The notes below the pieces were generated by a model. The model did not search any database. It worked only from the letters and a program-made list of their open reading frames with translations, and was not told where the DNA came from. From assembly GCA_002050275.1 (NCBI GenBank), contig MWTB01000002.1:103176-167175 (forward strand): a DNA stretch of 64,000 nucleotides, in the 5' to 3' direction. Shown one piece after another: positions 1 through 64,000 of this stretch; the stretch's first letter is position 1; each line of letters opens with the position of its first letter. The DNA is from Anaerolineae bacterium UTCFX1 (GTDB lineage Bacteria > Chloroflexota > Anaerolineae > Anaerolineales > Villigracilaceae). A program made the translations under genes and the position numbers.

Positions 1-66
1 GCGGTTGCGGCGGTGATTGAGATTTACGCGACTCCATATATATTGAAGGCGGCGTTTGGGCTATAA
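1..66 (+). CDS. C-terminal end of an upstream membrane protein (partial)
   Basis: An open frame from base 1 ends at TAA 64-66 and encodes 21 residues ending in YILKAAFGL. The composition is hydrophobic with an ATP-YIL pattern, like the last helix of a membrane protein. It faintly recalls the end of queuosine-precursor transporters (YhhQ family), but the fragment is too short to assign. The next gene starts 12 nt later, so the two may share an operon. Confidence 0.4.
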   Translation, partial: AVAAVIEIYATPYILKAAFGL

Positions 67-78
67 CGCGAGATAATA

Positions 79-834
79 ATGGCTAGAGTGATTATTTTAG
101 GGTCGTCGAACGCTATTCCGAGCAAAGGTCATGAGAACACCCATTTTATTATTGTGGGCGAAGAGCGTACGATTCTTGTAGATTGTTCGGGTACGCCGAC
201 GGTCCGTCTGGAACAGGCGGGCGTAGAGCTTCACTCATTGACCGACGTTATCGTTACCCATTTTCATCCCGATCATGCGGCGGGTTTGCCGCTTTTGCTC
301 ATGGATATGTGGCTGTTGGGGCGCGTTGCCCCGCTAAATATTTATGGTTTGCGCGGCGTTATGAGCAAGTTGAAAAAATTAATGGACTTCTATCACTGGG
401 GCGAATGGCCCGCGCTTTTCCCGGTCAGTTTTTATCCTCTGCCCAAAGCGACGCTGACACCTGTTTTAGAATGCGCTGAAATGAGCATTAAAGCCTCGCC
501 GGTGCAACATATCGTCCCGACGATTGGTTTGCGGATTGAATGCCGCGCGACTGGGCGAATTCTCGCCTATTCTTGCGACACGGAGCCGTGCGAACAAACT
601 GTAGAACTTGCCGCTGGAGCGGATATATTAATTCACGAAGCGACGGGCGCCGCCTATGGTCACTCGTCCGCTGAGCAAGCGGGGGAAATCGCCGCGAAAG
701 CGGGCGTGAAAAAACTATATCTCATTCACTATCCGACGGGACGTTTTGCTCAAGGTGATCTTATCTCAAGAGCGCGGCAAGCGTTTGACGGTGAAATTGA
801 ACTGGCGATTGACTTTCTGACGATTGACTTTTAA
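79..834 (+). CDS. RNase Z-like metallo-beta-lactamase fold hydrolase
   Basis: This 251-residue protein has the metallo-beta-lactamase fold of the RNase Z/ElaC branch. The zinc-binding HxHxDH motif is THFHPDHAAG at about residues 60-69. Further ligand positions are seen in SCDTEPC (about 171-177), the HEATG motif (about 191) and the late LIHYP motif (about 222). The SSN-AIPSKGHENTH start is typical of the family. Such proteins are tRNA 3'-end processing nucleases or general phosphodiesterases. At 251 residues it is a little short for classical RNase Z (about 300), so the substrate is uncertain. The ATG at 79 follows a weak purine-rich site (gcgagataata). Confidence 0.8.
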   Translation: MARVIILGSSNAIPSKGHENTHFIIVGEERTILVDCSGTPTVRLEQAGVELHSLTDVIVTHFHPDHAAGLPLLLMDMWLLGRVAPLNIYGLRGVMSKLKKLMDFYHWGEWPALFPVSFYPLPKATLTPVLECAEMSIKASPVQHIVPTIGLRIECRATGRILAYSCDTEPCEQTVELAAGADILIHEATGAAYGHSSAEQAGEIAAKAGVKKLYLIHYPTGRFAQGDLISRARQAFDGEIELAIDFLTIDF

Positions 835-849
835 CCGTTGGGGCGCCGT

Positions 850-1353
850 TTACCAACCTTGAATAAAAGGCTCCCATTCGTGATACTCAACCAAGTGCCT
901 GCCAAAAATATAAGCGGCGTTGGCGGGAGGTTCTCTCGGTGGAAAAGGAAGGCGCATGTGGGCTTCTTCCACTTTTCTGCCGCCTTTGCGATGATTGCAA
1001 GACGGGCAAGCGGCGACTACGTTCGTCCATATGTGCGCTCCGCCGAGGTGGCGCGGAATTACATGATCAACGGTCAGTCCGCCTTCACGCCTGCCGCAAT
1101 ACTGGCAGGTATAATTGTCGCGTCGGAAAATCTCGCGCCGCGTCAACTTGACATGCGGGCGCGGGCGATTGATCTGATATTCGAGACGAATAACGGATGG
1201 GCGCGGTATTAAGGCTTCTACGGTCCGGACGTATCCGCGTCCATTGATGATCATATCGGCTTTGCCTGTCAGCAGCAAACCTAACGCCCGCCGCAACGCG
1301 CAAACGTGGATCGGTTCAAAGTTGGCGTTTAACACCAGTACAGGATCGTACAT
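850..1353 (-). CDS. HNH endonuclease
   Basis: This 167-residue protein carries a complete HNH nuclease domain in its second half. A CQYCG zinc pair (about residues 82-86) is followed by LTVDHVIPRHLGG with the catalytic His, then NVVAACPSCNHRKGGR with the second zinc pair. The N-terminal part (VLNANFEPIHVC, a conserved start) is typical of the widespread chromosomal HNH family found in Chloroflexota, Cyanobacteria and Actinobacteria, which is not part of a restriction system. It is convergent with the RNase Z-like gene. The ATG has a GGAG ribosome site about 6 nt upstream on the minus strand. The biological role is unknown. Confidence 0.85.
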   Translation of the reverse strand: MYDPVLVLNANFEPIHVCALRRALGLLLTGKADMIINGRGYVRTVEALIPRPSVIRLEYQINRPRPHVKLTRREIFRRDNYTCQYCGRREGGLTVDHVIPRHLGGAHIWTNVVAACPSCNHRKGGRKVEEAHMRLPFPPREPPANAAYIFGRHLVEYHEWEPFIQGW

Positions 1354-1467
1354 CGAGTCTCCGTATGCTGGGCGTGATTATACTGCCAATTTTTTAATTT
1401 GTAGAATATACGCGCTGTCGTCGCGCAATGACGGCGACAGCATATAAGCTTTAATAAAGGAATATTG

Positions 1468-2133
1468 ATGAAACGATTATTGTTAGCGTTAGGTTTCCTT
1501 ATTTCGGCTTGTTCTTCGGCTAACGCGCCGCAGGGATTTGCCCAGTCTCTTCCGACTGCGCTTATTGATCCGTCGTACCCGACGGTTCAAGCCGCGCCGG
1601 TTGCGCCAGCCCAATCGTCTGACGGGTTGAATGTGAGCGCGGCGCGCGCGTGGCGCGACGGTAAAGACGTGAATGTCGAGATCTGTTTCACTCTGGTAGA
1701 TTCTTCCGATTGGTCTATTTGGAGCGCAAGCCTCCAGTATGGTGAGACAGCCGTTTTTGACTTTGCCTCAGCTATGCTCAGCCTGCAAGAGCCTAGGGAG
1801 GGGCAGTTGGGGTTGCGTTGCGATACCTTGTCGTTCTTCAACATTCCGCCGGATGCAGATTTGTCCAATGCGATCATCACGGTGGATGCGATTGCGGCTG
1901 TTCCGCGTCCCGAAGATTATTGCACGATCTACGCGCCGAAAATTCAACAGACGCTCGATGCGCGCGACGCAGGCATTGTCTTAATCTGTACAGATGCGGA
2001 CGGAGCGCCGATGGTACAGATTGTGGATAAGCCCGAAAGCATGTCGCAACAAGAAGCGGAGAGCATAGTTTTTAGCGATGAGTTTTACACGATTCGCGGT
2101 CCGTGGTCGTTCGCCTTCAACCTTGAACAATGA
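1468..2133 (+). CDS. Hypothetical secreted lipoprotein
   Basis: This protein of 221 residues is not a family I recognise. It begins MKRLLLALGFLISACSS, a signal peptide with lipobox ISAC, so Cys is probably lipidated at about residue 15. A proline/alanine-rich linker follows, then a beta-rich domain. Start ATG 1468 was preferred over TTG 1465 because an AAAGGA site lies at 1456-1461. The last bases overlap the promoter of the tyrS leader. Lipobox and start are seen; export to the outer face of the membrane is inferred. Confidence 0.7.
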   Translation: MKRLLLALGFLISACSSANAPQGFAQSLPTALIDPSYPTVQAAPVAPAQSSDGLNVSAARAWRDGKDVNVEICFTLVDSSDWSIWSASLQYGETAVFDFASAMLSLQEPREGQLGLRCDTLSFFNIPPDADLSNAIITVDAIAAVPRPEDYCTIYAPKIQQTLDARDAGIVLICTDADGAPMVQIVDKPESMSQQEAESIVFSDEFYTIRGPWSFAFNLEQ

Positions 2134-2144
2134 TGATGTATAAT
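2116..2144 (+). promoter_or_regulatory. Promoter of the tyrS leader transcript
   Basis: A perfect TATAAT lies at 2139-2144 with a weaker TTCAAC at 2116-2121 and a 17-nt spacer. The expected transcription start falls on or beside the A of the ATG at 2151, which would make the leader peptide mRNA leaderless. The promoter overlaps the 3' end of the lipoprotein gene. Confidence 0.6.
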
Positions 2145-2150
2145 CGACGT

Positions 2151-2198
2151 ATGTTTAACTTTGCTGCTTGCAGCGCTCGCTCATATTACACGGATTAA
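2151..2198 (+). CDS. Putative tyrS leader peptide with tandem Tyr codons
   Basis: This 15-residue ORF reads MFNFAACSARSYYTD and then TAA. Two tyrosine codons (TAT 2184, TAC 2187) sit three codons before the stop (Thr and Asp intervene). It begins 6 nt after a TATAAT box, so it would be translated from a leaderless mRNA. It lies just upstream of an intrinsic terminator and the tyrosyl-tRNA synthetase gene. This is the layout expected of a ribosome-mediated attenuator that senses charged tRNA-Tyr. The sequence elements are seen; the function is inferred. Confidence 0.6.
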   Translation: MFNFAACSARSYYTD

Positions 2199-2203
2199 GA
2201 AAT

Positions 2204-2246
2204 GCGATGGCGATTTATCTACGCGGCGCCATACGCCGCGTGTTTT
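2204..2246 (+). terminator. Attenuator: alternative hairpin and intrinsic terminator before tyrS
   Basis: The terminator stem is ACGCGGCG (2221-2228) with CGCCGCGT (2234-2241), loop ccata, followed by G and a T5 run. A competing pairing joins GCGATGGCG (2204-2212) to CGCCAT-a-CGC (2227-2236, one bulged base), which would disrupt the terminator. A ribosome stalled on the Tyr codons would leave 2204-2212 free. A ribosome at the stop codon would partly cover it. The pairing was read by eye; energies were not computed. Confidence 0.6.
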
Positions 2247-2288
2247 TATTTATAGCCTTATATCTATTATGTCCTTTTGGGAGACAGT

Positions 2289-3488
2289 ATGAACGTCGAA
2301 GAACAAGTTGAAATATTAATGCAAGGCGTTGAATACGGCGATGAAGAACTTAAAGAGGCGATGACATCTGAATTGCGCGCGCGTCTTTTGGAGGGGCGGC
2401 CGTTGCGCGTGTACTGCGGTTACGATCCCACCTCAACGGATCTCCACTTGGGGCATACGATCACTATGCGGAAACTGCGTCAGTTTCAAGACCTGGGGCA
2501 CGAAGTTACATTCTTGATCGGGAGTTACACTGCGCTGGTTGGCGATCCATCGGATAAAAATAAGGCGCGCCCGGTGCTTACGCATGAGCAAGTTGAAGAG
2601 AATGCCAGAACGTATGCGGAACAAGCGTTTCGCGTTTTGGATGAATCGAAAACGTCCGTTCGATATAACGGCGAGTGGTTGAGCAAGCTATCGTTAGTGG
2701 ATTTAATTCGACTGGGTCAAAATTTCACCGTGCAACAATTCTTAGCGCGCGAAAATTTTGTGAAACGGTTAGAGAAAAGCGAACCGATCTTTCTGCATGA
2801 AACTTTTTACGCTTTGATGCAGGGCTACGACGCTGTGGCGATGCAAACCGACGTTCAGGTTGGCGGAACGGATCAGTTATTTAATATCATCGTCGCAGGA
2901 AGAAAATTGCAGGATGCGCTGGGTCAGAAACCGCTGGTTGGCATTATTACCGGGATTTTGCCCGGAACCGATGGCGTGCAGAGGATGTCCAAATCTACGG
3001 GCAATATTGTGCCAATCAATACCGGCGCGGAAGATATGTATGGCAAGTTGATGTCTATTCCCGATTTTGTAATGGGAAAATATATGCGCTTAGCTACGCG
3101 CTGGAGTCCGCGCGAGATTGAGGATTTGGAAGAGGAACTCGCCAGTGGAAAGGCGCATCCGCGCGATGTAAAAATGAAACTGGCGTGGGAAATTACCTCC
3201 ATCTTTTACGGCGATACGGACGCACAGACGGCGCAGGAGGCGTTCGTCAAGCTTTTTCAGCAGAAGGAATTGCCGGAGGATATGCCGGAACTTCAATGGC
3301 AGCCAGACCTGACGGCGCTCGATGCGCTGCTTGCAACGCGACTCGTATCGAGTAAATCGGAAGCGCGCCGGCTGTTTGAACAAAAAGGGGTGCGGTTGGA
3401 TGGGAAAACGATTGAGAATGGAAATGAGCCGCTCCCTCATCCCGGTGTATTGCAGGTAGGGAAGAGGAAATTCTTGCGCGTAAAATGA
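2289..3488 (+). CDS. tyrS: Tyrosyl-tRNA synthetase
   Basis: This class I aminoacyl-tRNA synthetase of 399 residues charges tRNA-Tyr with tyrosine. The HIGH-like signature is in DPTSTDLHLGHT (about residue 44 onward), the KMSKS-like loop is RMSKSTGN (about 235), and the C-terminal S4 RNA-binding domain contains LVSSKSEARRLFEQKG. The DLHLGH signature fits the TyrRS type that also occurs in Deinococcus, Helicobacter and Chloroflexota rather than the Bacillus type. ATG 2289 is chosen because GGGAGA lies at 2279-2284. The gene sits behind a leader peptide and terminator (2139-2246) that probably control it by attenuation. Confidence 0.93.
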   Translation: MNVEEQVEILMQGVEYGDEELKEAMTSELRARLLEGRPLRVYCGYDPTSTDLHLGHTITMRKLRQFQDLGHEVTFLIGSYTALVGDPSDKNKARPVLTHEQVEENARTYAEQAFRVLDESKTSVRYNGEWLSKLSLVDLIRLGQNFTVQQFLARENFVKRLEKSEPIFLHETFYALMQGYDAVAMQTDVQVGGTDQLFNIIVAGRKLQDALGQKPLVGIITGILPGTDGVQRMSKSTGNIVPINTGAEDMYGKLMSIPDFVMGKYMRLATRWSPREIEDLEEELASGKAHPRDVKMKLAWEITSIFYGDTDAQTAQEAFVKLFQQKELPEDMPELQWQPDLTALDALLATRLVSSKSEARRLFEQKGVRLDGKTIENGNEPLPHPGVLQVGKRKFLRVK

Positions 3489-3507
3489 AAGCGCGGCGAA
3501 GCGATCG

Positions 3508-6500
3508 CTATAGTTGATCGGCGCTGAGAAGCGTCAGAAAACGCCTGACGATATCCGGATCTAGGAGAATGCCTGCGTTATCTTTGATGTATTGGATGAT
3601 CTGATCGGTGGGCCAGGCTTTACGATAGGGGCGATCGGAACGCAAAGCGTCCCACACATCCACGACCGAGAAAATTCTGGCGGCGAGCGGTATCTGTTCG
3701 CCTTTCAAACCGCGCGGATAGCCGCTTCCGTCCCAGTGTTCATGGTGACAATAGGGTATGTCTAATGAAGGGTGGAGATAATGAATTGGCGAAAGCAAAT
3801 CGTAAGCGTATTGTGGATGGCGGCGCATCTCTTCCCATTCGGTTTCCGTGAGCGGGCCTGTTTTCCTGAGGATTTGGTCGGGCACGCCCATTTTGCCGAT
3901 GTCGTGTAGAAGCACCCCGCGATAAATATTTGCCAGTTCTTCGTCGCTGAGTCCCATGGATTTGGCGAGTCTCATTGTTAATTCGGTAACGCGCCTGGTA
4001 TGTCCTTCGGTTTCTCGGTCTCGCAGTTCCAGCGCGCGCGCCCAACCTTCGAGCGTGATGTCGTAGGCTTGAATGATCTCTTGATTTGATTTCTGCAGGT
4101 TTTCGAAAAGGTGAGCGTTGTCAATTGCGATGGCGGCTTGCCCAGCCAGCGTTTGTAGAAACTGCATCCAGTCTGCGCTGAGAACTGGCGCAGTGCGATG
4201 GAAGGCTTCAAATACTCCCTTGACCTGTCCTTTTACGATCAGCGGAATGCCAATATAGGAAACGAATCCTTCTGTGCGTAACATAGGGTTATTTTTCAAT
4301 TCTGAAGAATTTGCTAGATTAATAACCTGATGAGTTTTCCCCTTAAAAAGAATCTGACTTGCTAACCCATCGCCGATTTTTAAGATAGAGTTGGCAGGCG
4401 TGGACGAGTTGAAGCCGGCGCTGTATAGATAAGTGAGATTCTGAAGTTCGGGGCGATATAGCAGAATATCTATCGCGTCTACCTTGAGGTGTTTCAGAGT
4501 ATGTTCGCCAAGGATATTGAGCGTTACGCGCAGGTCGGCGGAAGAGGCTATGGCTGAGTCAATGTCGCGCAGCGCAGTTAACCTGCGGATCTGTTCCTGG
4601 CTATGGTCGTATAGCTCAATGCGATGAATTGCATTTCCAGCGATCTCTGCCAGCGTGGTCAGCAGGCTGGTATGTTGTGCGAATTGACGCCCCGGCGCCA
4701 TTTGGATGAATACGGATCCCAGCGTTCCCGCCGTAGAGGTTATCGGGATGCTTATGCCGCCATATTCCAGCAGCGCCGGTTCGAAGTTAGGCAGGAAGGT
4801 TAACGGATCTTCGCTAAGTTTTGGCGAAATATGCGCTTCTCCGGCGGTAAAGACATGCGCGACGATGCTGCCGGTCGTATTAAGTTGTTTATGTTTAGCG
4901 TTCTTTGCCATGCCGCGCGCCGCATGTTGAACAAGTTTGTCGCTAACATGATCGTATATCCATATCGCGCCATTTTCCTCGCCAAGAAGCCTGAGCGTTT
5001 CGTCAATGAAAATCTCGAATATTTCTGCTTGTGAATTTGCTTTTCGCAATGCGGTGGATAAGCGGTTAATCGTTTCCATTTCGCGGAAGCGGTTTTGAGT
5101 CTCGTTGAATAGACGCGTGTTCTCGATGGCAGTGGCGGCGGATGAGGCTAATATTTCTAGAAGCGCTTGTTCCTCTTCATGATAGGCGTTTGGTTCATAA
5201 GATTGCGCTGAGATAGAGCCGATAATTCGTTCGTCAATGCGCATGGGGACGAATACTGCGGAAAGAACATGGGTGGAACTGCCAAAACGCGTAGCGGGGC
5301 TGGCGGCGATTTCTCGTTCGTTCTGTAAAATAACGCTTTGCCCCGTGGTTGCTATTTGCATAGTTAAGCCGGCGTTTGAAGCAAAACTTTCAAATGGGAG
5401 GCGCTGTCCGTTTTCTATACGGTATACGAAATCGTTGACGCCCTTTTCTGCGTTTCGCAACGAAATAATAAACACGTCGCAAGGCATTAGTTTTTTTGCG
5501 GCGGCATGGATCGCGACGTAGATTTGTTCGAAATCTTGCGAGAAGCTTATGATCTCTTGGCTGATCTGATGTAAGACGACGCGACGCTCGGCGGCTTGGA
5601 GCGCGTTTCCGTAAGAGCGGGTGTTTTCGATCGCAATAGCGGCGGAACTGGCGAAGGTTTGCAGCACGGTGGCGTCTTGCGCTGTAAATGCGGCTGTGTG
5701 ATGGCTGTCTAAATTGATAAAACCGATGACTCTGTCTTGCGCGATCATGGGCACGCCCATCCATCCGCGTATATATTTTGACTCATCCCATGCTTCGAAA
5801 CGCGGATCGGTTTGCGCGTCGGAGAGAATTAACGGCTTGCGCAATGCGGCAATCTCGCTCCACTTTGCGCTCTTGGGAAAGGTCTTCCCGATAATATTAG
5901 CGACGTGGTCGAATCCATGAGCGGCCACAATTTCCATGCTGTCGTTTTCACGCTCAAAAAATACGGAGGCGCTGTCGTAAATGACGAGTTTGCTCAAAGA
6001 ACTGAAGATGATTTGATAGAGCTCTTGAATATCCAATGTTGTAGAAAGCGCCGCGATCGCTTCTTGTAAATTTTCCGCTTGTTTACGGCGCGCGCTTTCG
6101 GCTTCAAGCGATTCTTGCGTGTGGCGTTGTTCTTCTTTAGCGAGCCGCAAGCGTTCCAGAGCGGTGCCGAGGCTGCTGGCAACCGTGTTGATAAATTGCT
6201 CGTCCTCTTGATCGAATGCGTTGGGAATTTTGCTCTCTACATTGAATATGCCGATCACGCGCGTATTGACGCGGATTGGAACGCAGAGCTCGGAACGCAT
6301 TCTTGTTGCAATTTCAATATATGTCGCTTCTTGCGCGACGTCTCCGATGCGTATCGTTTTCTCTAATAAAGCCGACCTGCCTGTAACGCCTTTTGTAATT
6401 TCGATGCCTGCCGCCCAGTTGAGGACGTTTGCGCCGATGTAGGAGGAATGCGGTATAAGGTTTCTTCGGTCTTCGCTGAGCAAAAGAACGCCGCAAACCT

Positions 6501-7413
6501 CGTTGTAAATCTGTGAAGCGATCCGTACGACGCGTCCTATGATCTCGTCTTCGGTGTCGCTGTCGGCGCCGGCTACGGCGATTGTATGAAGAACGGTCAG
6601 CTGTTTTAATTGCCTTTGCAGGGCGTTCTCGGTTTGTTTATCTTTGGTGATGTCGAATAAAACACCCTGCCAATAAAGCGGGTCGCCGTATTCGTCTTTA
6701 ATCAAATCAATTACTTCTTTGACCCAGATCACGCTTCCGTCTCGCCGCACAACCTGATACTCTTCGTCGAACGGCGCGCTATTTTGTTGTGCGAGGCGAT
6801 ACGCTTCGATAATCCTCTCGCGATCATTGCTGTGGATTAAATCTTCCCATAAATACTTGTGGGTCAACCATTCGATGGAGGAATAGCCGGTAAATTCTTC
6901 TAAGCGCGGGCTGATATAGATCGTCGCAGATTTACTGCTTATTAGCGTCGAGTCGAGGAAGACGATGGCGGGCGTTTGCTCGATAAGCGATTGGTAGCGA
7001 ATCTCCGCTTCGCGCAAGGCAGATTCTCTACGGAGCAGGTGGTTTTGTGCCACAGCGTTGGTAAGCGCGAATGATAGGCGGTGTAGGTAGTCGCTTTGCT
7101 TGACGAGATAATCAGCTGCCCCTGCTTTAAGCGCTGCCACGGCGACCTGCTCGTCGCCTTGCCCAGTGACCAGCACGACGGCGGGCGGCGCCTTGCGACG
7201 CTTAATTGCCGCAAGTAGATCAAGGCCGCTTCCGTCGGGCAGGCGCAGGTCGGAAAGAATCAGTTCGAGATTAGGATGCGATTCTAGATAGTCTAACGCG
7301 GCGGCGATCGTTTCGACGTGAACCAATTCGAACGAATGATTCGCATCGTCTTCCAACGCGCGGCGCGTGAGCGCGACGTGGTTGAGATCATCTTCGACGT
7401 ATAGAAACTTCAT
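3508..7413 (-). CDS. REC-PAS-GAF(x5)-HD-GYP signalling protein
   Basis: This multidomain regulator has 1301 residues. In order: a receiver domain (about 1-120, phosphoacceptor Asp in LSDLRLPDG), a PAS domain with PAC motif (about 135-265), five successive GAF domains (about 280-1090) and a C-terminal HD-GYP domain (about 1105-1295). The HD-GYP domain has LLHDIGKMGVPD, CHHEHWDGSGYP and VVDVWDAL. HD-GYP domains degrade cyclic di-GMP, so the protein probably couples small-molecule or redox sensing and phosphorylation to c-di-GMP turnover. It has no membrane segment, so it is cytoplasmic. ATG 7413 is used because the receiver fold begins there (MKFLYVEDD); upstream in-frame codons are unrelated. 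No cognate kinase is adjacent. Confidence 0.9.
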   Translation of the reverse strand: MKFLYVEDDLNHVALTRRALEDDANHSFELVHVETIAAALDYLESHPNLELILSDLRLPDGSGLDLLAAIKRRKAPPAVVLVTGQGDEQVAVAALKAGAADYLVKQSDYLHRLSFALTNAVAQNHLLRRESALREAEIRYQSLIEQTPAIVFLDSTLISSKSATIYISPRLEEFTGYSSIEWLTHKYLWEDLIHSNDRERIIEAYRLAQQNSAPFDEEYQVVRRDGSVIWVKEVIDLIKDEYGDPLYWQGVLFDITKDKQTENALQRQLKQLTVLHTIAVAGADSDTEDEIIGRVVRIASQIYNEVCGVLLLSEDRRNLIPHSSYIGANVLNWAAGIEITKGVTGRSALLEKTIRIGDVAQEATYIEIATRMRSELCVPIRVNTRVIGIFNVESKIPNAFDQEDEQFINTVASSLGTALERLRLAKEEQRHTQESLEAESARRKQAENLQEAIAALSTTLDIQELYQIIFSSLSKLVIYDSASVFFERENDSMEIVAAHGFDHVANIIGKTFPKSAKWSEIAALRKPLILSDAQTDPRFEAWDESKYIRGWMGVPMIAQDRVIGFINLDSHHTAAFTAQDATVLQTFASSAAIAIENTRSYGNALQAAERRVVLHQISQEIISFSQDFEQIYVAIHAAAKKLMPCDVFIISLRNAEKGVNDFVYRIENGQRLPFESFASNAGLTMQIATTGQSVILQNEREIAASPATRFGSSTHVLSAVFVPMRIDERIIGSISAQSYEPNAYHEEEQALLEILASSAATAIENTRLFNETQNRFREMETINRLSTALRKANSQAEIFEIFIDETLRLLGEENGAIWIYDHVSDKLVQHAARGMAKNAKHKQLNTTGSIVAHVFTAGEAHISPKLSEDPLTFLPNFEPALLEYGGISIPITSTAGTLGSVFIQMAPGRQFAQHTSLLTTLAEIAGNAIHRIELYDHSQEQIRRLTALRDIDSAIASSADLRVTLNILGEHTLKHLKVDAIDILLYRPELQNLTYLYSAGFNSSTPANSILKIGDGLASQILFKGKTHQVINLANSSELKNNPMLRTEGFVSYIGIPLIVKGQVKGVFEAFHRTAPVLSADWMQFLQTLAGQAAIAIDNAHLFENLQKSNQEIIQAYDITLEGWARALELRDRETEGHTRRVTELTMRLAKSMGLSDEELANIYRGVLLHDIGKMGVPDQILRKTGPLTETEWEEMRRHPQYAYDLLSPIHYLHPSLDIPYCHHEHWDGSGYPRGLKGEQIPLAARIFSVVDVWDALRSDRPYRKAWPTDQIIQYIKDNAGILLDPDIVRRFLTLLSADQL

Positions 7414-7552
7414 GGCGCTATTATAAGTCGAAGTGCTGAGGACGGGGAATGTGTTTTGAGAATATGAGACTTGGCATGGCGCGCCGCTCCGTTTAATAGG
7501 GAGAATAAAAATGACGCGCGCCCGCGTCATTGTGCTGCTGCTTTATTAGTAG

Positions 7553-7623
7553 AGGCGTCGACGGGATTCGAACCCGTGGTGAGGGTTTTGCAGACCCTTG
7601 CCTTACCACTTGGCCACGACGCC
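7553..7623 (-). tRNA. tRNA-Cys (GCA)
   Basis: On the minus strand the 7-bp acceptor stem pairs GGCGTCG (7623-7617) with CGACGCC (7560-7554), with U at the discriminator position as usual for Cys. The anticodon loop is CTGCAAA, giving anticodon GCA. The T-loop GGTTCGAATCC is canonical. CCA is not encoded. It is the last of three tandem tRNAs. Confidence 0.95.
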
Positions 7624-7640
7624 GAAAAGAGAAAAAAATG

Positions 7641-7712
7641 AGCGGGCGATGGGATTCGAACCCACGACCTTCTCCTTGGCAAGGAGACGTACTACCACTG
7701 TACTACGCCCGC
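7641..7712 (-). tRNA. tRNA-Gly (GCC)
   Basis: On the minus strand the acceptor stem GCGGGCG (7712-7706) pairs with CGCCCGC (7648-7642). The anticodon loop TTGCCAA gives GCC. The D-arm has AGTGGTAGTA and the T-arm GGGTTCGAATCCC. CCA is not encoded. It lies 17 nt from tRNA-Cys and 22 nt from tRNA-Phe, so the three are probably co-transcribed. Confidence 0.95.
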
Positions 7713-7734
7713 ATTCGGCAACGTTCGCCGAGAG

Positions 7735-7807
7735 TGCCGAGACACAGAATCGAACTGTGGACACCGCGATTTTCAGTCGCGTGCTCTACCAACTGAGCTA
7801 TCTCGGC
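7735..7807 (-). tRNA. tRNA-Phe (GAA)
   Basis: On the minus strand GCCGAGA (7807-7801) pairs with TCTCGGC (7742-7736), with discriminator A. The D-arm TAGCTCAGTTGGTAGAGCA is canonical and the loop CTGAAAA gives anticodon GAA. CCA is not encoded. It is the first gene of the tRNA cluster. Confidence 0.95.
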
Positions 7808-7895
7808 GATATTCTGTTGTTAAGCGTGCGAATTTTACATTGGGAAAGGGGGATTGTCAAGCAACAGTCGGGGAAGCGCTCGGAGCGCGATGGCG

Positions 7896-7901
7896 TATAA
7901 T
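7896..7901 (+). promoter_or_regulatory. TATAAT box of ffh (probable leaderless mRNA)
   Basis: A perfect TATAAT ends 6 nt before the ATG of ffh (7908). No ribosome-binding site lies between them and no clear -35 box is visible at 16-18 nt. Transcription would start at or next to the ATG. Confidence 0.5.
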
Positions 7902-7907
7902 TGCGGC

Positions 7908-9230
7908 ATGTTTGAGAATTTAACTTCGCGACTTAATAAAGTATTCGATCAACTTCGCCGACGCGGAAAACTCTCCGAAGCGGATGTGGACGCGGCGATG
8001 CGCGAAGTGCGCCTTGCCTTGCTCGAAGCGGACGTGCATTTCAGCGTTGTCAAAACATTCATTGCTCGTGTGCGTGAGCGCGCGGTCGGCGCGGAAGTGT
8101 CGAAGGCGTTGGTTCCCGGTCAACAAGTAATCAAAATTGTCAACGAAGAATTGATCGCTACTCTCGGCGAGCCTGCGCCGTTGAAATTTTCAGGTCCGAA
8201 GCCGCATGTGATCATGATGGTCGGTTTGCAGGGATCGGGTAAAACGACTCACGCGGGCAAGATCGCCAAGATGCTCCGCTCGAAAGGGGAGCGGGTGATG
8301 CTCGTCGCGGGCGACCCGTATCGTCCCGCCGCGGTGACGCAACTCCAGCAACTCGGCGAGCGGATTGATGTCCCCGTTGAGTCGGATTTGAACGTCAAGC
8401 CGCCAGAACTCGTGGCGCGCGCGTTCGAAAAAGCCCAAAAGGGCGGATACGGCGTCATGATCGTGGACACCGCTGGACGGTCGCAGTTGGACGCGGAGTT
8501 GATGAGCGAGCTAAAGTCCATCGTAGCGAAAGTCCCGCCGACAGAAACGCTGCTCGTAGTTGATTCGATGATCGGTCAGGAAGCGTTGAACATCGCGCAG
8601 GGATTCCGCGATAACGTTTCGATCACGGGTTTGGTGATGACGAAAATGGACGGCGACTCGCGCGGCGGCGCGGCGATCTCGATCCGTTCAGTGACGGGGG
8701 TGCCGATCAAATTTATCGGCACGGGCGAAAAACTTGACGCGCTCGAAACGTATGACCCCGCGCGGCTGTCGTCGCGGATATTGGGCATGGGCGACATGAT
8801 CGGCTTGATCGAAAAAGCCGAAGCCGCGTTCGATCAGGAAGTGGCGCAAAAATCTGCCGAGCGCATGATGAAGGGACAGTTCTCGCTCGAAGACTGGCTC
8901 GACCAAATGAAGCAGATGAAAAAGATGGGACCGCTCGCGCAGATCATGGATATGCTGCCTGGGCAAATGGGGCAAGCCGCGCGTCAGATTGACCCGAAAG
9001 ATATCGAAAAGAATTTCAAACAGACCGAAGCGATCATCCATTCGATGACGTTGAAAGAACGCCGCGACCCCGATATTTTAAATGCCTCACGTCGGCGCCG
9101 CATAGCGGCTGGCTCTGGCATGGAAGTGCAGGATGTGAACCGCTTGATCAAGCAATTCCGTGAAGCGCAAAAGATGATGAAGATGTTGACAAAGACAGGA
9201 GGCAAGGGGCTGGGGAGGTTGTTTGGTTAA
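7908..9230 (+). CDS. ffh: Signal recognition particle protein Ffh
   Basis: This SRP54-family GTPase of 440 residues binds signal peptides of nascent membrane proteins and targets ribosomes to FtsY. It shows the N-terminal helical N domain, then the G domain with G1 GLQGSGKTT (about 107-115), DTAGR (about 189) and TKMDGD (about 247), then the methionine-rich M domain. The M domain has repeated QMKQMKKMG and the SRP RNA-binding motif SGMEVQDVNRLIKQF near the C terminus. Length is normal. ATG 7908 is chosen because homologues start MFENLT-RL and a TATAAT box lies directly before it. In many bacteria rpsP follows directly; here rpsP is about 5.5 kb away. Confidence 0.97.
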   Translation: MFENLTSRLNKVFDQLRRRGKLSEADVDAAMREVRLALLEADVHFSVVKTFIARVRERAVGAEVSKALVPGQQVIKIVNEELIATLGEPAPLKFSGPKPHVIMMVGLQGSGKTTHAGKIAKMLRSKGERVMLVAGDPYRPAAVTQLQQLGERIDVPVESDLNVKPPELVARAFEKAQKGGYGVMIVDTAGRSQLDAELMSELKSIVAKVPPTETLLVVDSMIGQEALNIAQGFRDNVSITGLVMTKMDGDSRGGAAISIRSVTGVPIKFIGTGEKLDALETYDPARLSSRILGMGDMIGLIEKAEAAFDQEVAQKSAERMMKGQFSLEDWLDQMKQMKKMGPLAQIMDMLPGQMGQAARQIDPKDIEKNFKQTEAIIHSMTLKERRDPDILNASRRRRIAAGSGMEVQDVNRLIKQFREAQKMMKMLTKTGGKGLGRLFG

Positions 9231-9382
9231 AATTAGTTGGATAGTTTGTTAGTTAGTTAGGTGGTTTGATAGTTGCGTGGTTCGGCGTGGCGACAAGGCG
9301 CCACTGCCTCAGTTCGTGGAAGTCGGATAAATCCGACTCGCTCATTAGCGCGAAGCACTTCCAATTTACACAAGTTTAAGGT

Positions 9383-10534
9383 TCACAGTTTGTAGGCAAT
9401 AATTGCTTCGTACCTGCTAATTTCTTCTTTTAGTTTTTTCTCTTTGTCTTCAGCGGCATCTAGTTTAAATGCATCAAATAGACTGTTCCGTTTGTTAAGT
9501 GCTGCAAGATTCTCTTGAACCTGTTGTAGCTCCTGTTTAAGCTTAGGAAGTTTTTCCTCAGCTATTGGCTTTGAGCGTAATACTTGTAATATTTTGATTT
9601 TTTCGTAAATCGCACTCCCCCAATTGAATGATTTGGAACTTGAAGCCAACGCCTCGATGTTTTCTAAAACACTAACATCGTTTGGGGTATAAGAGTCTGC
9701 GGTCAGAAAAAGATTCATCGCTTCCAAATAATATTCCATTTTTTTATTATATGCTTCTAGTTGGCGTCCCGCGAGTTGAATAAGTCCATCTGAATATCTC
9801 GTGCTTATAAAGTGCGACTCGTCATCTCCCTGCTTAATTTTTTCGTTCCCCAAGTAAATTTGCCACTGTGCTTGTTGATAGGTTAATTCTTGTCTAACTT
9901 CTCTGATACGTTCATTATCGGATGAAATTGCATCAGCTTTTTGGAGATAATTCATCGCCTCATCGTAACGGTTTTTCACTTCAGTTGTAAACCAGAACGA
10001 GGCAATGGCTTTGTTTATCCATGCCTCAACATTCTCAGGGTCAATTTCGAGAACTTTGTTGGCATATTCCAAGGTTTCTTTGTAGTTTTTCACTTCCAGT
10101 GCTGATTTGCAAATTCCCAAATACCTCTCAACACTTTTTCTTTCAGTTTTCTCAACAGGGGGATGGTATGTTATTGTTGTTCCACAGTATTTGCACTGAA
10201 CCAGTCCAGTATGATCTGGTTGCCCCATTACACTACCACACGAAGGGCATTTCAAGACAGTACCACTTTGAGGAATCGGCTTGGGTTCTGAAGTTGTTTG
10301 CAGTTCCAACTCTGCCAGCGCTTTTTGGGCATAAGTGTTGTTTGGATTGATAGCGAGAATTTTATGGAAACAATCTCTTTTTTGTTGAGGGTTTTCTACG
10401 CATGCGGCGAGCCATAGCCATGCAATCTCATTTTTAGGCTCCTTCTTAAGAACCTCTAAGAAAATTTGAAGTGCGCGTGGCTTGTTGCCTGATTTGAAGA
10501 GTTCGATGCCTGTTTGAACATTAGCGCTGTCCAT
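9383..10534 (-). CDS. TPR-repeat protein with zinc ribbon
   Basis: This hypothetical protein has 383 residues. The N terminus has tetratricopeptide-like helices (about 1-75). A zinc ribbon with CPSCG (about 95-99) and CKYCG (about 113-117) follows, then more TPR-like repeats (about 130-300). The C-terminal stretch is coiled-coil prone (about 315-380, heptad-like KLKQELQQVQENLA). No signal peptide is seen, so it is probably cytoplasmic and acts by protein-protein contacts. Codon use is less GC-rich than the ffh region. The divergent intergenic DNA upstream of its start is duplicated at about 11974-12086. Function unknown. Confidence 0.7.
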   Translation of the reverse strand: MDSANVQTGIELFKSGNKPRALQIFLEVLKKEPKNEIAWLWLAACVENPQQKRDCFHKILAINPNNTYAQKALAELELQTTSEPKPIPQSGTVLKCPSCGSVMGQPDHTGLVQCKYCGTTITYHPPVEKTERKSVERYLGICKSALEVKNYKETLEYANKVLEIDPENVEAWINKAIASFWFTTEVKNRYDEAMNYLQKADAISSDNERIREVRQELTYQQAQWQIYLGNEKIKQGDDESHFISTRYSDGLIQLAGRQLEAYNKKMEYYLEAMNLFLTADSYTPNDVSVLENIEALASSSKSFNWGSAIYEKIKILQVLRSKPIAEEKLPKLKQELQQVQENLAALNKRNSLFDAFKLDAAEDKEKKLKEEISRYEAIIAYKL

Positions 10535-10565
10535 AGTGATTTACGCTACCTCCGCTTCTGTGTGC

Positions 10566-10684
10566 GAAAATTGTATACCCACAAATGGAAAAATACAATT
10601 ACAGATTCGTTTTCCTCCCTCCTCTCTTCACGCCGAATTCACAACCGAATCCTGTACTTCGAGCATCAGTTCAAGCCAAAGGAG
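10566..10684. repeat. Imperfect direct repeat, copy 1
   Basis: This stretch closely matches 11974-12086. Shared blocks include aaattgtat, ctccctcctctcttcac, ccgaattcaca, cgagcatcagttcaa and ccaaaggagt. Copy 2 is the divergent intergenic region between the GNAT gene and the small membrane protein gene at 12092, and its end supplies that gene's ribosome site. Copy 1 keeps the AAAGGAG but has no ORF after it. Confidence 0.75.
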
Positions 10685-10715
10685 TTGTAGGTCACGCTTC
10701 AAGCGTGACCTACAA
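10685..10715. repeat. Perfect 15-bp palindrome
   Basis: TTGTAGGTCACGCTT (10685-10699) is followed by one base and its exact reverse complement (10701-10715). It sits just after direct-repeat copy 1 and 13 bp from the stop of the convergent lipoprotein gene. It has no T-run, so it is more like a dispersed palindromic repeat than a clean intrinsic terminator, though it could stop transcription. Confidence 0.7.
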
Positions 10716-10727
10716 ATTTGAAGGGGA

Positions 10728-11390
10728 TTATTGACAAGCCCGTTCAGGGATTCTCGAATCGCAAACCTGAACTTCACGTAAGTAATTCATCCATTGTGTG
10801 ATATCTGCTTCGGTGGGTTTATAACGGAAAGCGACTTGCACAAGATAAAAACTGTCGTTGCCCTGGATCGCCTTCATGTATGTAAATTCCTCTTTTTGGG
10901 TGGAAGGATTCAAGGGGCAATACAACATCCAAAGCACGAAGTTGTATCCATTTTCAACGCCATCTGCTACGGGGTACGTTTCGCTATTCTGACATGCACC
11001 GAACCAACGATTGGTCATGGTTTCCTGTGCCTGTTGGGGAGTGGTATTCTTTTCGCCCAGATAAACCTGTACTGTGACCATGATCGTCCAATCTTCGACC
11101 GTCTCGCCTTCTGCGACCATCTCTGTGATGGTTTGATTTCCCTGCTCCGCCTGATATCCAATCTTGAATCCATCGGGGAGTCCTGCCAAAAGGTTTTCGT
11201 TTTCGAGTCCTGTGCCTGTTTGGGTTGATTCCGTTGGAGATGGAGGCTGTGTAATGAAATCGCTCGGCATGGGCGGCATGGTGATGATCGTTTGCGGGGT
11301 CGCCGTTGCCAAACTAGGCAGGTTTGCCGATGAGCAAGCAAGGATGAAGAGGCTGATAATAAGAATTGTGCTAGGTATTGATTTTTTCAT
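10728..11390 (-). CDS. Hypothetical lipoprotein
   Basis: This protein of 220 residues begins MKKSIPSTILIISLFILACSS, a signal peptide with lipobox ILAC. A Thr/Pro-rich linker (about 25-60) follows, then one globular domain with Cys residues (FGACQ, LYCP, VQVCDS, PERACQ) that may form disulfides outside the cell. ATG 11390 is preferred to the upstream ATG at 11411 because the signal peptide starts there. It is not a family I recognise. It is convergent with direct-repeat copy 1. Lipid anchoring is inferred. Confidence 0.7.
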   Translation of the reverse strand: MKKSIPSTILIISLFILACSSANLPSLATATPQTIITMPPMPSDFITQPPSPTESTQTGTGLENENLLAGLPDGFKIGYQAEQGNQTITEMVAEGETVEDWTIMVTVQVYLGEKNTTPQQAQETMTNRWFGACQNSETYPVADGVENGYNFVLWMLYCPLNPSTQKEEFTYMKAIQGNDSFYLVQVAFRYKPTEADITQWMNYLREVQVCDSRIPERACQ

Positions 11391-11461
11391 AGAAAGACTC
11401 CAGAAATTCAAGATGCCTTACTATGCCATGTTCATTTAAATCGATGCAGTGCGCTATCCCT

Positions 11462-11971
11462 TCACAACCTCAACTCCATAATGTAATCCCTCTGCGGATC
11501 ATCACCTAGCATGAATACGTGCGTGCCAATCTCTTTGAATCCCCGCTTCTTGTAAAACTCAATTGCTCTCGGGTTCTTCTCCCACACACCGAGCCAGAGA
11601 CTTTCACTGCCTCTTTGCTTGGCTTCCTGAATGCTGGCTTGCATTAGTGACTTGCCAATTCCCTTACCAATGTGTTCCTTCGCGACGTAGATTCGTTCGA
11701 TCTCGACTACTTTCGTCCCGTGAATTGAATCATCTCTGTTTCCGAGTGTGAGTTTAGCATAGCCTGCGATTTTGTCGTCAATTTCTACGATGAGGAAGAT
11801 CGTGCTGGGATTAGATAGCTCTTGAAGTTGAATCTCAGGCGAATAAGTTCGCGCAAGAAATAATCGTATGTTCTCAGGCGTGTTGTCCGCGCCAAAGGTG
11901 TCGGAAAAGGTTTCAGCCCCGAATTCCGCGAGTATGTTTGCGTCGTCAGTTGTTCCGTATCGAATGATCAT
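11462..11971 (-). CDS. GNAT-family N-acetyltransferase
   Basis: This acetyltransferase has 169 residues. The acetyl-CoA binding motif A is RIYVAKEHIGKGIGKSLM (about 93-110; R/Q-x-x-G-x-G/A is HIGKGIG), followed by SLWLGVWEKNPRAIEFYKKR and GFKEIG, the typical motif B. It resembles the spermidine/Ala acetyltransferase-like branch (start MIIRYGTTDD). The substrate cannot be told from sequence. ATG 11971 fits the domain start; longer upstream frames run through the repeated intergenic DNA. Confidence 0.88.
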   Translation of the reverse strand: MIIRYGTTDDANILAEFGAETFSDTFGADNTPENIRLFLARTYSPEIQLQELSNPSTIFLIVEIDDKIAGYAKLTLGNRDDSIHGTKVVEIERIYVAKEHIGKGIGKSLMQASIQEAKQRGSESLWLGVWEKNPRAIEFYKKRGFKEIGTHVFMLGDDPQRDYIMELRL

Positions 11972-11973
11972 TT

Positions 11974-12086
11974 CTAAATTGTATGCCTGCAAAACGAAAA
12001 TTGCAACCGATTCTCTCCCTCCTCTCTTCACACCGAATTCACAAACGAATCCTATACTTTCGAGCATCAGTTCAAACCAAAGGAGT
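11974..12086. repeat. Imperfect direct repeat, copy 2 (divergent promoter region)
   Basis: This region matches 10566-10684. It separates the GNAT gene (minus) from the small membrane protein gene (plus) and contains a TATACT at 12053-12058 and AAAGGAG at 12079-12085. The duplication suggests an unequal copying event around the lipoprotein and GNAT genes. Confidence 0.75.
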
Positions 12087-12091
12087 AAAAC

Positions 12092-12490
12092 ATGAACGGA
12101 AAAATTGCACTGCGTGTTGTTTCAGGATTGGTCTTGCTTGCGGTCATCGCCGCCATCGGCTTCTTCGCGTTTCAAGCGGGCATTGCCAAAGGCTCGCCGA
12201 TCACCATCGAAGCGCCATCGGGCGAGTCGGTTCCCATGCCGTATTCGCACTACGGCCGTGGACACGGCATGCCATTTCACCGCCCATTCGGATTTGGCTT
12301 CGGATGCTTGATTCCTATCTTCGGTGTTCTCCTATTCATCCTCGCGCTAAAATCTTTTCGCATGATGATGTGGGGTCCGCGCTGGGGCTGGGGAGGTCGC
12401 CATGGTTGGGGCGAGCATGGCGTCCCGCCGATGTTCGAGGAGTGGCACAAGAAAGCGCATGGCGAATCAACGGAAGAAAAGAAAGAATAA
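12092..12490 (+). CDS. Small membrane protein, His/Gly/Trp-rich
   Basis: This protein of 132 residues has two likely membrane helices: about 7-30 (signal-anchor-like, VVSGLVLLAVIAAIGFFAF) and about 70-90. The tail is rich in Trp, Gly and His (WGPRWGWGGRHGWGEHG), then charged. AAAGGAG at 12079-12085 lies 6 nt before the ATG. It precedes a response regulator and sensor kinase on the same strand, so it may be the controlled gene or a sensor accessory. The His-rich segments could bind metal; that is inference. Confidence 0.7.
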   Translation: MNGKIALRVVSGLVLLAVIAAIGFFAFQAGIAKGSPITIEAPSGESVPMPYSHYGRGHGMPFHRPFGFGFGCLIPIFGVLLFILALKSFRMMMWGPRWGWGGRHGWGEHGVPPMFEEWHKKAHGESTEEKKE

Positions 12491-12493
12491 CCG

Positions 12494-12499
12494 TATAAT
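12494..12499 (+). promoter_or_regulatory. TATAAT box upstream of the response regulator
   Basis: A perfect TATAAT at 12494-12499 lies directly before the palindromic repeat at 12501-12583. A start about 7 nt downstream would place the whole hairpin in the 5' leader of the response regulator mRNA. No convincing -35 box was seen. Confidence 0.4.
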
Positions 12500-12500
12500 A

Positions 12501-12583
12501 TCGTCATTGCGAGCGAAGCGAAGCAATCTCCTTCACAGTGTTGGAGATTGCTTCGTCGCAAAGAACGCTCCTCGCAATGACGA
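12501..12583. repeat. Dispersed palindromic repeat, copy 1
   Basis: TCGTCATTGCGAG (12501-12513) is exactly inverted at 12571-12583. Inner arms GAAGCAATCTC and GAGATTGCTTC pair as well. Related copies lie at 17117-17184 and 18293-18430. It is a MITE/REP-like element, located between the membrane protein gene and the response regulator. Confidence 0.85.
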
Positions 12584-12592
12584 TACCGCGCC

Positions 12593-13279
12593 ATGAAAAC
12601 TATCCTCGTCGTTGACGACGAACCTAAGATCACTCAACTCGTGCGCGATTACCTCGAACGCGCGGGATTTGGCGTTTTGATCGCGCATGACGGGAAGAAA
12701 GCCTTGTCGCTGGCGAAGACGGAAAAACCCTCCGCGGTCATTCTGGACCTCGGCTTGCCTCAGCTCGATGGGCTGGATTTCACCCGCGAGTTTCGTAAAA
12801 CCTCCAACGCGCCGATCATCATGCTCACTGCCCGCTCCGAAGAATCGGACAAACTCATCGGACTCGAACTCGGCGCGGACGATTACATGACCAAGCCGTT
12901 CAGCTCGAAGGAATTGGTCGCGCGCGTCCGCGTGGTGTTTCGACGCATCGAAAACGCAACAAGCATGAGTTCGGAAATGATCCGCGTGGCAGACCTCACC
13001 CTCGATGTGCCGCGGATGCGAGTCACAGCCGAGAAGCGCGAGATCGAAGAGTTGACTCCCACCGAATTTGAATTACTCGCCACACTCACACGCCAGCCTG
13101 GACGCGTCTTCACCCGTGCGCAATTACTGGATTCGATACACGGTGTGGCATTTGAATCCTATGAACGCGCAATTGACGCGCACATTAAGAACATCCGTCG
13201 CAAGATCGAGGTCAAAGCGAGCGAGCCGAAGTATGTGTTGACCGTGTACGGCGTCGGCTATAAATTTGCGGATAAATAG
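12593..13279 (+). CDS. OmpR-family response regulator
   Basis: This protein of 228 residues has a receiver domain (about 1-118) and a winged-helix output domain (about 130-226). Acidic pocket residues are in VVDDEPK, the phosphoacceptor Asp is in VILDLGLPQLDG and the conserved Lys is in MTKPFSSKEL. The DNA-binding domain has ELTPTEFELLATL, RAQLLDSIHG and VYGVGYKF, typical of OmpR/PhoB. It is followed by a sensor kinase gene that carries an in-frame stop. Signal and targets are unknown; the small membrane protein upstream is a candidate target. Confidence 0.92.
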   Translation: MKTILVVDDEPKITQLVRDYLERAGFGVLIAHDGKKALSLAKTEKPSAVILDLGLPQLDGLDFTREFRKTSNAPIIMLTARSEESDKLIGLELGADDYMTKPFSSKELVARVRVVFRRIENATSMSSEMIRVADLTLDVPRMRVTAEKREIEELTPTEFELLATLTRQPGRVFTRAQLLDSIHGVAFESYERAIDAHIKNIRRKIEVKASEPKYVLTVYGVGYKFADK

Positions 13280-13288
13280 AAATTCCGC

Positions 13289-13417
13289 TGGTTGAGTAGT
13301 CCCGCATGCTTTTCGCGGGACGTACCGAAACCAGCATGTTCAGGAGTAATTTTGTTACGAGTGTTCTTTACGGCGTGGTGGTTTCGATACGGCGGACGAA
13401 CGCCGCCTACTCAACCA
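13289..13417. repeat. Composite palindromic repeat between regulator and kinase
   Basis: TGGTTGAGTAG (13289-13299) is inverted as CTACTCAACCA (13407-13417). Inner hairpins are GTCCCGC with GCGGGAC and GGCGG with CCGCC. The element fills the gap between the response regulator and the kinase ATG at 13429. Part of the 18293-18430 repeat looks related. Confidence 0.7.
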
Positions 13418-13428
13418 CCAAAATATCA

Positions 13429-14577
13429 ATGAAACGACATCACTCTCCTCACAAACCCCCATGGTGGCCCGAGAGCGAAGAATGGCCCCCCAAGCGCTGG
13501 CAAACGCGCCGTGGACCTTTCTTCCGCCGATTCGGATGTTTTTTCATTCTGTTCAGTTTCTTCGCCTGTATCGGCGTGATGGCGATGCTGCGATTCTTCC
13601 TCGACCCGTTTGTTGAATTTCACAACCTACCGCCGAACATGCCGCAGATGCACCGTCCCGATTTCATTTTTCCTTTCGGACTGTTTGGCTTCTTGATTCT
13701 GATCGGAGTTGTGTTTTTCGGCGTGCGCAATTTGCGACGCATGTCCATGCCGTTGGACGAGTTGCTCGAAGCGTCAAGCCGCGTGGCAGATGGCGATTTC
13801 GCTGTGCGCGTGGAGGAGCGGGGACCGTTTGAAGTCCGCGCGTTGTTGCGTGAGTTCAATTCAATGACTGAAAAATTGGAGATCAACGACAAGCAACGCC
13901 GCGCTATGCTAGCGGACATTTCGCATGAACTCCGCTCGCCGATCACGATCATGCAAGGGAATCTCGAGGGGATGATTGACGGAGTCTATTCAGCGGATGC
14001 GGAGCGATTGAAGTCGCTGTACGATGAGACTCAAATCCTTTCGCGGCTGGTGGACGATCTGCGGATTCTCGCGCTCGCCGAAAGCGGGTCGTTGCAATTG
14101 AAACATGAGTCAACGGATTTGGGCTTGCTGATACGCGAGGTCATTTCAAGCTTTGAATCGCAAGCGAATTAAAAGAAAATCAGGCTTGAGTTTCAAATGG
14201 ACGAGGTGAGAGTAATCGAAATTGATCCTCTTCGCATCCGCGAGGTGTTGACGAATGTTGTGGCGAACGCTGTACGGCACACGCCGAGTGAAGGGGAAAT
14301 AAAAGTTGGGGCGACTGAATCGGCTGTCCCTGAGAGGCGAAGCGTGGCGGTCTTCGTCCAAGACAGCGGGGAGGGAATCCAAACCGAAGATTTGAGCCGC
14401 ATCTTCGATCGATTCTACAAATCCAGCGATTCGGGCGGGATGGGGCTGGGGCTGTCCATTGCGAAATATTTAGTCGAGGCGCACGGCGGGAAAATTTGGG
14501 CGGAGTCAAAAGCGGGGCAGGGGACGAGGATATCCTTTTCTTTACCGCTAAGCACGCCAAGAACGCAAAGTTTTTAA
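13429..14577 (+). pseudogene. Sensor histidine kinase interrupted by in-frame TAA
   Basis: The first part (13429-14169, 247 codons) has two membrane helices (about 32-56 and about 74-94), a HAMP-like linker and the H-box DISHELRSPITIMQGN. At 14170-14172 a TAA interrupts the frame. In the same frame after it ([18 protein letters not shown] onward) come the N-box [12 protein letters not shown]1 DSGEGI and G2 [10 protein letters not shown] up to 14577. A kinase cut at the stop would lack its ATP-binding domain. One base change (GAA to TAA) explains it. It could be a real null mutation, a read error, or two polypeptides acting together: a new start at ATG 14197 would supply most of the ATPase domain. 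The C-terminal residues come from a repeat. Confidence 0.75.
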
Positions 14578-14613
14578 AGGTTTTCTTGGCGCGCTTCGCG
14601 GGCTTGGCGGTTC
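14541..14613. repeat. Dispersed repeat overlapping the kinase 3' end
   Basis: The sequence runs accgctaagcacgccaag ... cttggcgcgcttcgcggg ... cttggcggt and forms an imperfect inverted repeat (accgctaag with cttggcggt; acgccaag with cttggcg). The kinase reading frame ends inside it, so its last residues are repeat-derived. Confidence 0.5.
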
Positions 14614-14725
14614 AATTTGAAAAGTCTGGTAAAATTACGTTTGCGATTTCAGCCCGCATGTGTTCCTTTCACATACCTCTCTATGCCTGTCTGAAACGCA
14701 AATAATTTCAAGGAGAGAAAGCAAG

Positions 14726-15058
14726 ATGGTTCGTATTCGTTTACGTCGGATCGGGTTGAAGGGTCAGCCCACGTATCGCGTTGTCGCCGCGGACAAAGAG
14801 TCCCCTCGCGATGGCCGCTTTTTGGAAATTTTGGGTTTCTACAATCCTCGCACAGAGCCTTCAACGGTTCACCTCAAGGAAGATCGCGTATTTCACTGGA
14901 TGAAGAACGGCGCTCGCCCGACCGAGTCGGTAGAGCAGGTATTCAAATACGTTGGGACGCTGGAGCGTTGGGAGCGCTTCAAGAAGGGCGAAGCGGCTGA
15001 GACGCTTGTTAAAGAGGCGGAAGAGGCGGAAGCCAAACGCAAGGAAGCGCAGAAGTAA
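14726..15058 (+). CDS. rpsP: 30S ribosomal protein bS16
   Basis: This small-subunit protein has 110 residues. The conserved start MVRIRLRRIGLKGQPTYRVV and the GRFLEILGFYNP motif identify bS16. The C-terminal tail is Lys/Glu/Ala-rich and longer than the core fold (about 80 residues), a common extension. AAGGAGAG at 14710-14717 supports ATG 14726. It is followed by khpA and rimM, a conserved ribosome-biogenesis cluster. Confidence 0.97.
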   Translation: MVRIRLRRIGLKGQPTYRVVAADKESPRDGRFLEILGFYNPRTEPSTVHLKEDRVFHWMKNGARPTESVEQVFKYVGTLERWERFKKGEAAETLVKEAEEAEAKRKEAQK

Positions 15059-15103
15059 ACCTTCGTCTCCAGCTTTTCCCTATTATGGCGAAGGAACTAC
15101 GCT

Positions 15104-15340
15104 ATGAAAGAATTAATCGAGTATGTCGTAAAGTCGTTAGTGGATCATCCCGATGAAGTGCAGGTGACTCAATTGGGGAGCGGATCGCGCATACGCATCG
15201 AGCTGAGCGTGTCGAAAGACGACATGGGGCGCGTGATCGGTAAAGGTGGCAAGGTCGCCAACTCGATCCGCGCATTGTTGCGAGTGGCGGCGGAGCGCGA
15301 AGGCAAGCAAGCCACGCTCGATGTGGTCGAGCCAGAATAA
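15104..15340 (+). CDS. khpA: KH-domain RNA-binding protein KhpA
   Basis: This 78-residue single-KH protein (YlqC/KhpA family) has the signature GRVIGKGGKVANSIR with the GKGG loop. KhpA binds RNA and in several Gram-positives works with KhpB in RNA control and cell shape. The order rpsP-khpA-rimM is widely conserved. Its TAA overlaps the ATG of rimM by one base, indicating translational coupling. Confidence 0.93.
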   Translation: MKELIEYVVKSLVDHPDEVQVTQLGSGSRIRIELSVSKDDMGRVIGKGGKVANSIRALLRVAAEREGKQATLDVVEPE

Positions 15341-15873
15341 TGTCGAAAGAGAAAAACACAGGCTCGCCGAAAGGCGAGCCGCTTTATTTGAGCGTGGGTT
15401 TTTTACGACGTCCGCATGGAGTGCGCGGCGAAATCGTTATGGATTTGCATACAGACTTCCCCGAGCGTATGAAGAGCGGGCGAAAACTATTTGTGGGCGA
15501 GGAACGTAAGCTTGTAACGCTGACCAGTGTGCGTCCGCATCAATCAGGTCTGCTTGTAAAATTCAAAAATGTCGAAACCCCCGAAGACGCGGGTCTGTTT
15601 CGCAATCAATGGGTGTTCATCAAAAAAGCGGACGCGCCGCCGCTGCCTGAGGGTAAAATTTATCAGCATGAGTTGATCGGATTCGAAGTCGTGGATGAGA
15701 ATGACAATCCGCTTGGCGAGTTGGTTGAGATTTTGGAGACAGGCGCGAACGATGTCTATGTGGTGCGAAACGACTCGGGCAAGGAGATTCTCCTCCCCGC
15801 GATTCCCTCGGTCATTCTGGACCTTCAGCCTGCTCGCCGTTTCGTCAAGGTTCATGTGCTTGAAGGGCTGTAA
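15340..15873 (+). CDS. rimM: Ribosome maturation factor RimM
   Basis: This 16S processing protein of 177 residues assists assembly of the 30S head around uS19. The N-terminal RimM barrel contains the signature VGFLRRPHGVRGEIV (about 20-34) and the C-terminal PRC-barrel has HELIGFEVVDENDNPLGELV, ILETGANDVYVV and ILLPAIPSVI. The start codon overlaps the khpA stop. No trmD or rplS follows, which departs from the usual order. Confidence 0.95.
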   Translation: MSKEKNTGSPKGEPLYLSVGFLRRPHGVRGEIVMDLHTDFPERMKSGRKLFVGEERKLVTLTSVRPHQSGLLVKFKNVETPEDAGLFRNQWVFIKKADAPPLPEGKIYQHELIGFEVVDENDNPLGELVEILETGANDVYVVRNDSGKEILLPAIPSVILDLQPARRFVKVHVLEGL

Positions 15874-16005
15874 AATAAGTTTCACGTTTCAAATTTCAGG
15901 TTTCACGTCAAAGGCGCGGTTGTATGAGCCTTGAATTCATAAATCCTTTGTGTTCCTCGTGTCACTTCGATAAACTCAGTGCAAGCCTTTGCGGTAAAAA
16001 GATTT

Positions 16006-17115
16006 ATGGACGATAAAAAATTCTGGGTCGGCTTCAACTTGATCAAAGGCATCGGCGCGGTGCGGATGCAGGGACTGGTCGCGCACTTTGGCGACTTGGA
16101 GTCCGCGTGGAAGGCTACGCCGAGCGAATTGGCTGAAGCAGGCTTGGGGTTGAAAGTGATCGAGCGCGTTACGCAAGCGCGTAAGGGCATTGATCTCGAT
16201 AAAGTATGGGAGCATATCGAGAAACAGGGGATTAAGATTCTTATATGGCAAGATAAAGCGTATCCGCAACGGCTGAAAGAAATTGGCCAGCCTCCGCCGG
16301 TGTTGTATATCCGCGGCGAATATTTGCCGGACGATTTGTTTGCCGTTGCCATTGTCGGTACGCGACGGGCTACCCCGTACGGCAGGCAGATTACAGAAGA
16401 ATTATCAACTTTTCTCGCGGTGAACGGCATGACCGTCATCAGCGGACTCGCGCGCGGCGTGGACGCGGTCGCGCATCAATCCACGTTGAAGGCTGGCGGA
16501 CGCACGATTGCTGTGCTAGGTTCGGGCGTGGATAAAATCTATCCGCCTGAGCATCGCGCGCTGGCGGAGCAAATGATGGAGCGCGGCGCGATCATCAGCG
16601 ATTACGCTCCTGGCACGCCGCCCGACGCGTCGAATTTTCCGCCGCGCAATCGAATCATTTCGGGCTTGTCGTTGGCTGTCGTTGTTGTTGAAGCAGGCGA
16701 GACAAGCGGCGCGCTGATCACAGCCGAGTTCGCCGCCGAACAGGGACGCGAAGTCTTTGCAGTGCCTGGTAGTATACTTGCGCCGCAAAGCAAAGGCACG
16801 AATAGGTTGATTCAAAACGGCGCGCTTCCGCTGTTGAGCGTCAACGATTTGATGCAAGCGTTGGACATCACCCGCGTGGGCGAACGCAAAGCCGCGCGTA
16901 AGATCATGCCTTCTGATGCAATCGAAGCAAAACTGTTGACTGTGTTGACGAGCGAACCGATGCAAATAGATGAAATCCGCAATCAGGCAGAATTGCCCAT
17001 TGAGAAAGTGTCCGCGTCGCTGGCGCTGATGGAATTGAAAGGAATGGTGCGGCAAGTCGGCGGTATGAATTACGTCGCAGTGCGCGAAGCGCAATCGGAA
17101 TATAAGACAGGATGA
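16006..17115 (+). CDS. dprA: DNA processing protein DprA
   Basis: This protein of 369 residues protects incoming single-stranded DNA and loads RecA in transformation. An N-terminal helix-hairpin-helix region (LIKGIGAVRMQGL) is followed by the Rossmann-like core with VGTRRATPYGR, ISGLARGVDAVAHQ, TIAVLGSGVDKIYPPEH, ISDYAPG, FPPRNRIISGLS and VEAGETSGALITAEFA. The C-terminal winged-helix domain (about 300-365) resembles the DprA WH/DML1-like domain. ATG 16006 was chosen over GTG 15979 because the conserved fold begins at DDKKFW. The upstream 130 bp holds low-complexity dispersed-repeat sequence. Confidence 0.95.
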   Translation: MDDKKFWVGFNLIKGIGAVRMQGLVAHFGDLESAWKATPSELAEAGLGLKVIERVTQARKGIDLDKVWEHIEKQGIKILIWQDKAYPQRLKEIGQPPPVLYIRGEYLPDDLFAVAIVGTRRATPYGRQITEELSTFLAVNGMTVISGLARGVDAVAHQSTLKAGGRTIAVLGSGVDKIYPPEHRALAEQMMERGAIISDYAPGTPPDASNFPPRNRIISGLSLAVVVVEAGETSGALITAEFAAEQGREVFAVPGSILAPQSKGTNRLIQNGALPLLSVNDLMQALDITRVGERKAARKIMPSDAIEAKLLTVLTSEPMQIDEIRNQAELPIEKVSASLALMELKGMVRQVGGMNYVAVREAQSEYKTG

Positions 17116-17116
17116 T

Positions 17117-17184
17117 GTCGTTGCGACAAAGCAATCTATCTCTACGCGAGGAGATTGCTTCGCCGCTTCGCGGCTCGCAACGAC
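17117..17184. repeat. Dispersed palindromic repeat, copy 2
   Basis: GTCGTTGCGA (17117-17126) is inverted as TCGCAACGAC (17175-17184), with inner AAGCAATC and GATTGCTT. It fills the gap between dprA and manC and belongs to the family of 12501-12583. Confidence 0.85.
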
Positions 17185-17196
17185 GTACGGCAACTA

Positions 17197-18288
17197 ATGA
17201 ATTCACACACATACGCTGTCATCATGGCTGGAGGCGGAGGGACTCGCCTATGGCCTCTCTCGCGAAAAGAAACGCCGAAACAATTGTTGCCATTGCTTGG
17301 AAAAGAAACTCTTTTTCAAAGCGCGGTTGCGCGGCTGGAGGCGTTGTTTCCGCCTGAACGAATATTGATCGTCACCGTTGCCGAACAGGCGCGCGTGATG
17401 CAGGAACAAGTCCCTGCTATCCCGAAAGAAAATTATTTGATCGAGCCTGCGCCGCGCGGGACGGCGTCTGTGGTAGCATTGGCGGCGGCTGTTTTGCAAA
17501 GGCGCGATCCGCAAGCGATGATGGCGATCCAAACGGCGGATCATCATATCCGCAATGAAGATTTGTTTGGCTATCTTATTCGTTCGGCATTCAGCGTGGC
17601 GGAAAAAGATTATCTCGTCACGCTGGGAATTACGCCGACGTTTCCCTCTACAGGATACGGGTACATTCAACAAGGCGAGCTGCTGCCTGACGAATATCAA
17701 TATCCTGTCTACACGGTGAAGCGATTCAAAGAAAAGCCCGATGAAGCCACAGCGCAACAACTTCTTCAAAGCGGCGATCATTCATGGAACAGCGGAATGT
17801 TCGTGTGGAAGACAAGCGCGATCATGGCTGAGTTTGAAAGGCAAATGCCTGAACTCTTCAAAATTGTTAGCGAGATCGCATCTGCGTGGGATACTCCAAA
17901 ACGCGAGGCTGTGATACAAGAGCGTTGGTCGGGTCTGAAAAGCCAGACGATTGATTATGGAATCATGGAAGGCGCGGAGAAAGTAGCCGTCCTTCCCGCG
18001 GGCGGGCTGGGTTGGAGCGATGTGGGCGCGTGGGATTCGTTGTTCGAGGTGTTATTACCAGACGCGAATGGAAATGTGGCAGTAAACGCGGAGCATATCG
18101 AAATTGACTCGCATCATACGCTTGTGTACAGCGCAAACAGCGGACGCTTGATGGTGACCATTGGTATGGATAATGTGATTGTGGTAGATTCGGGTGACGT
18201 GTTGCTGGTTTGTAATGCAGATCAAGCCCAACGCGTGCGCGATGTTGTAGAAAAGTTGAAGAAAGAGAAACAGGAAAAATATTTGTAA
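17197..18288 (+). CDS. manC: Mannose-1-phosphate guanylyltransferase
   Basis: This 363-residue enzyme makes GDP-mannose from mannose-1-phosphate and GTP, a precursor for glycans. The nucleotidyltransferase signature is IMAGGGGTRLWPLSRKETPKQ (about 9-28). QTADHH, FKEKPDEATAQQ, SWNSGMFVWK and LGWSDVGAWDSL are conserved family motifs. The short form without the phosphomannose isomerase domain is used. ATG 17197 fits the family start; the longer frame runs through palindromic repeat copy 2. Confidence 0.93.
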   Translation: MNSHTYAVIMAGGGGTRLWPLSRKETPKQLLPLLGKETLFQSAVARLEALFPPERILIVTVAEQARVMQEQVPAIPKENYLIEPAPRGTASVVALAAAVLQRRDPQAMMAIQTADHHIRNEDLFGYLIRSAFSVAEKDYLVTLGITPTFPSTGYGYIQQGELLPDEYQYPVYTVKRFKEKPDEATAQQLLQSGDHSWNSGMFVWKTSAIMAEFERQMPELFKIVSEIASAWDTPKREAVIQERWSGLKSQTIDYGIMEGAEKVAVLPAGGLGWSDVGAWDSLFEVLLPDANGNVAVNAEHIEIDSHHTLVYSANSGRLMVTIGMDNVIVVDSGDVLLVCNADQAQRVRDVVEKLKKEKQEKYL

Positions 18289-18292
18289 CTTA

Positions 18293-18430
18293 TGTCGTTG
18301 CGAGGAGCGTTCTTGTTCTTTGCGACGAAGCAATCTCATGTCAGCAAGGAGGTTGCTTCGCCACTCGGTCTCAATACGCCCTTCGCAAAAACCGCTCAGG
18401 GCTACTCGACCAGCGTGGCTCGCAACGACA
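18293..18430. repeat. Dispersed palindromic repeat, copy 3, with nested second repeat
   Basis: TGTCGTTGCGAG (18293-18304) is inverted as CTCGCAACGACA (18419-18430). Inner GAAGCAATCTC and GGTTGCTTC match copies 1 and 2. About 55 bp (18361-18416) unlike the other copies interrupt the right arm. That insert resembles the repeat at 13289-13417 (gtctcaatacg, ctactcgacca). Confidence 0.75.
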
Positions 18431-18446
18431 TTGATAAAGGTAATTT

Positions 18447-20768
18447 ATGGAAGCCTATTGCATGAAATGCAAGACCAAACGTGAGATGAAAGACCCTGTC
18501 GCGAGTTTCAACGCGAAGGCGTCTCCTGTCACGATTGGGACTTGCTCCGTTTGTGGAACAAAACTATATCGCATGGGAAAGACCGACGCGCACGCGGGAC
18601 TCGTCCCGCCGCCGAAGCCTGCAAAAGTGGAAAAGGTTGAGAAGCGCGACGGTAAACTCGTGATCGTTGAATCGCCAGCGAAAGCAAAGACCGTTGGTCG
18701 TTTTCTCGGCAAGGGATACACAGTCCGCGCGTCGGTAGGACACGTGCGCGACCTGTTGAAGTCGCAACTTTCGGTGGACGTGGACAACGGCTTCACGCCG
18801 AAGTATCGCGTGCCGAACGAGAAAAAGGAAGTCGTCAAAGAACTCAAGAAGCTGGCGCAAAAAGCCGAAGAAATTTATCTCGCGACCGATCCCGACCGCG
18901 AAGGCGAATCCATTTCGTGGCATTTGCTCGAGTCGGCAGAGATCGAACCCGCGCGCACGAAGCGCGTGGTCTTTCATGAGATCACCGAGCCCGCCATCAA
19001 AGAAGCGTTCTCGCATCCGCGCGACATCAACATGGATTTAGTGAACGCCCAGCAAGCGCGCCGCGTGCTGGATCGTTTGGTCGGCTACAGCATCAGCCCG
19101 ATCCTTTGGGAGAAGGTGCGCGGTCGCCTGTCGGCGGGACGCGTTCAATCGGTGGCGCTCAGGCTGATCGTCGAGAGAGAACGTGAGATCGAAGCGTTCG
19201 TGCCGGTCGAGTATTGGTCCATCCATGGCGAGTTCCAGCCCGAGGGATTGAAATCCAATTTCCTTGCGAAGTTGGCGAAGATTGACGAGAACGATCCCGA
19301 ATTATCTAACGAGGAAACAGTCAAACCGATCCTTGTGGATATGGAAACCGCCGCGTACTCGGTGACGAAGGTCAAGCGCGGCGAACGCCGACGCAAGCCG
19401 TCCGCGCCGTTCACAACTTCGACGTTGCAACAAGAGGCTTCGCGCAAACTTGGCTTCACCACCAAGCGCACGATGGCGCTCGCGCAGGGATTATATGAAG
19501 GACAAGACGTGGGCAACGGCGGCACGACGGGTCTCATCACCTACATGCGAACCGACTCGACCAACGTTTCTGCGCTCGCGCAACAAGAAGCGCGACAGTA
19601 TGTAACTGGAAAATACGGCGCGGACTTTTTGCCCGCCGAACCTCCGCAATACACAAAACGCTCCGCCAACGCGCAAGAGGCGCATGAAGCGATTCGTCCC
19701 ACGTCGGTGATGCGTGAACCCGAGTCAGTAAAAGAATTTCTCGAGCCTGCCATGTTCAAGTTATATCGTTTGATCTGGCAGAGATTCGTCGCATCGCAAA
19801 TGGAAGCGGCAGTGTACGACACGTTGCAAGTGGAAGTCACTGGCAAAACAAACGCCCATGAATATTTACTTCGCGCCTCTGGCTCTGCCGTGAAGTTCGC
19901 GGGCTTCTTGGTCGTGTATGAAGAAGCCAAGAATGAAGATAAAAAATCGGATGAGGACGAGGAAGAGAACGTCAAAATCCCCGCAGGTATCGCCGAGGGA
20001 CAAAAGCAGGAATTGATCCGCCTCATCCCCGAACAGCATTTTACGCAACCGCCGCCGCGCTATTCGGAAGCGTCGCTTGTGCAAGCGCTCGAAGAGGACG
20101 GCATCGGTCGCCCGTCCACGTACGCGCCGACGATCTCGACCATTCAAGCGCGCGGATACGTCCTGCGCGAAGAAAAACGACTCGTGCCAACGGAGATCGG
20201 CATTCAAGTCAACGATTTGATGGTGCAATACTTCCCCGACATTGTTGACCTGAAATTCACCGCGCGGATGGAAGAAGACCTCGACATGATCTCGAACGGT
20301 CAAGCCGAGTGGACGGAAGTGATGCACGGGTTTTATCATCCCTTTGCGGAAGATCTGAAAAAAGCGCAGGCAGAGATGCCTGTCACGAAGAGCGAGCCTG
20401 AAAAGATCGGGCGCATTTGTCCCACCGATGGCGGCGAACTCGTCATCCGTTATGGTCGCTTTGGCAAATTCATTTCATGCGCGAACTTCCCCAATTGCCG
20501 TTACACCGAACCATGGCTTGTAAAGATCGGCGTGCAATGTCCGAAAGACGGCGGCGACATCGTCGAAAAGAAAACGCGCAAAGGACGCACGTTCTACGGT
20601 TGCGCCAATTACCCGAATTGCGATTTCACATCGTGGAAGCGCCCGCTCAAACAGCCCTGCCCGAAATGCAACGGCTTGCTTGTCTACGCCAACAAACGCG
20701 AAGCGCAATGCACAAATTGTCAGGAAACTTTCCTGCTCGAAACGATCATTCCTGAGACTGTTGAATAA
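18447..20768 (+). CDS. topA: DNA topoisomerase I with N-terminal DUF5679-like zinc domain
   Basis: This type IA topoisomerase of 773 residues relaxes negative supercoils. The N terminus (about 1-50) is a zinc domain: CMKCKTKREM and CSVCGTKLYRMG, as in DUF5679. The TOPRIM domain follows (VIVESPAKAKTVGRFLG, ATDPDREGE), then the catalytic domain with the active Tyr in GLITYMRTDSTN (about residue 367), AQEAHEAIRPT, and GRPSTYAPTI. Three C-terminal zinc ribbons are visible (CPTDGG..CANFPNC, CPKDGG..CANYPNC, CPKCNG..CTNC). The ATG is preceded by AAAGG at 18436-18440. Confidence 0.96.
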   Translation: MEAYCMKCKTKREMKDPVASFNAKASPVTIGTCSVCGTKLYRMGKTDAHAGLVPPPKPAKVEKVEKRDGKLVIVESPAKAKTVGRFLGKGYTVRASVGHVRDLLKSQLSVDVDNGFTPKYRVPNEKKEVVKELKKLAQKAEEIYLATDPDREGESISWHLLESAEIEPARTKRVVFHEITEPAIKEAFSHPRDINMDLVNAQQARRVLDRLVGYSISPILWEKVRGRLSAGRVQSVALRLIVEREREIEAFVPVEYWSIHGEFQPEGLKSNFLAKLAKIDENDPELSNEETVKPILVDMETAAYSVTKVKRGERRRKPSAPFTTSTLQQEASRKLGFTTKRTMALAQGLYEGQDVGNGGTTGLITYMRTDSTNVSALAQQEARQYVTGKYGADFLPAEPPQYTKRSANAQEAHEAIRPTSVMREPESVKEFLEPAMFKLYRLIWQRFVASQMEAAVYDTLQVEVTGKTNAHEYLLRASGSAVKFAGFLVVYEEAKNEDKKSDEDEEENVKIPAGIAEGQKQELIRLIPEQHFTQPPPRYSEASLVQALEEDGIGRPSTYAPTISTIQARGYVLREEKRLVPTEIGIQVNDLMVQYFPDIVDLKFTARMEEDLDMISNGQAEWTEVMHGFYHPFAEDLKKAQAEMPVTKSEPEKIGRICPTDGGELVIRYGRFGKFISCANFPNCRYTEPWLVKIGVQCPKDGGDIVEKKTRKGRTFYGCANYPNCDFTSWKRPLKQPCPKCNGLLVYANKREAQCTNCQETFLLETIIPETVE

Positions 20769-20780
20769 ATAACTTTAAAA

Positions 20781-20833
20781 CGTCCCGTAGGTTTCTGACA
20801 CAGTTTTACGAACTGTACGCAACCTGCGGGACG
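20781..20833. repeat. Nested inverted repeat after topA
   Basis: CGTCCCGTAGGTT (20781-20793) pairs with AACCTGCGGGACG (20821-20833), 12 of 13 bases. Inside it ACAGTT (20800-20805) pairs with AACTGT (20811-20816). There is no T-run. It is a palindromic repeat that could also act as a terminator between topA and the next operon. Confidence 0.65.
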
Positions 20834-20852
20834 ATACGATAAAGGAGTCACC

Positions 20853-21032
20853 ATGCACTTTGCGCCTCTTCCATATCTCGACCCTGGTTCTGGCAGTTTT
20901 TTGATCCAGCTCGCCATCGCTGCGCTGCTTGGCTTGGGAATTGCATTCCGCGCCTCGTGGAGCAAGATCAAGGGATGGTTCGGAGTCAAACCGAAGCCGA
21001 CCGAAGACGATGACGAATCAGAAAACGAATAG
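20853..21032 (+). CDS. Small DPGSGS membrane protein
   Basis: This protein of 59 residues starts MHFAPLPYLDPGSGSFLIQ and continues into one membrane helix (about 16-34), a short basic segment (WSKIKGWFG) and an acidic tail (TEDDDESENE). The LDPGSGS motif followed by one helix is a recurring small-protein pattern often next to methyltransferase or phosphodiesterase genes. AAAGGAG at 20841-20847 gives strong translation. Its last 23 nt overlap the next gene, which starts at 21010 in another frame. Function unknown. Confidence 0.8.
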   Translation: MHFAPLPYLDPGSGSFLIQLAIAALLGLGIAFRASWSKIKGWFGVKPKPTEDDDESENE

Positions 21033-22422
21033 CGGAGGACTACCCGCTTCTTTTCGGGACCCCAGCGGGTTTCTGTTTTCTCGAGGCGGAGTCTTGTACC
21101 GACAGGTCAACCGCGCGTATGAGGCTGATTACACGCGTTTGATGGAGTCGGGGTTGTACGAGAGGCTGGTGAAGGCTGGCTTTTTGATTCCGCATGTCGA
21201 AGCGAGTCAGGTTGAGGCTGAGAGCGCTCGCGTTGAGCTTAGTCGAAACGACGCGGCTTTTAAAATCATCCAGCCTGAGCGAGCGCCGTTCATCTCGTAT
21301 CCGTATGAGTGGTCGTTCGGGCAGTTGAAAGCCGCCGCGCTCGCCACGTTGACCATCCAAAAGCGCGCGCTGAAAGCGGACATGACGTTGAAGGACGCGA
21401 GCGCATACAACATGCAATTCGTGCGCGGCAAAGCGACATTGATTGACACGTTGTCGTTCGAGAAGTACGAAGAGGGACAGCCGTGGGTCGCATATAAACA
21501 ATTCTGCCAACATTTTGTCGCGCCGCTGGCGTTGATGGCGTTGCGCGACGTGCGATTGAGTCAACTCTTGCGCGTGTATATAGATGGCGTGCCACTCGAT
21601 CTTGCGAGCGAATTGCTCCCGACGAAGACGCGATTCAATTTTGGACTGCTCACACACATTCACATTCATGCGGGCGCACAGAGGAAATATGCTGGCGAAG
21701 AAGTCAAATCGCGCGGCGGCTCAATGAGCCGACAGGCAATGACGGGCTTGATCGAGAGTCTCGAAGCGACGATCCAAAAATTGGATTGGACTCCGCGCGG
21801 CACGGAATGGGGGAATTATTACGACATCACCAATTATTCCGATGCGGCATTTGAACACAAGAAGCAACTCGTGAGTGAATGGTCGGCGCGACTCAAGCCC
21901 GCGCTCACATGGGACTTGGGTGCGAACAACGGCGCATTCAGCCGCGTGGCTGGTGCGAACAGCGCGTTCGTCGTTTCGTTCGATATTGATCCCGCCGCTG
22001 TCGAACAGAATTATCGGCAGATGAAGAACGATAAAACAGAAAATCTCTTGCCGTTGTTGTTAGACTTGACGAATCCAAGCCCTGCCATCGGCTGGGCGAA
22101 CCGCGAGCGCGATTCGTTTGGCGGACGAGGTCCCGCCGATCTCGCGCTGGCGTTGGCGGTCATCCATCATCTGGCGATTTCAAACAATGTGCCGCTTCCG
22201 CAACTTGCGGACTTCTTTGCAGAGACAACAAAATGGCTGGTGATCGAGTTCGTCCCCAAGCAAGATAGCCAAGCGCAGAAACTGCTTGCGTCGCGGAAAG
22301 ATATTTTTTCATCATACACGCGCGAGGGGTTTGAAGCGGCGTTCAAGGAACGGTTTACGATCCATGAGACAGTTGAGATCCGCGAATCGGAGCGGGCGTT
22401 ATATCTAATGGAAAGAAAATAG
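21010..22422 (+). CDS. SAM-dependent methyltransferase, class I-like
   Basis: This protein of 470 residues has an N-terminal region of about 290 residues and a C-terminal Rossmann methyltransferase domain. Motif I is LTWDLGANNGAFSRVA (about 299-314), followed by the acidic strand end VVSFDID (about 321-327) and ALALAVIHHLAI (about 377-388) as motif IV/post-I region. The N-terminal part (YDASAYN-like: LKDASAYNMQFV) matches a family of large SAM methyltransferases found beside small DPGSGS proteins. The substrate is unknown. ATG 21010 overlaps the upstream gene by 23 nt, suggesting coupling. Confidence 0.8.
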   Translation: MTNQKTNSGGLPASFRDPSGFLFSRGGVLYRQVNRAYEADYTRLMESGLYERLVKAGFLIPHVEASQVEAESARVELSRNDAAFKIIQPERAPFISYPYEWSFGQLKAAALATLTIQKRALKADMTLKDASAYNMQFVRGKATLIDTLSFEKYEEGQPWVAYKQFCQHFVAPLALMALRDVRLSQLLRVYIDGVPLDLASELLPTKTRFNFGLLTHIHIHAGAQRKYAGEEVKSRGGSMSRQAMTGLIESLEATIQKLDWTPRGTEWGNYYDITNYSDAAFEHKKQLVSEWSARLKPALTWDLGANNGAFSRVAGANSAFVVSFDIDPAAVEQNYRQMKNDKTENLLPLLLDLTNPSPAIGWANRERDSFGGRGPADLALALAVIHHLAISNNVPLPQLADFFAETTKWLVIEFVPKQDSQAQKLLASRKDIFSSYTREGFEAAFKERFTIHETVEIRESERALYLMERK

Positions 22423-22540
22423 CAGGGTTTTGACATGCGCATTGCGGGGAGAGAGAAGGATATGCAGTTGTCAATTTAACATTGTGCCAAACGAGGGATG
22501 GTATATAATAAGCAAAACCTTTGAGCAAAAGGAAGCGATT

Positions 22541-23548
22541 ATGGAAGCGATATTGGCAATCGTCAAGAATAACCTTAAGAAACCGGTCGTTGCAATTGTC
22601 TTGGGAGCCGCGCTGGGTTTGATCCTTGGCTTGGTCTTAGGCTGGCTCGTGTGGCCCGTCGAATATACGGATGGAACGCCGGAAATTCTGCGCGCGGATT
22701 TACAAAGGGATTATTTGCGAATGACCATCGATTCGTATAACCGCACCGGCGATGTGGACGCGGCTATGAAGCGCTGGGATAATTTAGGCGCCGCGGCGGG
22801 CTCGACCTTCGTCGGCTTGCAGAACGACCTGGGCTATTTGGACGCTGCGAAAGTTCGAGAGTTCGGTCAGTTAGTTCAGTCGGTAAAAGGGACTCCTATT
22901 CAGACAGTCGCTCCTGAGCCTAGCGCGCTGAGCGGATTTAGCAGCCTCATTTTCTATGCTGCCATTGCCGTCGTCGCGCTTTTAATTGGGGCGGGCGCGC
23001 TGTTCGTATTGCGCCTTTTCCGCCGCGGCAGTGGGACGGTTACGCCGGTGATGCAGGCGACTGAGATCAGCCGTAATATCGAAAGAACCGACTATCAGAA
23101 GCACGGACTTGCGCCTCCCATCACGCAAACGATGACAACGTATGTGTACGGTTACGACCTTTACGATGAATCGTTCAGCATTGATACGCAAGGCGGAAAA
23201 TACCTTGGCGAGTATGGCGTGGGAATCTGCGAGAAAATTGGCGTTGGCGAACCTAAGAAGGTAGCTGCGCTTGAAGTCTGGCTGTTTGAAGAGAACGATA
23301 TTAAAACCGCTACGAAAGTTCTAATGTCTGAACACGCGTATAACGATCCGACGATTCGCGCGAAGCTTGAACCAAAAGGCGAATTAATTCCGCTTAAGCC
23401 TGGCGGAGAAATCTTGCTTGAGACCGCCAACCTCCAGCTGCTCGCCACTGTGGTGGATTTGGAGTACGGCATGGGTTCTTTGCCTGCCAATAGCTACTTT
23501 CAGCGCGTTACGCTGGAATTTGCGATCTGGCCCCGCGCAACCCATTAA
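22541..23548 (+). CDS. Conserved membrane protein of unknown function
   Basis: This protein of 335 residues has one helix near the N terminus (about 14-38, VVAIVLGAALGLILGLVLGW), an extracellular or periplasmic segment (about 40-125), a second helix (about 135-160, LIFYAAIAVVALLIGAGALFVL) and a cytoplasmic C-terminal domain of about 150 residues rich in beta structure. A TATAAT at about 22504-22509 and AAAAGGAAG at 22527-22535 support ATG 22541. A strong terminator follows. I do not recognise the C-terminal domain. Confidence 0.7.
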   Translation: MEAILAIVKNNLKKPVVAIVLGAALGLILGLVLGWLVWPVEYTDGTPEILRADLQRDYLRMTIDSYNRTGDVDAAMKRWDNLGAAAGSTFVGLQNDLGYLDAAKVREFGQLVQSVKGTPIQTVAPEPSALSGFSSLIFYAAIAVVALLIGAGALFVLRLFRRGSGTVTPVMQATEISRNIERTDYQKHGLAPPITQTMTTYVYGYDLYDESFSIDTQGGKYLGEYGVGICEKIGVGEPKKVAALEVWLFEENDIKTATKVLMSEHAYNDPTIRAKLEPKGELIPLKPGGEILLETANLQLLATVVDLEYGMGSLPANSYFQRVTLEFAIWPRATH

Positions 23549-23558
23549 TTTCTTGGAT

Positions 23559-23590
23559 AAAAGAGACCAGCGCGAGGCTGGTCTCTTTTG
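23559..23590. terminator. Bidirectional intrinsic terminator
   Basis: AAAAGAGACCAGC (23559-23571) pairs exactly with GCTGGTCTCTTTT (23577-23589). The A-run and T-run on both sides let it serve the membrane protein gene on plus and greA on minus. Confidence 0.9.
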
Positions 23591-24052
23591 TTATTCGATC
23601 TTTAAGATCTTGTATTTAACGCTGCCCCCGGGCGTTTGGGCTTCGATCGTGTCGCCCGCTCTGTGATTCATCAACGCATTACCGATAGGCGATTCGTTGG
23701 AGATCTTCCCGTTGCGTGGGTCGGCTTCTTTTGCGCCAACCATGTAGAAAATTTCAGGATCGAATCCTTCCTCTTGCACAGTAATGCGCGCCCCGACCGT
23801 TACCGTATCGCTCTGCTGTTTTTCAACAACAGTCGCCAAGCGTAAGGTCGCTTCGATTTCCTGAATGCGCCCCTCTAGAAAAGCTTGATCTTCTTTTGCC
23901 TTATGGTAATCGGCGTTTTCGGAAAGATCGCCCATCTGAATAGCGGAGCGTAGTCGCTGAGCGAGTTCTTCGCGTCGAGCGCCGGTCAGTTCGGCTAACT
24001 CTTCCCGTAACTTTGCTTCGCCTTCGGGTGTAAGATACATTTGTTGAGACAT
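23591..24052 (-). CDS. greA: Transcription elongation factor GreA
   Basis: This 153-residue factor stimulates RNA polymerase to cleave backtracked RNA. The N-terminal coiled coil has the tip motif GDLSENADYHKAKEDQ (about 41-56; the acidic D and E act in the polymerase channel). The C-terminal FKBP-like domain has the NGKISNESPIGNALMNHRAGD pattern. AGGTGA lies upstream of the ATG. It is followed on the same strand by the terminator at 23559-23590 and preceded by the dNTPase gene 12 nt away, so the two form an operon. Confidence 0.95.
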   Translation of the reverse strand: MSQQMYLTPEGEAKLREELAELTGARREELAQRLRSAIQMGDLSENADYHKAKEDQAFLEGRIQEIEATLRLATVVEKQQSDTVTVGARITVQEEGFDPEIFYMVGAKEADPRNGKISNESPIGNALMNHRAGDTIEAQTPGGSVKYKILKIE

Positions 24053-24064
24053 TAATCACCTATT

Positions 24065-25216
24065 CTATGGTCTTTCAAGCGGGTTGAAAAGTTTTTGATG
24101 TTCTTCGATGGCGTAACGATCGGTCATACCGGCGATGTAATCGCAAATGGCACGTTCCAAACCGCGTATATCAATGAACGCTTGAATAGAGTCGGGCAGC
24201 ATGGACGGTTCGGCTTGATAAGCGTAAAACAGGTCCGAGATCAATCGTTCTGCCTTGACTTGCATACGCGCTACGCGATAATGGCGGTAAAGTTTCTTGT
24301 ACAAGAAGTCTTTCAATTCGCGATGGTGGCGCTGCATATCTTCGCCGTAGCCGATCACGTTATATTTCAATTTCTGAATGTCAAGCGCCGACTTCGCCTT
24401 AGATTCCTTTAGGCGGTTGTCGGTCGCCTCCACCATATCTGTGACCATGACGCCCACAAGTTGACGGATCATACGATGGCGTTCCATCTCTTCTAGCGTA
24501 GGTCCGCGCCAGTTGTAAGTTTCGCGCAGAATTTCCCATAGGGCGATCCCGTCTAGTTGCTGAGGCGAAATCATGCCGGAGCGCAAACCGTCGTCGAGAT
24601 CGTGCGTGGTGTAGGCGAGTTCGTCGGCGACGTTGGCGATCTGCGTTTCAAGGTTGCCGCGTAGTTCGGGATTAAAGTTGCGCGCATCGGAAATGTCGTA
24701 CTCCGATTCGTGCTTTACCATGCCCTCGCGCGCCTCCCAGGTGAGATTTAATCCCGGAAATTCAGGATAGCGCTGCTCAAGTTCGGTGACAATGCGCAAG
24801 GATTGCCGGTTATGATCGAAGCCGCCGTGATCCTTCATTAGTCGTGCTAACGCCACTTCGCCGGAATGTCCAAATGGAGAATGTCCGAGGTCGTGAGCGA
24901 GGCAGATCGCCTCGACAAGGTCTTCGTTGCCGCCTAGGGCGCGGGCGAGCGTCCGTCCGATCTGGGCGACTTCAAGAGTGTGCGTCAACCGCGTGCGGAA
25001 GTAGTCGCCTTCGAAATTGATGAAGACTTGAGTTTTGTATTCGAGGCGGCGAAAAGCGGTCGTGTGGAGGATGCGGTCGCGGTCGCGTTGGAACGGGGTG
25101 CGGAATTCCGGCTCGTTATCCAAATAGGCGCGACCCTTGGTATCCTTGCTGCGCATACCGTAAGGGGCAAGGCTCGCGTCTTCGATTTCTTCAAGGCGCT
25201 GGCGGTTAAAGTACAT
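24065..25216 (-). CDS. dgt: dGTP triphosphohydrolase-like HD protein
   Basis: This 383-residue HD-domain hydrolase (deoxyguanosinetriphosphatase-like) would cleave dNTPs to nucleosides and triphosphate. HD-metal motifs are seen: RTRLTHTLEVAQIGR (first His), CLAHDLGHSPFGHSGE (HD), and YTTHDLDDGL later. N-terminal TPFQRDRDRILHTTAFRRLEYKTQVF is a family hallmark. The length is near the short dNTPase type (about 350-400). It is the first gene of an operon with greA. Substrate range cannot be told. Confidence 0.88.
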   Translation of the reverse strand: MYFNRQRLEEIEDASLAPYGMRSKDTKGRAYLDNEPEFRTPFQRDRDRILHTTAFRRLEYKTQVFINFEGDYFRTRLTHTLEVAQIGRTLARALGGNEDLVEAICLAHDLGHSPFGHSGEVALARLMKDHGGFDHNRQSLRIVTELEQRYPEFPGLNLTWEAREGMVKHESEYDISDARNFNPELRGNLETQIANVADELAYTTHDLDDGLRSGMISPQQLDGIALWEILRETYNWRGPTLEEMERHRMIRQLVGVMVTDMVEATDNRLKESKAKSALDIQKLKYNVIGYGEDMQRHHRELKDFLYKKLYRHYRVARMQVKAERLISDLFYAYQAEPSMLPDSIQAFIDIRGLERAICDYIAGMTDRYAIEEHQKLFNPLERP

Positions 25217-25273
25217 GATTGAAAATCCTCATCCCATCCTCTCCGGGGAAGATGGGAGATGCGGCGGTGTAGA

Positions 25274-25357
25274 TGGGGCGAGAGGGGGTCGAACCCTCAC
25301 GGTATCACTACCGACGGATTTTAAGTCCGTTGCGTCTGCCGATTCCGCCATCGCCCC
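25274..25357 (-). tRNA. tRNA-Leu (TAA)
   Basis: On the minus strand GGGGCGA (25357-25351) pairs with TCGCCCC (25281-25275), discriminator A. The loop CTTAAAA gives anticodon TAA, and there is a long variable arm (CGGTAGTGATACCG) as required for Leu. CCA is not encoded. No att-like duplication of its 3' end was found in the window. Confidence 0.95.
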
Positions 25358-25396
25358 GACGGGTTGATATTCTACCTTATTTTGAAGCGTTTTGAG

Positions 25397-26140
25397 TTAC
25401 GAGGCGACGACTTTGTTCGCTCGATATACAGCGCGCCGATCTTTCATTGCAAATGGGAGATATAGCAACAGGCAAGTGATTGCGCCGAGCGCTTCCATAT
25501 AGAAAACGTAGAGGGGCCAGGCGGGGAGCAAGTCGAGCAGGCTTGGGGTGTTCGGTTTGTAGTTGATCATCAGATAATTGCTGCCGATGGCTGTGTTGAT
25601 GAAATAGACAGCGACAACGTAAATATTCATCCAGATTGTAACCCTCAAGATGGATTTCCATGTGGGGCGAAACCCTTCGACGGCGGTCATATAAATTGCC
25701 GAAGAGACGATCAATCCATGTGAGATGAACGTTTGGAAGAAACGGGAATGAGGGAAACCGTAGACTCCCAAGTCGGGCGTGATCAGCGCTTGAATTGCGC
25801 CGCCGATACCGAGAAAATACATAAATTCGTAGATCGTATAATTCTTCGTAATGAGCATCAACGCGCCGGCCCATACCAGCAGACTGCAGAGGTGAAGCGG
25901 AAGCATGGTTTGGATCGTCCATTGCCCGATAGCATATTTCCATGCGTGCCAGAGAATCTCGTTGCTTAATAAGATTAACGCAAGCGTCCAGCGGACTTTG
26001 CTCTTAGTGGCTGCGCTCGTATTCTTGAAGCGCAATAGGAAAAGATTTAGCAGGAAGATGGAAGCCAGCGCGCCAATGTGCGCAGCGCCGAGAAATCCGA
26101 AAGCGGGACCGGCGTAATTAACCGCAAGGAATTGTGTCAT
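25397..26140 (-). CDS. TIGR02206 family membrane protein
   Basis: This protein of 247 residues has about six membrane helices. Motifs such as LPLHLCSLLVWAGALML, YFLGIGGAIQALITPDLG and NSFL-like NYLMINYKPN with PSLLDLLPAWPLYVFYMEALG identify the TIGR02206 (YwaF-like) family of integral membrane proteins. Role unknown. Starts MTQFLAVNYAGPAFGFLGAAHIG at ATG 26140, a well-supported family start. It is the last recognisable core gene before the element beginning near 26.4 kb. Confidence 0.85.
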   Translation of the reverse strand: MTQFLAVNYAGPAFGFLGAAHIGALASIFLLNLFLLRFKNTSAATKSKVRWTLALILLSNEILWHAWKYAIGQWTIQTMLPLHLCSLLVWAGALMLITKNYTIYEFMYFLGIGGAIQALITPDLGVYGFPHSRFFQTFISHGLIVSSAIYMTAVEGFRPTWKSILRVTIWMNIYVVAVYFINTAIGSNYLMINYKPNTPSLLDLLPAWPLYVFYMEALGAITCLLLYLPFAMKDRRAVYRANKVVAS

Positions 26141-26167
26141 GGCTCAATTGTACAACGAATGGGAAAG

Positions 26168-26198
26168 AAAAATCCTCCAAAGCGGAGGATTTTTTTTG
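26168..26198. terminator. Hairpin terminator
   Basis: AATCCTCC (26171-26178) pairs with GGAGGATT (26184-26191), flanked by A-rich and T8 runs, so it works in both directions. It lies just upstream of a minus-strand gene start, so the gene it originally ended may have been lost when the neighbouring element was inserted. A 53-codon frame (26159-26320) crosses it; I do not call that a gene. Confidence 0.7.
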
Positions 26199-26346
26199 GC
26201 GGTCCCGACGGGCGAAAACTCCCGCCCTACTATGAAGGTATTGAACTACTTTCGCCCGGGATAAAACCATCAGAAGCCTTCATGGTTTTGGACTATAGAA
26301 GAAAACGCGATCTCGAATAGCCATATAACGCGGCTCAATGCAAAGA

Positions 26347-26383
26347 GCGGCACTCGCACATATTGTGTGGGTGCCGTTTTTTT
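26347..26383 (+). terminator. Hairpin terminator ahead of the element's first operon
   Basis: CGGCAC...GCACA (26350-26362) pairs imperfectly with TGTG..GGGTGCCG (26366-26378), followed by T7. AAAGGAG for the next ORF begins only 13 nt after the T-run. It may end an older transcript or attenuate the operon. The interval 26141-26457 otherwise holds only the hairpins noted and no gene I can support. Confidence 0.6.
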
Positions 26384-26410
26384 ATTTTCAATACAAAGGA
26401 GATCGCGCGT

Positions 26411-26461
26411 ATGAAGAACAACAGGTTTGTACTATCAACATCGTACAGGAGGGACACATGA
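26411..26461 (+). CDS. Short upstream ORF coupled to the SH3 lipoprotein gene
   Basis: This ORF of 16 codons (MKNNRFVLSTSYRRDT) has a perfect AAAGGAG at 26396-26402 and stops at TGA 26459-26461, overlapping ATG 26458 of the next gene as ATGA. The last codons contain the next gene's ribosome site (AGGAGGG). It is probably a leader ORF that couples translation; a functional peptide is not evident. Confidence 0.4.
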   Translation: MKNNRFVLSTSYRRDT

Positions 26462-26808
26462 AAAGATTCGGGCTTCTATTCCTGATCTTGTTTTCGCTGG
26501 GCTGTTCGTTGCTGACACCACCGCCACAAGCCCAGCAGGCTATTTCGGCGCAGTCATTCAAACAAGATTTAACGACGCCGACAGTAGACCCCAAGCCCAC
26601 CGCTCATACAATCCCCGAGACCTGCACGGTATCTGCTGATGCCCTGCATTTGAGGAGTTGTGCGGGATTGCATTGCACAGTGATTGCCTGGTTGTCACAG
26701 GGCGATGTTTTGACGGTTCAGGAAACCGATCATGACTGGATCAAAGTCACTACCCCAGTCCATCAAACGGGCTGGGTACATTCCAAATACTGTGGAGGTT
26801 CGAAATGA
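26458..26808 (+). CDS. Lipoprotein with SH3-like domain
   Basis: This protein of 116 residues has a signal peptide and lipobox (LILFSLGCSLL, Cys about 15), a Pro/Gln-rich linker and a bacterial SH3 domain (about 57-113). The domain starts CTVSADALHLRS and ends GWVHSKYCGG, with four Cys that may pair. SH3b domains often bind cell-wall peptides. AGGAGGG lies 5 nt before ATG. Its last four bases (ATGA) overlap the next gene. In an integrative element it may be a cell-surface or transfer-associated factor; that is a guess. Confidence 0.75.
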   Translation: MKRFGLLFLILFSLGCSLLTPPPQAQQAISAQSFKQDLTTPTVDPKPTAHTIPETCTVSADALHLRSCAGLHCTVIAWLSQGDVLTVQETDHDWIKVTTPVHQTGWVHSKYCGGSK

Positions 26809-27560
26809 AAGCTCTGTTCAAGTTTGTTGCGTTGGTTGCTTTTTTCGTGATTGGTGGCGGATTGCTGGTATACGCCGCCTCCCGTTCCCTGGATTTTGTA
26901 CAGTCCACACTGCCAGTGAAAGATCAAGTACTCGGATACTTTGCATTGTTGGCCACCTCGGGCGGGATGATCGGCTGGCTGCTGGTCTTTCTGTATCGTG
27001 CCGACGGCATCATCCAGCGTGGTACCGCCTTGCTCATGACCTTGATTGATTTCATCGGCGAGGCAGCACTTTTCACGATGGATACGTTGTATCGCTCCGG
27101 AGAAAATGGTTTAGTTGGACAGATGACACAGGACGAGATCCGTACCGTCATTCTGGCGATGTCAGGGTTGATCGCACTCAATATCTTTGCCACCCTGATC
27201 TTTGAACTGGGCAGGATGGAAGTGCTCAAGGAAATTGCAGAAGGTGCAGCACGTGACCTGGTGTTGTTCAAGGCACTGTCGCAGATCGAGAAGGACTCAG
27301 AACGCGTGGCGGATGAAATGATGCCGGACATCGTCGAGCAATGGCGCGGTAATTTCCGTTCGGCTTATGGCTCTGCGGACCGCTTGGGACTGGGGCAATA
27401 CCAAACGAAAGATCAGGATGAAAAGAAATCAACTCGCAAACTTTCCTTCTGGCCCTTCAAGCGGGATCAAAAGTCACCCGCGGAGTTGCCCGAACCTGAA
27501 CTGGTTCCCATCGATAACCGCGGCAATGGCTCCAAACCGCCCGAGGAAAACCCTACGTGA
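26805..27560 (+). CDS. Membrane protein of the integrated element
   Basis: This protein of 251 residues has predicted helices at about 5-27, 45-67 and 125-147, a middle segment, and a basic C-terminal tail (KKSTRKLSFWPFKRDQK) with a Pro/Asn-rich end. No known family is recognised. The ATGA overlap with the lipoprotein and GTGA overlap with the next gene show a tight operon (26411-29493). It may take part in DNA transfer or in surface functions of the element, but nothing in the sequence proves it. Confidence 0.65.
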   Translation: MKALFKFVALVAFFVIGGGLLVYAASRSLDFVQSTLPVKDQVLGYFALLATSGGMIGWLLVFLYRADGIIQRGTALLMTLIDFIGEAALFTMDTLYRSGENGLVGQMTQDEIRTVILAMSGLIALNIFATLIFELGRMEVLKEIAEGAARDLVLFKALSQIEKDSERVADEMMPDIVEQWRGNFRSAYGSADRLGLGQYQTKDQDEKKSTRKLSFWPFKRDQKSPAELPEPELVPIDNRGNGSKPPEENPT

Positions 27561-27850
27561 GCCGGTCTGCCGGCTGGAATAACCTGCTGGATTCGGCACG
27601 CCACATTGTGGCTTCGGGTGCGATCCAGTTGGTCAAACGAAGTGCCGCCCGCCTGCCCCATTCTGCCGAGGCGATGGCGCTCACCATCAGCGCGTTGGGA
27701 GCGTTGAACCGGCATACCGGCGTTCGAACCCTGAACCTTGACCTGGGCGGAAAACCGATCGCACTGGCAATTATCGAGGATGCGACCTTCGACAGTGACA
27801 CCGAAGGGGGGACCGTCCTGGTTGGTCACCTACAATTACCGGAGGAATAA
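27557..27850 (+). CDS. Hypothetical protein
   Basis: This protein of 97 residues is not recognised. GTG 27557 overlaps the upstream TGA as GTGA. It has an amphipathic N-terminal half (about 1-45, Ala/Ser/Arg-rich) and a beta-rich C-terminal half (GVRTLNLDLGGKPIALAIIED). Tight coupling to the genes on both sides supports it being real. The parA gene starts 4 nt after its stop. Confidence 0.6.
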   Translation: MSRSAGWNNLLDSARHIVASGAIQLVKRSAARLPHSAEAMALTISALGALNRHTGVRTLNLDLGGKPIALAIIEDATFDSDTEGGTVLVGHLQLPEE

Positions 27851-27853
27851 CTT

Positions 27854-28630
27854 ATGAAAGTCATCGTATTTGCAAACCAAAAAGGGGGCACCGGCAAGAC
27901 CACCAGTGTGATCAATGTCGGTGATGCTTTAGCTCGTGAGGGCAAAAAGACCTTGATTGTCGACCTTGATCCACAGGGGCATGCCGCAGTCTCTCTGAAC
28001 CTCGACACGGAAACCTGTGTTGCCAATTGGCTGATGTATCCGATCTTCAACACAATCCCGCTTTCACCAGAGATCATGAACCAATGGATCCGCACGACGC
28101 GGCGGGAAAATTTATATCTTCTGCCCGGCAATCAGATGACCGCCAAGGCACAACGCCTGCTGACCATTGAAGAGAAGCCGATCAACTACATCAAAGACCT
28201 TTTACCAGCCATTCGGCGGATGGGCTTCGATTATCTGCTCTTCGATACCCCACCCTCCACGGGCGGACTGCAGGAGATGGCTTCCTGGGCTGCGGACCTG
28301 GCGGTGATCGTCTCCAGCCTGGACTATCTCTCCGCAGATGGCGTCTCGGGTTTCGTGGAAATGCTCAAAGTACTCCATACACAAAAAAGATGGAGTGGCA
28401 GGCTGGCGGGTGTGCTGCCAACCTTCTACGATGAGCAAACCCGCACGACGCGTGAGCAGATGACTCATCTCCAAAAGGCATTTGCTGATCAGGTCTTCCA
28501 TCCAATCCATCGAGCAACTCTGTTGCGTGAAGCCTCTGCCGAAGGGCAGACAATCTTCGAGAAGGATGCGAAGAGTCGGTCCGCAATGGAATATGGTGCG
28601 CTTGCCATGCACCTATCAAAACTGACATAG
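27854..28630 (+). CDS. parA: ParA-family partition ATPase
   Basis: This ATPase of 258 residues has the deviant Walker A motif KGGTGKTT (about 10-17), Walker A' VDLDPQGHA (about 36-44) and Walker B DYLLFDTPP (about 127-135). No HTH domain precedes the ATPase, so it is of the short (type Ib or Soj-like) class. It would segregate the element or position a complex. The next gene encodes a possible DNA-binding partner. The ParA family is recognised with confidence; its use for partition is inferred. Confidence 0.9.
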   Translation: MKVIVFANQKGGTGKTTSVINVGDALAREGKKTLIVDLDPQGHAAVSLNLDTETCVANWLMYPIFNTIPLSPEIMNQWIRTTRRENLYLLPGNQMTAKAQRLLTIEEKPINYIKDLLPAIRRMGFDYLLFDTPPSTGGLQEMASWAADLAVIVSSLDYLSADGVSGFVEMLKVLHTQKRWSGRLAGVLPTFYDEQTRTTREQMTHLQKAFADQVFHPIHRATLLREASAEGQTIFEKDAKSRSAMEYGALAMHLSKLT

Positions 28631-28639
28631 GAGGAAATC

Positions 28640-29218
28640 ATGCCTGGACGAAATGCATTCTCAGTAATTAGTACGGATACCGTCGCACATGACCTGCCCC
28701 TCGCGCAGCAGCGCGAGAGAAATCGCGAGTGGGAAAAATCCCATCCTGCGCGGCGCTATCTCATCCCGGTCCAAGTGCGCGATGAAGTCGCGGCACTTGC
28801 AGAAGCCCTGATGGAAAACGTGGATCCGGTGGCGTGTGTCCTGTTCGACTACGCCGAAACCTGCCACGCACGTGGGACGCTCAAGTTCAAGCCACGCCTG
28901 AATCCCACGGGTCGCAAGCATACCCTGGCGTGGGAGGAAGCCGACACAGAGCCGACACAGCTTCCCACGCGCCGACACAGCTCGGTGAAAAAGACCGACA
29001 CACCTTACCGTTCCCTCAAAGGTCAAACCGCTGCGTATCGATTAGGGGATGAACGGCACGCAAAACTCAAGACCATTGCCGAAGCATACAACCTGCCGTT
29101 GGCCGATGTCCTGAGCGCGTTCTTTCGTCACAGTATTCAAGCCTATCGTGACGGGAAACTGAAGATTAACCGCGAGCCGGTCGTGATGCAAATGCAGGTC
29201 AAAAGCTGGTCGGAATGA
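28640..29218 (+). CDS. Putative DNA-binding partner of ParA
   Basis: This protein of 192 residues has a basic, disordered middle region (about 80-125) and a C-terminal helix-rich segment (RLGDERHAKLKTIAEAYN to FFRHSIQAYRDG, about 134-172) like a ribbon-helix-helix or small-helix DNA-binding fold. TAGGAGGA lies at 28629-28636, 3 nt before the ATG. Its position directly after parA suggests a centromere-binding role (ParB-like function) though no ParB family motif is present. Low confidence in function. Confidence 0.65.
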   Translation: MPGRNAFSVISTDTVAHDLPLAQQRERNREWEKSHPARRYLIPVQVRDEVAALAEALMENVDPVACVLFDYAETCHARGTLKFKPRLNPTGRKHTLAWEEADTEPTQLPTRRHSSVKKTDTPYRSLKGQTAAYRLGDERHAKLKTIAEAYNLPLADVLSAFFRHSIQAYRDGKLKINREPVVMQMQVKSWSE

Positions 29219-29493
29219 AAACATCGCAAAATCGAATTTCAGGTTTTCCGCCAAATGTGGAAACAAATTTTGGTGGAGGAAAGGTTTGTAAGCGTCCTGC
29301 TTACTCAACCGCTTACATCCTGCTTACCTTTGCTTACATGCCCGCTTACCCTGCCGCTTACCTTCCTTTTACAGGAAGGGCTGGGGGCGATGCGAACAAC
29401 ACAAAACGACTCGTACTATGGGTCAATAATAGCGTCCGTTACAGGGCTTCCTGTTGGGTTTTCAAAAATAGATACAAAGGGTTCTTGCAATGA
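29215..29493 (+). CDS. Hypothetical protein with Ala-Tyr repeats
   Basis: This frame of 92 codons is bounded by ATGA overlaps at both ends (with the 28640 gene and with the recombinase), which argues that it is translated. The middle contains repeated AY pairs (PAYSTAYILL, FAYMPAYPAAYLPF) because the DNA carries six GCTTAC copies. The spacing of those copies is 12, 11, 10, 12 and 12, so one falls out of frame, which suggests a DNA-level signal. No family is recognised. It may be a real gene carrying an operator or origin. Confidence 0.4.
   Translation: MKTSQNRISGFPPNVETNFGGGKVCKRPAYSTAYILLTFAYMPAYPAAYLPFTGRAGGDANNTKRLVLWVNNSVRYRASCWVFKNRYKGFLQ
29288..29361. repeat. GCTTAC repeat array (iteron-like)
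   Basis: GCTTAC occurs at 29299, 29311, 29322, 29332, 29344 and 29356, with an inverted copy GTAAGC at 29288. Spacing is 10-12 bp, near one helical turn. This places the sites on one DNA face, as for binding of an initiator, a partition protein or a recombinase-directionality factor. It lies between the parA-partner gene and the recombinase. Confidence 0.65.
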
Positions 29494-30404
29494 AAAATCT
29501 TCTAACGAATTTCCAAAACTATCTGGATGATCTGGACCTGTCCCCCTTGACGATCAAAGGCTATCTTTCCGATCTGCATCACTTCTCACGTTGGTTCGAA
29601 CAAACGAATGGCGAGACACTCACGGCCCAACGTATTACGCCGACCGATGTCAAAGAATACAAACACTTCCTGCTCGCAGTGGAACGCAGAAAAGCAGGCA
29701 CGGTCAATCGCCGCCTGGCAGCTCTGACCGCTCTGTGTAAATGGGCGCGACAGACAAAACTGATTACCAGTGATCCCACCGAAAACATCAAGGGTGTGGC
29801 AGGCGTGGCACGCGGACCGAAGTGGCTGGATAAACACGAACAACATCGTTTGCTGCGTGCCATTGAGAACGACCTGGAATTGGCAAAACAGAAATACCCT
29901 AAACGCTGGGTGACGAGAAGGCGTGATGCCTCGTTGGTTTTGTTTCTATTGCATACTGGATTGCGGCTGAGCGAAGCCGTTGAATTGCGTATGGAGGATA
30001 TCCAACTCTCCGAACGCAAGGGAACTGTATCGGTCCAAAATGGGAAGGGCAACAAACAGCGCTGCGTGCCGTTGAACTCGGATGCACGTAAAGCCTTGCG
30101 CGATTGGTTTGAGGTCAGACCCGGGAGTGATCATCTCTGGATGACGGTGGAGGGGGAGCATGAAAGTCTGAGTGGCCGCACTGTGCAGCGTATCTTGCAG
30201 CGCTATGCCAAGGCTGCTCAGATCGAAGAATTGACCCCACATGTTTGCCGACACACCTTCGCGAAGAATTTGGTGGACAACGAAGTCGGCTTGGAGAAAG
30301 TGGCTGCCTTGCTGGGGCATTCCAGCCTGAACACCACCCGCATTTACATTGCTCCAAGTGAACGCGATCTCGAACTTGCTGTGGAATATCTCATCACACA
30401 ATAA
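29490..30404 (+). CDS. Tyrosine recombinase (Xer/integrase family)
   Basis: This protein of 304 residues has an N-terminal core-binding SAM-like domain (about 1-85) and a catalytic domain (about 115-300). Catalytic residues are visible: Arg in HTGLRLSEAVEL, Lys in NGKGNKQR, HxxR in THVCRHTF, His in LLGHSSL and the nucleophile Tyr in TTRIYIAPSE. The length is that of XerC/D. It could resolve multimers of the element or integrate it. ATG 29490 overlaps the upstream frame as ATGA. No attachment sites were found in the window. Confidence 0.92.
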   Translation: MKNLLTNFQNYLDDLDLSPLTIKGYLSDLHHFSRWFEQTNGETLTAQRITPTDVKEYKHFLLAVERRKAGTVNRRLAALTALCKWARQTKLITSDPTENIKGVAGVARGPKWLDKHEQHRLLRAIENDLELAKQKYPKRWVTRRRDASLVLFLLHTGLRLSEAVELRMEDIQLSERKGTVSVQNGKGNKQRCVPLNSDARKALRDWFEVRPGSDHLWMTVEGEHESLSGRTVQRILQRYAKAAQIEELTPHVCRHTFAKNLVDNEVGLEKVAALLGHSSLNTTRIYIAPSERDLELAVEYLITQ

Positions 30405-30428
30405 CAATGAACATAGGAGATTACTGAC

Positions 30429-33400
30429 ATGTCTATTAAACAGCACGCCGCCGGAGGGCATCCGGCGGCGGCATCTGCTTCAGGAGAGCAGGATACGTTG
30501 GGTAATAAAACGCATAATACCACAAAATTCAACAGGCTCGACCTGAGTGTCTTGTTATCTAAAATAAACTTGGAAGAACTTGCCCAACAGGCTGGCACCA
30601 AATTGCATCGCAAGGGCGCTGAACTACGGGGAGCCTGTCCGATCCACAAGGGAGACAATCCAACAGCATTCAGTGTATACACCGATCCGAACGGTCATCA
30701 ACGCTGGCGCTGCTATACAAAGTGCGATGCCGGCGGAGATGCGATCGATTTCGTCGAACGCTGGCAGAGATTGGATTTCATCGGAGCGGTGAAATACCTG
30801 GCGGAATTCGCCCATGTGAGTTTGCAGGATGTTGGGTTTGACCCACAATCCATTCCACTGGAAGCAGAGCGCAGAAAACAAACCGACCTGCTTGACGAAG
30901 CTGCCCGGTATTATGCAGCGCAGCTGTGGAGTGGGGAAGGGGAGTCGGCACGGGCTTATTTATTCAAGCGAGGCTTTACAGAAAAGATCCTTCGGGAAGC
31001 CGGTTGGGGATACACCAAATCTGATCACGGACTTTTCCAACATCTACAAAAAGCCGGCGCGGATATATCTCTGGCAAAAGAATTAGGATTAGTTCGTGCC
31101 GATGGCTTGGACTTCACTGCTAATGCTGACGGCGCAAACTCAGCGCCCGATGGATACATTGTTTTTCCTCATGTATGCAATGGACGAACTGGGTATTTTT
31201 CTGCGCGTGCCTTGAAGCCAATCGATCCGAATGACAAATCGCGCAACCTGCCAGGTGAACGTCAGGTGTATTGGGCGTTGGTCCCGGGAGATCCCAATCT
31301 GATCATCGTGGAAGGTCAGGCTGATGCAGAAAGCTTGCGACAGCTGGGGCGCTCTGCTTTGGCGTTATGTGGAGTGGGCAATCTACCTCTGCACGAGATC
31401 GAACGAATTCAAAAAAGGCGGGTGATCTATCTGGCGTTGGACAATGACCTGCACGGAACCAAGGTATCTGCGCTGGAACAGGACAAGATTCGCAAACGCA
31501 AAGCAACCGTGACGCGGCGATTGTGTGAAACGCTAGGTGCCCTGACAATGGTCGTGCCCGATTTGTCAGGCAAGGATTTCAATGAATGGCTGCAGAAAGG
31601 CTTGACTCTGCAGTTGTTGGAAAAACACTTATCCAGTGCTAAACCGTGGCTGGATATCCTGATCGATCAAGGAAGATCTTTGCCTCCGGTGGAATTGAAT
31701 GAGACATTAAATTCCATTGCCAGCCACTTGAGTACGCTGTCCGGCACGCTTCAGTCCCGATACATTTCTCTGGTCGAGAAGAAGCTCAACATCCCTCGAC
31801 GTGACCTCAAGGGGTTGATGAAACATCATGAAGAGAACACCGGCAACTCATACTCCGAGATCCGTGAACGCCGGCTACACTTTATGGGTGAACCGCTTGG
31901 CAACTTCTGGGCGCGCATCAGCCACGAGTTAATGGTGGATGACGGGCTCAATCCACCAACAGTGCGATATAGCATCGAAGGTGGCTTGGCTAGCGGGCAG
32001 GTTTTGCAGTCGATTCAAGTGGATGCACGTGCTTTCGGCAAACTGGACTGGATCCCAGATAACTGGGGCATGCGTCCCATTATTACCCTTCCGCCGGGCA
32101 GATCCTATATTTTGGAACGTGCCGTCCGGGAAGTCTCGATGGAGACCGTCCAGCGGGAGCGTCTGTATACTTTTACAGGCTGGCATGAAAGTGATGGGAA
32201 ACGCGGCTTCCTGACCGCTTCAGGCTGGTTGGGAGCTGATGGATTGAACGATCAAGTACGGGTCGATCTTGGGACGAACAACCTGCGGCATTATGCCCTG
32301 CCGAATGGGGAGATCTATCCTGAGGAGGCAGTACGTGCCACACTGGAATTTCTCCAACTCGGTCCGCGCAAGGTGACAGCTCCTTTGTGGGCAGCCATGT
32401 ATGCCGCGCCGTTGACTTGTCTGCGTCCCTTGAATGCGGTGCTTTCAGTATATGGCACAACTCAGAGCGGTAAGTCCACCCTAGCGCACTTGGCTCTGAC
32501 CCATTTCGGGACCGGCTTTGTGCAGGGACGGGATTATCACGCGCCAATCGATTGGACTTCCACCGTAACTGCCATCGAAGCCGCGATGTTCCTGGCAAAG
32601 GATGTGCCATTGGTGATCGATGACTTTGCACCGCAGTTCTCCAGCCTGGCAGAAGCACGTTCAATGCACAAGAAGGCACACCACGTGGTGCGGTCAGTGG
32701 GGAATCGATCGGCACGGGGACGTTCGCGTGCGGACCTGTCCCAGCAAAATACACGTTTCCCACGTGGGCTGGTGATCATGACGGCGGAAAATCCATTAAT
32801 CGGACAGAGCATCGTGGGACGTATGTTGTATGTAGGGGTGGAGCCAGGAGATATTTTGCCGACTTCAGGTTCGAACAATGGCACGGAAGATAAACTGACG
32901 ATCCTACAAACCAAGGCTCAACAAGGCTTGCTTGCACAGGCGATGTCCCTCTATCTGCATTATTTGGCTGAGAAATGGGAGCGTATAACCAACAAGTATC
33001 CCGAACTGGTGGATCAGGCAGCCCAAAGAGCACGACAAGATGGAAACCTGCAAAACCGTTTACCCGACGCGTATGCTGTGCTGGCTGCTTCACAAGAGCT
33101 GGCAATACGATGCTTTCAAGAACTGGAGTTGGTTTCCTGGAAGGAAGGAGATCAGCTGATCGAGGAAAACAATGAGGCTCTCTTTGGACTCATACATAAT
33201 CAGGCAGAGCAGGTTGCGGCGGAATCACCGGTCCGAAAATTCTTCACAGCCATCGAGAGTCTATTGGAGGATAAGAAAGTGTATCTTGCACCACGCACCC
33301 AATCGGATAATTTCCAGCCACCGTTCAATGCGGATCAGATCGGATACTTCGAACCCGGTGTAGAACAAAAGGTTGTGTATTTGCGAACGGAGATCAGCCT

Positions 33401-33623
33401 GGCACGCGCCAAAGAATTCTGGCGTATGCTGGATGAAAATCTGGATGTCATGCCGGATGCGCTGCGCCGACAGTTGAAGCAGATACCGGGATTGCTGGCA
33501 CAAGTAGGGGAGCGGCAGGTGGAGGCAAGCAAGTTTTGTGAAGGCACCAACCGCAGGGTTCTGGTGGTGGACCTTGGGCAGGTCGAGCGATTGTACGGGA
33601 TCTCGCTGATGAAATCTGAATAG
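30429..33623 (+). CDS. Primase-helicase-like replication protein
   Basis: This protein of 1064 residues starts with a CHC2-type zinc finger (C70-x2-H73, C95-x3-C99; CPIHKGDNPTAF..CYTKCDAGGD). A Toprim-like segment follows (LIIVEGQADAESLRQLG, about 290; VIYLALDNDLHG, about 335). A P-loop NTPase occupies the C-terminal half: Walker A YGTTQSGKST (about 674), Walker B VPLVIDDFAPQ (about 730). This combination is typical of primase-helicase proteins of plasmids, integrative elements and phage satellites. AGGAGA at 30414-30419 lies before ATG. It probably initiates replication of the element, with the adjacent 33.7-34.0 kb region as origin. Confidence 0.85.
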   Translation: MSIKQHAAGGHPAAASASGEQDTLGNKTHNTTKFNRLDLSVLLSKINLEELAQQAGTKLHRKGAELRGACPIHKGDNPTAFSVYTDPNGHQRWRCYTKCDAGGDAIDFVERWQRLDFIGAVKYLAEFAHVSLQDVGFDPQSIPLEAERRKQTDLLDEAARYYAAQLWSGEGESARAYLFKRGFTEKILREAGWGYTKSDHGLFQHLQKAGADISLAKELGLVRADGLDFTANADGANSAPDGYIVFPHVCNGRTGYFSARALKPIDPNDKSRNLPGERQVYWALVPGDPNLIIVEGQADAESLRQLGRSALALCGVGNLPLHEIERIQKRRVIYLALDNDLHGTKVSALEQDKIRKRKATVTRRLCETLGALTMVVPDLSGKDFNEWLQKGLTLQLLEKHLSSAKPWLDILIDQGRSLPPVELNETLNSIASHLSTLSGTLQSRYISLVEKKLNIPRRDLKGLMKHHEENTGNSYSEIRERRLHFMGEPLGNFWARISHELMVDDGLNPPTVRYSIEGGLASGQVLQSIQVDARAFGKLDWIPDNWGMRPIITLPPGRSYILERAVREVSMETVQRERLYTFTGWHESDGKRGFLTASGWLGADGLNDQVRVDLGTNNLRHYALPNGEIYPEEAVRATLEFLQLGPRKVTAPLWAAMYAAPLTCLRPLNAVLSVYGTTQSGKSTLAHLALTHFGTGFVQGRDYHAPIDWTSTVTAIEAAMFLAKDVPLVIDDFAPQFSSLAEARSMHKKAHHVVRSVGNRSARGRSRADLSQQNTRFPRGLVIMTAENPLIGQSIVGRMLYVGVEPGDILPTSGSNNGTEDKLTILQTKAQQGLLAQAMSLYLHYLAEKWERITNKYPELVDQAAQRARQDGNLQNRLPDAYAVLAASQELAIRCFQELELVSWKEGDQLIEENNEALFGLIHNQAEQVAAESPVRKFFTAIESLLEDKKVYLAPRTQSDNFQPPFNADQIGYFEPGVEQKVVYLRTEISLARAKEFWRMLDENLDVMPDALRRQLKQIPGLLAQVGERQVEASKFCEGTNRRVLVVDLGQVERLYGISLMKSE

Positions 33624-33640
33624 TGGAATCCTACTCGATG

Positions 33641-33672
33641 AGCCCGGCTCGATCACTGAGCCGGGCTTTTTG
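33641..33672 (+). terminator. Intrinsic terminator after the primase-helicase gene
   Basis: AGCCCGGCTC (33641-33650) pairs exactly with GAGCCGGGCT (33658-33667), followed by a T5 run. It ends the long operon running from 26.4 kb. Confidence 0.9.
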
Positions 33673-33726
33673 TTACCTGGCGACCGGACTGAATGGGGAA
33701 AATTTAATTAAAGGGTGTTGTGTTTC

Positions 33727-34009
33727 AGTAGTTCAGTAGTTCACTGGAAAATAGTACCCCCATATATATGATGAATCTGTTTTCTAAATATTATTTATCC
33801 TTTATATGGGGGTATTTTGACTGAACTACTCAGTGAACTACTACTGAACTACTGGTGAACTGCACAATCGGCAGTGAACTACTTTTGAAGGGAGCAGTGC
33901 AGTCAGTAGTATGGTGAAATAGCCGCCATATATTGGGTTGATAGTCTGGATTGAAATCATCTTCTCCAGATATGGGGGCTGTTGGAAGCGAGTGAACTAC
34001 TGAACTACA
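33727..34009. other. Candidate replication origin: iterons and two hairpin modules
   Basis: This is the gene-free interval 33673-34148. GAACTAC-type octamers occur inverted at 33727 and 33735 and direct at 33823, 33835, 33846, 33876, 33994 and 34002, plus GAACTGCA at 33857. Between them are two inverted repeats of similar size. TACCCCCATATA (33755-33766) pairs with TATATGGGGGTA (33803-33814). AGCCGCCATAT (33922-33932) pairs with ATATGGGGGCT (33970-33980), 10 of 11 bases. Spacers are AT-rich and 36-37 nt. It lies between the primase-helicase and winged-helix genes. An oriV, oriT or operator cluster would look like this. The rest of the interval (34010-34148) shows nothing else. Confidence 0.6.
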
Positions 34010-34148
34010 AGAATAACAACATACAGAAAAATATTTAATTTTCCGCGACTTTTCTTGTGTTTATAGGTTGTTCAATATCCATTGAGCGACACTAGCGATA
34101 CCACCCCCCTTAACCATCGATTACCATTTCTTCTGGAAAAGGAGCAGC

Positions 34149-34556
34149 ATGTCGCGAACACTAGAATATGAAAAACTGCTGGTAGAACTCTATGCCGGCG
34201 AATTGCCGGTACTTGAACTCAAAATCCTGGAAGCGTTGTTACAAGCGCCCAAAGGCTTGACCCGTAAGGGATTGATCCGTATCGTGTTTAAGGAGGAACC
34301 TCAGACAAATTTGGGAAATGACACGCGGGACCGTAAGATTCGTAAGGGGATAGAGAGCCTGCGAAACATGGGTATACCCATTGTTTCCACATCAGGCAAG
34401 GCCGGCTACAAACTGGATACCAACCCTGAGAATATCGAGTGCATGATCAAGGAATGGGAAAGTCGCATTGCCCGCCTGCAACACAGAGTGGATGCAGCTC
34501 AGCATTACTATTCGTTCTTTGCAAGAAACTTCGATAACAATGGGAACAAGTTGTAA
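34149..34556 (+). CDS. Winged-helix DNA-binding protein
   Basis: This protein of 135 residues has a helix-turn-helix fold at about 20-85: LELKILEALLQAPKGLTRKGL, then DRKIRKGIESLRNMGIPIVS and a GKAGYKLD wing, like HTH_11-type domains. The C-terminal part (about 95-130) is a coiled-coil-prone helix. AAAGGAG at 34138-34144 precedes the ATG. It sits directly after the GAACTAC-rich region, so it may bind it and control replication or the genes that follow. That link is inferred from position. Confidence 0.7.
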   Translation: MSRTLEYEKLLVELYAGELPVLELKILEALLQAPKGLTRKGLIRIVFKEEPQTNLGNDTRDRKIRKGIESLRNMGIPIVSTSGKAGYKLDTNPENIECMIKEWESRIARLQHRVDAAQHYYSFFARNFDNNGNKL

Positions 34557-34562
34557 TACTCT

Positions 34563-35828
34563 ATGGATTACCTGTCTCGCCTTGCATTGGAATGGACACC
34601 CATGCAACTACTCAATAGAGTCGATGTCACCTTGGATGTCTTCAAGCACAATCTGTCTGCCACGGATGGATTGCCACCTTATACCCAGGCGCGGATCATT
34701 GATTTGATTTCCAACCAATTGATCAAGGCGCGACCTGATGCCTGCCTTTGGGTGACCGTGAACGCTCCGGGCACTTGGTATATCGGTGAAATACGAAGAT
34801 TGGTAAAGCGTAGAATTCCGACACTCATCTTGCCGGTAGGACAGACTCCCGCCAGTAATTGGGATTTCGAACCACATGCTTTTGTGCATCGCGCGAAAGA
34901 GTCTGAATATTTCGAGATGGCTCCCCAATTTGATATTCACGATTCCGGACTCAAGGAGAGCACATTACGAGTTTTGCGCATTCTGGCGCGCTTGAAGACT
35001 GCACATACTCGGGAGATCACGTCGATGGCTGGCTTCAGTGAGACCCATGTTCGTAATCTGTTGAAGCAGCTCCAATCTGGGAGTCTTATCGAGAGGAAGC
35101 GGATTGGTAAATACGAAGGTTGGGAGATCCGAAACAAAGGTTTGCGCTTGGCACATCGTTCCTGGAATGTTCCGAAAGGTGTGCACTTTGCTCCGTATCG
35201 GGGAGAATACCGCTACGCCGGCGAGCGTCACCGACGTATAGCGCGGATGTGGCGTGCATGGTTGGAAAAGGCTTATCCATCTATTGATATTTGGGAGAGT
35301 TGGACGGAGGTTCCGGTTCGTTATGGGATTCCCGATGCGCTGGCGTGGGGGAGACACGGTGGTCGTGAAACACTTTTCTGGCTGGAAGTGGACAGCGGTC
35401 ACAGTTCTACAAAGACAATGGAAGCAAATTACAGAAGGCGTCTGCAACTGGCGTATATTCATGCGGCTGAATGGGGTATCCCGATTGTTTTTTGTATCAT
35501 GGGACGACCTTGGGTCGTGGATGCCTTTCGATGGTCTATTCCTCCAATTTTCAGTACCGTTGCTGTGATCGGTCACGACTGGCGTGATTTTGGGAGTCTG
35601 CCAATGTATCAACCTGGAGAATGGCGCGAAGATCTCAAATCGAGTTGTCAACTCCTCGCAAGAAGAACTGGCGGCGAACTTCCTTTTGATCCAAAACAAT
35701 ATCCGCCCAAGCCGAAGCAGAAGACTCCAAAACAGCGTAAACCAAAATCCACAAAACCCAGGTACCGCAAAGGATCATCCGATGATTATTTTATTTGGAA
35801 GCGAAGGTGGTCCGAGGGGGAAGAATGA
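34563..35828 (+). CDS. Replic_Relax-like protein (winged helix plus nuclease-like fold)
   Basis: This protein of 421 residues has an N-terminal part (about 1-135), a winged-helix segment (STLRVLRILARLKTAHTREI, SETHVRNLLKQLQSGSLIERKR, about 138-185) and a C-terminal region with GIPDALAW and FWLEVDSG motifs. Those resemble the PD-(D/E)xK-like core of replication-relaxation (Replic_Relax) proteins on plasmids and integrative elements. The last 40 residues are very basic (KQKTPKQRKPKSTKPRYRK). It probably acts at the element's origin or in transfer. Start 34563 is 6 nt after the previous stop, with no clear ribosome site. Confidence 0.65.
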   Translation: MDYLSRLALEWTPMQLLNRVDVTLDVFKHNLSATDGLPPYTQARIIDLISNQLIKARPDACLWVTVNAPGTWYIGEIRRLVKRRIPTLILPVGQTPASNWDFEPHAFVHRAKESEYFEMAPQFDIHDSGLKESTLRVLRILARLKTAHTREITSMAGFSETHVRNLLKQLQSGSLIERKRIGKYEGWEIRNKGLRLAHRSWNVPKGVHFAPYRGEYRYAGERHRRIARMWRAWLEKAYPSIDIWESWTEVPVRYGIPDALAWGRHGGRETLFWLEVDSGHSSTKTMEANYRRRLQLAYIHAAEWGIPIVFCIMGRPWVVDAFRWSIPPIFSTVAVIGHDWRDFGSLPMYQPGEWREDLKSSCQLLARRTGGELPFDPKQYPPKPKQKTPKQRKPKSTKPRYRKGSSDDYFIWKRRWSEGEE

Positions 35829-35907
35829 TGTACTAATGAAAGTGGCGGGACGGGGGTGCAGTATTTTTATACGACATATTTTGCCTCCTCCAAGAAGCTT
35901 GGTCGGG

Positions 35908-35938
35908 TATACTTAGGGAAAATATGGGGTTACCCCAT
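35908..35938 (+). promoter_or_regulatory. hsdR promoter and palindromic operator-like site
   Basis: TATACT at 35908-35913 is a likely -10 box. The perfect inverted repeat ATGGGG-TTA-CCCCAT (35924-35938) ends two bases before the hsdR ATG (35941), where a ribosome site is expected. No ribosome site is seen. A bound repressor or an RNA hairpin at this place could limit hsdR expression. Confidence 0.5.
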
Positions 35939-35940
35939 CT

Positions 35941-38307
35941 ATGACGCTCAACGAATCTGATACCCGCTCAAAATTGATTGATCCTGTCCTGCATGATCGC
36001 GGCTGGACGGAGGATTTGATTCGCCGTGAAGAGACTGCTGGGGCAGTGGAGATTACCGATAATCGTGCGCGCCGTCGTTCGCATGGGCGCGTGGACTACA
36101 CCTTGCGTGTAAAAGTGACCCGTGATTCTCAGCCTGTTGCGATTGCATTGATCGAAGCCAAAGCGGAGAACCTGCCGCCTGACCACGGACTTGAACAAGC
36201 CAAGGCATATTCGATAAGCAAAAGATTGAATGTGCCATTTGTGTTTTCGACGAACGGACATTTGTTTGTGATGTACGATACGTTTACTGGCACAACCAGC
36301 AAGCCGCGCAAGTTGGAAGAATTCCCAAAACCCGAAGAATTACGAACCGCATACGAAAAAGGCATGGGCTTTACGCTGGATTCAGAAATTGCCAAACCTT
36401 TGCTGACACGCTATTCTGGCGGCGAAGCGACCCGCCGTTATTATCAGGATGCGGCTATTCGCGCTGTGTTTGAGAAAATCGCAAAGGGAGATAACCGCGC
36501 TTTGCTTTCATTGGCAACGGGCGCAGGCAAAACTTTTATTGCTGTGAATTTATTGAAGCGCATTGCGGACGCGGGTCAATTGAGGCGCGCATTATTTATC
36601 TGTGACCGTGACGAATTGCGTGCGCAAGGCTTGGGTGCATTCCAGAATGTTTTCGGGGCAGATGCGGCGGGGGTGATCGGCGGCAACCCACAGAAGAACG
36701 CGCGGATTTTAATCGCCACGTATCAAACCTTGGATGTGGATACGGAAGAAGCCGATGCGAACTTCCTGAAAAAGAATTACCCAGAGAATTATTTCAGTCA
36801 CATTATCATTGATGAATGCCATCGTTCGGCGTGGGGCAAATGGAGCGAGGTGCTTAAGCGGAACCCTGCCGCAGTGCAGGTGGGACTCACAGCAACGCCG
36901 CGCCAGCTCAAGGGGATAGATTGGAGCGATTTCCCAGACGATGATAAAGTCACAGCGGATAATATCCAATATTTTGGTGAACCTGTTTATGAATATGACA
37001 TGTCACAAGGCATGGACGATGGCTATCTGGCGGCGTGTGAAATTATCCAGCGCGATATTTTCCTGGATGAAAAGCCGAAGAGCGAACGCGAGACAGGTGT
37101 GGATCAGGGTGACCTAAAAGATAAAACACTGACCGACCCGCTGACAGGCGAAGCCGTGGATTACAAACGACTGAGCAAGAAATACAACGCCGCCAGTTTT
37201 GAAGACCGCCTGCAAATGCCCGACCGCGTGCAAGCCATGTGCGAGGATTTATTCGAGCTCTTCCTGCACACAGGCGGACCCGAACAAAAGACGATCATCT
37301 TTTGCGCGCGTGATAGCCATGCGGATAAAGTATCCACGGCGCTGAGTAACCTGTACGCCAAATGGTGCAAGGAAAACGAAGTAAAGCAATTACAGCCGTA
37401 TGCGTTCAAATGCACGGCGGCTTCATCGGGCAATGACCAACTTGCGGATTTGCGCGGTGCATCGCGCAGTCATTTCATCGCTACCACGGTGGATTTGCTA
37501 AGCACAGGCGTGGACGTGCCTGTCATCCAGAACATCGTCTTTTTCAAATACGTGCAATCGCCGATTGCCTTTTACCAAATGCTCGGACGTGGTACGCGCC
37601 TGCACCCGCCTAGCGGCAAGTTGATGTTCCGCGTCTACGATTACACGGATGTCACGCGCTTGTTTGGTCAGGCGTTTCTCACGCGCTATATCAAGGAACA
37701 TGAGCCAAAGCCGTATGGCGGCGACCCCAAACCCTTCACACCGCCCGTGCAAGTGGAAGGCTTTGACGTGTCTATTACCGAAGCGGGCAAATCTATTTTG
37801 ACGATGATTAATGGCAAAACCATGCCCGTGACCGTCGAAGAGTATAAGGAAAACTTGTCAACGCAACTCGTGACTCAAGCCCCCACCCTCGATGCTTTCC
37901 GCAGCCTTTGGATTGATCCTTCAGCGCGGCACGATCTGCTTGAAAAACTGCCCGATGGTGTACGCTCGGCTTTGCTGGTGCGTGCGCTGGATAACATGGA
38001 TGCCTTCGATCTGTATGATGTGCTCGCCGAACTGGGTTATGGATTAAACCCCCGCACCAGGCTGGACCGTGCAGCTGCTTTCACCTACAAGCATTCGGCG
38101 TGGCTGAATGGGATGCCCACCCAAAGTGCCGAGACCTTGCGCGCGTTGGCATTGCAATTTGGGCGCGCAGGCACGGACGGTTTGGAAAACCCACATATCT
38201 TTGAAACTCCCGAAGTAAATAAGGCAGGTGGATTGATCGCCTTGCGTGCCTTCGGTCAACCCGCTGAGATTTTACGCGAGACCAAGTCGCGGATTTTTGC
38301 GGCGTGA
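35941..38307 (+). CDS. hsdR: Type I restriction enzyme, R subunit
   Basis: This protein of 788 residues is the motor-nuclease subunit of a type I system. The N-terminal nuclease domain has VDYTLRV and IALIEAKAE (PD..ExK, about 45-80). The SF2 translocase has Walker A LATGAGKTFIA (about 192), DECH box IIIDECHRSAWGKW (about 285), TATPR, and the C-terminal motifs TTVDLLSTGVDVP and QMLGRGTRL. The protein is shorter than EcoKI HsdR (about 1170) but within the range of the shorter forms. It starts a locus hsdR, 129-aa protein, hsdS, immA-like, DUF4411, hsdM. Confidence 0.92.
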   Translation: MTLNESDTRSKLIDPVLHDRGWTEDLIRREETAGAVEITDNRARRRSHGRVDYTLRVKVTRDSQPVAIALIEAKAENLPPDHGLEQAKAYSISKRLNVPFVFSTNGHLFVMYDTFTGTTSKPRKLEEFPKPEELRTAYEKGMGFTLDSEIAKPLLTRYSGGEATRRYYQDAAIRAVFEKIAKGDNRALLSLATGAGKTFIAVNLLKRIADAGQLRRALFICDRDELRAQGLGAFQNVFGADAAGVIGGNPQKNARILIATYQTLDVDTEEADANFLKKNYPENYFSHIIIDECHRSAWGKWSEVLKRNPAAVQVGLTATPRQLKGIDWSDFPDDDKVTADNIQYFGEPVYEYDMSQGMDDGYLAACEIIQRDIFLDEKPKSERETGVDQGDLKDKTLTDPLTGEAVDYKRLSKKYNAASFEDRLQMPDRVQAMCEDLFELFLHTGGPEQKTIIFCARDSHADKVSTALSNLYAKWCKENEVKQLQPYAFKCTAASSGNDQLADLRGASRSHFIATTVDLLSTGVDVPVIQNIVFFKYVQSPIAFYQMLGRGTRLHPPSGKLMFRVYDYTDVTRLFGQAFLTRYIKEHEPKPYGGDPKPFTPPVQVEGFDVSITEAGKSILTMINGKTMPVTVEEYKENLSTQLVTQAPTLDAFRSLWIDPSARHDLLEKLPDGVRSALLVRALDNMDAFDLYDVLAELGYGLNPRTRLDRAAAFTYKHSAWLNGMPTQSAETLRALALQFGRAGTDGLENPHIFETPEVNKAGGLIALRAFGQPAEILRETKSRIFAA

Positions 38308-38334
38308 TTTTATATATACCGTTGGATTATATAA

Positions 38335-38724
38335 ATGCTTAATAACGACCAACCAATATGTAAAGATTGTGGCACACTTTTTGCCTCCAACGATAATGGC
38401 AGTAGATGTCCAAACTGTGGTTCTGCCTCAAAAGTTATTCTTGCTCAACTGACAATACAACTTCGCATTTACATGCGCTGGAGAATGCTTGGCAAAAGAT
38501 TTGGGAAGCGTGTTTTTGAACTAATTTCTGGACATGAATTGTTTCGTAAAGAAAACCGCATGGTACAAAAGGGTAGGCTTGTCGATAAAGAAAATGATTG
38601 GTATGAAGAAATAATCATTGACCCTAAAACTGGCGATGTGATTCATGAAACAAAAGAGAAACTAAGCAATCACTATGGACACGGAAGCGCAAAACCAAAG
38701 CAACAAGAAAACTCAAATGATTGA
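38335..38724 (+). CDS. Zinc-ribbon protein inside the type I restriction locus
   Basis: This protein of 129 residues has an N-terminal zinc ribbon (CKDCG about 9-13, CPNCG about 25-29), then a basic amphipathic middle and a C-terminal segment YEEIIIDPKTGDVIHETKEKL. It has no recognised homologue. Base composition is AT-richer than the flanking hsd genes. It overlaps hsdS by 50 nt if hsdS starts at 38675, or by 8 nt if it starts at 38717. It may be a cargo gene or an accessory factor of the restriction system. Confidence 0.6.
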   Translation: MLNNDQPICKDCGTLFASNDNGSRCPNCGSASKVILAQLTIQLRIYMRWRMLGKRFGKRVFELISGHELFRKENRMVQKGRLVDKENDWYEEIIIDPKTGDVIHETKEKLSNHYGHGSAKPKQQENSND

Positions 38725-39877
38725 ATTAAGAGAAAAAAGGACTCTTTCTAAAGACTGGCGTTGGACAAAATTAGGGGATGTTTGCCAAACCACAAGTGGA
38801 GGTACTCCACAAAGAGGAGTTAAAGAATACTATAACGGCAATATACCTTGGGTTAAATCTGGTGAACTCAATGATGGCTTAATAACATCAACAGAAGAGA
38901 CAGTAACCCAACTCGGTATAGAAAATTCCAGTGCCAAGATTTTTCCTGCGGGTACTTTACTAATTGCACTCTACGGCGCAACTGTAGGGAGATTAGGCAT
39001 ATTGAATATGGATGCCGCTACAAACCAAGCAGTTTGCGCAATATATACGGGCGATGAAGTTGATAAGGACTTCTTATTCTTTTATTTATTATCAAAGCGT
39101 AGCGACCTTTTGAAAATTAGTTTTGGTGGGGCGCAACCGAACATTAGCCAAGAAGTAGTTCGGTCAATTTCAATCCCCCTTCTTCCATTAAATGAACAAA
39201 TAAAACTTGCCGCCCATCTCAACGAGCAAATGCAACATATTGAGCGGGCGCGGCAGGGAATTGAGGAACAACTCAGTTTAGTAACCAATCTGGTCAATTC
39301 CTATTTTCGGGAATCTCTGCAAAGAAAAACCGCGAAAATGAACCTGTCCGATTGCATGGTTGAAGTCAAAAAAGGTGTTGGGGAAACCTGGGCGCAATAT
39401 CCTGTCCTCGGCGCAACTCGTGCAGGGGTCGCTCCTGCTAAAGAAAAAGTTGGCAAGCAGCCACAACGCTATAAGTTGGTGGAGCCTGGAACCATTTTCT
39501 ATAATCCCATGCGTATCATGATCGGCTCCATTGCCATGCTGGATGATGGCGACGAGTCAGGAATTACCAGTCCCGATTATGTTGTGCTCAAAGGCAAAGA
39601 AGGAATTCTTCATCCGCGCTGGTTCTATTATTGGCTCCGCTCGCCTTATGGAGAAAACTTCATCAAATCCCTTGCGCGCGGCGCAGTCCGTGAGCGTATG
39701 CTGTTCAACCGCCTTGATAAAGGTGAAATTGACTTACCTGATTGGGAAACACAAGTAAAGATTGCCGAGAAGTTGAAAGAGATCAAGACTTTCAAGCAAG
39801 CGCTTGAATCACAACTCGCCAAAATCAACGAGCTGCTGTCCGCGCTGTTACGTCAAGCGTTTGCGAGTGAAGCTTAG
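38675..39877 (+). CDS. hsdS: Type I restriction enzyme, specificity subunit
   Basis: This protein of 400 residues (start 38675; ATG 38717 is an alternative) sets the target site. Two target-recognition domains are separated by conserved helices. TRD1 starts WRWTKLGDVCQTTSGGTP and ends at the first coiled-coil spacer (LNEQIKLAAHLNEQMQHIERA, about 165-190). TRD2 is about 215-345. A second helix follows (TQVKIAEKLKEIKTFKQALE). Both TRDs have the usual GGTP or PRYVV-like architecture. The bipartite recognition sequence cannot be read from the protein. Confidence 0.88.
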   Translation: MDTEAQNQSNKKTQMIELREKRTLSKDWRWTKLGDVCQTTSGGTPQRGVKEYYNGNIPWVKSGELNDGLITSTEETVTQLGIENSSAKIFPAGTLLIALYGATVGRLGILNMDAATNQAVCAIYTGDEVDKDFLFFYLLSKRSDLLKISFGGAQPNISQEVVRSISIPLLPLNEQIKLAAHLNEQMQHIERARQGIEEQLSLVTNLVNSYFRESLQRKTAKMNLSDCMVEVKKGVGETWAQYPVLGATRAGVAPAKEKVGKQPQRYKLVEPGTIFYNPMRIMIGSIAMLDDGDESGITSPDYVVLKGKEGILHPRWFYYWLRSPYGENFIKSLARGAVRERMLFNRLDKGEIDLPDWETQVKIAEKLKEIKTFKQALESQLAKINELLSALLRQAFASEA

Positions 39878-39935
39878 TTTAAACTGAAATCTATCATTTG
39901 GCATATAGTGTTAAAATCTACATAGGGCATTCGCT

Positions 39936-41090
39936 ATGACGACATCCGTTGAGATTACAGGTGATGTATTTCGCTGGGCACGTGAAAGGGCCGACATTTC
40001 GATTGAGCGGTTAGCTAAGACTGTTAATACGAAGCCTGAAAAAATCCTTGCCTGGGAACGTGAAATTGAATACCCCAATTATCGCCAAGCTCAGAAAGCG
40101 GCATCTGCACTTAGCGTTCCGATGGGATATCTCTTCCTACCAGAACCGCCTGATATTTCGATACCAATTGCAGATTTTCGTACTCTGCCTGGGAAAGAAA
40201 GCGCCGAGATCAGCCTTAACCTTCAGGAAGTACTAGACGATGCCTTGAGGAAGAGAGACTGGTACACCGAATGGCGCAAGGAAGAGGGGCTTGCACCATT
40301 TGAATTTGTCGGAAAATTCTCTGTTGATAGTGACCCAGATGATCTGATCCAAGACATGAGGCAAACTCTGGACATTCCTCCAGATTTTGCGGCTTCGATG
40401 GGTTCTTGGGATGAGCATCTTCGTATGTTTATCCAGAAAGTTGAGAATGCAGGCGTTCTAGTTTTACAGAGTGGTATCGTAGGGACCAACACACATCGAA
40501 AACTTTCTGTTGAAGAATTTCGTGGTTTTGCGCTGGCGAATGATTTTGCCCCTTTGATCTTCATAAATGCTGTAGATTCTACCGCTGCTAGGATTTTTAC
40601 TTTAGCGCATGAACTTGTCCATCTATGGACTGGAACGAGTGGGATTTCCAATCCTGAAATTGCTCCTAATCAAAAAGAAATCCAAAAAATTGAGTTGTTT
40701 TGTAATTATGTTGCAGCGGAATTTCTTGTTGCCAAATCTGCATTTCTTCGGCGTTGGGATAAGTACCGAGATGCAGTAGATAATGCACAGAATCTCGCAA
40801 AGTATTTTCGAGTTAGCGCCCAGGTTATTTTGCGACGCAGTTATGAATTAGAGCTAATTCAAGCTGACGAATTCTTTCAAGCGTTTCAGGAAGTTCTGAA
40901 AGCAAGTAAAGCGCCTAAAAAAGGTGGAGGCGGTAGTTTCTACAACAATTTATTTAGTAGAAACAGCCGACGATTCACTACAGAGCTTGTCTTTGCAGTA
41001 TCTGGCGGTCGTATTACTTATGTGGAAGCAGCCCGTTTGCTCAATACGAATCCAGCGAAGGTTGCTAATGTGATGGAAAAACTTCGTTAG
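39936..41090 (+). CDS. XRE-ImmA/IrrE family metalloprotease (putative antitoxin)
   Basis: This protein of 384 residues has an N-terminal helix-turn-helix (about 10-65: WARERADISIERLAKTV, EKILAWEREIEYPNYRQAQKAA) and an ImmA/IrrE-type zinc peptidase domain with the motif FTLAHELVHLW (HExxH, about 224-234) and a later E. The ATG follows a 58-nt gap after hsdS; no strong ribosome site is seen. In other genomes XRE-COG2856 genes pair with DUF4411 proteins as predicted toxin-antitoxin modules, and the next gene here is DUF4411-like. It may repress or degrade a partner on a signal. It is inserted within the type I operon. Confidence 0.85.
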   Translation: MTTSVEITGDVFRWARERADISIERLAKTVNTKPEKILAWEREIEYPNYRQAQKAASALSVPMGYLFLPEPPDISIPIADFRTLPGKESAEISLNLQEVLDDALRKRDWYTEWRKEEGLAPFEFVGKFSVDSDPDDLIQDMRQTLDIPPDFAASMGSWDEHLRMFIQKVENAGVLVLQSGIVGTNTHRKLSVEEFRGFALANDFAPLIFINAVDSTAARIFTLAHELVHLWTGTSGISNPEIAPNQKEIQKIELFCNYVAAEFLVAKSAFLRRWDKYRDAVDNAQNLAKYFRVSAQVILRRSYELELIQADEFFQAFQEVLKASKAPKKGGGGSFYNNLFSRNSRRFTTELVFAVSGGRITYVEAARLLNTNPAKVANVMEKLR

Positions 41091-41099
41091 GCGGGATGA

Positions 41100-41615
41100 A
41101 TGGATTACTGTCTTGATACAAGTGTTTATACTCAAGCGCACAGATCATACTATGCTTTTGATATTGCCCCACCATTCTGGAAGGCTTTGATAGCACTTGC
41201 GCAAGATGGAATTACCACCAGTCCAATTGCTGTGTATGATGAGTTGATGGAAGGCAAAGAAAAGGACGAACTGAAATACTGGGCAAAGGACCATCGCAAG
41301 ATTTTATTTATTGAGCCTGACTCTAAAGTAAATGAAGCTTATCGCCAAGTAGTGGAATTTGCTAACAATCGTTATCGTGATCAACATCAGATTCGTGAAT
41401 TTCTCAAAGGCGCAGACCCTTGGGTGATTGCACATTCAAAAGCACACAGTCTAACAGTTGTCACAATGGAGGGGTTTAAGCAGGCTGAGAATGTTGACAA
41501 GGTGACAGGACGTTTTATCGGAAAAATCAAAATACCAAACATGTGTGATCATTTCGGTATTAAGTCTATTCCCACATATGAACTACTACGTACACTGAAA
41601 ATTGAGCTACGTTAA
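41100..41615 (+). CDS. DUF4411 PIN-like protein (putative toxin)
   Basis: This protein of 171 residues belongs to the DUF4411 family, which has a PIN-like RNase fold. Signs are YCLDTSVY (about 3-10, acidic strand end), the middle VYDELMEGKEKDELKYWAKDH and FLKGADPWVIAHSKA (ADxWVIA, PIN active-site pattern, about 100-114), and VVTMEGF (about 120). ATG 41100 lies 9 nt after the ImmA-like stop. Its stop overlaps the hsdM ATG by one base. A toxin-antitoxin role is inferred from family pairings. Confidence 0.85.
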   Translation: MDYCLDTSVYTQAHRSYYAFDIAPPFWKALIALAQDGITTSPIAVYDELMEGKEKDELKYWAKDHRKILFIEPDSKVNEAYRQVVEFANNRYRDQHQIREFLKGADPWVIAHSKAHSLTVVTMEGFKQAENVDKVTGRFIGKIKIPNMCDHFGIKSIPTYELLRTLKIELR

Positions 41616-43144
41616 TGCAGAAACCTTCTAATTCAAACGGAAATAAAAACAGAAAGTTCACCACCCAAGCCTCCCTTGATTCCTATGTCTGGGGCATTTG
41701 CGACATCCTGCGCCGCTCCAATTGCGCGGGCGCGTTGCAATACGTCCCTGAATTGACGTGGATCTTATTCCTGCGCATTCTGGATGATACCGAAATCCAA
41801 GAAGCCGAACGAGCCGAGGCAGTTGGGGTCAAATACAAACATTCGCTCAAAGCGCCTTATCGCTGGCAGGATTGGGCTGACGCAGAGGGCAAGAAACGCA
41901 TTGAATTGCAGAATGGCGCATTAGGTGCCTTCTTTGGTTTTGTGAACGGCGAGTTATTGCCCTATCTCAAAGGTCTGCGCGATAAACCGAATGCTAATTC
42001 ACGCCAGAAGGTCATCAGCGAAATCCTTTCGAGCATCGAACGTGTGCGCGTGGATACCGAAAAGAATTTTCTGGATGTGCTGGATAAAGTGCATGAAATC
42101 CGCCATGAAAATATTGATACCACGCACATCTTTGCCTTGTCACAAGTTTATGAAGGCTTGCTCCTGAAAATGGGCGAGAAGGGCAATGATGGCGGTCAAT
42201 TCTTTACGCCGCGTGAAGTGATCCGCGCGATGATTCGTACCATCGAGCCGAAGCTTGGCAAGACCATCTACGATCCCTGCTGCGGGACGGGTGGTTTCCT
42301 TGCCCAATCCTATGAATACCTTGATGACAAACTGAAATCAAAAGATGCAACGCCGGATCAAATCGAAACGCTCAAAACCCGTACATTTTACGGGCGTGAA
42401 AAAGAAAACCTGATTTACCCCATTGCCCTGTCCAACCTTGTTTTACATGGCATTGATGAACCGCATCTCTGGCATGGCAATACACTTACGGGGCAAGAAA
42501 CGTATGGCGGCTTATTTCAAGAGTCCCCTTCCCAATTTGATTACATCCTCACCAATCCGCCCTTTGGCGGCAAAGAAGGCATAGAAGCCCAAACGCGCTT
42601 TGCCTACAAAACCCGCGCCACACAAATTTTGTTTTTGCAACACGTAATTGATAGCCTCAAGTCTGGCGGTAAGTGCGGTATTGTTCTTGACGAAGGCGTA
42701 TTATTCCGCACCAACGAAACCGCCTTCATGCAAACGAAGCGCAAATTATTGGATGACTGTGATGTGTGGGCAATTGTCAGCTTGCCAGGCGGTGTATTTA
42801 CAGCCGCTGGTGCGGGCGTAAAAACCAACCTGATTTTCTTTACCAAAGGTAAGCCTACTGAAAAGATTTGGTATTACGATTTATCTGACATCAAAGTCGG
42901 CAAGAAAACCCCGTTTACAGCCAAATATTTTGTAGACTTCTTCAAGTTTCTGCCCACGCGGGCTGATTCCGAAAGAAGTTGGACGGTCACTCGTGAAGAA
43001 ATTGAAGCCAGGAATTTTGACTTGAAAGCAGTCAATCCAAACGCAAAAGTGGATGAAGACACACGTACCCCCGATGAATTATTGGATTTGATCGAGGCTA
43101 AGGGAAAAGAAGTTCAGGAAGCGCTGGCAAGATTGCGTCAGTAG
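41615..43144 (+). CDS. hsdM: Type I restriction enzyme, M subunit (N6-adenine methylase)
   Basis: This protein of 509 residues modifies adenine with SAM. N-terminal HsdM_N-like region (YVWGICDILRRSNCAGALQY, about 20-40), SAM motif I IYDPCCGTGGFLAQS (about 219-233) and catalytic motif IV NPPF (YILTNPPFGGKEG, about 310). Further signatures are FFTPREVIRAM and GGKCGIVLDEGVLF. With hsdR and hsdS it makes a complete type I system. The gene order hsdR-hsdS-hsdM with the toxin-antitoxin pair before hsdM is unusual. Confidence 0.94.
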   Translation: MQKPSNSNGNKNRKFTTQASLDSYVWGICDILRRSNCAGALQYVPELTWILFLRILDDTEIQEAERAEAVGVKYKHSLKAPYRWQDWADAEGKKRIELQNGALGAFFGFVNGELLPYLKGLRDKPNANSRQKVISEILSSIERVRVDTEKNFLDVLDKVHEIRHENIDTTHIFALSQVYEGLLLKMGEKGNDGGQFFTPREVIRAMIRTIEPKLGKTIYDPCCGTGGFLAQSYEYLDDKLKSKDATPDQIETLKTRTFYGREKENLIYPIALSNLVLHGIDEPHLWHGNTLTGQETYGGLFQESPSQFDYILTNPPFGGKEGIEAQTRFAYKTRATQILFLQHVIDSLKSGGKCGIVLDEGVLFRTNETAFMQTKRKLLDDCDVWAIVSLPGGVFTAAGAGVKTNLIFFTKGKPTEKIWYYDLSDIKVGKKTPFTAKYFVDFFKFLPTRADSERSWTVTREEIEARNFDLKAVNPNAKVDEDTRTPDELLDLIEAKGKEVQEALARLRQ

Positions 43145-43148
43145 CATT

Positions 43149-43172
43149 GATCAGTATTTTACTGATCGTGTT
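43149..43172. terminator. Hairpin after hsdM
   Basis: GATCAGTA (43149-43156) pairs with TACTGATC (43160-43167), loop TTT, followed by gtgttta. It separates convergent hsdM and the small minus-strand gene. The T-run is weak. Confidence 0.55.
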
Positions 43173-43366
43173 TATTCTTCAAGCATGTCCGCTATAAATT
43201 CAATAACCTTAGGTTTGTCCTTATTGTCTCGTAGAAGTTGAACTAGGGCATTCCCAATGTAGTATCCCTCTTCGATCCCATACTCGTTATCAGGGATAAA
43301 ACATTGGAAGCGAAGCACCAGGGGTTCTTGTTCGGAGTCGTCAAATTCGTCTTCGGGATTTTCCAT
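43172..43366 (-). CDS. Small acidic protein
   Basis: This protein of 64 residues is strongly acidic (MENPEDEFDDSEQEP at the start). It is not recognised. A GAGGAAAAATG arrangement on the minus strand supports the start at 43366. It is the last of three same-strand genes (403, 175 and 64 residues). A small acidic partner is common in toxin-antitoxin and defence operons; that is only a pattern. Confidence 0.55.
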   Translation of the reverse strand: MENPEDEFDDSEQEPLVLRFQCFIPDNEYGIEEGYYIGNALVQLLRDNKDKPKVIEFIADMLEE

Positions 43367-43473
43367 TTTTCCTCGTTTGGTTCCTCACCTTAAGTATAAA
43401 GGTAAATTGGCAGATGGATTAATGGGCTATTGGAGCCAGTCATAGCCTAAATCTCCACAGCGTATGAGTTGGT

Positions 43474-44001
43474 TTACTCTTGTGTATTGTTTTGGTCGCG
43501 TTCCTGAATCATGTCTTCAATTATCATGTCGGCTATCATCCGTATTGCATCATCATACCCTGACTTGATCGAGGATCCTCTTGAGAAGATTTGACGCTCG
43601 TTTTGCTCCAAAAAGTCCAACAATTTCCGTGTCTGCTCGGGTGAAAGATGTAGCGTTGTAATTATCTTTCCATCCTCTAGTGGCGGTGCCTCTTCGGATG
43701 GAGCTGATTTGGATCTTCTTCGCTTCCTAATCGGTATGCTGAACTGGATTTTTTCTTCCGAAACATCCTGCCCTTGCTCTTTCCATTTTTGGTCGCCACG
43801 GAGATGCTCCAGCAAGGTCATGGCATACCAAAAATTCAGATTTATGACTGTTTTCTTAGTTTCATCCCAAACGACTATTCCTTCTGCATACCAAGTGAGA
43901 CCTGGATCGTCTTTTGCCCAGTCTGGCGCTTCGATGTCGAACTTGGAGTAATGTTTTTCATTTAGCCGAATACCCCACGTCGATTCTTGTGATTCGATCA
44001 T
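43474..44001 (-). CDS. Hypothetical protein of a three-gene operon
   Basis: This protein of 175 residues is unrecognised. N-terminal region (about 1-75) is rich in Trp and acidic residues. A basic linker RKRRRSKSAPSEEAPP (about 93-108) and a C-terminal helical region follow (LSPEQTRKLLDFLEQNERQIF, about 119-139; MIADMIIEDMIQERDQ). Its ATG overlaps the stop of the upstream 403-residue gene as ATGA, so the two are co-translated. Function unknown. Confidence 0.6.
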   Translation of the reverse strand: MIESQESTWGIRLNEKHYSKFDIEAPDWAKDDPGLTWYAEGIVVWDETKKTVINLNFWYAMTLLEHLRGDQKWKEQGQDVSEEKIQFSIPIRKRRRSKSAPSEEAPPLEDGKIITTLHLSPEQTRKLLDFLEQNERQIFSRGSSIKSGYDDAIRMIADMIIEDMIQERDQNNTQE

Positions 44002-45209
44002 GGATTACCTCCATTGCAAAAGAACTTTATTTCATCCTCGAGTGCAAGGCATAGCTCATCAATCTTCTGGTCGTCTGCCAAAGTTGAATTTCTGGGTTCT
44101 CTTTCCATTCGTTGTTTTTCGAACCCTTTATGAAGATCATACAATTTTTGCATTGTAGATTCTGGATATTGTGTCTCAAGGTCAGAGTAATCAATTACCA
44201 AGGCTGGAAGAAAGGAATCTTTATTTGAGAAAAGTTTGTAAATGTAGAACTTTCTCCCAATATACGCTACTTGTTTCTCGCCAGTGCATAACTTGGAGAT
44301 CGGCAATGGGGGCTCGTGCTGAGAAAGTAGAAGAGGAGGAAATCTGAGTAAGTAAATGTCCCAGGTTGTCGATCGGAATTTCGAGATCAAACTTTGGTAC
44401 GTAGCTCCCTTTTGGAGAGGAATTAACTTATCAAGTTTCCCCGCAAAATAATGAGCAGCTATCCCCAATTCTTCACCAAAGAGTACACCAAAATTCGTCA
44501 GCGTAAATTCATAAAACGCTTCCATTTTGGAAATGATGCTTTTGTTGCTTGTTTTGTGAATAAGCGCCATTTTTATCAAGGTGACATAGAAAACATTCAG
44601 GTCATCGTGATCAGCGGTCGCCGTTTTTGTATATTCATAATCCTGCCGTGCCATCTCGTTCAGATCTTCAGTGCCAAACTTTTCACAATACTTCTTGAAG
44701 GATTTGCGATCTGGTCTAATTTCTCTCTTCTTTAGGAAATGGCGCTCGTCCATCATATGCAGTGACAAGATACTCTTACTGAATTCCATATACCGGTCAC
44801 TAAAATCGTTGTTCTGATTTTTCCAAAAAGCTTCAAAGGAATAAAAGACAGGATTGTAGTCAACCCCAGTACGAACAAAGTAATCAATAAGGTGAGTGGC
44901 GACCGTTCTTCTGTTGAGTGGCAGTATCTCACGTTGCATGACAAAGCTGTGAAGTAATGACATCACATTGGAATCCAGAATGATCGTAGGTACCAGGGGA
45001 GGAGGTAGCTGACCCATGATAGTCTCATAGCTAATCAGTCGCGGGATTTTGCCGCCAAAAGGATCGATCACTGAAACTGTGAAATCCCCCGATTGAAAGT
45101 CTGGTCCCAAATTTGACGGTTTCCCAAATTCCCAGACTCTGTATGTAGGGTCAGAAGTTAGTATGTGCCTTTTGATTTCGTCGTAGCCTTGGTCAATGCT
45201 CATTCCCAT
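43998..45209 (-). CDS. Putative PIN-like nuclease of a defence-type operon
   Basis: This protein of 403 residues has no known name. A motif TIILDSNVMSLL (about 76-87) resembles the first acidic strand of PIN nucleases (LDxNV). A later STTWDIYLLRFPP (about 288-300) resembles the C-terminal AxD-type helix of PIN-like toxins. The rest is helical with no known domain. It heads an operon (403, 175 and 64 residues) divergent from the STAND nuclease gene and convergent with hsdM. A nuclease role is inferred from two motifs only. Confidence 0.55.
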   Translation of the reverse strand: MGMSIDQGYDEIKRHILTSDPTYRVWEFGKPSNLGPDFQSGDFTVSVIDPFGGKIPRLISYETIMGQLPPPLVPTIILDSNVMSLLHSFVMQREILPLNRRTVATHLIDYFVRTGVDYNPVFYSFEAFWKNQNNDFSDRYMEFSKSILSLHMMDERHFLKKREIRPDRKSFKKYCEKFGTEDLNEMARQDYEYTKTATADHDDLNVFYVTLIKMALIHKTSNKSIISKMEAFYEFTLTNFGVLFGEELGIAAHYFAGKLDKLIPLQKGATYQSLISKFRSTTWDIYLLRFPPLLLSQHEPPLPISKLCTGEKQVAYIGRKFYIYKLFSNKDSFLPALVIDYSDLETQYPESTMQKLYDLHKGFEKQRMEREPRNSTLADDQKIDELCLALEDEIKFFCNGGNP

Positions 45210-45288
45210 GTTTGTCAGGTGATCCTAGAATTGCCTAATTTTACAACGCTTTTTATGCCAAAACCCAAGGGAAATGTTATCCGAGGTG

Positions 45289-45321
45289 TTGACAGCAGAT
45301 AGAATCTACTTAGCATATAAT
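45289..45321 (+). promoter_or_regulatory. Promoter of the STAND nuclease gene
   Basis: A perfect TTGACA (45289-45294) and a perfect TATAAT (45316-45321) lie 21 bp apart. The alternative TAGCAT (45311-45316) gives a 16-bp spacer. A start near 45328 supports ATG 45331 over the upstream in-frame codon at 45274, with little or no leader. Confidence 0.55.
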
Positions 45322-45330
45322 TGGGGAGCA

Positions 45331-48300
45331 ATGGCAAATTTATTAGAAATCACGGGCGATGATATCGCAAAACTTGATGATGCTGCGCTTCGAGAGCTAA
45401 TCGGCTTATTATGCGAAGCGGATTATCGCTCGGAAGGTCTATCTACCAAAGGTATAACTTGGGGAGGTCATCAGGATGCTCCAGATGGCGGGTTAGATGT
45501 TGTTGTGCGATGCGAAGATAATCCTCCCAAGGTTTCCTTTATTCCTAGAAAAGTCACTGGCTTTCAGGTAAAGAAACCTGATATGCCTAAGGCAAAAATA
45601 ATTGCAGAGATGAAGCCAAAAGGCTACTTGCGCGATGAGATAAAAGATCTAATCAAAGAAGGTGGTGCTTATATCATTGTCAGTTCCAGCGGGTCTACAA
45701 GTGACACGGCTCTAAAAAACCGAATTGACGCAATGCGAGAAGCCGTCTCAAAAGAAAGAGGAAATGACAAGCTTATAGTAGATTTCTTTGACCGTAATCG
45801 TATTGCGAGTTGGGTGCGTTTACATTCTGCAATGATATTATGGGTCAGGAATAAAACAGGTCAAGACATCCAAGGATGGAGTTCTTACAATAACTGGGCA
45901 AATGCTCCTGGGGGGATAGAAGAAGAGTACCTTCTTGACAAAGATTTAAGATTATATGATGGGACACAAGCACAACGCAATGCTATATCAATTCAAGACG
46001 GTTTACTTGCACTTCGAATTACCTTATCTGTTCCAAAGGCTTCTGTTCGATTAGCAGGATTGTCAGGCGTAGGAAAGACTCGATTAGTCCAGGCGTTATT
46101 TGACGAAAGAATAGGCTCACAAACACTAAATCCATCACTAGCTTTATATACTGATATTTCCTACAATCCTGAGCCCAGTCCACAGGTGTTTGCTGAACAA
46201 CTTGTCATGAGAAAAACAAGAGCCATATTAATTGTTGACAATTGTCCCCCCGAATTGCATCGCCGATTAACACAAATATGTTCTCAACAAGATAGCAATG
46301 TTAGCTTGCTAACTATTGAATATGACATCAGAGAGGATATACCCGACGAAACAAATGTCTTCAGATTAGAGCCTGCCAGTGAAGAATTGATAGAAAAGAT
46401 AATCAACAAACGCTATCAACACATCAGTCAGGTTGATGCTCACACAATCGCGCATTTTTCGGGTGGAAACGCAAGAATGGCAATTGCCCTTGCGAACACA
46501 GTAAAACGTAATGAATCCCTGTCAGATTTTAGCGATGACGAACTATTCAAAAGGTTGTTTTGGCAAAGACAAAATCTAAATGAGAATTTACTTGTCTCCG
46601 CAGAAGTGTGCTCCCTTGTTTATTCTTTTGAGGGAGAAGATACTCGCTCGGAAAAATCCGAACTTGTTTTTTTAGCAGCTCTGGTAAATAAGACTGGTTA
46701 CGGACTATATAGAGATGTTAGTGTCCTTCGAGAAAGAGACTTAATTCAATCACGCGGTGTATGGAGAGCCGTCCTTCCACACGCAATTGCCAATCGCTTA
46801 GCTAAACGGGCACTTAATGCAATTCCAAAAGATGTATTGATTCAAGCATTTTTCACATGCAAGTCAGAACGCATAATAAGCTCGCTTTCAAAACGTCTTA
46901 GTTATCTTCATGATTGTCAACCAGCAGTTGAGATAGTAAGTGAATGGCTGGCTCCTGACGGATGGTTAGGTAAAGAAAATTGTAACTTTAACCAACTGGG
47001 AATAAATGTATTTAGCAATGTAGCACCTGTCTCCCCAGAAAGTGCTTTGTCAGCAATGGAACGTGCCGCAAATAACGACAAAGAAAATTACTTTCTCGCT
47101 AACAATAATATTTACCGCCGAAATTTTGTAAACATTCTTTCTCACATAGCTTATGACCCTAAATTGTTTAACAGAAGCATAAACCTTCTTACTTGTTTTG
47201 CACTATTGGAAAACAGGAATGAGCACAACAATCCAGCACGAGACTCTTTAAAATCTCTCTTTTGGATTACGCTATCAGGTACTCATGCTTCGGTTGATGC
47301 AAGAGCTGGAGTTATAAAGGATTTGTTAACTTCAGAAGATGAAGATCGCCGACAACTTGCACTGGATCTTTTATTCAGTGCGTTAGAAGCTTGGAATTTT
47401 TACTCATCGCATGATTTTAGATTTGGGGCAAGGCCAAGGGATTATGGGTATCATCCAAAAACTCGAGAGGAAGTCGATTTCTGGTTCAATACCTTTATTA
47501 ATATCTGTACAGATTTGGCACTTTCAAGTCAAACAACAGCCCTAAAAGCAAGAAAATTGCTTGCCGATAAGATGCGAGGCTTATGGACAAAAGGTAGTAT
47601 GTACGAGACTTTAGATAAAGTCGCCCAGAATATTCATAGACAGAAGGCATGGAATGAAGGTTGGCTAGCAGTCCGTGAAATAATTCAATATGACAGCAAG
47701 AGTTTCGATAAAGAAACATCGGAAAGGCTATTTAGGCTGGAAAAAATTCTAAAACCTGCGAATCTTCTAGAGCGTGCACGTGTTTTTGCCTTGAGTAATC
47801 AGTTCGATCGCTTTGATGTAGAGGATGAATTGCTCCAAGAAGATGATGAGTCATCTTCTCGGTTACGTGCTGATAAAATCACACGAGAACTCGGCATTCA
47901 AGTGGCCCAAGACAGTGGCACATTTGAAGCTTTTTTGCCAGAGATTGTTTCCACCTATGCATCGAGGCTTTATATCTTTGGGCAAGGATTAGCGGACGGT
48001 AGTCATGACAAACAAGCGACTTGGCAAATTTTATATAATCAATACAAGATGACAGAACCAGAAAAACGCCAATTTGTTGTCTTGATAGGCTATCTGTCGT
48101 CTTGTGCAGAGAGTGCGCCTGATTTTTACAACTCAACACTTGATAGTCTTGTAAAAGATGAACATCTTGGAATGTGGTTCCCATTTTTTCAAGGAGCTGT
48201 AACAATAGATCAACGAGGTGTTGAACGTTTGCATGAGGCTTTAGACACTGGACATGTTAAGGTGGATACTTTTCGGGATTTAGCTTGGGGACGCCGCCAT

Positions 48301-49170
48301 GAAGCTATAAGCGATGACGACTTAGCTGAGCTTCTTACAAAGCTTCAAAAACATGAGAATGGGGCAGGGGTTGTATTAGACATTTTGCGAATGAGATTCC
48401 ATGAAACGGAAGAAAAACAAATACAACATTCTAAAAAATTAATTGAGTTTGCTTGTGACTTGCTTAAAGAATTTCCATTTGTAAGAAACTACCCTCGATC
48501 CGAAAATACAAGCTATACATTAGCCCAAATAGCTAAGGCATGCTTCATCAGCAAATTTGGTGTTAAGTCTGTTTTAAGTGTATGCGAACACCTCGCAGAA
48601 CTTATTGCAGAGTATCGCATTTCCCCCTTTGAATATACCGAACTATTTAACACGATAGCTCGTATTAAGCCTTCTATTCTTCTCGATGTATTTCTCGAAA
48701 ACAAGAAGAATATCGAAAATTATGCACCTCATTTAGTGTTTAAAGATGGGTTTGATGAGCACAATCACTTTATTGATCAAATTGCAATTGATGATTTGAC
48801 AAGCTGGTGTGAAATTGCCCCCCAAACTCGTTATCCGTTATTAGCGTTAGCTACAAAGCCCTTTTCAAGATCAATTGAAACAAAAGAAGTATCGCTTAAT
48901 CCAATTACTTATCTACTCTTTAGCCAAGCCCCTAATTTGCCCATTGTTCTTCAATACCTATCCAAATCATTGCTCCCAACATCATGGAGTGATTCTTTAG
49001 CCGAAATCCTTTCAAAGAGGGCGGAACTTCTAAAAGCATTGTTTGAACACGAAAATGAAGAGATAAAATCTTGGGCAACTGAACAATATTCTTTTCTGCA
49101 AAAAAAGGCAATAGAAGCGCGGGATGACGAAGAGAAACGCAACCGCCTTTATAACGAAAGATTTGAATGA
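45331..49170 (+). CDS. Nuclease-STAND NTPase (Avs-like candidate defence protein)
   Basis: This protein of 1279 residues has three parts. The N-terminal domain has APDGGLDVVVR (about 50-60) and VTGFQVKK (about 75-82), the D..QxK core of Mrr/Cap4-type PD-(D/E)xK nucleases. The middle is a P-loop NTPase with Walker A LAGLSGVGKTRLV (about 240-252), Walker B RAILIVDNCPP and a GGNARMAIALA sensor-like motif. The C-terminal about 800 residues look like helical repeats with no clear sequence periodicity. Nuclease, STAND and repeat sensor in this order match antiviral STAND (Avs) proteins, which detect phage proteins and degrade DNA. Role is inferred. Confidence 0.75.
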   Translation: MANLLEITGDDIAKLDDAALRELIGLLCEADYRSEGLSTKGITWGGHQDAPDGGLDVVVRCEDNPPKVSFIPRKVTGFQVKKPDMPKAKIIAEMKPKGYLRDEIKDLIKEGGAYIIVSSSGSTSDTALKNRIDAMREAVSKERGNDKLIVDFFDRNRIASWVRLHSAMILWVRNKTGQDIQGWSSYNNWANAPGGIEEEYLLDKDLRLYDGTQAQRNAISIQDGLLALRITLSVPKASVRLAGLSGVGKTRLVQALFDERIGSQTLNPSLALYTDISYNPEPSPQVFAEQLVMRKTRAILIVDNCPPELHRRLTQICSQQDSNVSLLTIEYDIREDIPDETNVFRLEPASEELIEKIINKRYQHISQVDAHTIAHFSGGNARMAIALANTVKRNESLSDFSDDELFKRLFWQRQNLNENLLVSAEVCSLVYSFEGEDTRSEKSELVFLAALVNKTGYGLYRDVSVLRERDLIQSRGVWRAVLPHAIANRLAKRALNAIPKDVLIQAFFTCKSERIISSLSKRLSYLHDCQPAVEIVSEWLAPDGWLGKENCNFNQLGINVFSNVAPVSPESALSAMERAANNDKENYFLANNNIYRRNFVNILSHIAYDPKLFNRSINLLTCFALLENRNEHNNPARDSLKSLFWITLSGTHASVDARAGVIKDLLTSEDEDRRQLALDLLFSALEAWNFYSSHDFRFGARPRDYGYHPKTREEVDFWFNTFINICTDLALSSQTTALKARKLLADKMRGLWTKGSMYETLDKVAQNIHRQKAWNEGWLAVREIIQYDSKSFDKETSERLFRLEKILKPANLLERARVFALSNQFDRFDVEDELLQEDDESSSRLRADKITRELGIQVAQDSGTFEAFLPEIVSTYASRLYIFGQGLADGSHDKQATWQILYNQYKMTEPEKRQFVVLIGYLSSCAESAPDFYNSTLDSLVKDEHLGMWFPFFQGAVTIDQRGVERLHEALDTGHVKVDTFRDLAWGRRHEAISDDDLAELLTKLQKHENGAGVVLDILRMRFHETEEKQIQHSKKLIEFACDLLKEFPFVRNYPRSENTSYTLAQIAKACFISKFGVKSVLSVCEHLAELIAEYRISPFEYTELFNTIARIKPSILLDVFLENKKNIENYAPHLVFKDGFDEHNHFIDQIAIDDLTSWCEIAPQTRYPLLALATKPFSRSIETKEVSLNPITYLLFSQAPNLPIVLQYLSKSLLPTSWSDSLAEILSKRAELLKALFEHENEEIKSWATEQYSFLQKKAIEARDDEEKRNRLYNERFE

Positions 49171-49315
49171 AGGATTTGTCTATGAAATGTGAATAGATCT
49201 TGTACGACAATTTTTTATGGTTTTGAGCAAGTGTAAGTTGCTTCTTTCGAGATAATTTTGTAGAAATATTGCCGCACAATGCTGATTATGTTAATTTATT
49301 TTTATGGGGGTAGGA

Positions 49316-49402
49316 ATGAGGAAGTTTACAAAACTTGTAAGCAATTCTGCCTATGTCGATATGCGTGATGTTGCGCTTTATTGCGTAGATGGAAAAACAT
49401 AG
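49316..49402 (+). CDS. Possible short upstream ORF
   Basis: A 28-codon frame (starts MRKFTKLVSNSAYVDMRD) ends at TAG 49400-49402, one base before ATG 49404 of the next gene. A GGGGTAGG lies 5 nt upstream. It may couple translation or be chance. The rest of 49171-49388 shows no gene. Confidence 0.25.
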   Translation: MRKFTKLVSNSAYVDMRDVALYCVDGKT

Positions 49403-49403
49403 A

Positions 49404-49790
49404 ATGGGGACATTCGAGACGCATATGATTTTTTCTCCATTCTTGTCTGTTGATCGATCCTGTGATGAGACGCTCAAATGGTCAAAGGAGCAATTGAAGC
49501 AGGTGGGTTTACGCCCAGTTCAGACTTTTGATCTCCACACTGCGCGGATTGGTTTGCATGACTGCCCCTGCCCAAATCACGGAACCGATGAATGTGATTG
49601 CCAGATGGTTGTTCTTTTGGTTTATGGAGACATAGATAAACCAGAAACTTTGATCCTGCATGGAAATGGAGAAACGACCTGGTTATCGATAGCGAATAAC
49701 CTTGCTTCAAATGCAACGGGATCGGTGTCGCAACGCATCTTGAACACATTGGTTGGGCAAAAAAACGCCAACACTGAGATTCTCAAATAA
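49404..49790 (+). CDS. Cys-rich hypothetical protein at the start of the copper region
   Basis: This protein of 128 residues (ATG 49404 preferred; an in-frame ATG lies at 49389) is unrecognised. A cluster CPCPNHGTDECDC (about 54-66) has five Cys and a His and could bind metal. The flanks are a mixed alpha-beta fold (QTFDLHTARIGLHD, MVVLLVYGDIDKPETLILHG). No signal peptide is seen, so it is probably cytoplasmic. It lies before the cupredoxin lipoprotein on the same strand. A metal-related role is inferred from composition and neighbours. Confidence 0.55.
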   Translation: MGTFETHMIFSPFLSVDRSCDETLKWSKEQLKQVGLRPVQTFDLHTARIGLHDCPCPNHGTDECDCQMVVLLVYGDIDKPETLILHGNGETTWLSIANNLASNATGSVSQRILNTLVGQKNANTEILK

Positions 49791-49895
49791 GCAAAACAGC
49801 CTACATCACAATGCGGTATTTGGCTCTGGAGTCCCATTGCCAAATTACCTACACTTGAATTGTCATGTTTAGCCTAATAAGTAAAGGAGAGAGAA

Positions 49896-50321
49896 ATGTT
49901 TACAAGTAAAAAGCTTTTTGTAGTCTTGACAATTGTGATTCTGATGTTGACTGCCTGCGGGTCGCAGGGGAATTCAAATGAAGTTAAGATCACTCTGACC
50001 GAATTTGGCATCGAGTCATCCCAAACTTCTTTTGAAGTCGGTGTCCCCTATCATTTCGTGGTGACCAATAACGGCGCAGTTGAACACGAAATGATGGTCA
50101 TGCCTCCACTCACGGAAGACCAGATGGGTATGGGAATGAGCATGAATCAAATGGATGAAATGGCGCTTGCAATGGTGGAAGCGTCTGACTTACAGCCTGG
50201 AAAAACGGCTTCCTTTGATTATACGTTTACTGAATCTGCTCCCTCTGGAACGATCGAATTTGCCTGTCACACACCTGGGCACTACGAATCAGGTATGAAA
50301 CTCCCGATTACGGTCAAATAG
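49896..50321 (+). CDS. Cupredoxin-like lipoprotein, Met-rich
   Basis: This protein of 141 residues has a signal peptide and lipobox (LMLTACGS, Cys about 21) and a cupredoxin-fold domain (about 28-140). Copper-ligand-like residues are His in VEHEMMVMPP (about 67-75) and Cys/His in EFACHTPGHYESGMK (about 121-135). A Met-rich loop MGMGMSMNQMDEMALAM (about 82-98) is typical of copper-binding secreted proteins. AGGAGAG precedes ATG 49896. It probably binds copper outside the cell. Confidence 0.8.
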   Translation: MFTSKKLFVVLTIVILMLTACGSQGNSNEVKITLTEFGIESSQTSFEVGVPYHFVVTNNGAVEHEMMVMPPLTEDQMGMGMSMNQMDEMALAMVEASDLQPGKTASFDYTFTESAPSGTIEFACHTPGHYESGMKLPITVK

Positions 50322-50355
50322 CACATACTTGTTTGGCTTCTGCTTTTGTAATATG

Positions 50356-50402
50356 GGAAGTAAAACAGGCGTCAAATAAATAACGGCGCCTGTTTTACTT
50401 CC
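50356..50402. terminator. Long inverted repeat between cupredoxin and DUF2085 genes
   Basis: GGAAGTAAAACAGGCG (50356-50371) pairs exactly with CGCCTGTTTTACTTCC (50387-50402), a 16-bp stem with a 15-nt loop. No T-run of note follows. It probably ends the cupredoxin transcript. Confidence 0.65.
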
Positions 50403-50421
50403 TACTTGATGATGGAATATC

Positions 50422-51198
50422 ATGTCCTCAATTACACTCAATTCTCCCAAACAATCAAAGCAAACCATCTTTCACTGGATTGCTACACACGGATTTGAAA
50501 CCTTTCTAATCGTATATGGAATGTGGGTGTTTCTGCCATACTTTGCACCCATCTTCATGCATCTCGGTTGGACTGGTGCGGGGAAAACAATCTACTTTAT
50601 ATATTCCTTCTTCTGCCACCAACTTCCCGAACGCTCCTTCTTTTGGTTTGGCGAAAAAAGCATGTATTCGTTAAGTGAAATCCAGAATGCGTGGCAAAAC
50701 ACCATAAATCCCATGATTCTTCGCCAGTTCATTGGAAATGAAACAATGGGGTGGAAAATCGCCTGGTCGGATCGCATGATTTCCTTCTATACGAGTGTAT
50801 GGTTCTTCGCTGTCCTTTGGTATCCATTTCGACGCAAGATCAGACCTCTATCTTGGTGGGGATTCATTCTCCTTCTTCTTCCTATCGCTCTGGATGGCGG
50901 TACGCACATGCTTAGCGATTTTGCTGGTATTGGTCAGGGATTCCGTTATACTAATCAATGGCTGGCGGTCTTGACGAACAATGCTCTTCCTGCGACGTTT
51001 TACGCAGGCGATGCACTCGGATCGTTTAACTCCATCATGCGCTTCATCACTGGACTTTTGGCTGGTCTTGCCATAACATGGCTGGTCTTCCCTTATATTT
51101 ATCAGACACAAACACATAATCAGCAATTAGACGAGAGAAATTATGCCCAAGTCATCGAGCAAATCAAAAAACAAGATCCGAATCCTTCTGGCAGATGA
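50422..51198 (+). CDS. DUF2085 family membrane protein
   Basis: This protein of 258 residues has about five membrane helices. The FCHQLPERSFFWFG motif (about 63-76), LDGGTHM and the W-F-P tail identify the DUF2085 family, small integral membrane proteins with a conserved Cys-His-Gln. Its function is unknown; the family is common in Chloroflexota and Cyanobacteria. The 3' end overlaps the response regulator gene by 56 nt, so the genes are coupled. Confidence 0.82.
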   Translation: MSSITLNSPKQSKQTIFHWIATHGFETFLIVYGMWVFLPYFAPIFMHLGWTGAGKTIYFIYSFFCHQLPERSFFWFGEKSMYSLSEIQNAWQNTINPMILRQFIGNETMGWKIAWSDRMISFYTSVWFFAVLWYPFRRKIRPLSWWGFILLLLPIALDGGTHMLSDFAGIGQGFRYTNQWLAVLTNNALPATFYAGDALGSFNSIMRFITGLLAGLAITWLVFPYIYQTQTHNQQLDERNYAQVIEQIKKQDPNPSGR

Positions 51199-51829
51199 TC
51201 ACAACATCGTCCGCAGTGGGATCAGGCAGCTGCTTGAAAGCGCGGACGATCTCAAGGTCATAGCCGAAGCGGGAGATGGCGAAGAGGCGCAGGCACTCAT
51301 CGAACAGCATAAACCTGATGTCGCTGTATTGGATATCCAAATGCCAAAAGCCAGCGGCATCGAAGTCACGCGTTGGGTACGATCCCATTTGCCAGAAATA
51401 GGAGTCTTGATCCTGACTGCTTATGATGATGACCCTTACGTGATGGCAGTCTTACAGGCGGGTGCAAATGGATATGTGCTCAAGACGGGTCAGCCAGATG
51501 AATTAATCCAGGCAGTGCGTGACGTATATGAAGGCAAGTCAGCACTTGATCCGACCATCACACGCAAGTTGATGTCCAACATCTTCCAAAAGCCTGAGAA
51601 GTCAGTTGAATCACTCACTGAGCGCGAGTTGGATGTGTTGCGTCTCACGGCAAAAGGATTTACGAACAAAGCCATCGGCATGCAATTGAGTATTAGTGAT
51701 CGTACCGTGCAGGGACATCTCGCGCACATCTTCGCCAAGTTGCAAGCCAACAGCCGTACCGAAGCCGTGATGCGCGCCGTCGCATTGGGCTGGATACCAC
51801 AAAGCACGGGTAAAATTTCAGAAGAATGA
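51143..51829 (+). CDS. NarL/FixJ-family response regulator
   Basis: This protein of 228 residues has a receiver domain (about 10-130) with the acidic pair in LLADDHNIVR, phosphoacceptor Asp in VAVLDIQMPKASG and Lys in YVLKTGQPDEL. A LuxR-type HTH (about 155-215: LTERELDVLRLTAKGFTNK, RTVQGHLAHIFAKL) follows. It overlaps the DUF2085 gene by 56 nt and the kinase gene by 4 nt (ATGA). With the following HisKA_3 kinase it makes a two-component system, probably controlling the copper and electron-transfer genes around it. Confidence 0.93.
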   Translation: MPKSSSKSKNKIRILLADDHNIVRSGIRQLLESADDLKVIAEAGDGEEAQALIEQHKPDVAVLDIQMPKASGIEVTRWVRSHLPEIGVLILTAYDDDPYVMAVLQAGANGYVLKTGQPDELIQAVRDVYEGKSALDPTITRKLMSNIFQKPEKSVESLTERELDVLRLTAKGFTNKAIGMQLSISDRTVQGHLAHIFAKLQANSRTEAVMRAVALGWIPQSTGKISEE

Positions 51830-53538
51830 CGAAGACCCATCGCACATTACTACCCAAGTGGCGCGGTTTTACAACCCAGTTGGTTGTGCTTACCATCCTG
51901 CCGCTCACGCTGCTCCTGCTTGCCATCGCGCTCGGCAGTGTCTATATGCATCAACAGGATATGCGCGCACTGGTTGGTGAACGTGATGAACGTGCGGTAC
52001 AAGCAGCGGCTGCAGCGCTCGAATCTGAACTTCATCATCGTGGCACCACCATCGCCAGCCTCGCACTTTTTATCAACTCGGAGACAGATATTTCATCGGA
52101 AAGTCTTATCATTGCGGATGAAGATTTGATGATCGACTTCGATGGGGGATTGGCATATTTTGACGATGCAGGAAATCTTCTCGCCACTACGAGTCAAAAT
52201 GGACCCTGGAACTGGCTCGAACAAAATGAGCAGACCCTAACTCTGGCAACTTCAACTGATCCTGAACCAGTTTTTTCTACTCCCATTCGTGACCCAAACT
52301 CAGATCGTATTTTTATTGTGGTCTCGGTTTATTCATCTCATGGCACGGTTCTGGCTGGAGCGTTTTCTCCTGAAGCTCTTGCAGGTGAAACCCTTGCCCC
52401 TTCCTATCCCGCGGACAGTCATGCTACTATTTTCCTGTTGGACTCATCAGGTTATCCACTGTATGTAAGTGGTGCTCACTCCTCCACAAACTCAACCCCC
52501 GACCAAACAACTATATCCAAAGCCTTAGACAGCGAAAGCGGAATTGCCTATATCACAAGAGCTGGCGCTGAACATGTCCTCACTTACAGCCCCATTCCGA
52601 TCACAGGCTGGGTGTTGCTATCTGATGAAGCATGGGAAACCGTTGGAACCCCCTCGCTGCAATTGACACAAGTCGCGCCGTTAGTCCTTGTTCCTGCTTT
52701 CCTACTGGCATTGATCGCATTATGGTTCAGCGCGAGAAGGATCATCCAACCGTTACAAAAATTGGAATCCAAAGCTGCCGCACTTGCTTGGGGAGATTTT
52801 GAAGGCATCAAGGAACCTGTCGGTGGCATCTCCGAGATCAACCAACTGCAAAATGAATTGCAGGAAATGGCACGCAAGGTGCGGTCTGCGCAAGAGGGTT
52901 TACGGGATTATATTGGTGCAATTACATCCGCACAGGAAGAAGAACGACATCGATTGGCGCGTGAACTGCATGATGACACGATCCAGGCAGTCATCGCTCT
53001 CAAGCAGCGCGTGCAATTAGTCAAGAAGACAGTCAAAGATAAGAAGACTCACCAGTCGCTTGAAGAATTGGAGTCGTTATCTGAGCAGACCATCGAAAAT
53101 CTACGCCGTCTGACTCGTGCACTTCGTCCGATCTATCTGGAAGACTTGGGCTTGGTCACGGCGCTCGAAATGCTTGTCCGCGAAACAAGCGACAAGAAGT
53201 CCATATCTGTGAGTTTCCAAAAGAGCGGTCGGGAACGGCGACTGACGGGTGAAATTGAACTGGTTCTTTACCGCATTGCCCAAGAAGCACTGAATAATGT
53301 CATTCGCCACGCAAAGGCAAGCAATGCTACGCTTCATATTAATTATGAAGACAAGGAAGTTCAACTCGAAATAAGCGACAATGGCATTGGTTTCCAAATC
53401 CCCAACAGCCCCACAGATTTTGCACCCAGCGGACATTTTGGCTTGCTAGGCATGCATGAGCGTGCAGAGTTGATCGGGGCACGGCTCAAGATTGAATCCG
53501 CTTTGGGAGGAGGAACCAAACTAATTGTCAGGTTGTGA
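51826..53538 (+). CDS. NarX-type sensor histidine kinase
   Basis: This kinase of 570 residues has a first membrane helix (about 17-42), a large extracytoplasmic Cache-like sensor (about 45-280), a second helix (about 285-308), HAMP (about 308-362), and the HisKA_3 dimerisation domain. Phospho-His is in RHRLARELHDDTIQAVIALK (about 380). The C-terminal HATPase has N-box EALNNVIRHAKAS and ISDNGIGF and GLLGMHERAELIGA motifs. The sensor domain suggests an extracytoplasmic ligand; its nature is not evident. Start ATG 51826 overlaps the regulator stop. Confidence 0.92.
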   Translation: MTKTHRTLLPKWRGFTTQLVVLTILPLTLLLLAIALGSVYMHQQDMRALVGERDERAVQAAAAALESELHHRGTTIASLALFINSETDISSESLIIADEDLMIDFDGGLAYFDDAGNLLATTSQNGPWNWLEQNEQTLTLATSTDPEPVFSTPIRDPNSDRIFIVVSVYSSHGTVLAGAFSPEALAGETLAPSYPADSHATIFLLDSSGYPLYVSGAHSSTNSTPDQTTISKALDSESGIAYITRAGAEHVLTYSPIPITGWVLLSDEAWETVGTPSLQLTQVAPLVLVPAFLLALIALWFSARRIIQPLQKLESKAAALAWGDFEGIKEPVGGISEINQLQNELQEMARKVRSAQEGLRDYIGAITSAQEEERHRLARELHDDTIQAVIALKQRVQLVKKTVKDKKTHQSLEELESLSEQTIENLRRLTRALRPIYLEDLGLVTALEMLVRETSDKKSISVSFQKSGRERRLTGEIELVLYRIAQEALNNVIRHAKASNATLHINYEDKEVQLEISDNGIGFQIPNSPTDFAPSGHFGLLGMHERAELIGARLKIESALGGGTKLIVRL

Positions 53539-53630
53539 TGCGATGAAATTCATAAGCCATTTTGCCTATTTCTTATCCCGTCATCCTGCGCTCTTGTTGT
53601 GACGCGATTTTGCTTATCATCCGTCTGTAA

Positions 53631-53722
53631 AGACCTGGCAGGCCTTATTAGTGTGTAAGCGATTAGGAAGATATGAGGCTATCAATCTCAATAACTGGCT
53701 TTAACTAAGGCTTGTCAGGTCT
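53631..53722. repeat. Dispersed inverted repeat upstream of ccdA
   Basis: AGACCTGGCAGGCCTT (53631-53646) is inverted with two changes as AAGGCTTGTCAGGTCT (53707-53722). The AGACCTG-CAGGTCT type is a widespread palindromic repeat. It covers the region where the ccdA promoter should be. Confidence 0.6.
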
Positions 53723-53734
53723 CAAAGGATTGAT

Positions 53735-54499
53735 ATGACTACAGAAACAACATCTCCATTGGTTTCTTCAAATGACCGAATGAATATATTTATTCACGCA
53801 TTATTATTTGTGATAGGTTTCTCGCTGGTGTTCATTGTAGGTTGGGGCGGATCAGTGACCTTGCTGGGAAGGATGTTTGGAACTTACAAACAATTTATCG
53901 CACAGGTTGGCGGAATAGTTGTCATCATATTTGGGTTGGCAACGCTGGATGTGATTCGCATTCCCTGGTTCTATGCGGACACACGTGCCCAGTACTCGGG
54001 TCAACGCGGAACATATGGCGGTTCGGCGTTGATGGGCATCTTTTTCGCCGCTGGCTGGAGTCCATGCATCGGCGCAACGCTCGGCGCGATATTGACAATG
54101 GGACTCAGTCAGCAAACGGTTGGACAGGCAATGTGGCTGGCATCGGGATATTCGCTTGGGCTGGGGATCCCATTTCTGGTGATGGCTCTGGGACTTGAAC
54201 GTGCATCAGGTTGGATCAAACGCATGCGACCGTATCAGAAATATTTCAAACTTGCTAGCGGATTGTTTATCATTGCGATCGGTGTTTTGTTGCTGACAAA
54301 TACCATGAGCCTGATCGCGATCTGGGCTTTCAAGAATGGATATTTCATTGAGTCATTCGCCAATTATGCCGCGGCGCCGACGTATATCACGGCGATCATT
54401 GCAGGGTTGTTATCATTCATCTCGCCGTGTGTGCTGCCTTTGGTACCTGCTTATCTTAGCTATCTCAGCGGGCATACATTGAGAGCTTCTTCTTCGTGA
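53735..54499 (+). CDS. ccdA: CcdA-type thiol-transport protein with permuted halves
   Basis: This protein of 254 residues has about six membrane helices. It carries both CcdA Cys motifs but in swapped order: the second-half motif FFAAGWSPCIGATLGAIL comes first (Cys 111), and the first-half motif LLSFISPCVLPLVPAYLSYLSG is at the C terminus (Cys 232). CcdA moves electrons from thioredoxin across the membrane to reduce thiols outside, for cytochrome c or copper-site assembly. Its neighbours, a rhodanese lipoprotein and copper proteins, fit. Circular permutation is seen; function is inferred from the family. Confidence 0.82.
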   Translation: MTTETTSPLVSSNDRMNIFIHALLFVIGFSLVFIVGWGGSVTLLGRMFGTYKQFIAQVGGIVVIIFGLATLDVIRIPWFYADTRAQYSGQRGTYGGSALMGIFFAAGWSPCIGATLGAILTMGLSQQTVGQAMWLASGYSLGLGIPFLVMALGLERASGWIKRMRPYQKYFKLASGLFIIAIGVLLLTNTMSLIAIWAFKNGYFIESFANYAAAPTYITAIIAGLLSFISPCVLPLVPAYLSYLSGHTLRASSS

Positions 54500-54506
54500 G
54501 GTGTAA

Positions 54507-54929
54507 ATGAGAAAATTTGTTTTTACTGTGTTCCTTTCGGTTCTGTTTCTTTCTGCCTGTCAAAGTAAGGCGATTGATCTGTCAGGAGAAAAAATTGATG
54601 TGAACGGTGGTTCATACAGCAACATCGATTCACAACAACTGAACACGATGTTCAAGGATAAGGATTTTGTTTTAGTGAATGTCCATATCCCATTTGCAGG
54701 CAATATCCCGAACACGGACATCTCCATTCCGTATGACCAGATTACTGAGTCGCAATATCTATCACAATTGCCGACTGATAAGAATGCAAAAATCGTTCTT
54801 TATTGCCGCAGCGGACGCATGAGCCAGATCGCGGCAGAAGAACTTGTGTCATTAGGATACACCAACGTTTGGAATCTCAAGGACGGTATGGTAGATTGGG
54901 AACAGGCTGGATATTCTCTCGAGAAATAA
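54507..54929 (+). CDS. Rhodanese-like lipoprotein
   Basis: This protein of 140 residues has a lipoprotein signal ([10 protein letters not shown]) and a rhodanese domain (about 42-138) with active-site loop LYCRSGRMS (Cys about 102). It would transfer sulfur or act in thiol redox outside the membrane. The gene follows ccdA by 7 nt and so is co-transcribed. CcdA could keep its Cys reduced; that link is inferred. Confidence 0.87.
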
Positions 54930-55002
54930 AGTAATACGGCTTCACTGAGAACAGTCTATAACAAGGATAATGGTCAATTCAGGACAAGAAAGGAAAATAA
55001 CA

Positions 55003-55182
55003 ATGACCGATACTGTACACGATCCTGTTTGCCACATGGATATTGATCCCACCACTGCTGCGGGCATATCCGAATATAAGGGGCAGACTTATTACTTCTG
55101 TTCGCCTGGATGCAAAGCTTCTTTCGATAAAGAGCCTGAGAAGTATTTGGGTAAGGTAGATGAGCAGGAGCATCACCACTAA
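55003..55182 (+). CDS. YHS-domain protein
   Basis: This protein of 59 residues is a single YHS domain: DPVCHMDIDPTTAAG (about 6-20), then YYFCSPGCKASFDKEPEKY (about 31-49). The tail is His-rich (EQEHHH). AAGGAAAA precedes ATG 55003, which is preferred over in-frame ATG 54970. YHS domains with CxM and FCxxxC bind heavy metals such as copper and are found beside P-type ATPases, as here. Confidence 0.88.
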   Translation: MTDTVHDPVCHMDIDPTTAAGISEYKGQTYYFCSPGCKASFDKEPEKYLGKVDEQEHHH

Positions 55183-55293
55183 GTCCTTTATGTTTACTGT
55201 CTCAACGAATCTCCTTCAATAACTCTTTATCATGCCTTTACAGATCCTTTATATACATCTGATACATTTGGATCATCAAGAAAGGATAAAAAA

Positions 55294-55653
55294 ATGAAAA
55301 AAGTTAATTGGTGGATAGTAGGAGTTGCTTTCATCCTTGTCGTCACCCTGCTCTTCGGAGGCGGCATGATGAGTGGATGGGGCTATCGCGGCTATGGCAT
55401 GATGGGCGGCTACGGCGGACACATGAGTTGGGGCTACTCTCCCTTTGGCTGGCTCGGAATGGGTGTCGGTATGCTCTTCATGTGGCTCATTCCCATTGGT
55501 ATCCTTGCTCTTGTCGTTTATGGCATAACTGCACTCGCACGAAATTCGGGCAACAACACATCCACCACTTCCCAGTCTCCCTGCCCTAATTGCGGCAAAG
55601 GCACACAAGCTGATTGGCAAACTTGTCCTTACTGCGGCACATCGCTAAAGTAA
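55294..55653 (+). CDS. Small membrane protein with C-terminal zinc ribbon
   Basis: This protein of 119 residues has an N-terminal helix (about 6-25), a Gly/Met/Tyr-rich loop (MMSGWGYRGYGMMGGYGG), a second helix (about 54-82) and a C-terminal zinc ribbon (CPNCG, CPYCGTSLK). SHOCT-like small proteins of this type often lie in metal or heavy-metal operons. AAGGATAAAAAA precedes ATG. Function unknown. Confidence 0.72.
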   Translation: MKKVNWWIVGVAFILVVTLLFGGGMMSGWGYRGYGMMGGYGGHMSWGYSPFGWLGMGVGMLFMWLIPIGILALVVYGITALARNSGNNTSTTSQSPCPNCGKGTQADWQTCPYCGTSLK

Positions 55654-55683
55654 TTCAAATCGCTTATATAATAACTGAACTGT

Positions 55684-55713
55684 AAATAGCCTGTCGAAAA
55701 GATAGGCTATTTT
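55684..55713. terminator. Hairpin terminator
   Basis: AAATAGCCT (55684-55692) pairs with AGGCTATTT (55704-55712), followed by T-rich DNA. It ends the transcript before copB. Confidence 0.75.
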
Positions 55714-55795
55714 GCTTATATAGACACCGGTAAGAGCGCACTATTCACAAAACGACCATTACACTAGAATGATGTTTAGTGGAAAGGAGCTTTAC

Positions 55796-58009
55796 ATGTC
55801 TGAATCACAACACAAACACGATGAGCATGTTTCTCATAAGAAGAATAACGAAATGCAATCGCACACAATGGATCACTCCATGCACAAGGAACATATGGGG
55901 CACAATGCACCCGACAATTCCATGCACGAAATGCATATGGATCACACGCAACATAAAAAGGAGATGGCTTCTAACGAGCATATGGATCATGCCAGTCATG
56001 CAGGACATGACGAACATGCAGGTCACGGAACTGACCATACAGGACATGAGCAGATGTTCCGTACCCGCTTCTGGGGGAGTTTGCTGCTTAGCATCCCTGT
56101 GTTGGTCTTCAGCTCTACGCTTCAGAATTGGTTGGGATTCAGCATTCCAGAGTTTACAGGTAGTAGCTGGATTCCATTCATCTTCTCACTTGTCATCTTT
56201 GCCTACGGCGGGATTCCCTTTATCAACATGGCAAAACCCGAAGTCCGTAATCGCGAACCAGGGATGATGACTCTTATCTCGCTGGCAATCTCCGTGGCGT
56301 TGATCTACAGTGTTGCGGCGCAGCTTTTCGGATTGGGTGAAGGCTTCTTCTGGGAACTGGTCACACTGATCGACATCATGCTGCTCGGTCACTGGTTGGA
56401 GATGCGCAGCGTGCGTCAGGCATCGGGTGCGTTGAACGAGCTTGCCAAACTAATGCCTGATGAAGCTGAGCTTGTCACTTCGGATGGAAATACAAAAAAG
56501 GTTTCGGTGGAGGAACTCAAGAACGATGACGTTGTCCTTGTCCGTCCAGGTGCGAGCGTCCCTGCGGATGGACAGGTTGTGGATGGCGAGTCGAGTGTCA
56601 ATGAGTCGATGATCACGGGTGAGTCAAAGCCTGTGGATAAGGGAGTCGATTCGAAGGTCATAGCAGGAACGATCAATGGGGATGGCAGCCTGCGTGTGCG
56701 CGTTACAGCCACAGGCGATCAAACGGCGTTGGCAGGCATCATGCGTTTGGTAGATCAGGCACAGAAGTCGAAATCCAAAACGCAGTTACTTGCCGATCAG
56801 GCGGCAGGCTGGTTGTTCTATGTCGCATTATCCGTCGCGGCAGTTACTGCCATTGCATGGATCATCGCGGTCGGCTTCAACATAGATGTGTTGAAACGCG
56901 TGGTTACAGTCCTCGTGATTGCCTGTCCGCACGCGTTGGGCTTGGCTGTTCCGCTGGTTGTTGCCATCACCACCTCGATGGGTGCGCGCAATGGCATTCT
57001 CGTCCGCGATCGATTGGCACTTGAAGCCGCTCGCAACATCAATGTTGTTGTCTTCGACAAGACGGGCACGTTGACGGAAGGCAAATTCGGCGTGGTTGGA
57101 ATCGCTACAACAAAAGATTGGGATGAGAACAGTGCGCTCGCGCTGACATCGGCAATCGAAGGTGACTCGGAACACTTGATCGCGCGTGCCATTCGAGAAG
57201 CTTCAAACGACCGAAAAGTTGATCTGCCTTCGATCAGCAATTTCTCCGCGATAAAAGGGCGCGGTGTACAAGCGACATACGATGGCAAATCCGTGTATGT
57301 GGGCGGACCGCGACTTTTAGAGATTCTAAACGTTTTGCCATCAGAAAACCTGATGAGTTTCGCGGACGAAGCTGGAAAGAAATCTCAATCGGTGGTGTAT
57401 CTCGTTGCTGACAATGAAGTGGTCGCGGCCTTTGCTGTGGCAGATAAGATCCGTTCGGAAAGCAAACAAGCCGTGAAGCGACTGCACGATATGGGCGTGG
57501 AAGTCGCCATGTTGACCGGTGACAGTCGTCCTGTGGCTGAGGCGGTCGCATCCGAGTTGGGCATCGATCATGTCTTCGCCGAAGTCCTGCCTGAACACAA
57601 GGATCTGAGGATTTCGGAACTACAAAAACAAGGGAAACAGGTGGCTATGGTCGGCGATGGTGTCAACGATGCGCCTGCGCTCACGCGCGCCGATGTAGGC
57701 ATCGCCATCGGCGGCGGCACGGATGTAGCAATCGAATCGGCAGGCTTGATCCTGGTGAAAAGCAATCCATTGGATGTAGTGAAGATTATTGCTTTGAGTC
57801 GCGCCAGCTATAACAAGATGATCCAAAACCTATGGTGGGCAGCAGGATATAACATCATTGCTCTTCCGCTGGCAGCAGGCATTCTGGCACCGTGGGACAT
57901 TCTGCTCTCGCCTGCATTCGGTGCTGTGTTGATGTCGCTCAGCACGATTGTCGTTGCCATAAATGCACAGTTACTACGCAGGACATCCCTGTCCTTCGTA
58001 ACCCAGTGA
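55796..58009 (+). CDS. copB: CopB-type copper-exporting P-type ATPase
   Basis: This P1B ATPase of 737 residues exports copper from the cytoplasm. The N terminus (about 1-85) is very rich in His and Met ([29 protein letters not shown]), typical of CopB. Transmembrane motif CPH ([14 protein letters not shown], about 375) replaces CPC, the P1B-3 signature. The phosphorylation loop DKTGTLTEG (Asp about 422), TGES in the actuator, and [12 protein letters not shown] are present. ATG 55796 is used because AAAGGAG lies 8 nt upstream. It sits with YHS proteins and small membrane proteins. Confidence 0.93.
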
Positions 58010-58020
58010 AAGGAGAAACG

Positions 58021-58221
58021 ATGGACAAATCCTGGTGGCATCCACTTCGTTATTTGTCGGCATTCCTGATCGGTGTTATTTTGTTTTGGATGATTGGAAG
58101 GGATTTGTTTGATTTCATATCAATGCCGATTTTCATGGCAGGTTTGATCGGTGTTGCGGTGGCTGTATTAGCTTTCGCTGCATGGACCATCTACTACAAT
58201 TCACATCACAAGGAAAACTGA
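58021..58221 (+). CDS. Small membrane protein
   Basis: This protein of 66 residues has two helices (about 8-28 and about 34-56) and ends NSHHKEN. AAAGGAG at 58010-58016 precedes ATG 58021, 11 nt after copB. It is likely a small partner or subunit of the copper export system; no family is recognised. Confidence 0.65.
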   Translation: MDKSWWHPLRYLSAFLIGVILFWMIGRDLFDFISMPIFMAGLIGVAVAVLAFAAWTIYYNSHHKEN

Positions 58222-58224
58222 ACG

Positions 58225-58425
58225 TTGAGCGAAGCAACCGCGACTTCATTGCCTGAATACAGGACTGCCTGTGGGGGGACCATTAAAGACCCGACGAAGT
58301 ATCCCAGCGCGGACTATCAAGGCGAGAGCATCTATTTCTGTACCCACGCCTGCCTGCGAGTATTTAAAGAAGACCCCGACGCTTTTATGACAGGCGATGT
58401 GGAGCACCCCACAGAAGAAGATTAA
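58225..58425 (+). CDS. YHS-domain protein, second copy
   Basis: This protein of 66 residues (TTG start 58225, AAGGAAAA upstream) has a YHS-like pattern: YRTACGGTIKDPTKYPS (about 12-28) and IYFCTHACLRVFKEDPDAF (about 36-54). It differs from the first YHS protein by losing the CxM of DPVCxM. It probably binds metal in the cytoplasm. It closes the copB transcript. Confidence 0.75.
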   Translation: MSEATATSLPEYRTACGGTIKDPTKYPSADYQGESIYFCTHACLRVFKEDPDAFMTGDVEHPTEED

Positions 58426-58547
58426 AGTCAAAACCTCAGGGGATATTCATCATAAGCCATTTGGCGTATATGGTTTTCCGCCATACTGCGCTGGAGAACG
58501 CAAACTTGTCAGACTACTATTGAGCCATCTTAATTTGGAGACTCAAT

Positions 58548-58991
58548 ATGTTGTCAGCAACACGCAAACTCTTCGTCTTTTCCATCATCGTAGTTTTACT
58601 GTCGACAGCAATTTCGTCCTGCTCTGCTCAATACGAATCCATCGATCTGCACATGATGTCAATGGATCAAATGCCTGCGGAGGTGCAGTCTTCGCCTATG
58701 ACAGTGCAAGCTGCTTACCAATTTGCTGCGGCGAATCCAGATGTGATGAAAAACATTCCTTGTTATTGTGGATGTGGAAACATTGGACACACATCCAACT
58801 ACGATTGCTACGTGTCAAATGTCGATGCTAACAGCACCATTACCTTCGACAACCACGCCCTCGGTTGCTCCATCTGTGTGGACATCACCCAGGATGTGAT
58901 GCGCATGTTGAAGGATGGCAAAAGTCCGCAGGATGCCAGAACATATATAGACGCGACCTATTCCAAGTACGGACCGTCTAACATACCCTAA
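58548..58991 (+). CDS. PCYCGC-motif secreted protein
   Basis: This protein of 147 residues has a signal peptide (about 1-25, with a possible lipobox ISSCSA) and a domain with PCYCGCGNIGHTSNYDC (about 67-83) and LGCSICVDITQDV (about 105-117). This is the PCYCGC family, known near heavy-metal and cytochrome genes in Gram-positives. The many Cys suggest metal or disulfide chemistry. The next gene starts 4 nt after its stop. Confidence 0.85.
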   Translation: MLSATRKLFVFSIIVVLLSTAISSCSAQYESIDLHMMSMDQMPAEVQSSPMTVQAAYQFAAANPDVMKNIPCYCGCGNIGHTSNYDCYVSNVDANSTITFDNHALGCSICVDITQDVMRMLKDGKSPQDARTYIDATYSKYGPSNIP

Positions 58992-58995
58992 CCTC

Positions 58996-59439
58996 ATGAG
59001 CCCGCGCTTCCTTCTTCTTCTCTTTGTGATGGCGGGACTGGTAGTGGCTTTCGCGCCTTTGCCAGTCCAGTCTGTCACGCCTCAAGAGCGGACCATTGAT
59101 ATTGACGCGCGACAATATACCTATTCTCCTTCTGAGCTTCAAGTCAACAAAGGTGACACGGTGACCATCAAACTCATCAGCACTGATGTTGTGCATGGAC
59201 TCTATGTGGATGGCTACGATGTTTCTATCGAAGCCAACCCAGGGCAAACCGCAACCCTGACCTTCACCGCGGATAAGGCAGGCTCCTTCCGCTTTCGATG
59301 TAACGTCACCTGCGGAGCGATGCATCCGTTCATGATCGGGAAACTGACTGTTGGTACAAATAACTGGTTGTATCGTTCCATCGGTCTTGCAACCCTGGCG
59401 ATATTTGGAACTGTTATCTCCATAAAACAAAAAGCATAA
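58996..59439 (+). CDS. CuA-site cupredoxin with C-terminal membrane anchor
   Basis: This protein of 147 residues has a signal sequence (about 1-27), a cupredoxin domain (about 33-118) and a C-terminal helix (about 123-143). CuA ligands are all visible: His67 in DVVHGLYV, then C102-x3-C106-x3-H110-x2-M113 in CNVTCGAMHPFM. This is the binuclear copper site of cytochrome oxidase subunit II and nitrous oxide reductase. No catalytic subunit is in the window. The protein likely passes electrons outside the membrane. Confidence 0.85.
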   Translation: MSPRFLLLLFVMAGLVVAFAPLPVQSVTPQERTIDIDARQYTYSPSELQVNKGDTVTIKLISTDVVHGLYVDGYDVSIEANPGQTATLTFTADKAGSFRFRCNVTCGAMHPFMIGKLTVGTNNWLYRSIGLATLAIFGTVISIKQKA

Positions 59440-59446
59440 TTCCATC

Positions 59447-60778
59447 ATGGCAAAGATCGAACTTAACCGTAATCCCTTCATAGAGAACGCCCTCAAATCT
59501 CGTTACCCGCAACTGGCGGTTTTTATCGTGATGCTGGTGGGATATATCTTTGCCATCCTTGCGGGACTCATCGGCACGCCAGTTGGGAGTCACAACTTCA
59601 GTATCGTCTTTGTGTGGATCGCATGGTGGGCTGTCTTGATCCTTGTAGCAGTTCCGTTCTTCGGACGTGGATGGTGCGCGGTCTGTCCGATTCCGCTTCC
59701 AGGTGAGTGGCTACAACGCGGTGCGATGCTTGCCCCTCCTAATAAACGACCCAAGTGGCTTAACCTGCGTGTGCCAAAGATGTTCCGCAACATCTGGCTG
59801 CAAAACATCTCCTTCCTCTTGCTTGCCCTTTTTAGCAGTGTCCTGCTCACCACTCCAAACATCACAAGCATTGTCCTGGCTGCCATGCTCTTCGCAGCGA
59901 TTGGATTGAGCACAATCTTCGAGCGCCGCGCCTTTTGTCGTTATCTCTGCCCCGTTGGTGGATTCATCGGGCTCTACTCACAAACTGCCCCCATTGAATT
60001 AAGGATCAGAGACAAACAGGCCTGTGTGAAGTGCGAAGGTAAGCCCTGCTATAACGGCTCAGAGGTTGGCTATGGTTGTCCGTGGGATGTCTTCCCTGGT
60101 GGGTTGACGAAGAACACATATTGCGGTCTGTGCATGGAATGTATCCGCACCTGCCCGCACGATAATATCGCGGTCAACCTGCGTCCGTTTTCTGCCGACC
60201 TTGCCAAGCCAACCACTCGCATGGATGAAGCCTTCAAGTCATTTATTATGCTCGGCTCGGCAATGATCTATGCGGGTGTTTTGTTGGGTCCGTGGGGGAT
60301 GCTCAAGGATGCGGCATACAATGTCGGTTCAAATTCTTGGTTTGTTTATGCGGGTGTATTTCTCGCCATTATCTTTGGAGTGCTTCCTGGTTTGTTCTCA
60401 CTAGGTATTTACCAAAGGCAAAATAACATTGCCTTCAAACAGCGCTTCGCATCTCTTTCCACTGCCCTTATTCCTCTCGGCATGATGTTCTGGGTCGCGT
60501 TCAGTTTGTCGTTCGTTCTGACCAACGCATCCTACATCTTAACCGCCCTTTCCGATCCGCTTGGGTTGGGATGGAATCTCTTCAGCACGGCAAACACAGC
60601 TTGGCAGCCGATGCTTACCTCCATTCTCGCGCCTGCACAGACACTGGCACTGGTCGGCGGGTTGATCTGGTCAGCACGCACCGCACAGAAAGCCGCCAAC
60701 GAATCGTGGACGTCGTCTATGCCTGTCATTGTGTATTGTTTTCTCCTCACCTCGGTCATGCTCTGGTTGCTGTTATGA
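59447..60778 (+). CDS. NapH/NosR-like polyferredoxin membrane protein
   Basis: This protein of 443 residues has about ten membrane helices and cytoplasmic Fe-S motifs. WCAVCPIPLP (about 76) and CRYLCPVGG (about 168) are the CxxxCP pattern of NosR/NapH/RdxA proteins. A double 4Fe-4S ferredoxin motif follows (CVKCEGKPCYNG, about 187-198; CGLCMECIRTCPHDN, about 227-241). Such proteins carry electrons from the quinol pool to extracytoplasmic acceptors. It sits between the two CuA proteins. Confidence 0.86.
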   Translation: MAKIELNRNPFIENALKSRYPQLAVFIVMLVGYIFAILAGLIGTPVGSHNFSIVFVWIAWWAVLILVAVPFFGRGWCAVCPIPLPGEWLQRGAMLAPPNKRPKWLNLRVPKMFRNIWLQNISFLLLALFSSVLLTTPNITSIVLAAMLFAAIGLSTIFERRAFCRYLCPVGGFIGLYSQTAPIELRIRDKQACVKCEGKPCYNGSEVGYGCPWDVFPGGLTKNTYCGLCMECIRTCPHDNIAVNLRPFSADLAKPTTRMDEAFKSFIMLGSAMIYAGVLLGPWGMLKDAAYNVGSNSWFVYAGVFLAIIFGVLPGLFSLGIYQRQNNIAFKQRFASLSTALIPLGMMFWVAFSLSFVLTNASYILTALSDPLGLGWNLFSTANTAWQPMLTSILAPAQTLALVGGLIWSARTAQKAANESWTSSMPVIVYCFLLTSVMLWLLL

Positions 60779-61752
60779 AACGCGCGGAACTTCTCTCAAG
60801 GCTTATCGTCACAGTGGCGGTTGTCGGTGTGGTCGGAACGCCGCTCTATCTTTGGTCACGCACGCCCATCATCCACGCGCGCATGGCGGAGAACGGCGGA
60901 TGGACTCCCGATGTCATCCAGGCTGAAGCAGGTAAGCCATTACATTTGAAACTCACCTCCGATGATGTGATGCACGGCTTTGCAGTCGGTCAGATGGATA
61001 TGGAGGCAGTGAGTGTCGAGCCTGGCAAAGTCACTGACATTACGCTGAATTTTGAGAAGCCTGGGATATACACTTTTTATTGCACGCGCTGGTGTGGACT
61101 CAACCATTGGCGGATGCGCGGCACGATAGAAGTTAGCGGTTCAAACACGGACCTCAAACCTGCCTCACCGCCTTTATATGTTTCCCTCAACCTCGACATT
61201 GATGCTCCGCACGATGCAACAGTTGTTCCAAACGGTCAGCCGTCAGTAAGCAACGGTCAGTCTTTGGCAATGGATAATTCCATATCTTTGTCTCATGAAG
61301 AGTATTTGGCAAGTTCACCATTTGAGGTGTTCGATGGCTTGAAGAATTCTTCACTGACAGAGGAAGAGCGTTGGGATATTGTCGCCTACCTCTGGCAATC
61401 CAATACTACACCTGATGCTCTTGCAAATGGAAAACAACTCTATGCCCAGAACTGTGCCGCCTGTCATGGCGAGAACGGTGCAGGTGATGGCGTTTTTGCA
61501 GATGACCTTGCTGCTACAGGTGAAGCATCCATGCAAACAATGAGCGGCGCAGAAAACATGATGATGCAAACTCCCGTTGACTTTACAGACTCAGCACGGA
61601 TGCTTGGCGCAACCCCTGCGTTGTTACAGGGAAAGATCCTGCGTGGTGGCATGGGTACAGGCATGCCGATGTGGGGATCGATTTTTACCGAAGGACAAAT
61701 CTGGGATCTGATCGCTTATCTCTATTCATTCCAGTTTGAATATCCAAAGTAA
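60775..61752 (+). CDS. CuA cupredoxin fused to cytochrome c
   Basis: This protein of 325 residues has a signal anchor (about 8-28), a cupredoxin domain with a CuA site and a cytochrome c domain. CuA ligands: His67 in DVMHGFAV and C103-x3-C107-x3-H111-x2-M114 in CTRWCGLNHWRM. The heme site is CAACH (about 226-230, NCAACHGENGAGDG), with an axial Met candidate in GMGTGMPMWG. ATG 60775 overlaps the upstream stop as ATGA. The architecture recalls caa3-type subunit II with a fused cytochrome c, but there is no oxidase catalytic subunit nearby. Confidence 0.88.
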   Translation: MKRAELLSRLIVTVAVVGVVGTPLYLWSRTPIIHARMAENGGWTPDVIQAEAGKPLHLKLTSDDVMHGFAVGQMDMEAVSVEPGKVTDITLNFEKPGIYTFYCTRWCGLNHWRMRGTIEVSGSNTDLKPASPPLYVSLNLDIDAPHDATVVPNGQPSVSNGQSLAMDNSISLSHEEYLASSPFEVFDGLKNSSLTEEERWDIVAYLWQSNTTPDALANGKQLYAQNCAACHGENGAGDGVFADDLAATGEASMQTMSGAENMMMQTPVDFTDSARMLGATPALLQGKILRGGMGTGMPMWGSIFTEGQIWDLIAYLYSFQFEYPK

Positions 61753-61761
61753 GGAGGCTCA

Positions 61762-62241
61762 ATGAGTAATAAACAAAACAGACAAAAAAGCAGAAAGCAT
61801 AAACAGAAACAAAATTTTCCGTGGCTGCTGCTTGTGTTGGGAGGCGTCTTCATAGCTGTCGCAGCGTTTCTCTTTGCACGGCAGGGAGGAGGCGATGGAG
61901 GCGGAATCCCGTCCATTGCGGTGGACCAACAGAAGATCGATTACGGTGATGTCAAATTTGGCGTTGAGAAGACCTTTGCCATCAAAGTCACCAACACAGG
62001 TGACGGAACATTACGTTTTAAAGAAGAACCCTATATCCAAGTATTGGAGGGGTGCTGACCGCCTCAACTGACCATCGGTTCGATGGTACTCAAACCTGGC
62101 GAAAGTACGATCGTCGAGTCAAGTGTATTTATGATGCACGAGGGTATGGATGGTCCACATGACTTTGCGGTGCATTTGAAAACAAACGACTCAACTAATC
62201 CTGATCTGATTGTGCATGTTCTATCCAATTGGATACCGTGA
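61762..62241 (+). CDS. DUF1573-like membrane-anchored protein with in-frame UGA (candidate selenoprotein)
   Basis: This protein of 159 residues has a basic N terminus, one membrane helix (about 19-40) and an immunoglobulin-like DUF1573 domain (about 52-157) outside the membrane. At codon 99 (62056-62058) there is a TGA after Cys98: LEGC-U-PPQLTIG. The frame continues for 60 clearly coding codons (MMHEGMDGPHDF) to TGA 62239-62241. A hairpin with a GGU loop follows the UGA, as in bacterial SECIS elements, so I read the TGA as selenocysteine. A nonsense mutation is the alternative. AGGAGG at 61752-61757 precedes ATG 61762. Confidence 0.75.
62059..62096 (+). promoter_or_regulatory. SECIS-like hairpin after the UGA codon
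   Basis: ACCATC (62071-62076) pairs with GATGGT (62082-62087), leaving loop GGTTC (62077-62081); a further G-C pair can close inside. Counting from the UGA, the loop GGU lies at +19 to +21. In the E. coli fdhF SECIS as I remember it, the loop GGU is also at +19 to +21. Flanking bases do not extend a long lower stem. SelB would bind the loop. Confidence 0.65.
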
Positions 62242-62253
62242 GTGCATGTAATA

Positions 62254-62293
62254 ACAACAACGGCGAGACTTTCCAGTCTCGCCGTTGTTGTCT
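62254..62293. terminator. Strong bidirectional terminator
   Basis: ACAACAACGGCGAGACT (62254-62270) pairs exactly with its complement at 62275-62291, loop ttcc. It separates the DUF1573-like gene from the convergent P-type ATPase gene. Confidence 0.9.
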
Positions 62294-62305
62294 TATAACC
62301 TTGTC

Positions 62306-64000
62306 TTATTTCTGTTTCAACAGTCTTGCTGAGTTTCCCATAATGCCAATGTCAGGCAGGGATTGTGCTGCGGCGGCAAGAACGGGGGGCAGGAAGCCGA
62401 ATGCTGCAAGGGTCAGCCCAATGGCATTATAGGCTGTCGTGAACAGCAAGTTCATCTTTACCACTCTCATCGTTCGTTGGGCGATCTTCAATATCTCGGG
62501 CACCAGGTTCCAGTCTTCGCGCATCAGGGCGATATGAGCTGCTTCGATGGCAACGTCCGTGCCTGCCGCACCCATCGCAATGCCAATATCCGCTTGAGCG
62601 AGTGCAGGTGCATCATTGACACCGTCGCCGATCATGACCACCACATGTCCCTTCGCCTGATATTCCTTCACGATATCGATCTTATGTTCAGGCAAAAGAT
62701 TGGCTCGGTAGGAAACACCCAGTTTTTCCGCCAGTGTGGATGCGGCCCGTTCATTGTCTCCCGTAAGCAATTCGATGTGTCCAATACCCAGTGTGCGGAC
62801 ATACTTCAGAGCGGTTGGAACTTCCTCTCGCAAAGTGTCTGCCGCCGCAAGCACGCCGACGAGTTCATGATCGCTTTCCATGAATAGAAGTGTTTTTCCC
62901 TGCGCTTCAAGGTCAGACGCAAGATTTAACGTTTCAGCAGAAGGAATCATGCGACGATTGCCGACTGCAATGCGGCGTGCGTCTATGAGAGCACGCACAC
63001 CCTGTCCAGGCACCGATTCAAAGTCTTGCGGTTCGTTCAGGGAAATATTTTCCGCACCTGCCAACCTGCGGACTGCCTCTGCCAGTGGGTGTTCCGAATA
63101 ACGTTCAGCAGATGCAGCGATGGAGATGATTTCAGTACGTGAGAGTCCATTCAAGGAAATCACATCGGTTACCTGCGGCTGACCGAGGGTGAGTGTGCCC
63201 GTTTTATCGACCAATAAAACATCGGCACGTGCAAGTAGTTCGAGATATTTGCCGCCTTTGATCAGCAAGCCACGTTTAGCGCTGGCGCCGACGGATGCGA
63301 GCATGGCAATAGGAGTTGCCAACGCGAAGGAACAGGAACATGCCACTAGTAATACTGCCGCAGTGGAAAGTGGGTTGCGAGTAATAAGAAAGGTTATCGC
63401 GGCGATGGCAGCAACAACAGGCAGATACCAGGCGCTGAATTTGTCGGCAATGCGTTGAACGTCGGCGCGATGCCCTTCGGCTTCTTCCACCATCTTGACC
63501 ACGCGCCCAAAGGTGGTATCCACGCCAATCCGCTCAGCGCGGATACGCAGGCTGCCAAGTTTGGCAATCGTCGCAGCGTAGACATGAGTCCCGTTTGCGG
63601 CTTCGATAGGCATGGACTCACCCGTGATGGCGGATTGGTCAACAGTCGCTTGTCCACTGATGACTTCTCCATCGACGGCGATCTTTTCACCTGGACGCAC
63701 AATCACAATATCACCGACTTTCACCTGTGCGATCGGAAGTTCGATCTCCAAGCCCGTTTGTTCCACGCGTGCGGTCTGTGGTGCAAGTGAGGTTAGTTCC
63801 TTAACAGCGCGGCGGGCGCTTTCAGTGGTGAAGTTCTCCACGTAATCACCGATACGCATGAAGACGACCACCAGTGCCGCTGTAGCCCATTGACCAACGA
63901 CCAATGCGGCAATCACACCCAGAGTCATCAACGTGTGCGAGATGATCTGGCGATTGAGCGTGGCACTGATGACGTTCTTGAAGACGGGATACCCACCCGC
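62306..64000 (-). CDS. Heavy-metal P-type ATPase with CSC motif (5' end outside the window)
   Basis: This partial protein has 564 residues up to the window edge; its N terminus lies beyond 64000. It shows actuator TGES, phosphorylation motif [21 protein letters not shown] and the helix near the metal site VACSCSFALATP. The usual CPC or CPH is replaced by CSC, so the metal specificity cannot be read from family rules. The frame is open upstream of the TTG at 63931 (GGYPVFKNVISATLNRQ), which shows the gene continues. It is convergent with the copper and selenoprotein operon. Confidence 0.88.
   Translation of the reverse strand, partial: AGGYPVFKNVISATLNRQIISHTLMTLGVIAALVVGQWATAALVVVFMRIGDYVENFTTESARRAVKELTSLAPQTARVEQTGLEIELPIAQVKVGDIVIVRPGEKIAVDGEVISGQATVDQSAITGESMPIEAANGTHVYAATIAKLGSLRIRAERIGVDTTFGRVVKMVEEAEGHRADVQRIADKFSAWYLPVVAAIAAITFLITRNPLSTAAVLLVACSCSFALATPIAMLASVGASAKRGLLIKGGKYLELLARADVLLVDKTGTLTLGQPQVTDVISLNGLSRTEIISIAASAERYSEHPLAEAVRRLAGAENISLNEPQDFESVPGQGVRALIDARRIAVGNRRMIPSAETLNLASDLEAQGKTLLFMESDHELVGVLAAADTLREEVPTALKYVRTLGIGHIELLTGDNERAASTLAEKLGVSYRANLLPEHKIDIVKEYQAKGHVVVMIGDGVNDAPALAQADIGIAMGAAGTDVAIEAAHIALMREDWNLVPEILKIAQRTMRVVKMNLLFTTAYNAIGLTLAAFGFLPPVLAAAAQSLPDIGIMGNSARLLKQK

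Follow-up and report, generated by a model that had tools for sequence, protein, structure and literature searches.

Gene organization of the locus

The window, the whole stretch of 64,000 nucleotides that was analysed, carries on its forward strand a frame (61762..62241) with a single internal stop, a TGA at 62056..62058 that directly follows a TGC codon (62053..62055). The frame ends in a second TGA (62239–62241), and with the internal TGA read as selenocysteine (Sec) it would encode 159 residues with Sec at position 99, behind Cys98. A Shine-Dalgarno sequence, AAGGAGG (61751..61757, forward strand), overlaps the stop codon of the gene before it, an arrangement that is the same in orthologues. 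The original prediction, made from this sequence alone, that a TGA stands in frame behind a Cys codon inside a continuous domain was confirmed, with one internal stop in the frame. Standard annotation and gene callers would truncate the gene at codon 98.

Upstream, the forward strand encodes in a conserved order a PCYCGC or CYCXC-family protein in its Cys form (58548..58991; PF13798 at 2.3e-29, NF041379 below cut-off), a cupredoxin with the CuA motif CNVTCGAMHPFM (58996..59439), a NapH/MauN-like polyferredoxin membrane protein (59447..60778; PF12801, TIGR02163 below cut-off) and a CoxB-like CuA domain (CTRWCGLNHWRM) fused to a cytochrome c with the motif CAACH (60775..61752; PF00116 and PF00034). 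Among the 43 loci with enough flanking sequence, these genes were found in 41, 33, 36 and 40 cases respectively. The ligand motif CxxxCxxxHxxM is present in all 40 alignable orthologues of the cupredoxin and in 48 out of 54 of the CuA-cytochrome c protein. A P1B-type metal ATPase gene (62306..63931, reverse strand; PF00122 and PF00702), open at the end of the window, converges from downstream and occurs at 15 of 78 loci. The family matches bear out the copper and electron-transfer neighbours that had been proposed.

At six loci (L012, L019, L030, L031, L032 and L034) the CuA ligands of the CuA/cytochrome c neighbour have apparently been lost (TTTPSSLNFWRM); no cupredoxin gene was found at these loci, while the Sec and PCYCGC genes remain. 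In the window, the operon is flanked at 53735–58422 and 62306–64000 by a metal-handling cluster, comprising a DsbD/CcdA-like protein, a rhodanese, two YHS-type proteins, a His/Met-rich P1B ATPase with a CPH motif and the second, converging P1B ATPase.

Conservation of the TGA codon

A scan of genome contigs yielded 53 relatives, all Chloroflexota or Anaerolineales by name save one labelled Pseudomonadota. The Cys98 codon is TGC or TGT in 53 of 53, and the string TG[CT]-TGA-CCN-CCN stands at the site in 52 of them and in the window, at identities down to 37%; the 53rd relative (L053) is frame-broken. The orthologues are collinear with the window gene to its end. When 400 genomes were sampled across the phylum, 24 had a match, and nearly all strong matches carried a single TGA. 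Within the class Anaerolineae the TGA form was found in about 64 of 396 genomes, counted as rows with one TGA and an E-value below 1e-20; the strong matches in the class, too, almost all keep the TGA. No match to the gene was found in the plasmid collection.

The stop-free strong matches of the class included eight genes (L118 to L125), from seven genomes, with Cys (TGC or TGT) at exactly the Sec codon. Their motifs are GCCPP (L118, L120, L121, L125), GCCPQ (L119), GCCPS (L122, L124) and GCCPN (L123), so that the check proposed originally, Cys at position 99 of homologues, came out positive and the predicted motif of two Cys followed by two Pro does occur. Cys was the only sense replacement found at the site. 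A PCYCGC gene adjoins seven of the eight Cys genes.

Were the TGA a real stop, the product would be a 98-residue protein, or translation would re-initiate at the ATG at 62083 and there would be two genes; the two open frames and the position of this ATG, 25 nt beyond the TGA, fit such a reading. It is very improbable: the uninterrupted Cys homologues join both halves and contradict it, the codons between TGA and ATG show the same protein conservation as the remainder, and one beta-sandwich crosses the site. Distant orthologues moreover have Thr, not Met, at the ATG position (VVGSTT) and thus no start codon there. A sequencing error or a pseudogene carries a vanishingly small probability. Broken copies do exist, L053 and L096 (G112:C1:4125080-4125534) being frame-shifted copies of the gene, but the same TGA recurs in dozens of independent assemblies and dN downstream is far below dS. 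On both flanks of the TGA, dN is about 0.06–0.08 and dS about 2.

In a tree from a short alignment, restricted to Chloroflexota and with CGCT proteins of the DUF1573 type as outgroup, the new family split from the latter with a support of 100/99. The Cys label requires at least four changes within the family, and with this outgroup Sec therefore appears ancestral and Cys looks derived at least four times in the sampled tree. It had been proposed that UGA replaces the second Cys of a pair; Cys at the site in homologues agrees with this, but the direction does not, since Sec looks ancestral here.

Two genomes carry both versions. In G507 the Cys gene lies in tandem about 80 nt from the Sec gene, and G613 also has both. 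The Cys copy of the tandem paralogues in G507 (L119; G507:C380, reverse strand, 1701 and 2245) has no hairpin of the kind described below. With Sec and Cys forms occurring naturally next to each other or on a shared contig, the benefit of Sec over Cys would be open to direct test in a protein that is otherwise equal.

Hairpin downstream of the TGA

A hairpin of 7 bp with a GUU loop (62071..62087, forward strand; ACCAUCG-GUU-CGAUGGU) starts 12 nt after the UGA, and its GGU (62077–62079) lies at +19 to +21 after this codon, the position claimed originally. Bacterial SECIS (bSECIS) elements are described as having a loop of 3–9 nt with G in the first two loop positions, a stem of 4–16 bp, a spacing of 16–37 nt and an MFE of at most −7.5 (PMC13188914). 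The window hairpin falls within these limits, with a 3-nt GUU loop, G first, 7 bp, a spacing of 19 nt and −8.7 kcal/mol. Folded alone it is unremarkable (z = −1.64), so the case rests on comparison.

Across 40 distinct gap-free relatives, the stem was paired in 96.4% of cells and compensatory changes, on both sides, were seen at all seven stem pairs. The covariation score was 0.490 against 0.216 (sd 0.021) in shuffles, with 0 of 500 as high, and pairing fell to 17–71% when the partner was slid by one to three columns. Stem variants among the relatives include GUCGUCG/CGACGAC, GUCGUAG/CUACGAC and GUGGCGG/CCGCCAC. Six to seven pairs are kept in all 78 Sec genes (62 distinct over the first 48 nt), and across the Sec genes the distance from the UGA to the GGU or AGU apex is constant. 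The eight Cys genes retain one to three pairs, close to the chance mode of two to three; a random position at these loci reached all seven pairs in 0.15% of cases and six of them in 1.4%. The original prediction had named relatives with a sense codon and an unconserved hairpin as grounds against itself, and what was found is that relatives keep the TGA, others have Cys, and the hairpin is kept by compensation.

The 14 codons that follow the UGA had a median dS of 0.33, compared with about 1.9 before and 2.1 beyond, synonymous change being depressed across the hairpin only. Together with the low dN in both flanks, this points to constraint on both the RNA and the protein. None of the Rfam families matched the hairpin, as is expected from the diversity of bSECIS elements.

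Selenocysteine machinery

The genome from which the window derives has selA (543 bits), selB (347 bits), a tRNA-Sec with anticodon TCA and selD. Each of the four components that were to be looked for, selA, selB, selC and selD, is thus present, and a lack of sel genes, named originally as an objection, did not materialize. SelD of this genome (L069, C12:190832-191764) is itself a selenoprotein, with an active site TCAGUASKL read through a TGA; its hairpin is not obviously similar to that of the window.

In the class, selA was found in 56 of 64 Sec-form genomes and in two of five Cys-only genomes (Fisher p 0.026). The eight Sec-form genomes without selA are all incomplete MAGs. SelB scored over the cut-off in six of these; of the other two, G706 has tRNA-Sec only and G506 has none of selA, selB and tRNA-Sec. 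The closed Cys-only genome G683 showed no selA match at 1e-60, and SelB and tRNA-Sec were not over the cut-off. Phylum-wide co-occurrence with selA is weakly informative, because 331 of the 400 genomes have this gene.

UGA readthrough is known in bacteria, and the codon might on that ground be read as Trp or be leakily suppressed instead of specifying Sec. This is extremely improbable, as the sense replacements are Cys only and a covarying hairpin and the Sec machinery are present. The window gene and several orthologues also end in TGA, so that TGA acts as a stop in the host organism. By all sequence criteria, namely UGA conservation, Cys replacement, hairpin covariation and machinery, the UGA is recoded to Sec, and 61762..62241 almost certainly encodes a selenoprotein. 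SelB with Sec-tRNA(UCA) would read the UGA at codon 99, the hairpin would direct the insertion, and the product would hold a vicinal Cys98-Sec99 pair.

Relation to DUF1573 and other selenoproteins

The protein had been predicted to be DUF1573-like. A distant likeness stands, but membership does not, with a score of 19.6 bits for DUF1573 (PF07610) against a gathering score of 26.1. In an alignment with ordinary DUF1573 proteins, the GC of the window protein matches the second half of the CGC motif, and the residue opposite Sec is the Thr of CGCT. The column of the first Cys is usually Glu in the new family, and is Glu in the window, and the CGC motif is absent. Ordinary DUF1573 proteins (CGCT; e.g. 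L091 and L126 to L131) are distant homologues with the same GC pair and a following PG[EQ], but they lack Sec, the hairpin and the MMHEGM loop, and form a separate clade.

The claim that the family is not among known selenoproteins holds for the new family, which is absent from the 119-entry 2026 catalogue, NCBIfam 20.0, deep-Sep and the literature searched (main open texts; other databases may hold entries). It does not hold for DUF1573 as such, for which a selenoprotein with a UGC motif has been catalogued from an Olavius algarvensis symbiont (PMC13188914, Table 1); the same motif of a DUF1573-family selenoprotein is given in PMC9312934. The motif UGC puts Sec at the first Cys of CGC, a position at which the window protein does not carry it. 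The two proteins share a broad type of Ig-like extracytoplasmic domain and carry Sec in the same loop, but there Sec takes the place of the first Cys, whereas the window protein retains the second Cys and has Sec one residue further on.

The vicinal Cys-Sec selenoproteins SaoC, SaoL, HgcA, MbdU and KCU-star share the CU motif, and no relation in fold or sequence to them was found; several selenoproteins with a CU motif are metal-linked (PMC13188914). The operon partner, of the CYCXC family OS_HP4 or PCYCGC (PF13798), has some members elsewhere that are selenoproteins, but it is unrelated in sequence and in its Cys form at the loci studied here. Besides this partner family, no other selenoproteins were found described for such a Chloroflexota operon. 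The gene very probably represents an uncatalogued family of membrane-anchored selenoproteins, widespread in Chloroflexota and located in a conserved copper and electron-transfer cluster. This would add a widespread and deeply conserved selenoprotein family and bring selenium into a Chloroflexota envelope operon that encodes CuA, cytochrome c and ferredoxin proteins.

Protein architecture and possible function

The protein begins with a Lys/Arg-rich N-terminus and a single membrane helix, which a linker rich in Gly connects to a beta-sandwich. The helix (residues 21–41; 61822..61884), seen in the sequence and in the AlphaFold2 model (with low confidence there), is a predicted signal anchor that would hold the protein with its Ig-like domain outside the membrane. 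The beta-sandwich was modelled with a pLDDT above 95 for residues 51–159, as a single domain that spans the Sec site. Sequence and fold matches are to ASH/HYDIN/OCRL/PapD-like (Ig-like) domains, with 26.1 bits for the HYDIN/CFA65/VesB-like Ig family PF22544 (gathering score 25.5). The HYDIN, VesB and OCRL ASH domains share fold and sequence profile, but none has the Cys-Sec pair or the Met/His loop.

Invariant residues in alignment A3 include G97-C98-U99-P100-P101 and M125-H126-x-G128-M129-x-G131-x-H133. The latter lie in a Met/His-rich loop, MMHEGMDGPH (residues 124–133; 62131..62160), of which Met125, His126, Met129 and His133 are invariant and which AlphaFold2 places between strands 115–120 and 131–141. 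Judging from the strand order, loops 97–102 and 121–130 probably leave the same end of the sandwich, and the Cys-Sec loop would then face the Met/His loop (M124, M125, H126, M129 and H133).

For the CuA cupredoxins and the PCYCGC protein encoded next to it, the protein may provide redox or Cu(I) handling: it might reduce CuA cysteines, or hold copper and hand it on. The operon with two CuA proteins and a PCYCGC protein was counted in support, as were the invariant Met/His loop and the confidently modelled beta-sandwich, and a role in servicing copper or CuA has a probability just short of even. CuA service cannot be the sole role, because the Sec gene stays at the six loci where the CuA ligands are lost. 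In fold and ligand spacing, no Pfam or PDB match to a known copper chaperone of the Sco or PCuAC type was obtained, and there is no copper protein among the structural neighbours.

Mammalian thioredoxin reductase carries GCUG, a vicinal Cys-Sec redox motif, and the pair might here act in envelope thiol/selenol redox repair or peroxide reduction that involves no copper, the CuA linkage reflecting no more than a shared respiratory context. Persistence of the gene where the CuA ligands were lost and the DsbD/CcdA-like protein within the window fit this role, which is a substantial possibility, somewhat below an even chance. Against it stand the absence of a thioredoxin fold, the equal invariance of Sec and the Met/His residues beside the site, and the close linkage of the gene to those for CuA proteins and metal ATPases, and copper handling is favoured only slightly over pure thiol/selenol redox. 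The fullest form of the copper reading, in which the selenolate of Sec99, Cys98 and the invariant Met/His loop would bind copper and service the CuA centres, with Sec ancestral and Cys having arisen at least four times, is unlikely.

Nitrous oxide reductase was considered as the purpose of the operon and rejected, the genome having CuA-domain matches only and no full NosZ. Haem-copper oxidases are encoded elsewhere in the genome. Farther upstream in the window (39936–49170), a defence-like island was recognized by eye, with an ImmA/IrrE-type HTH protein, a PIN-like protein, a type I DNA methyltransferase subunit and an NTPase-like protein of 1298 residues.
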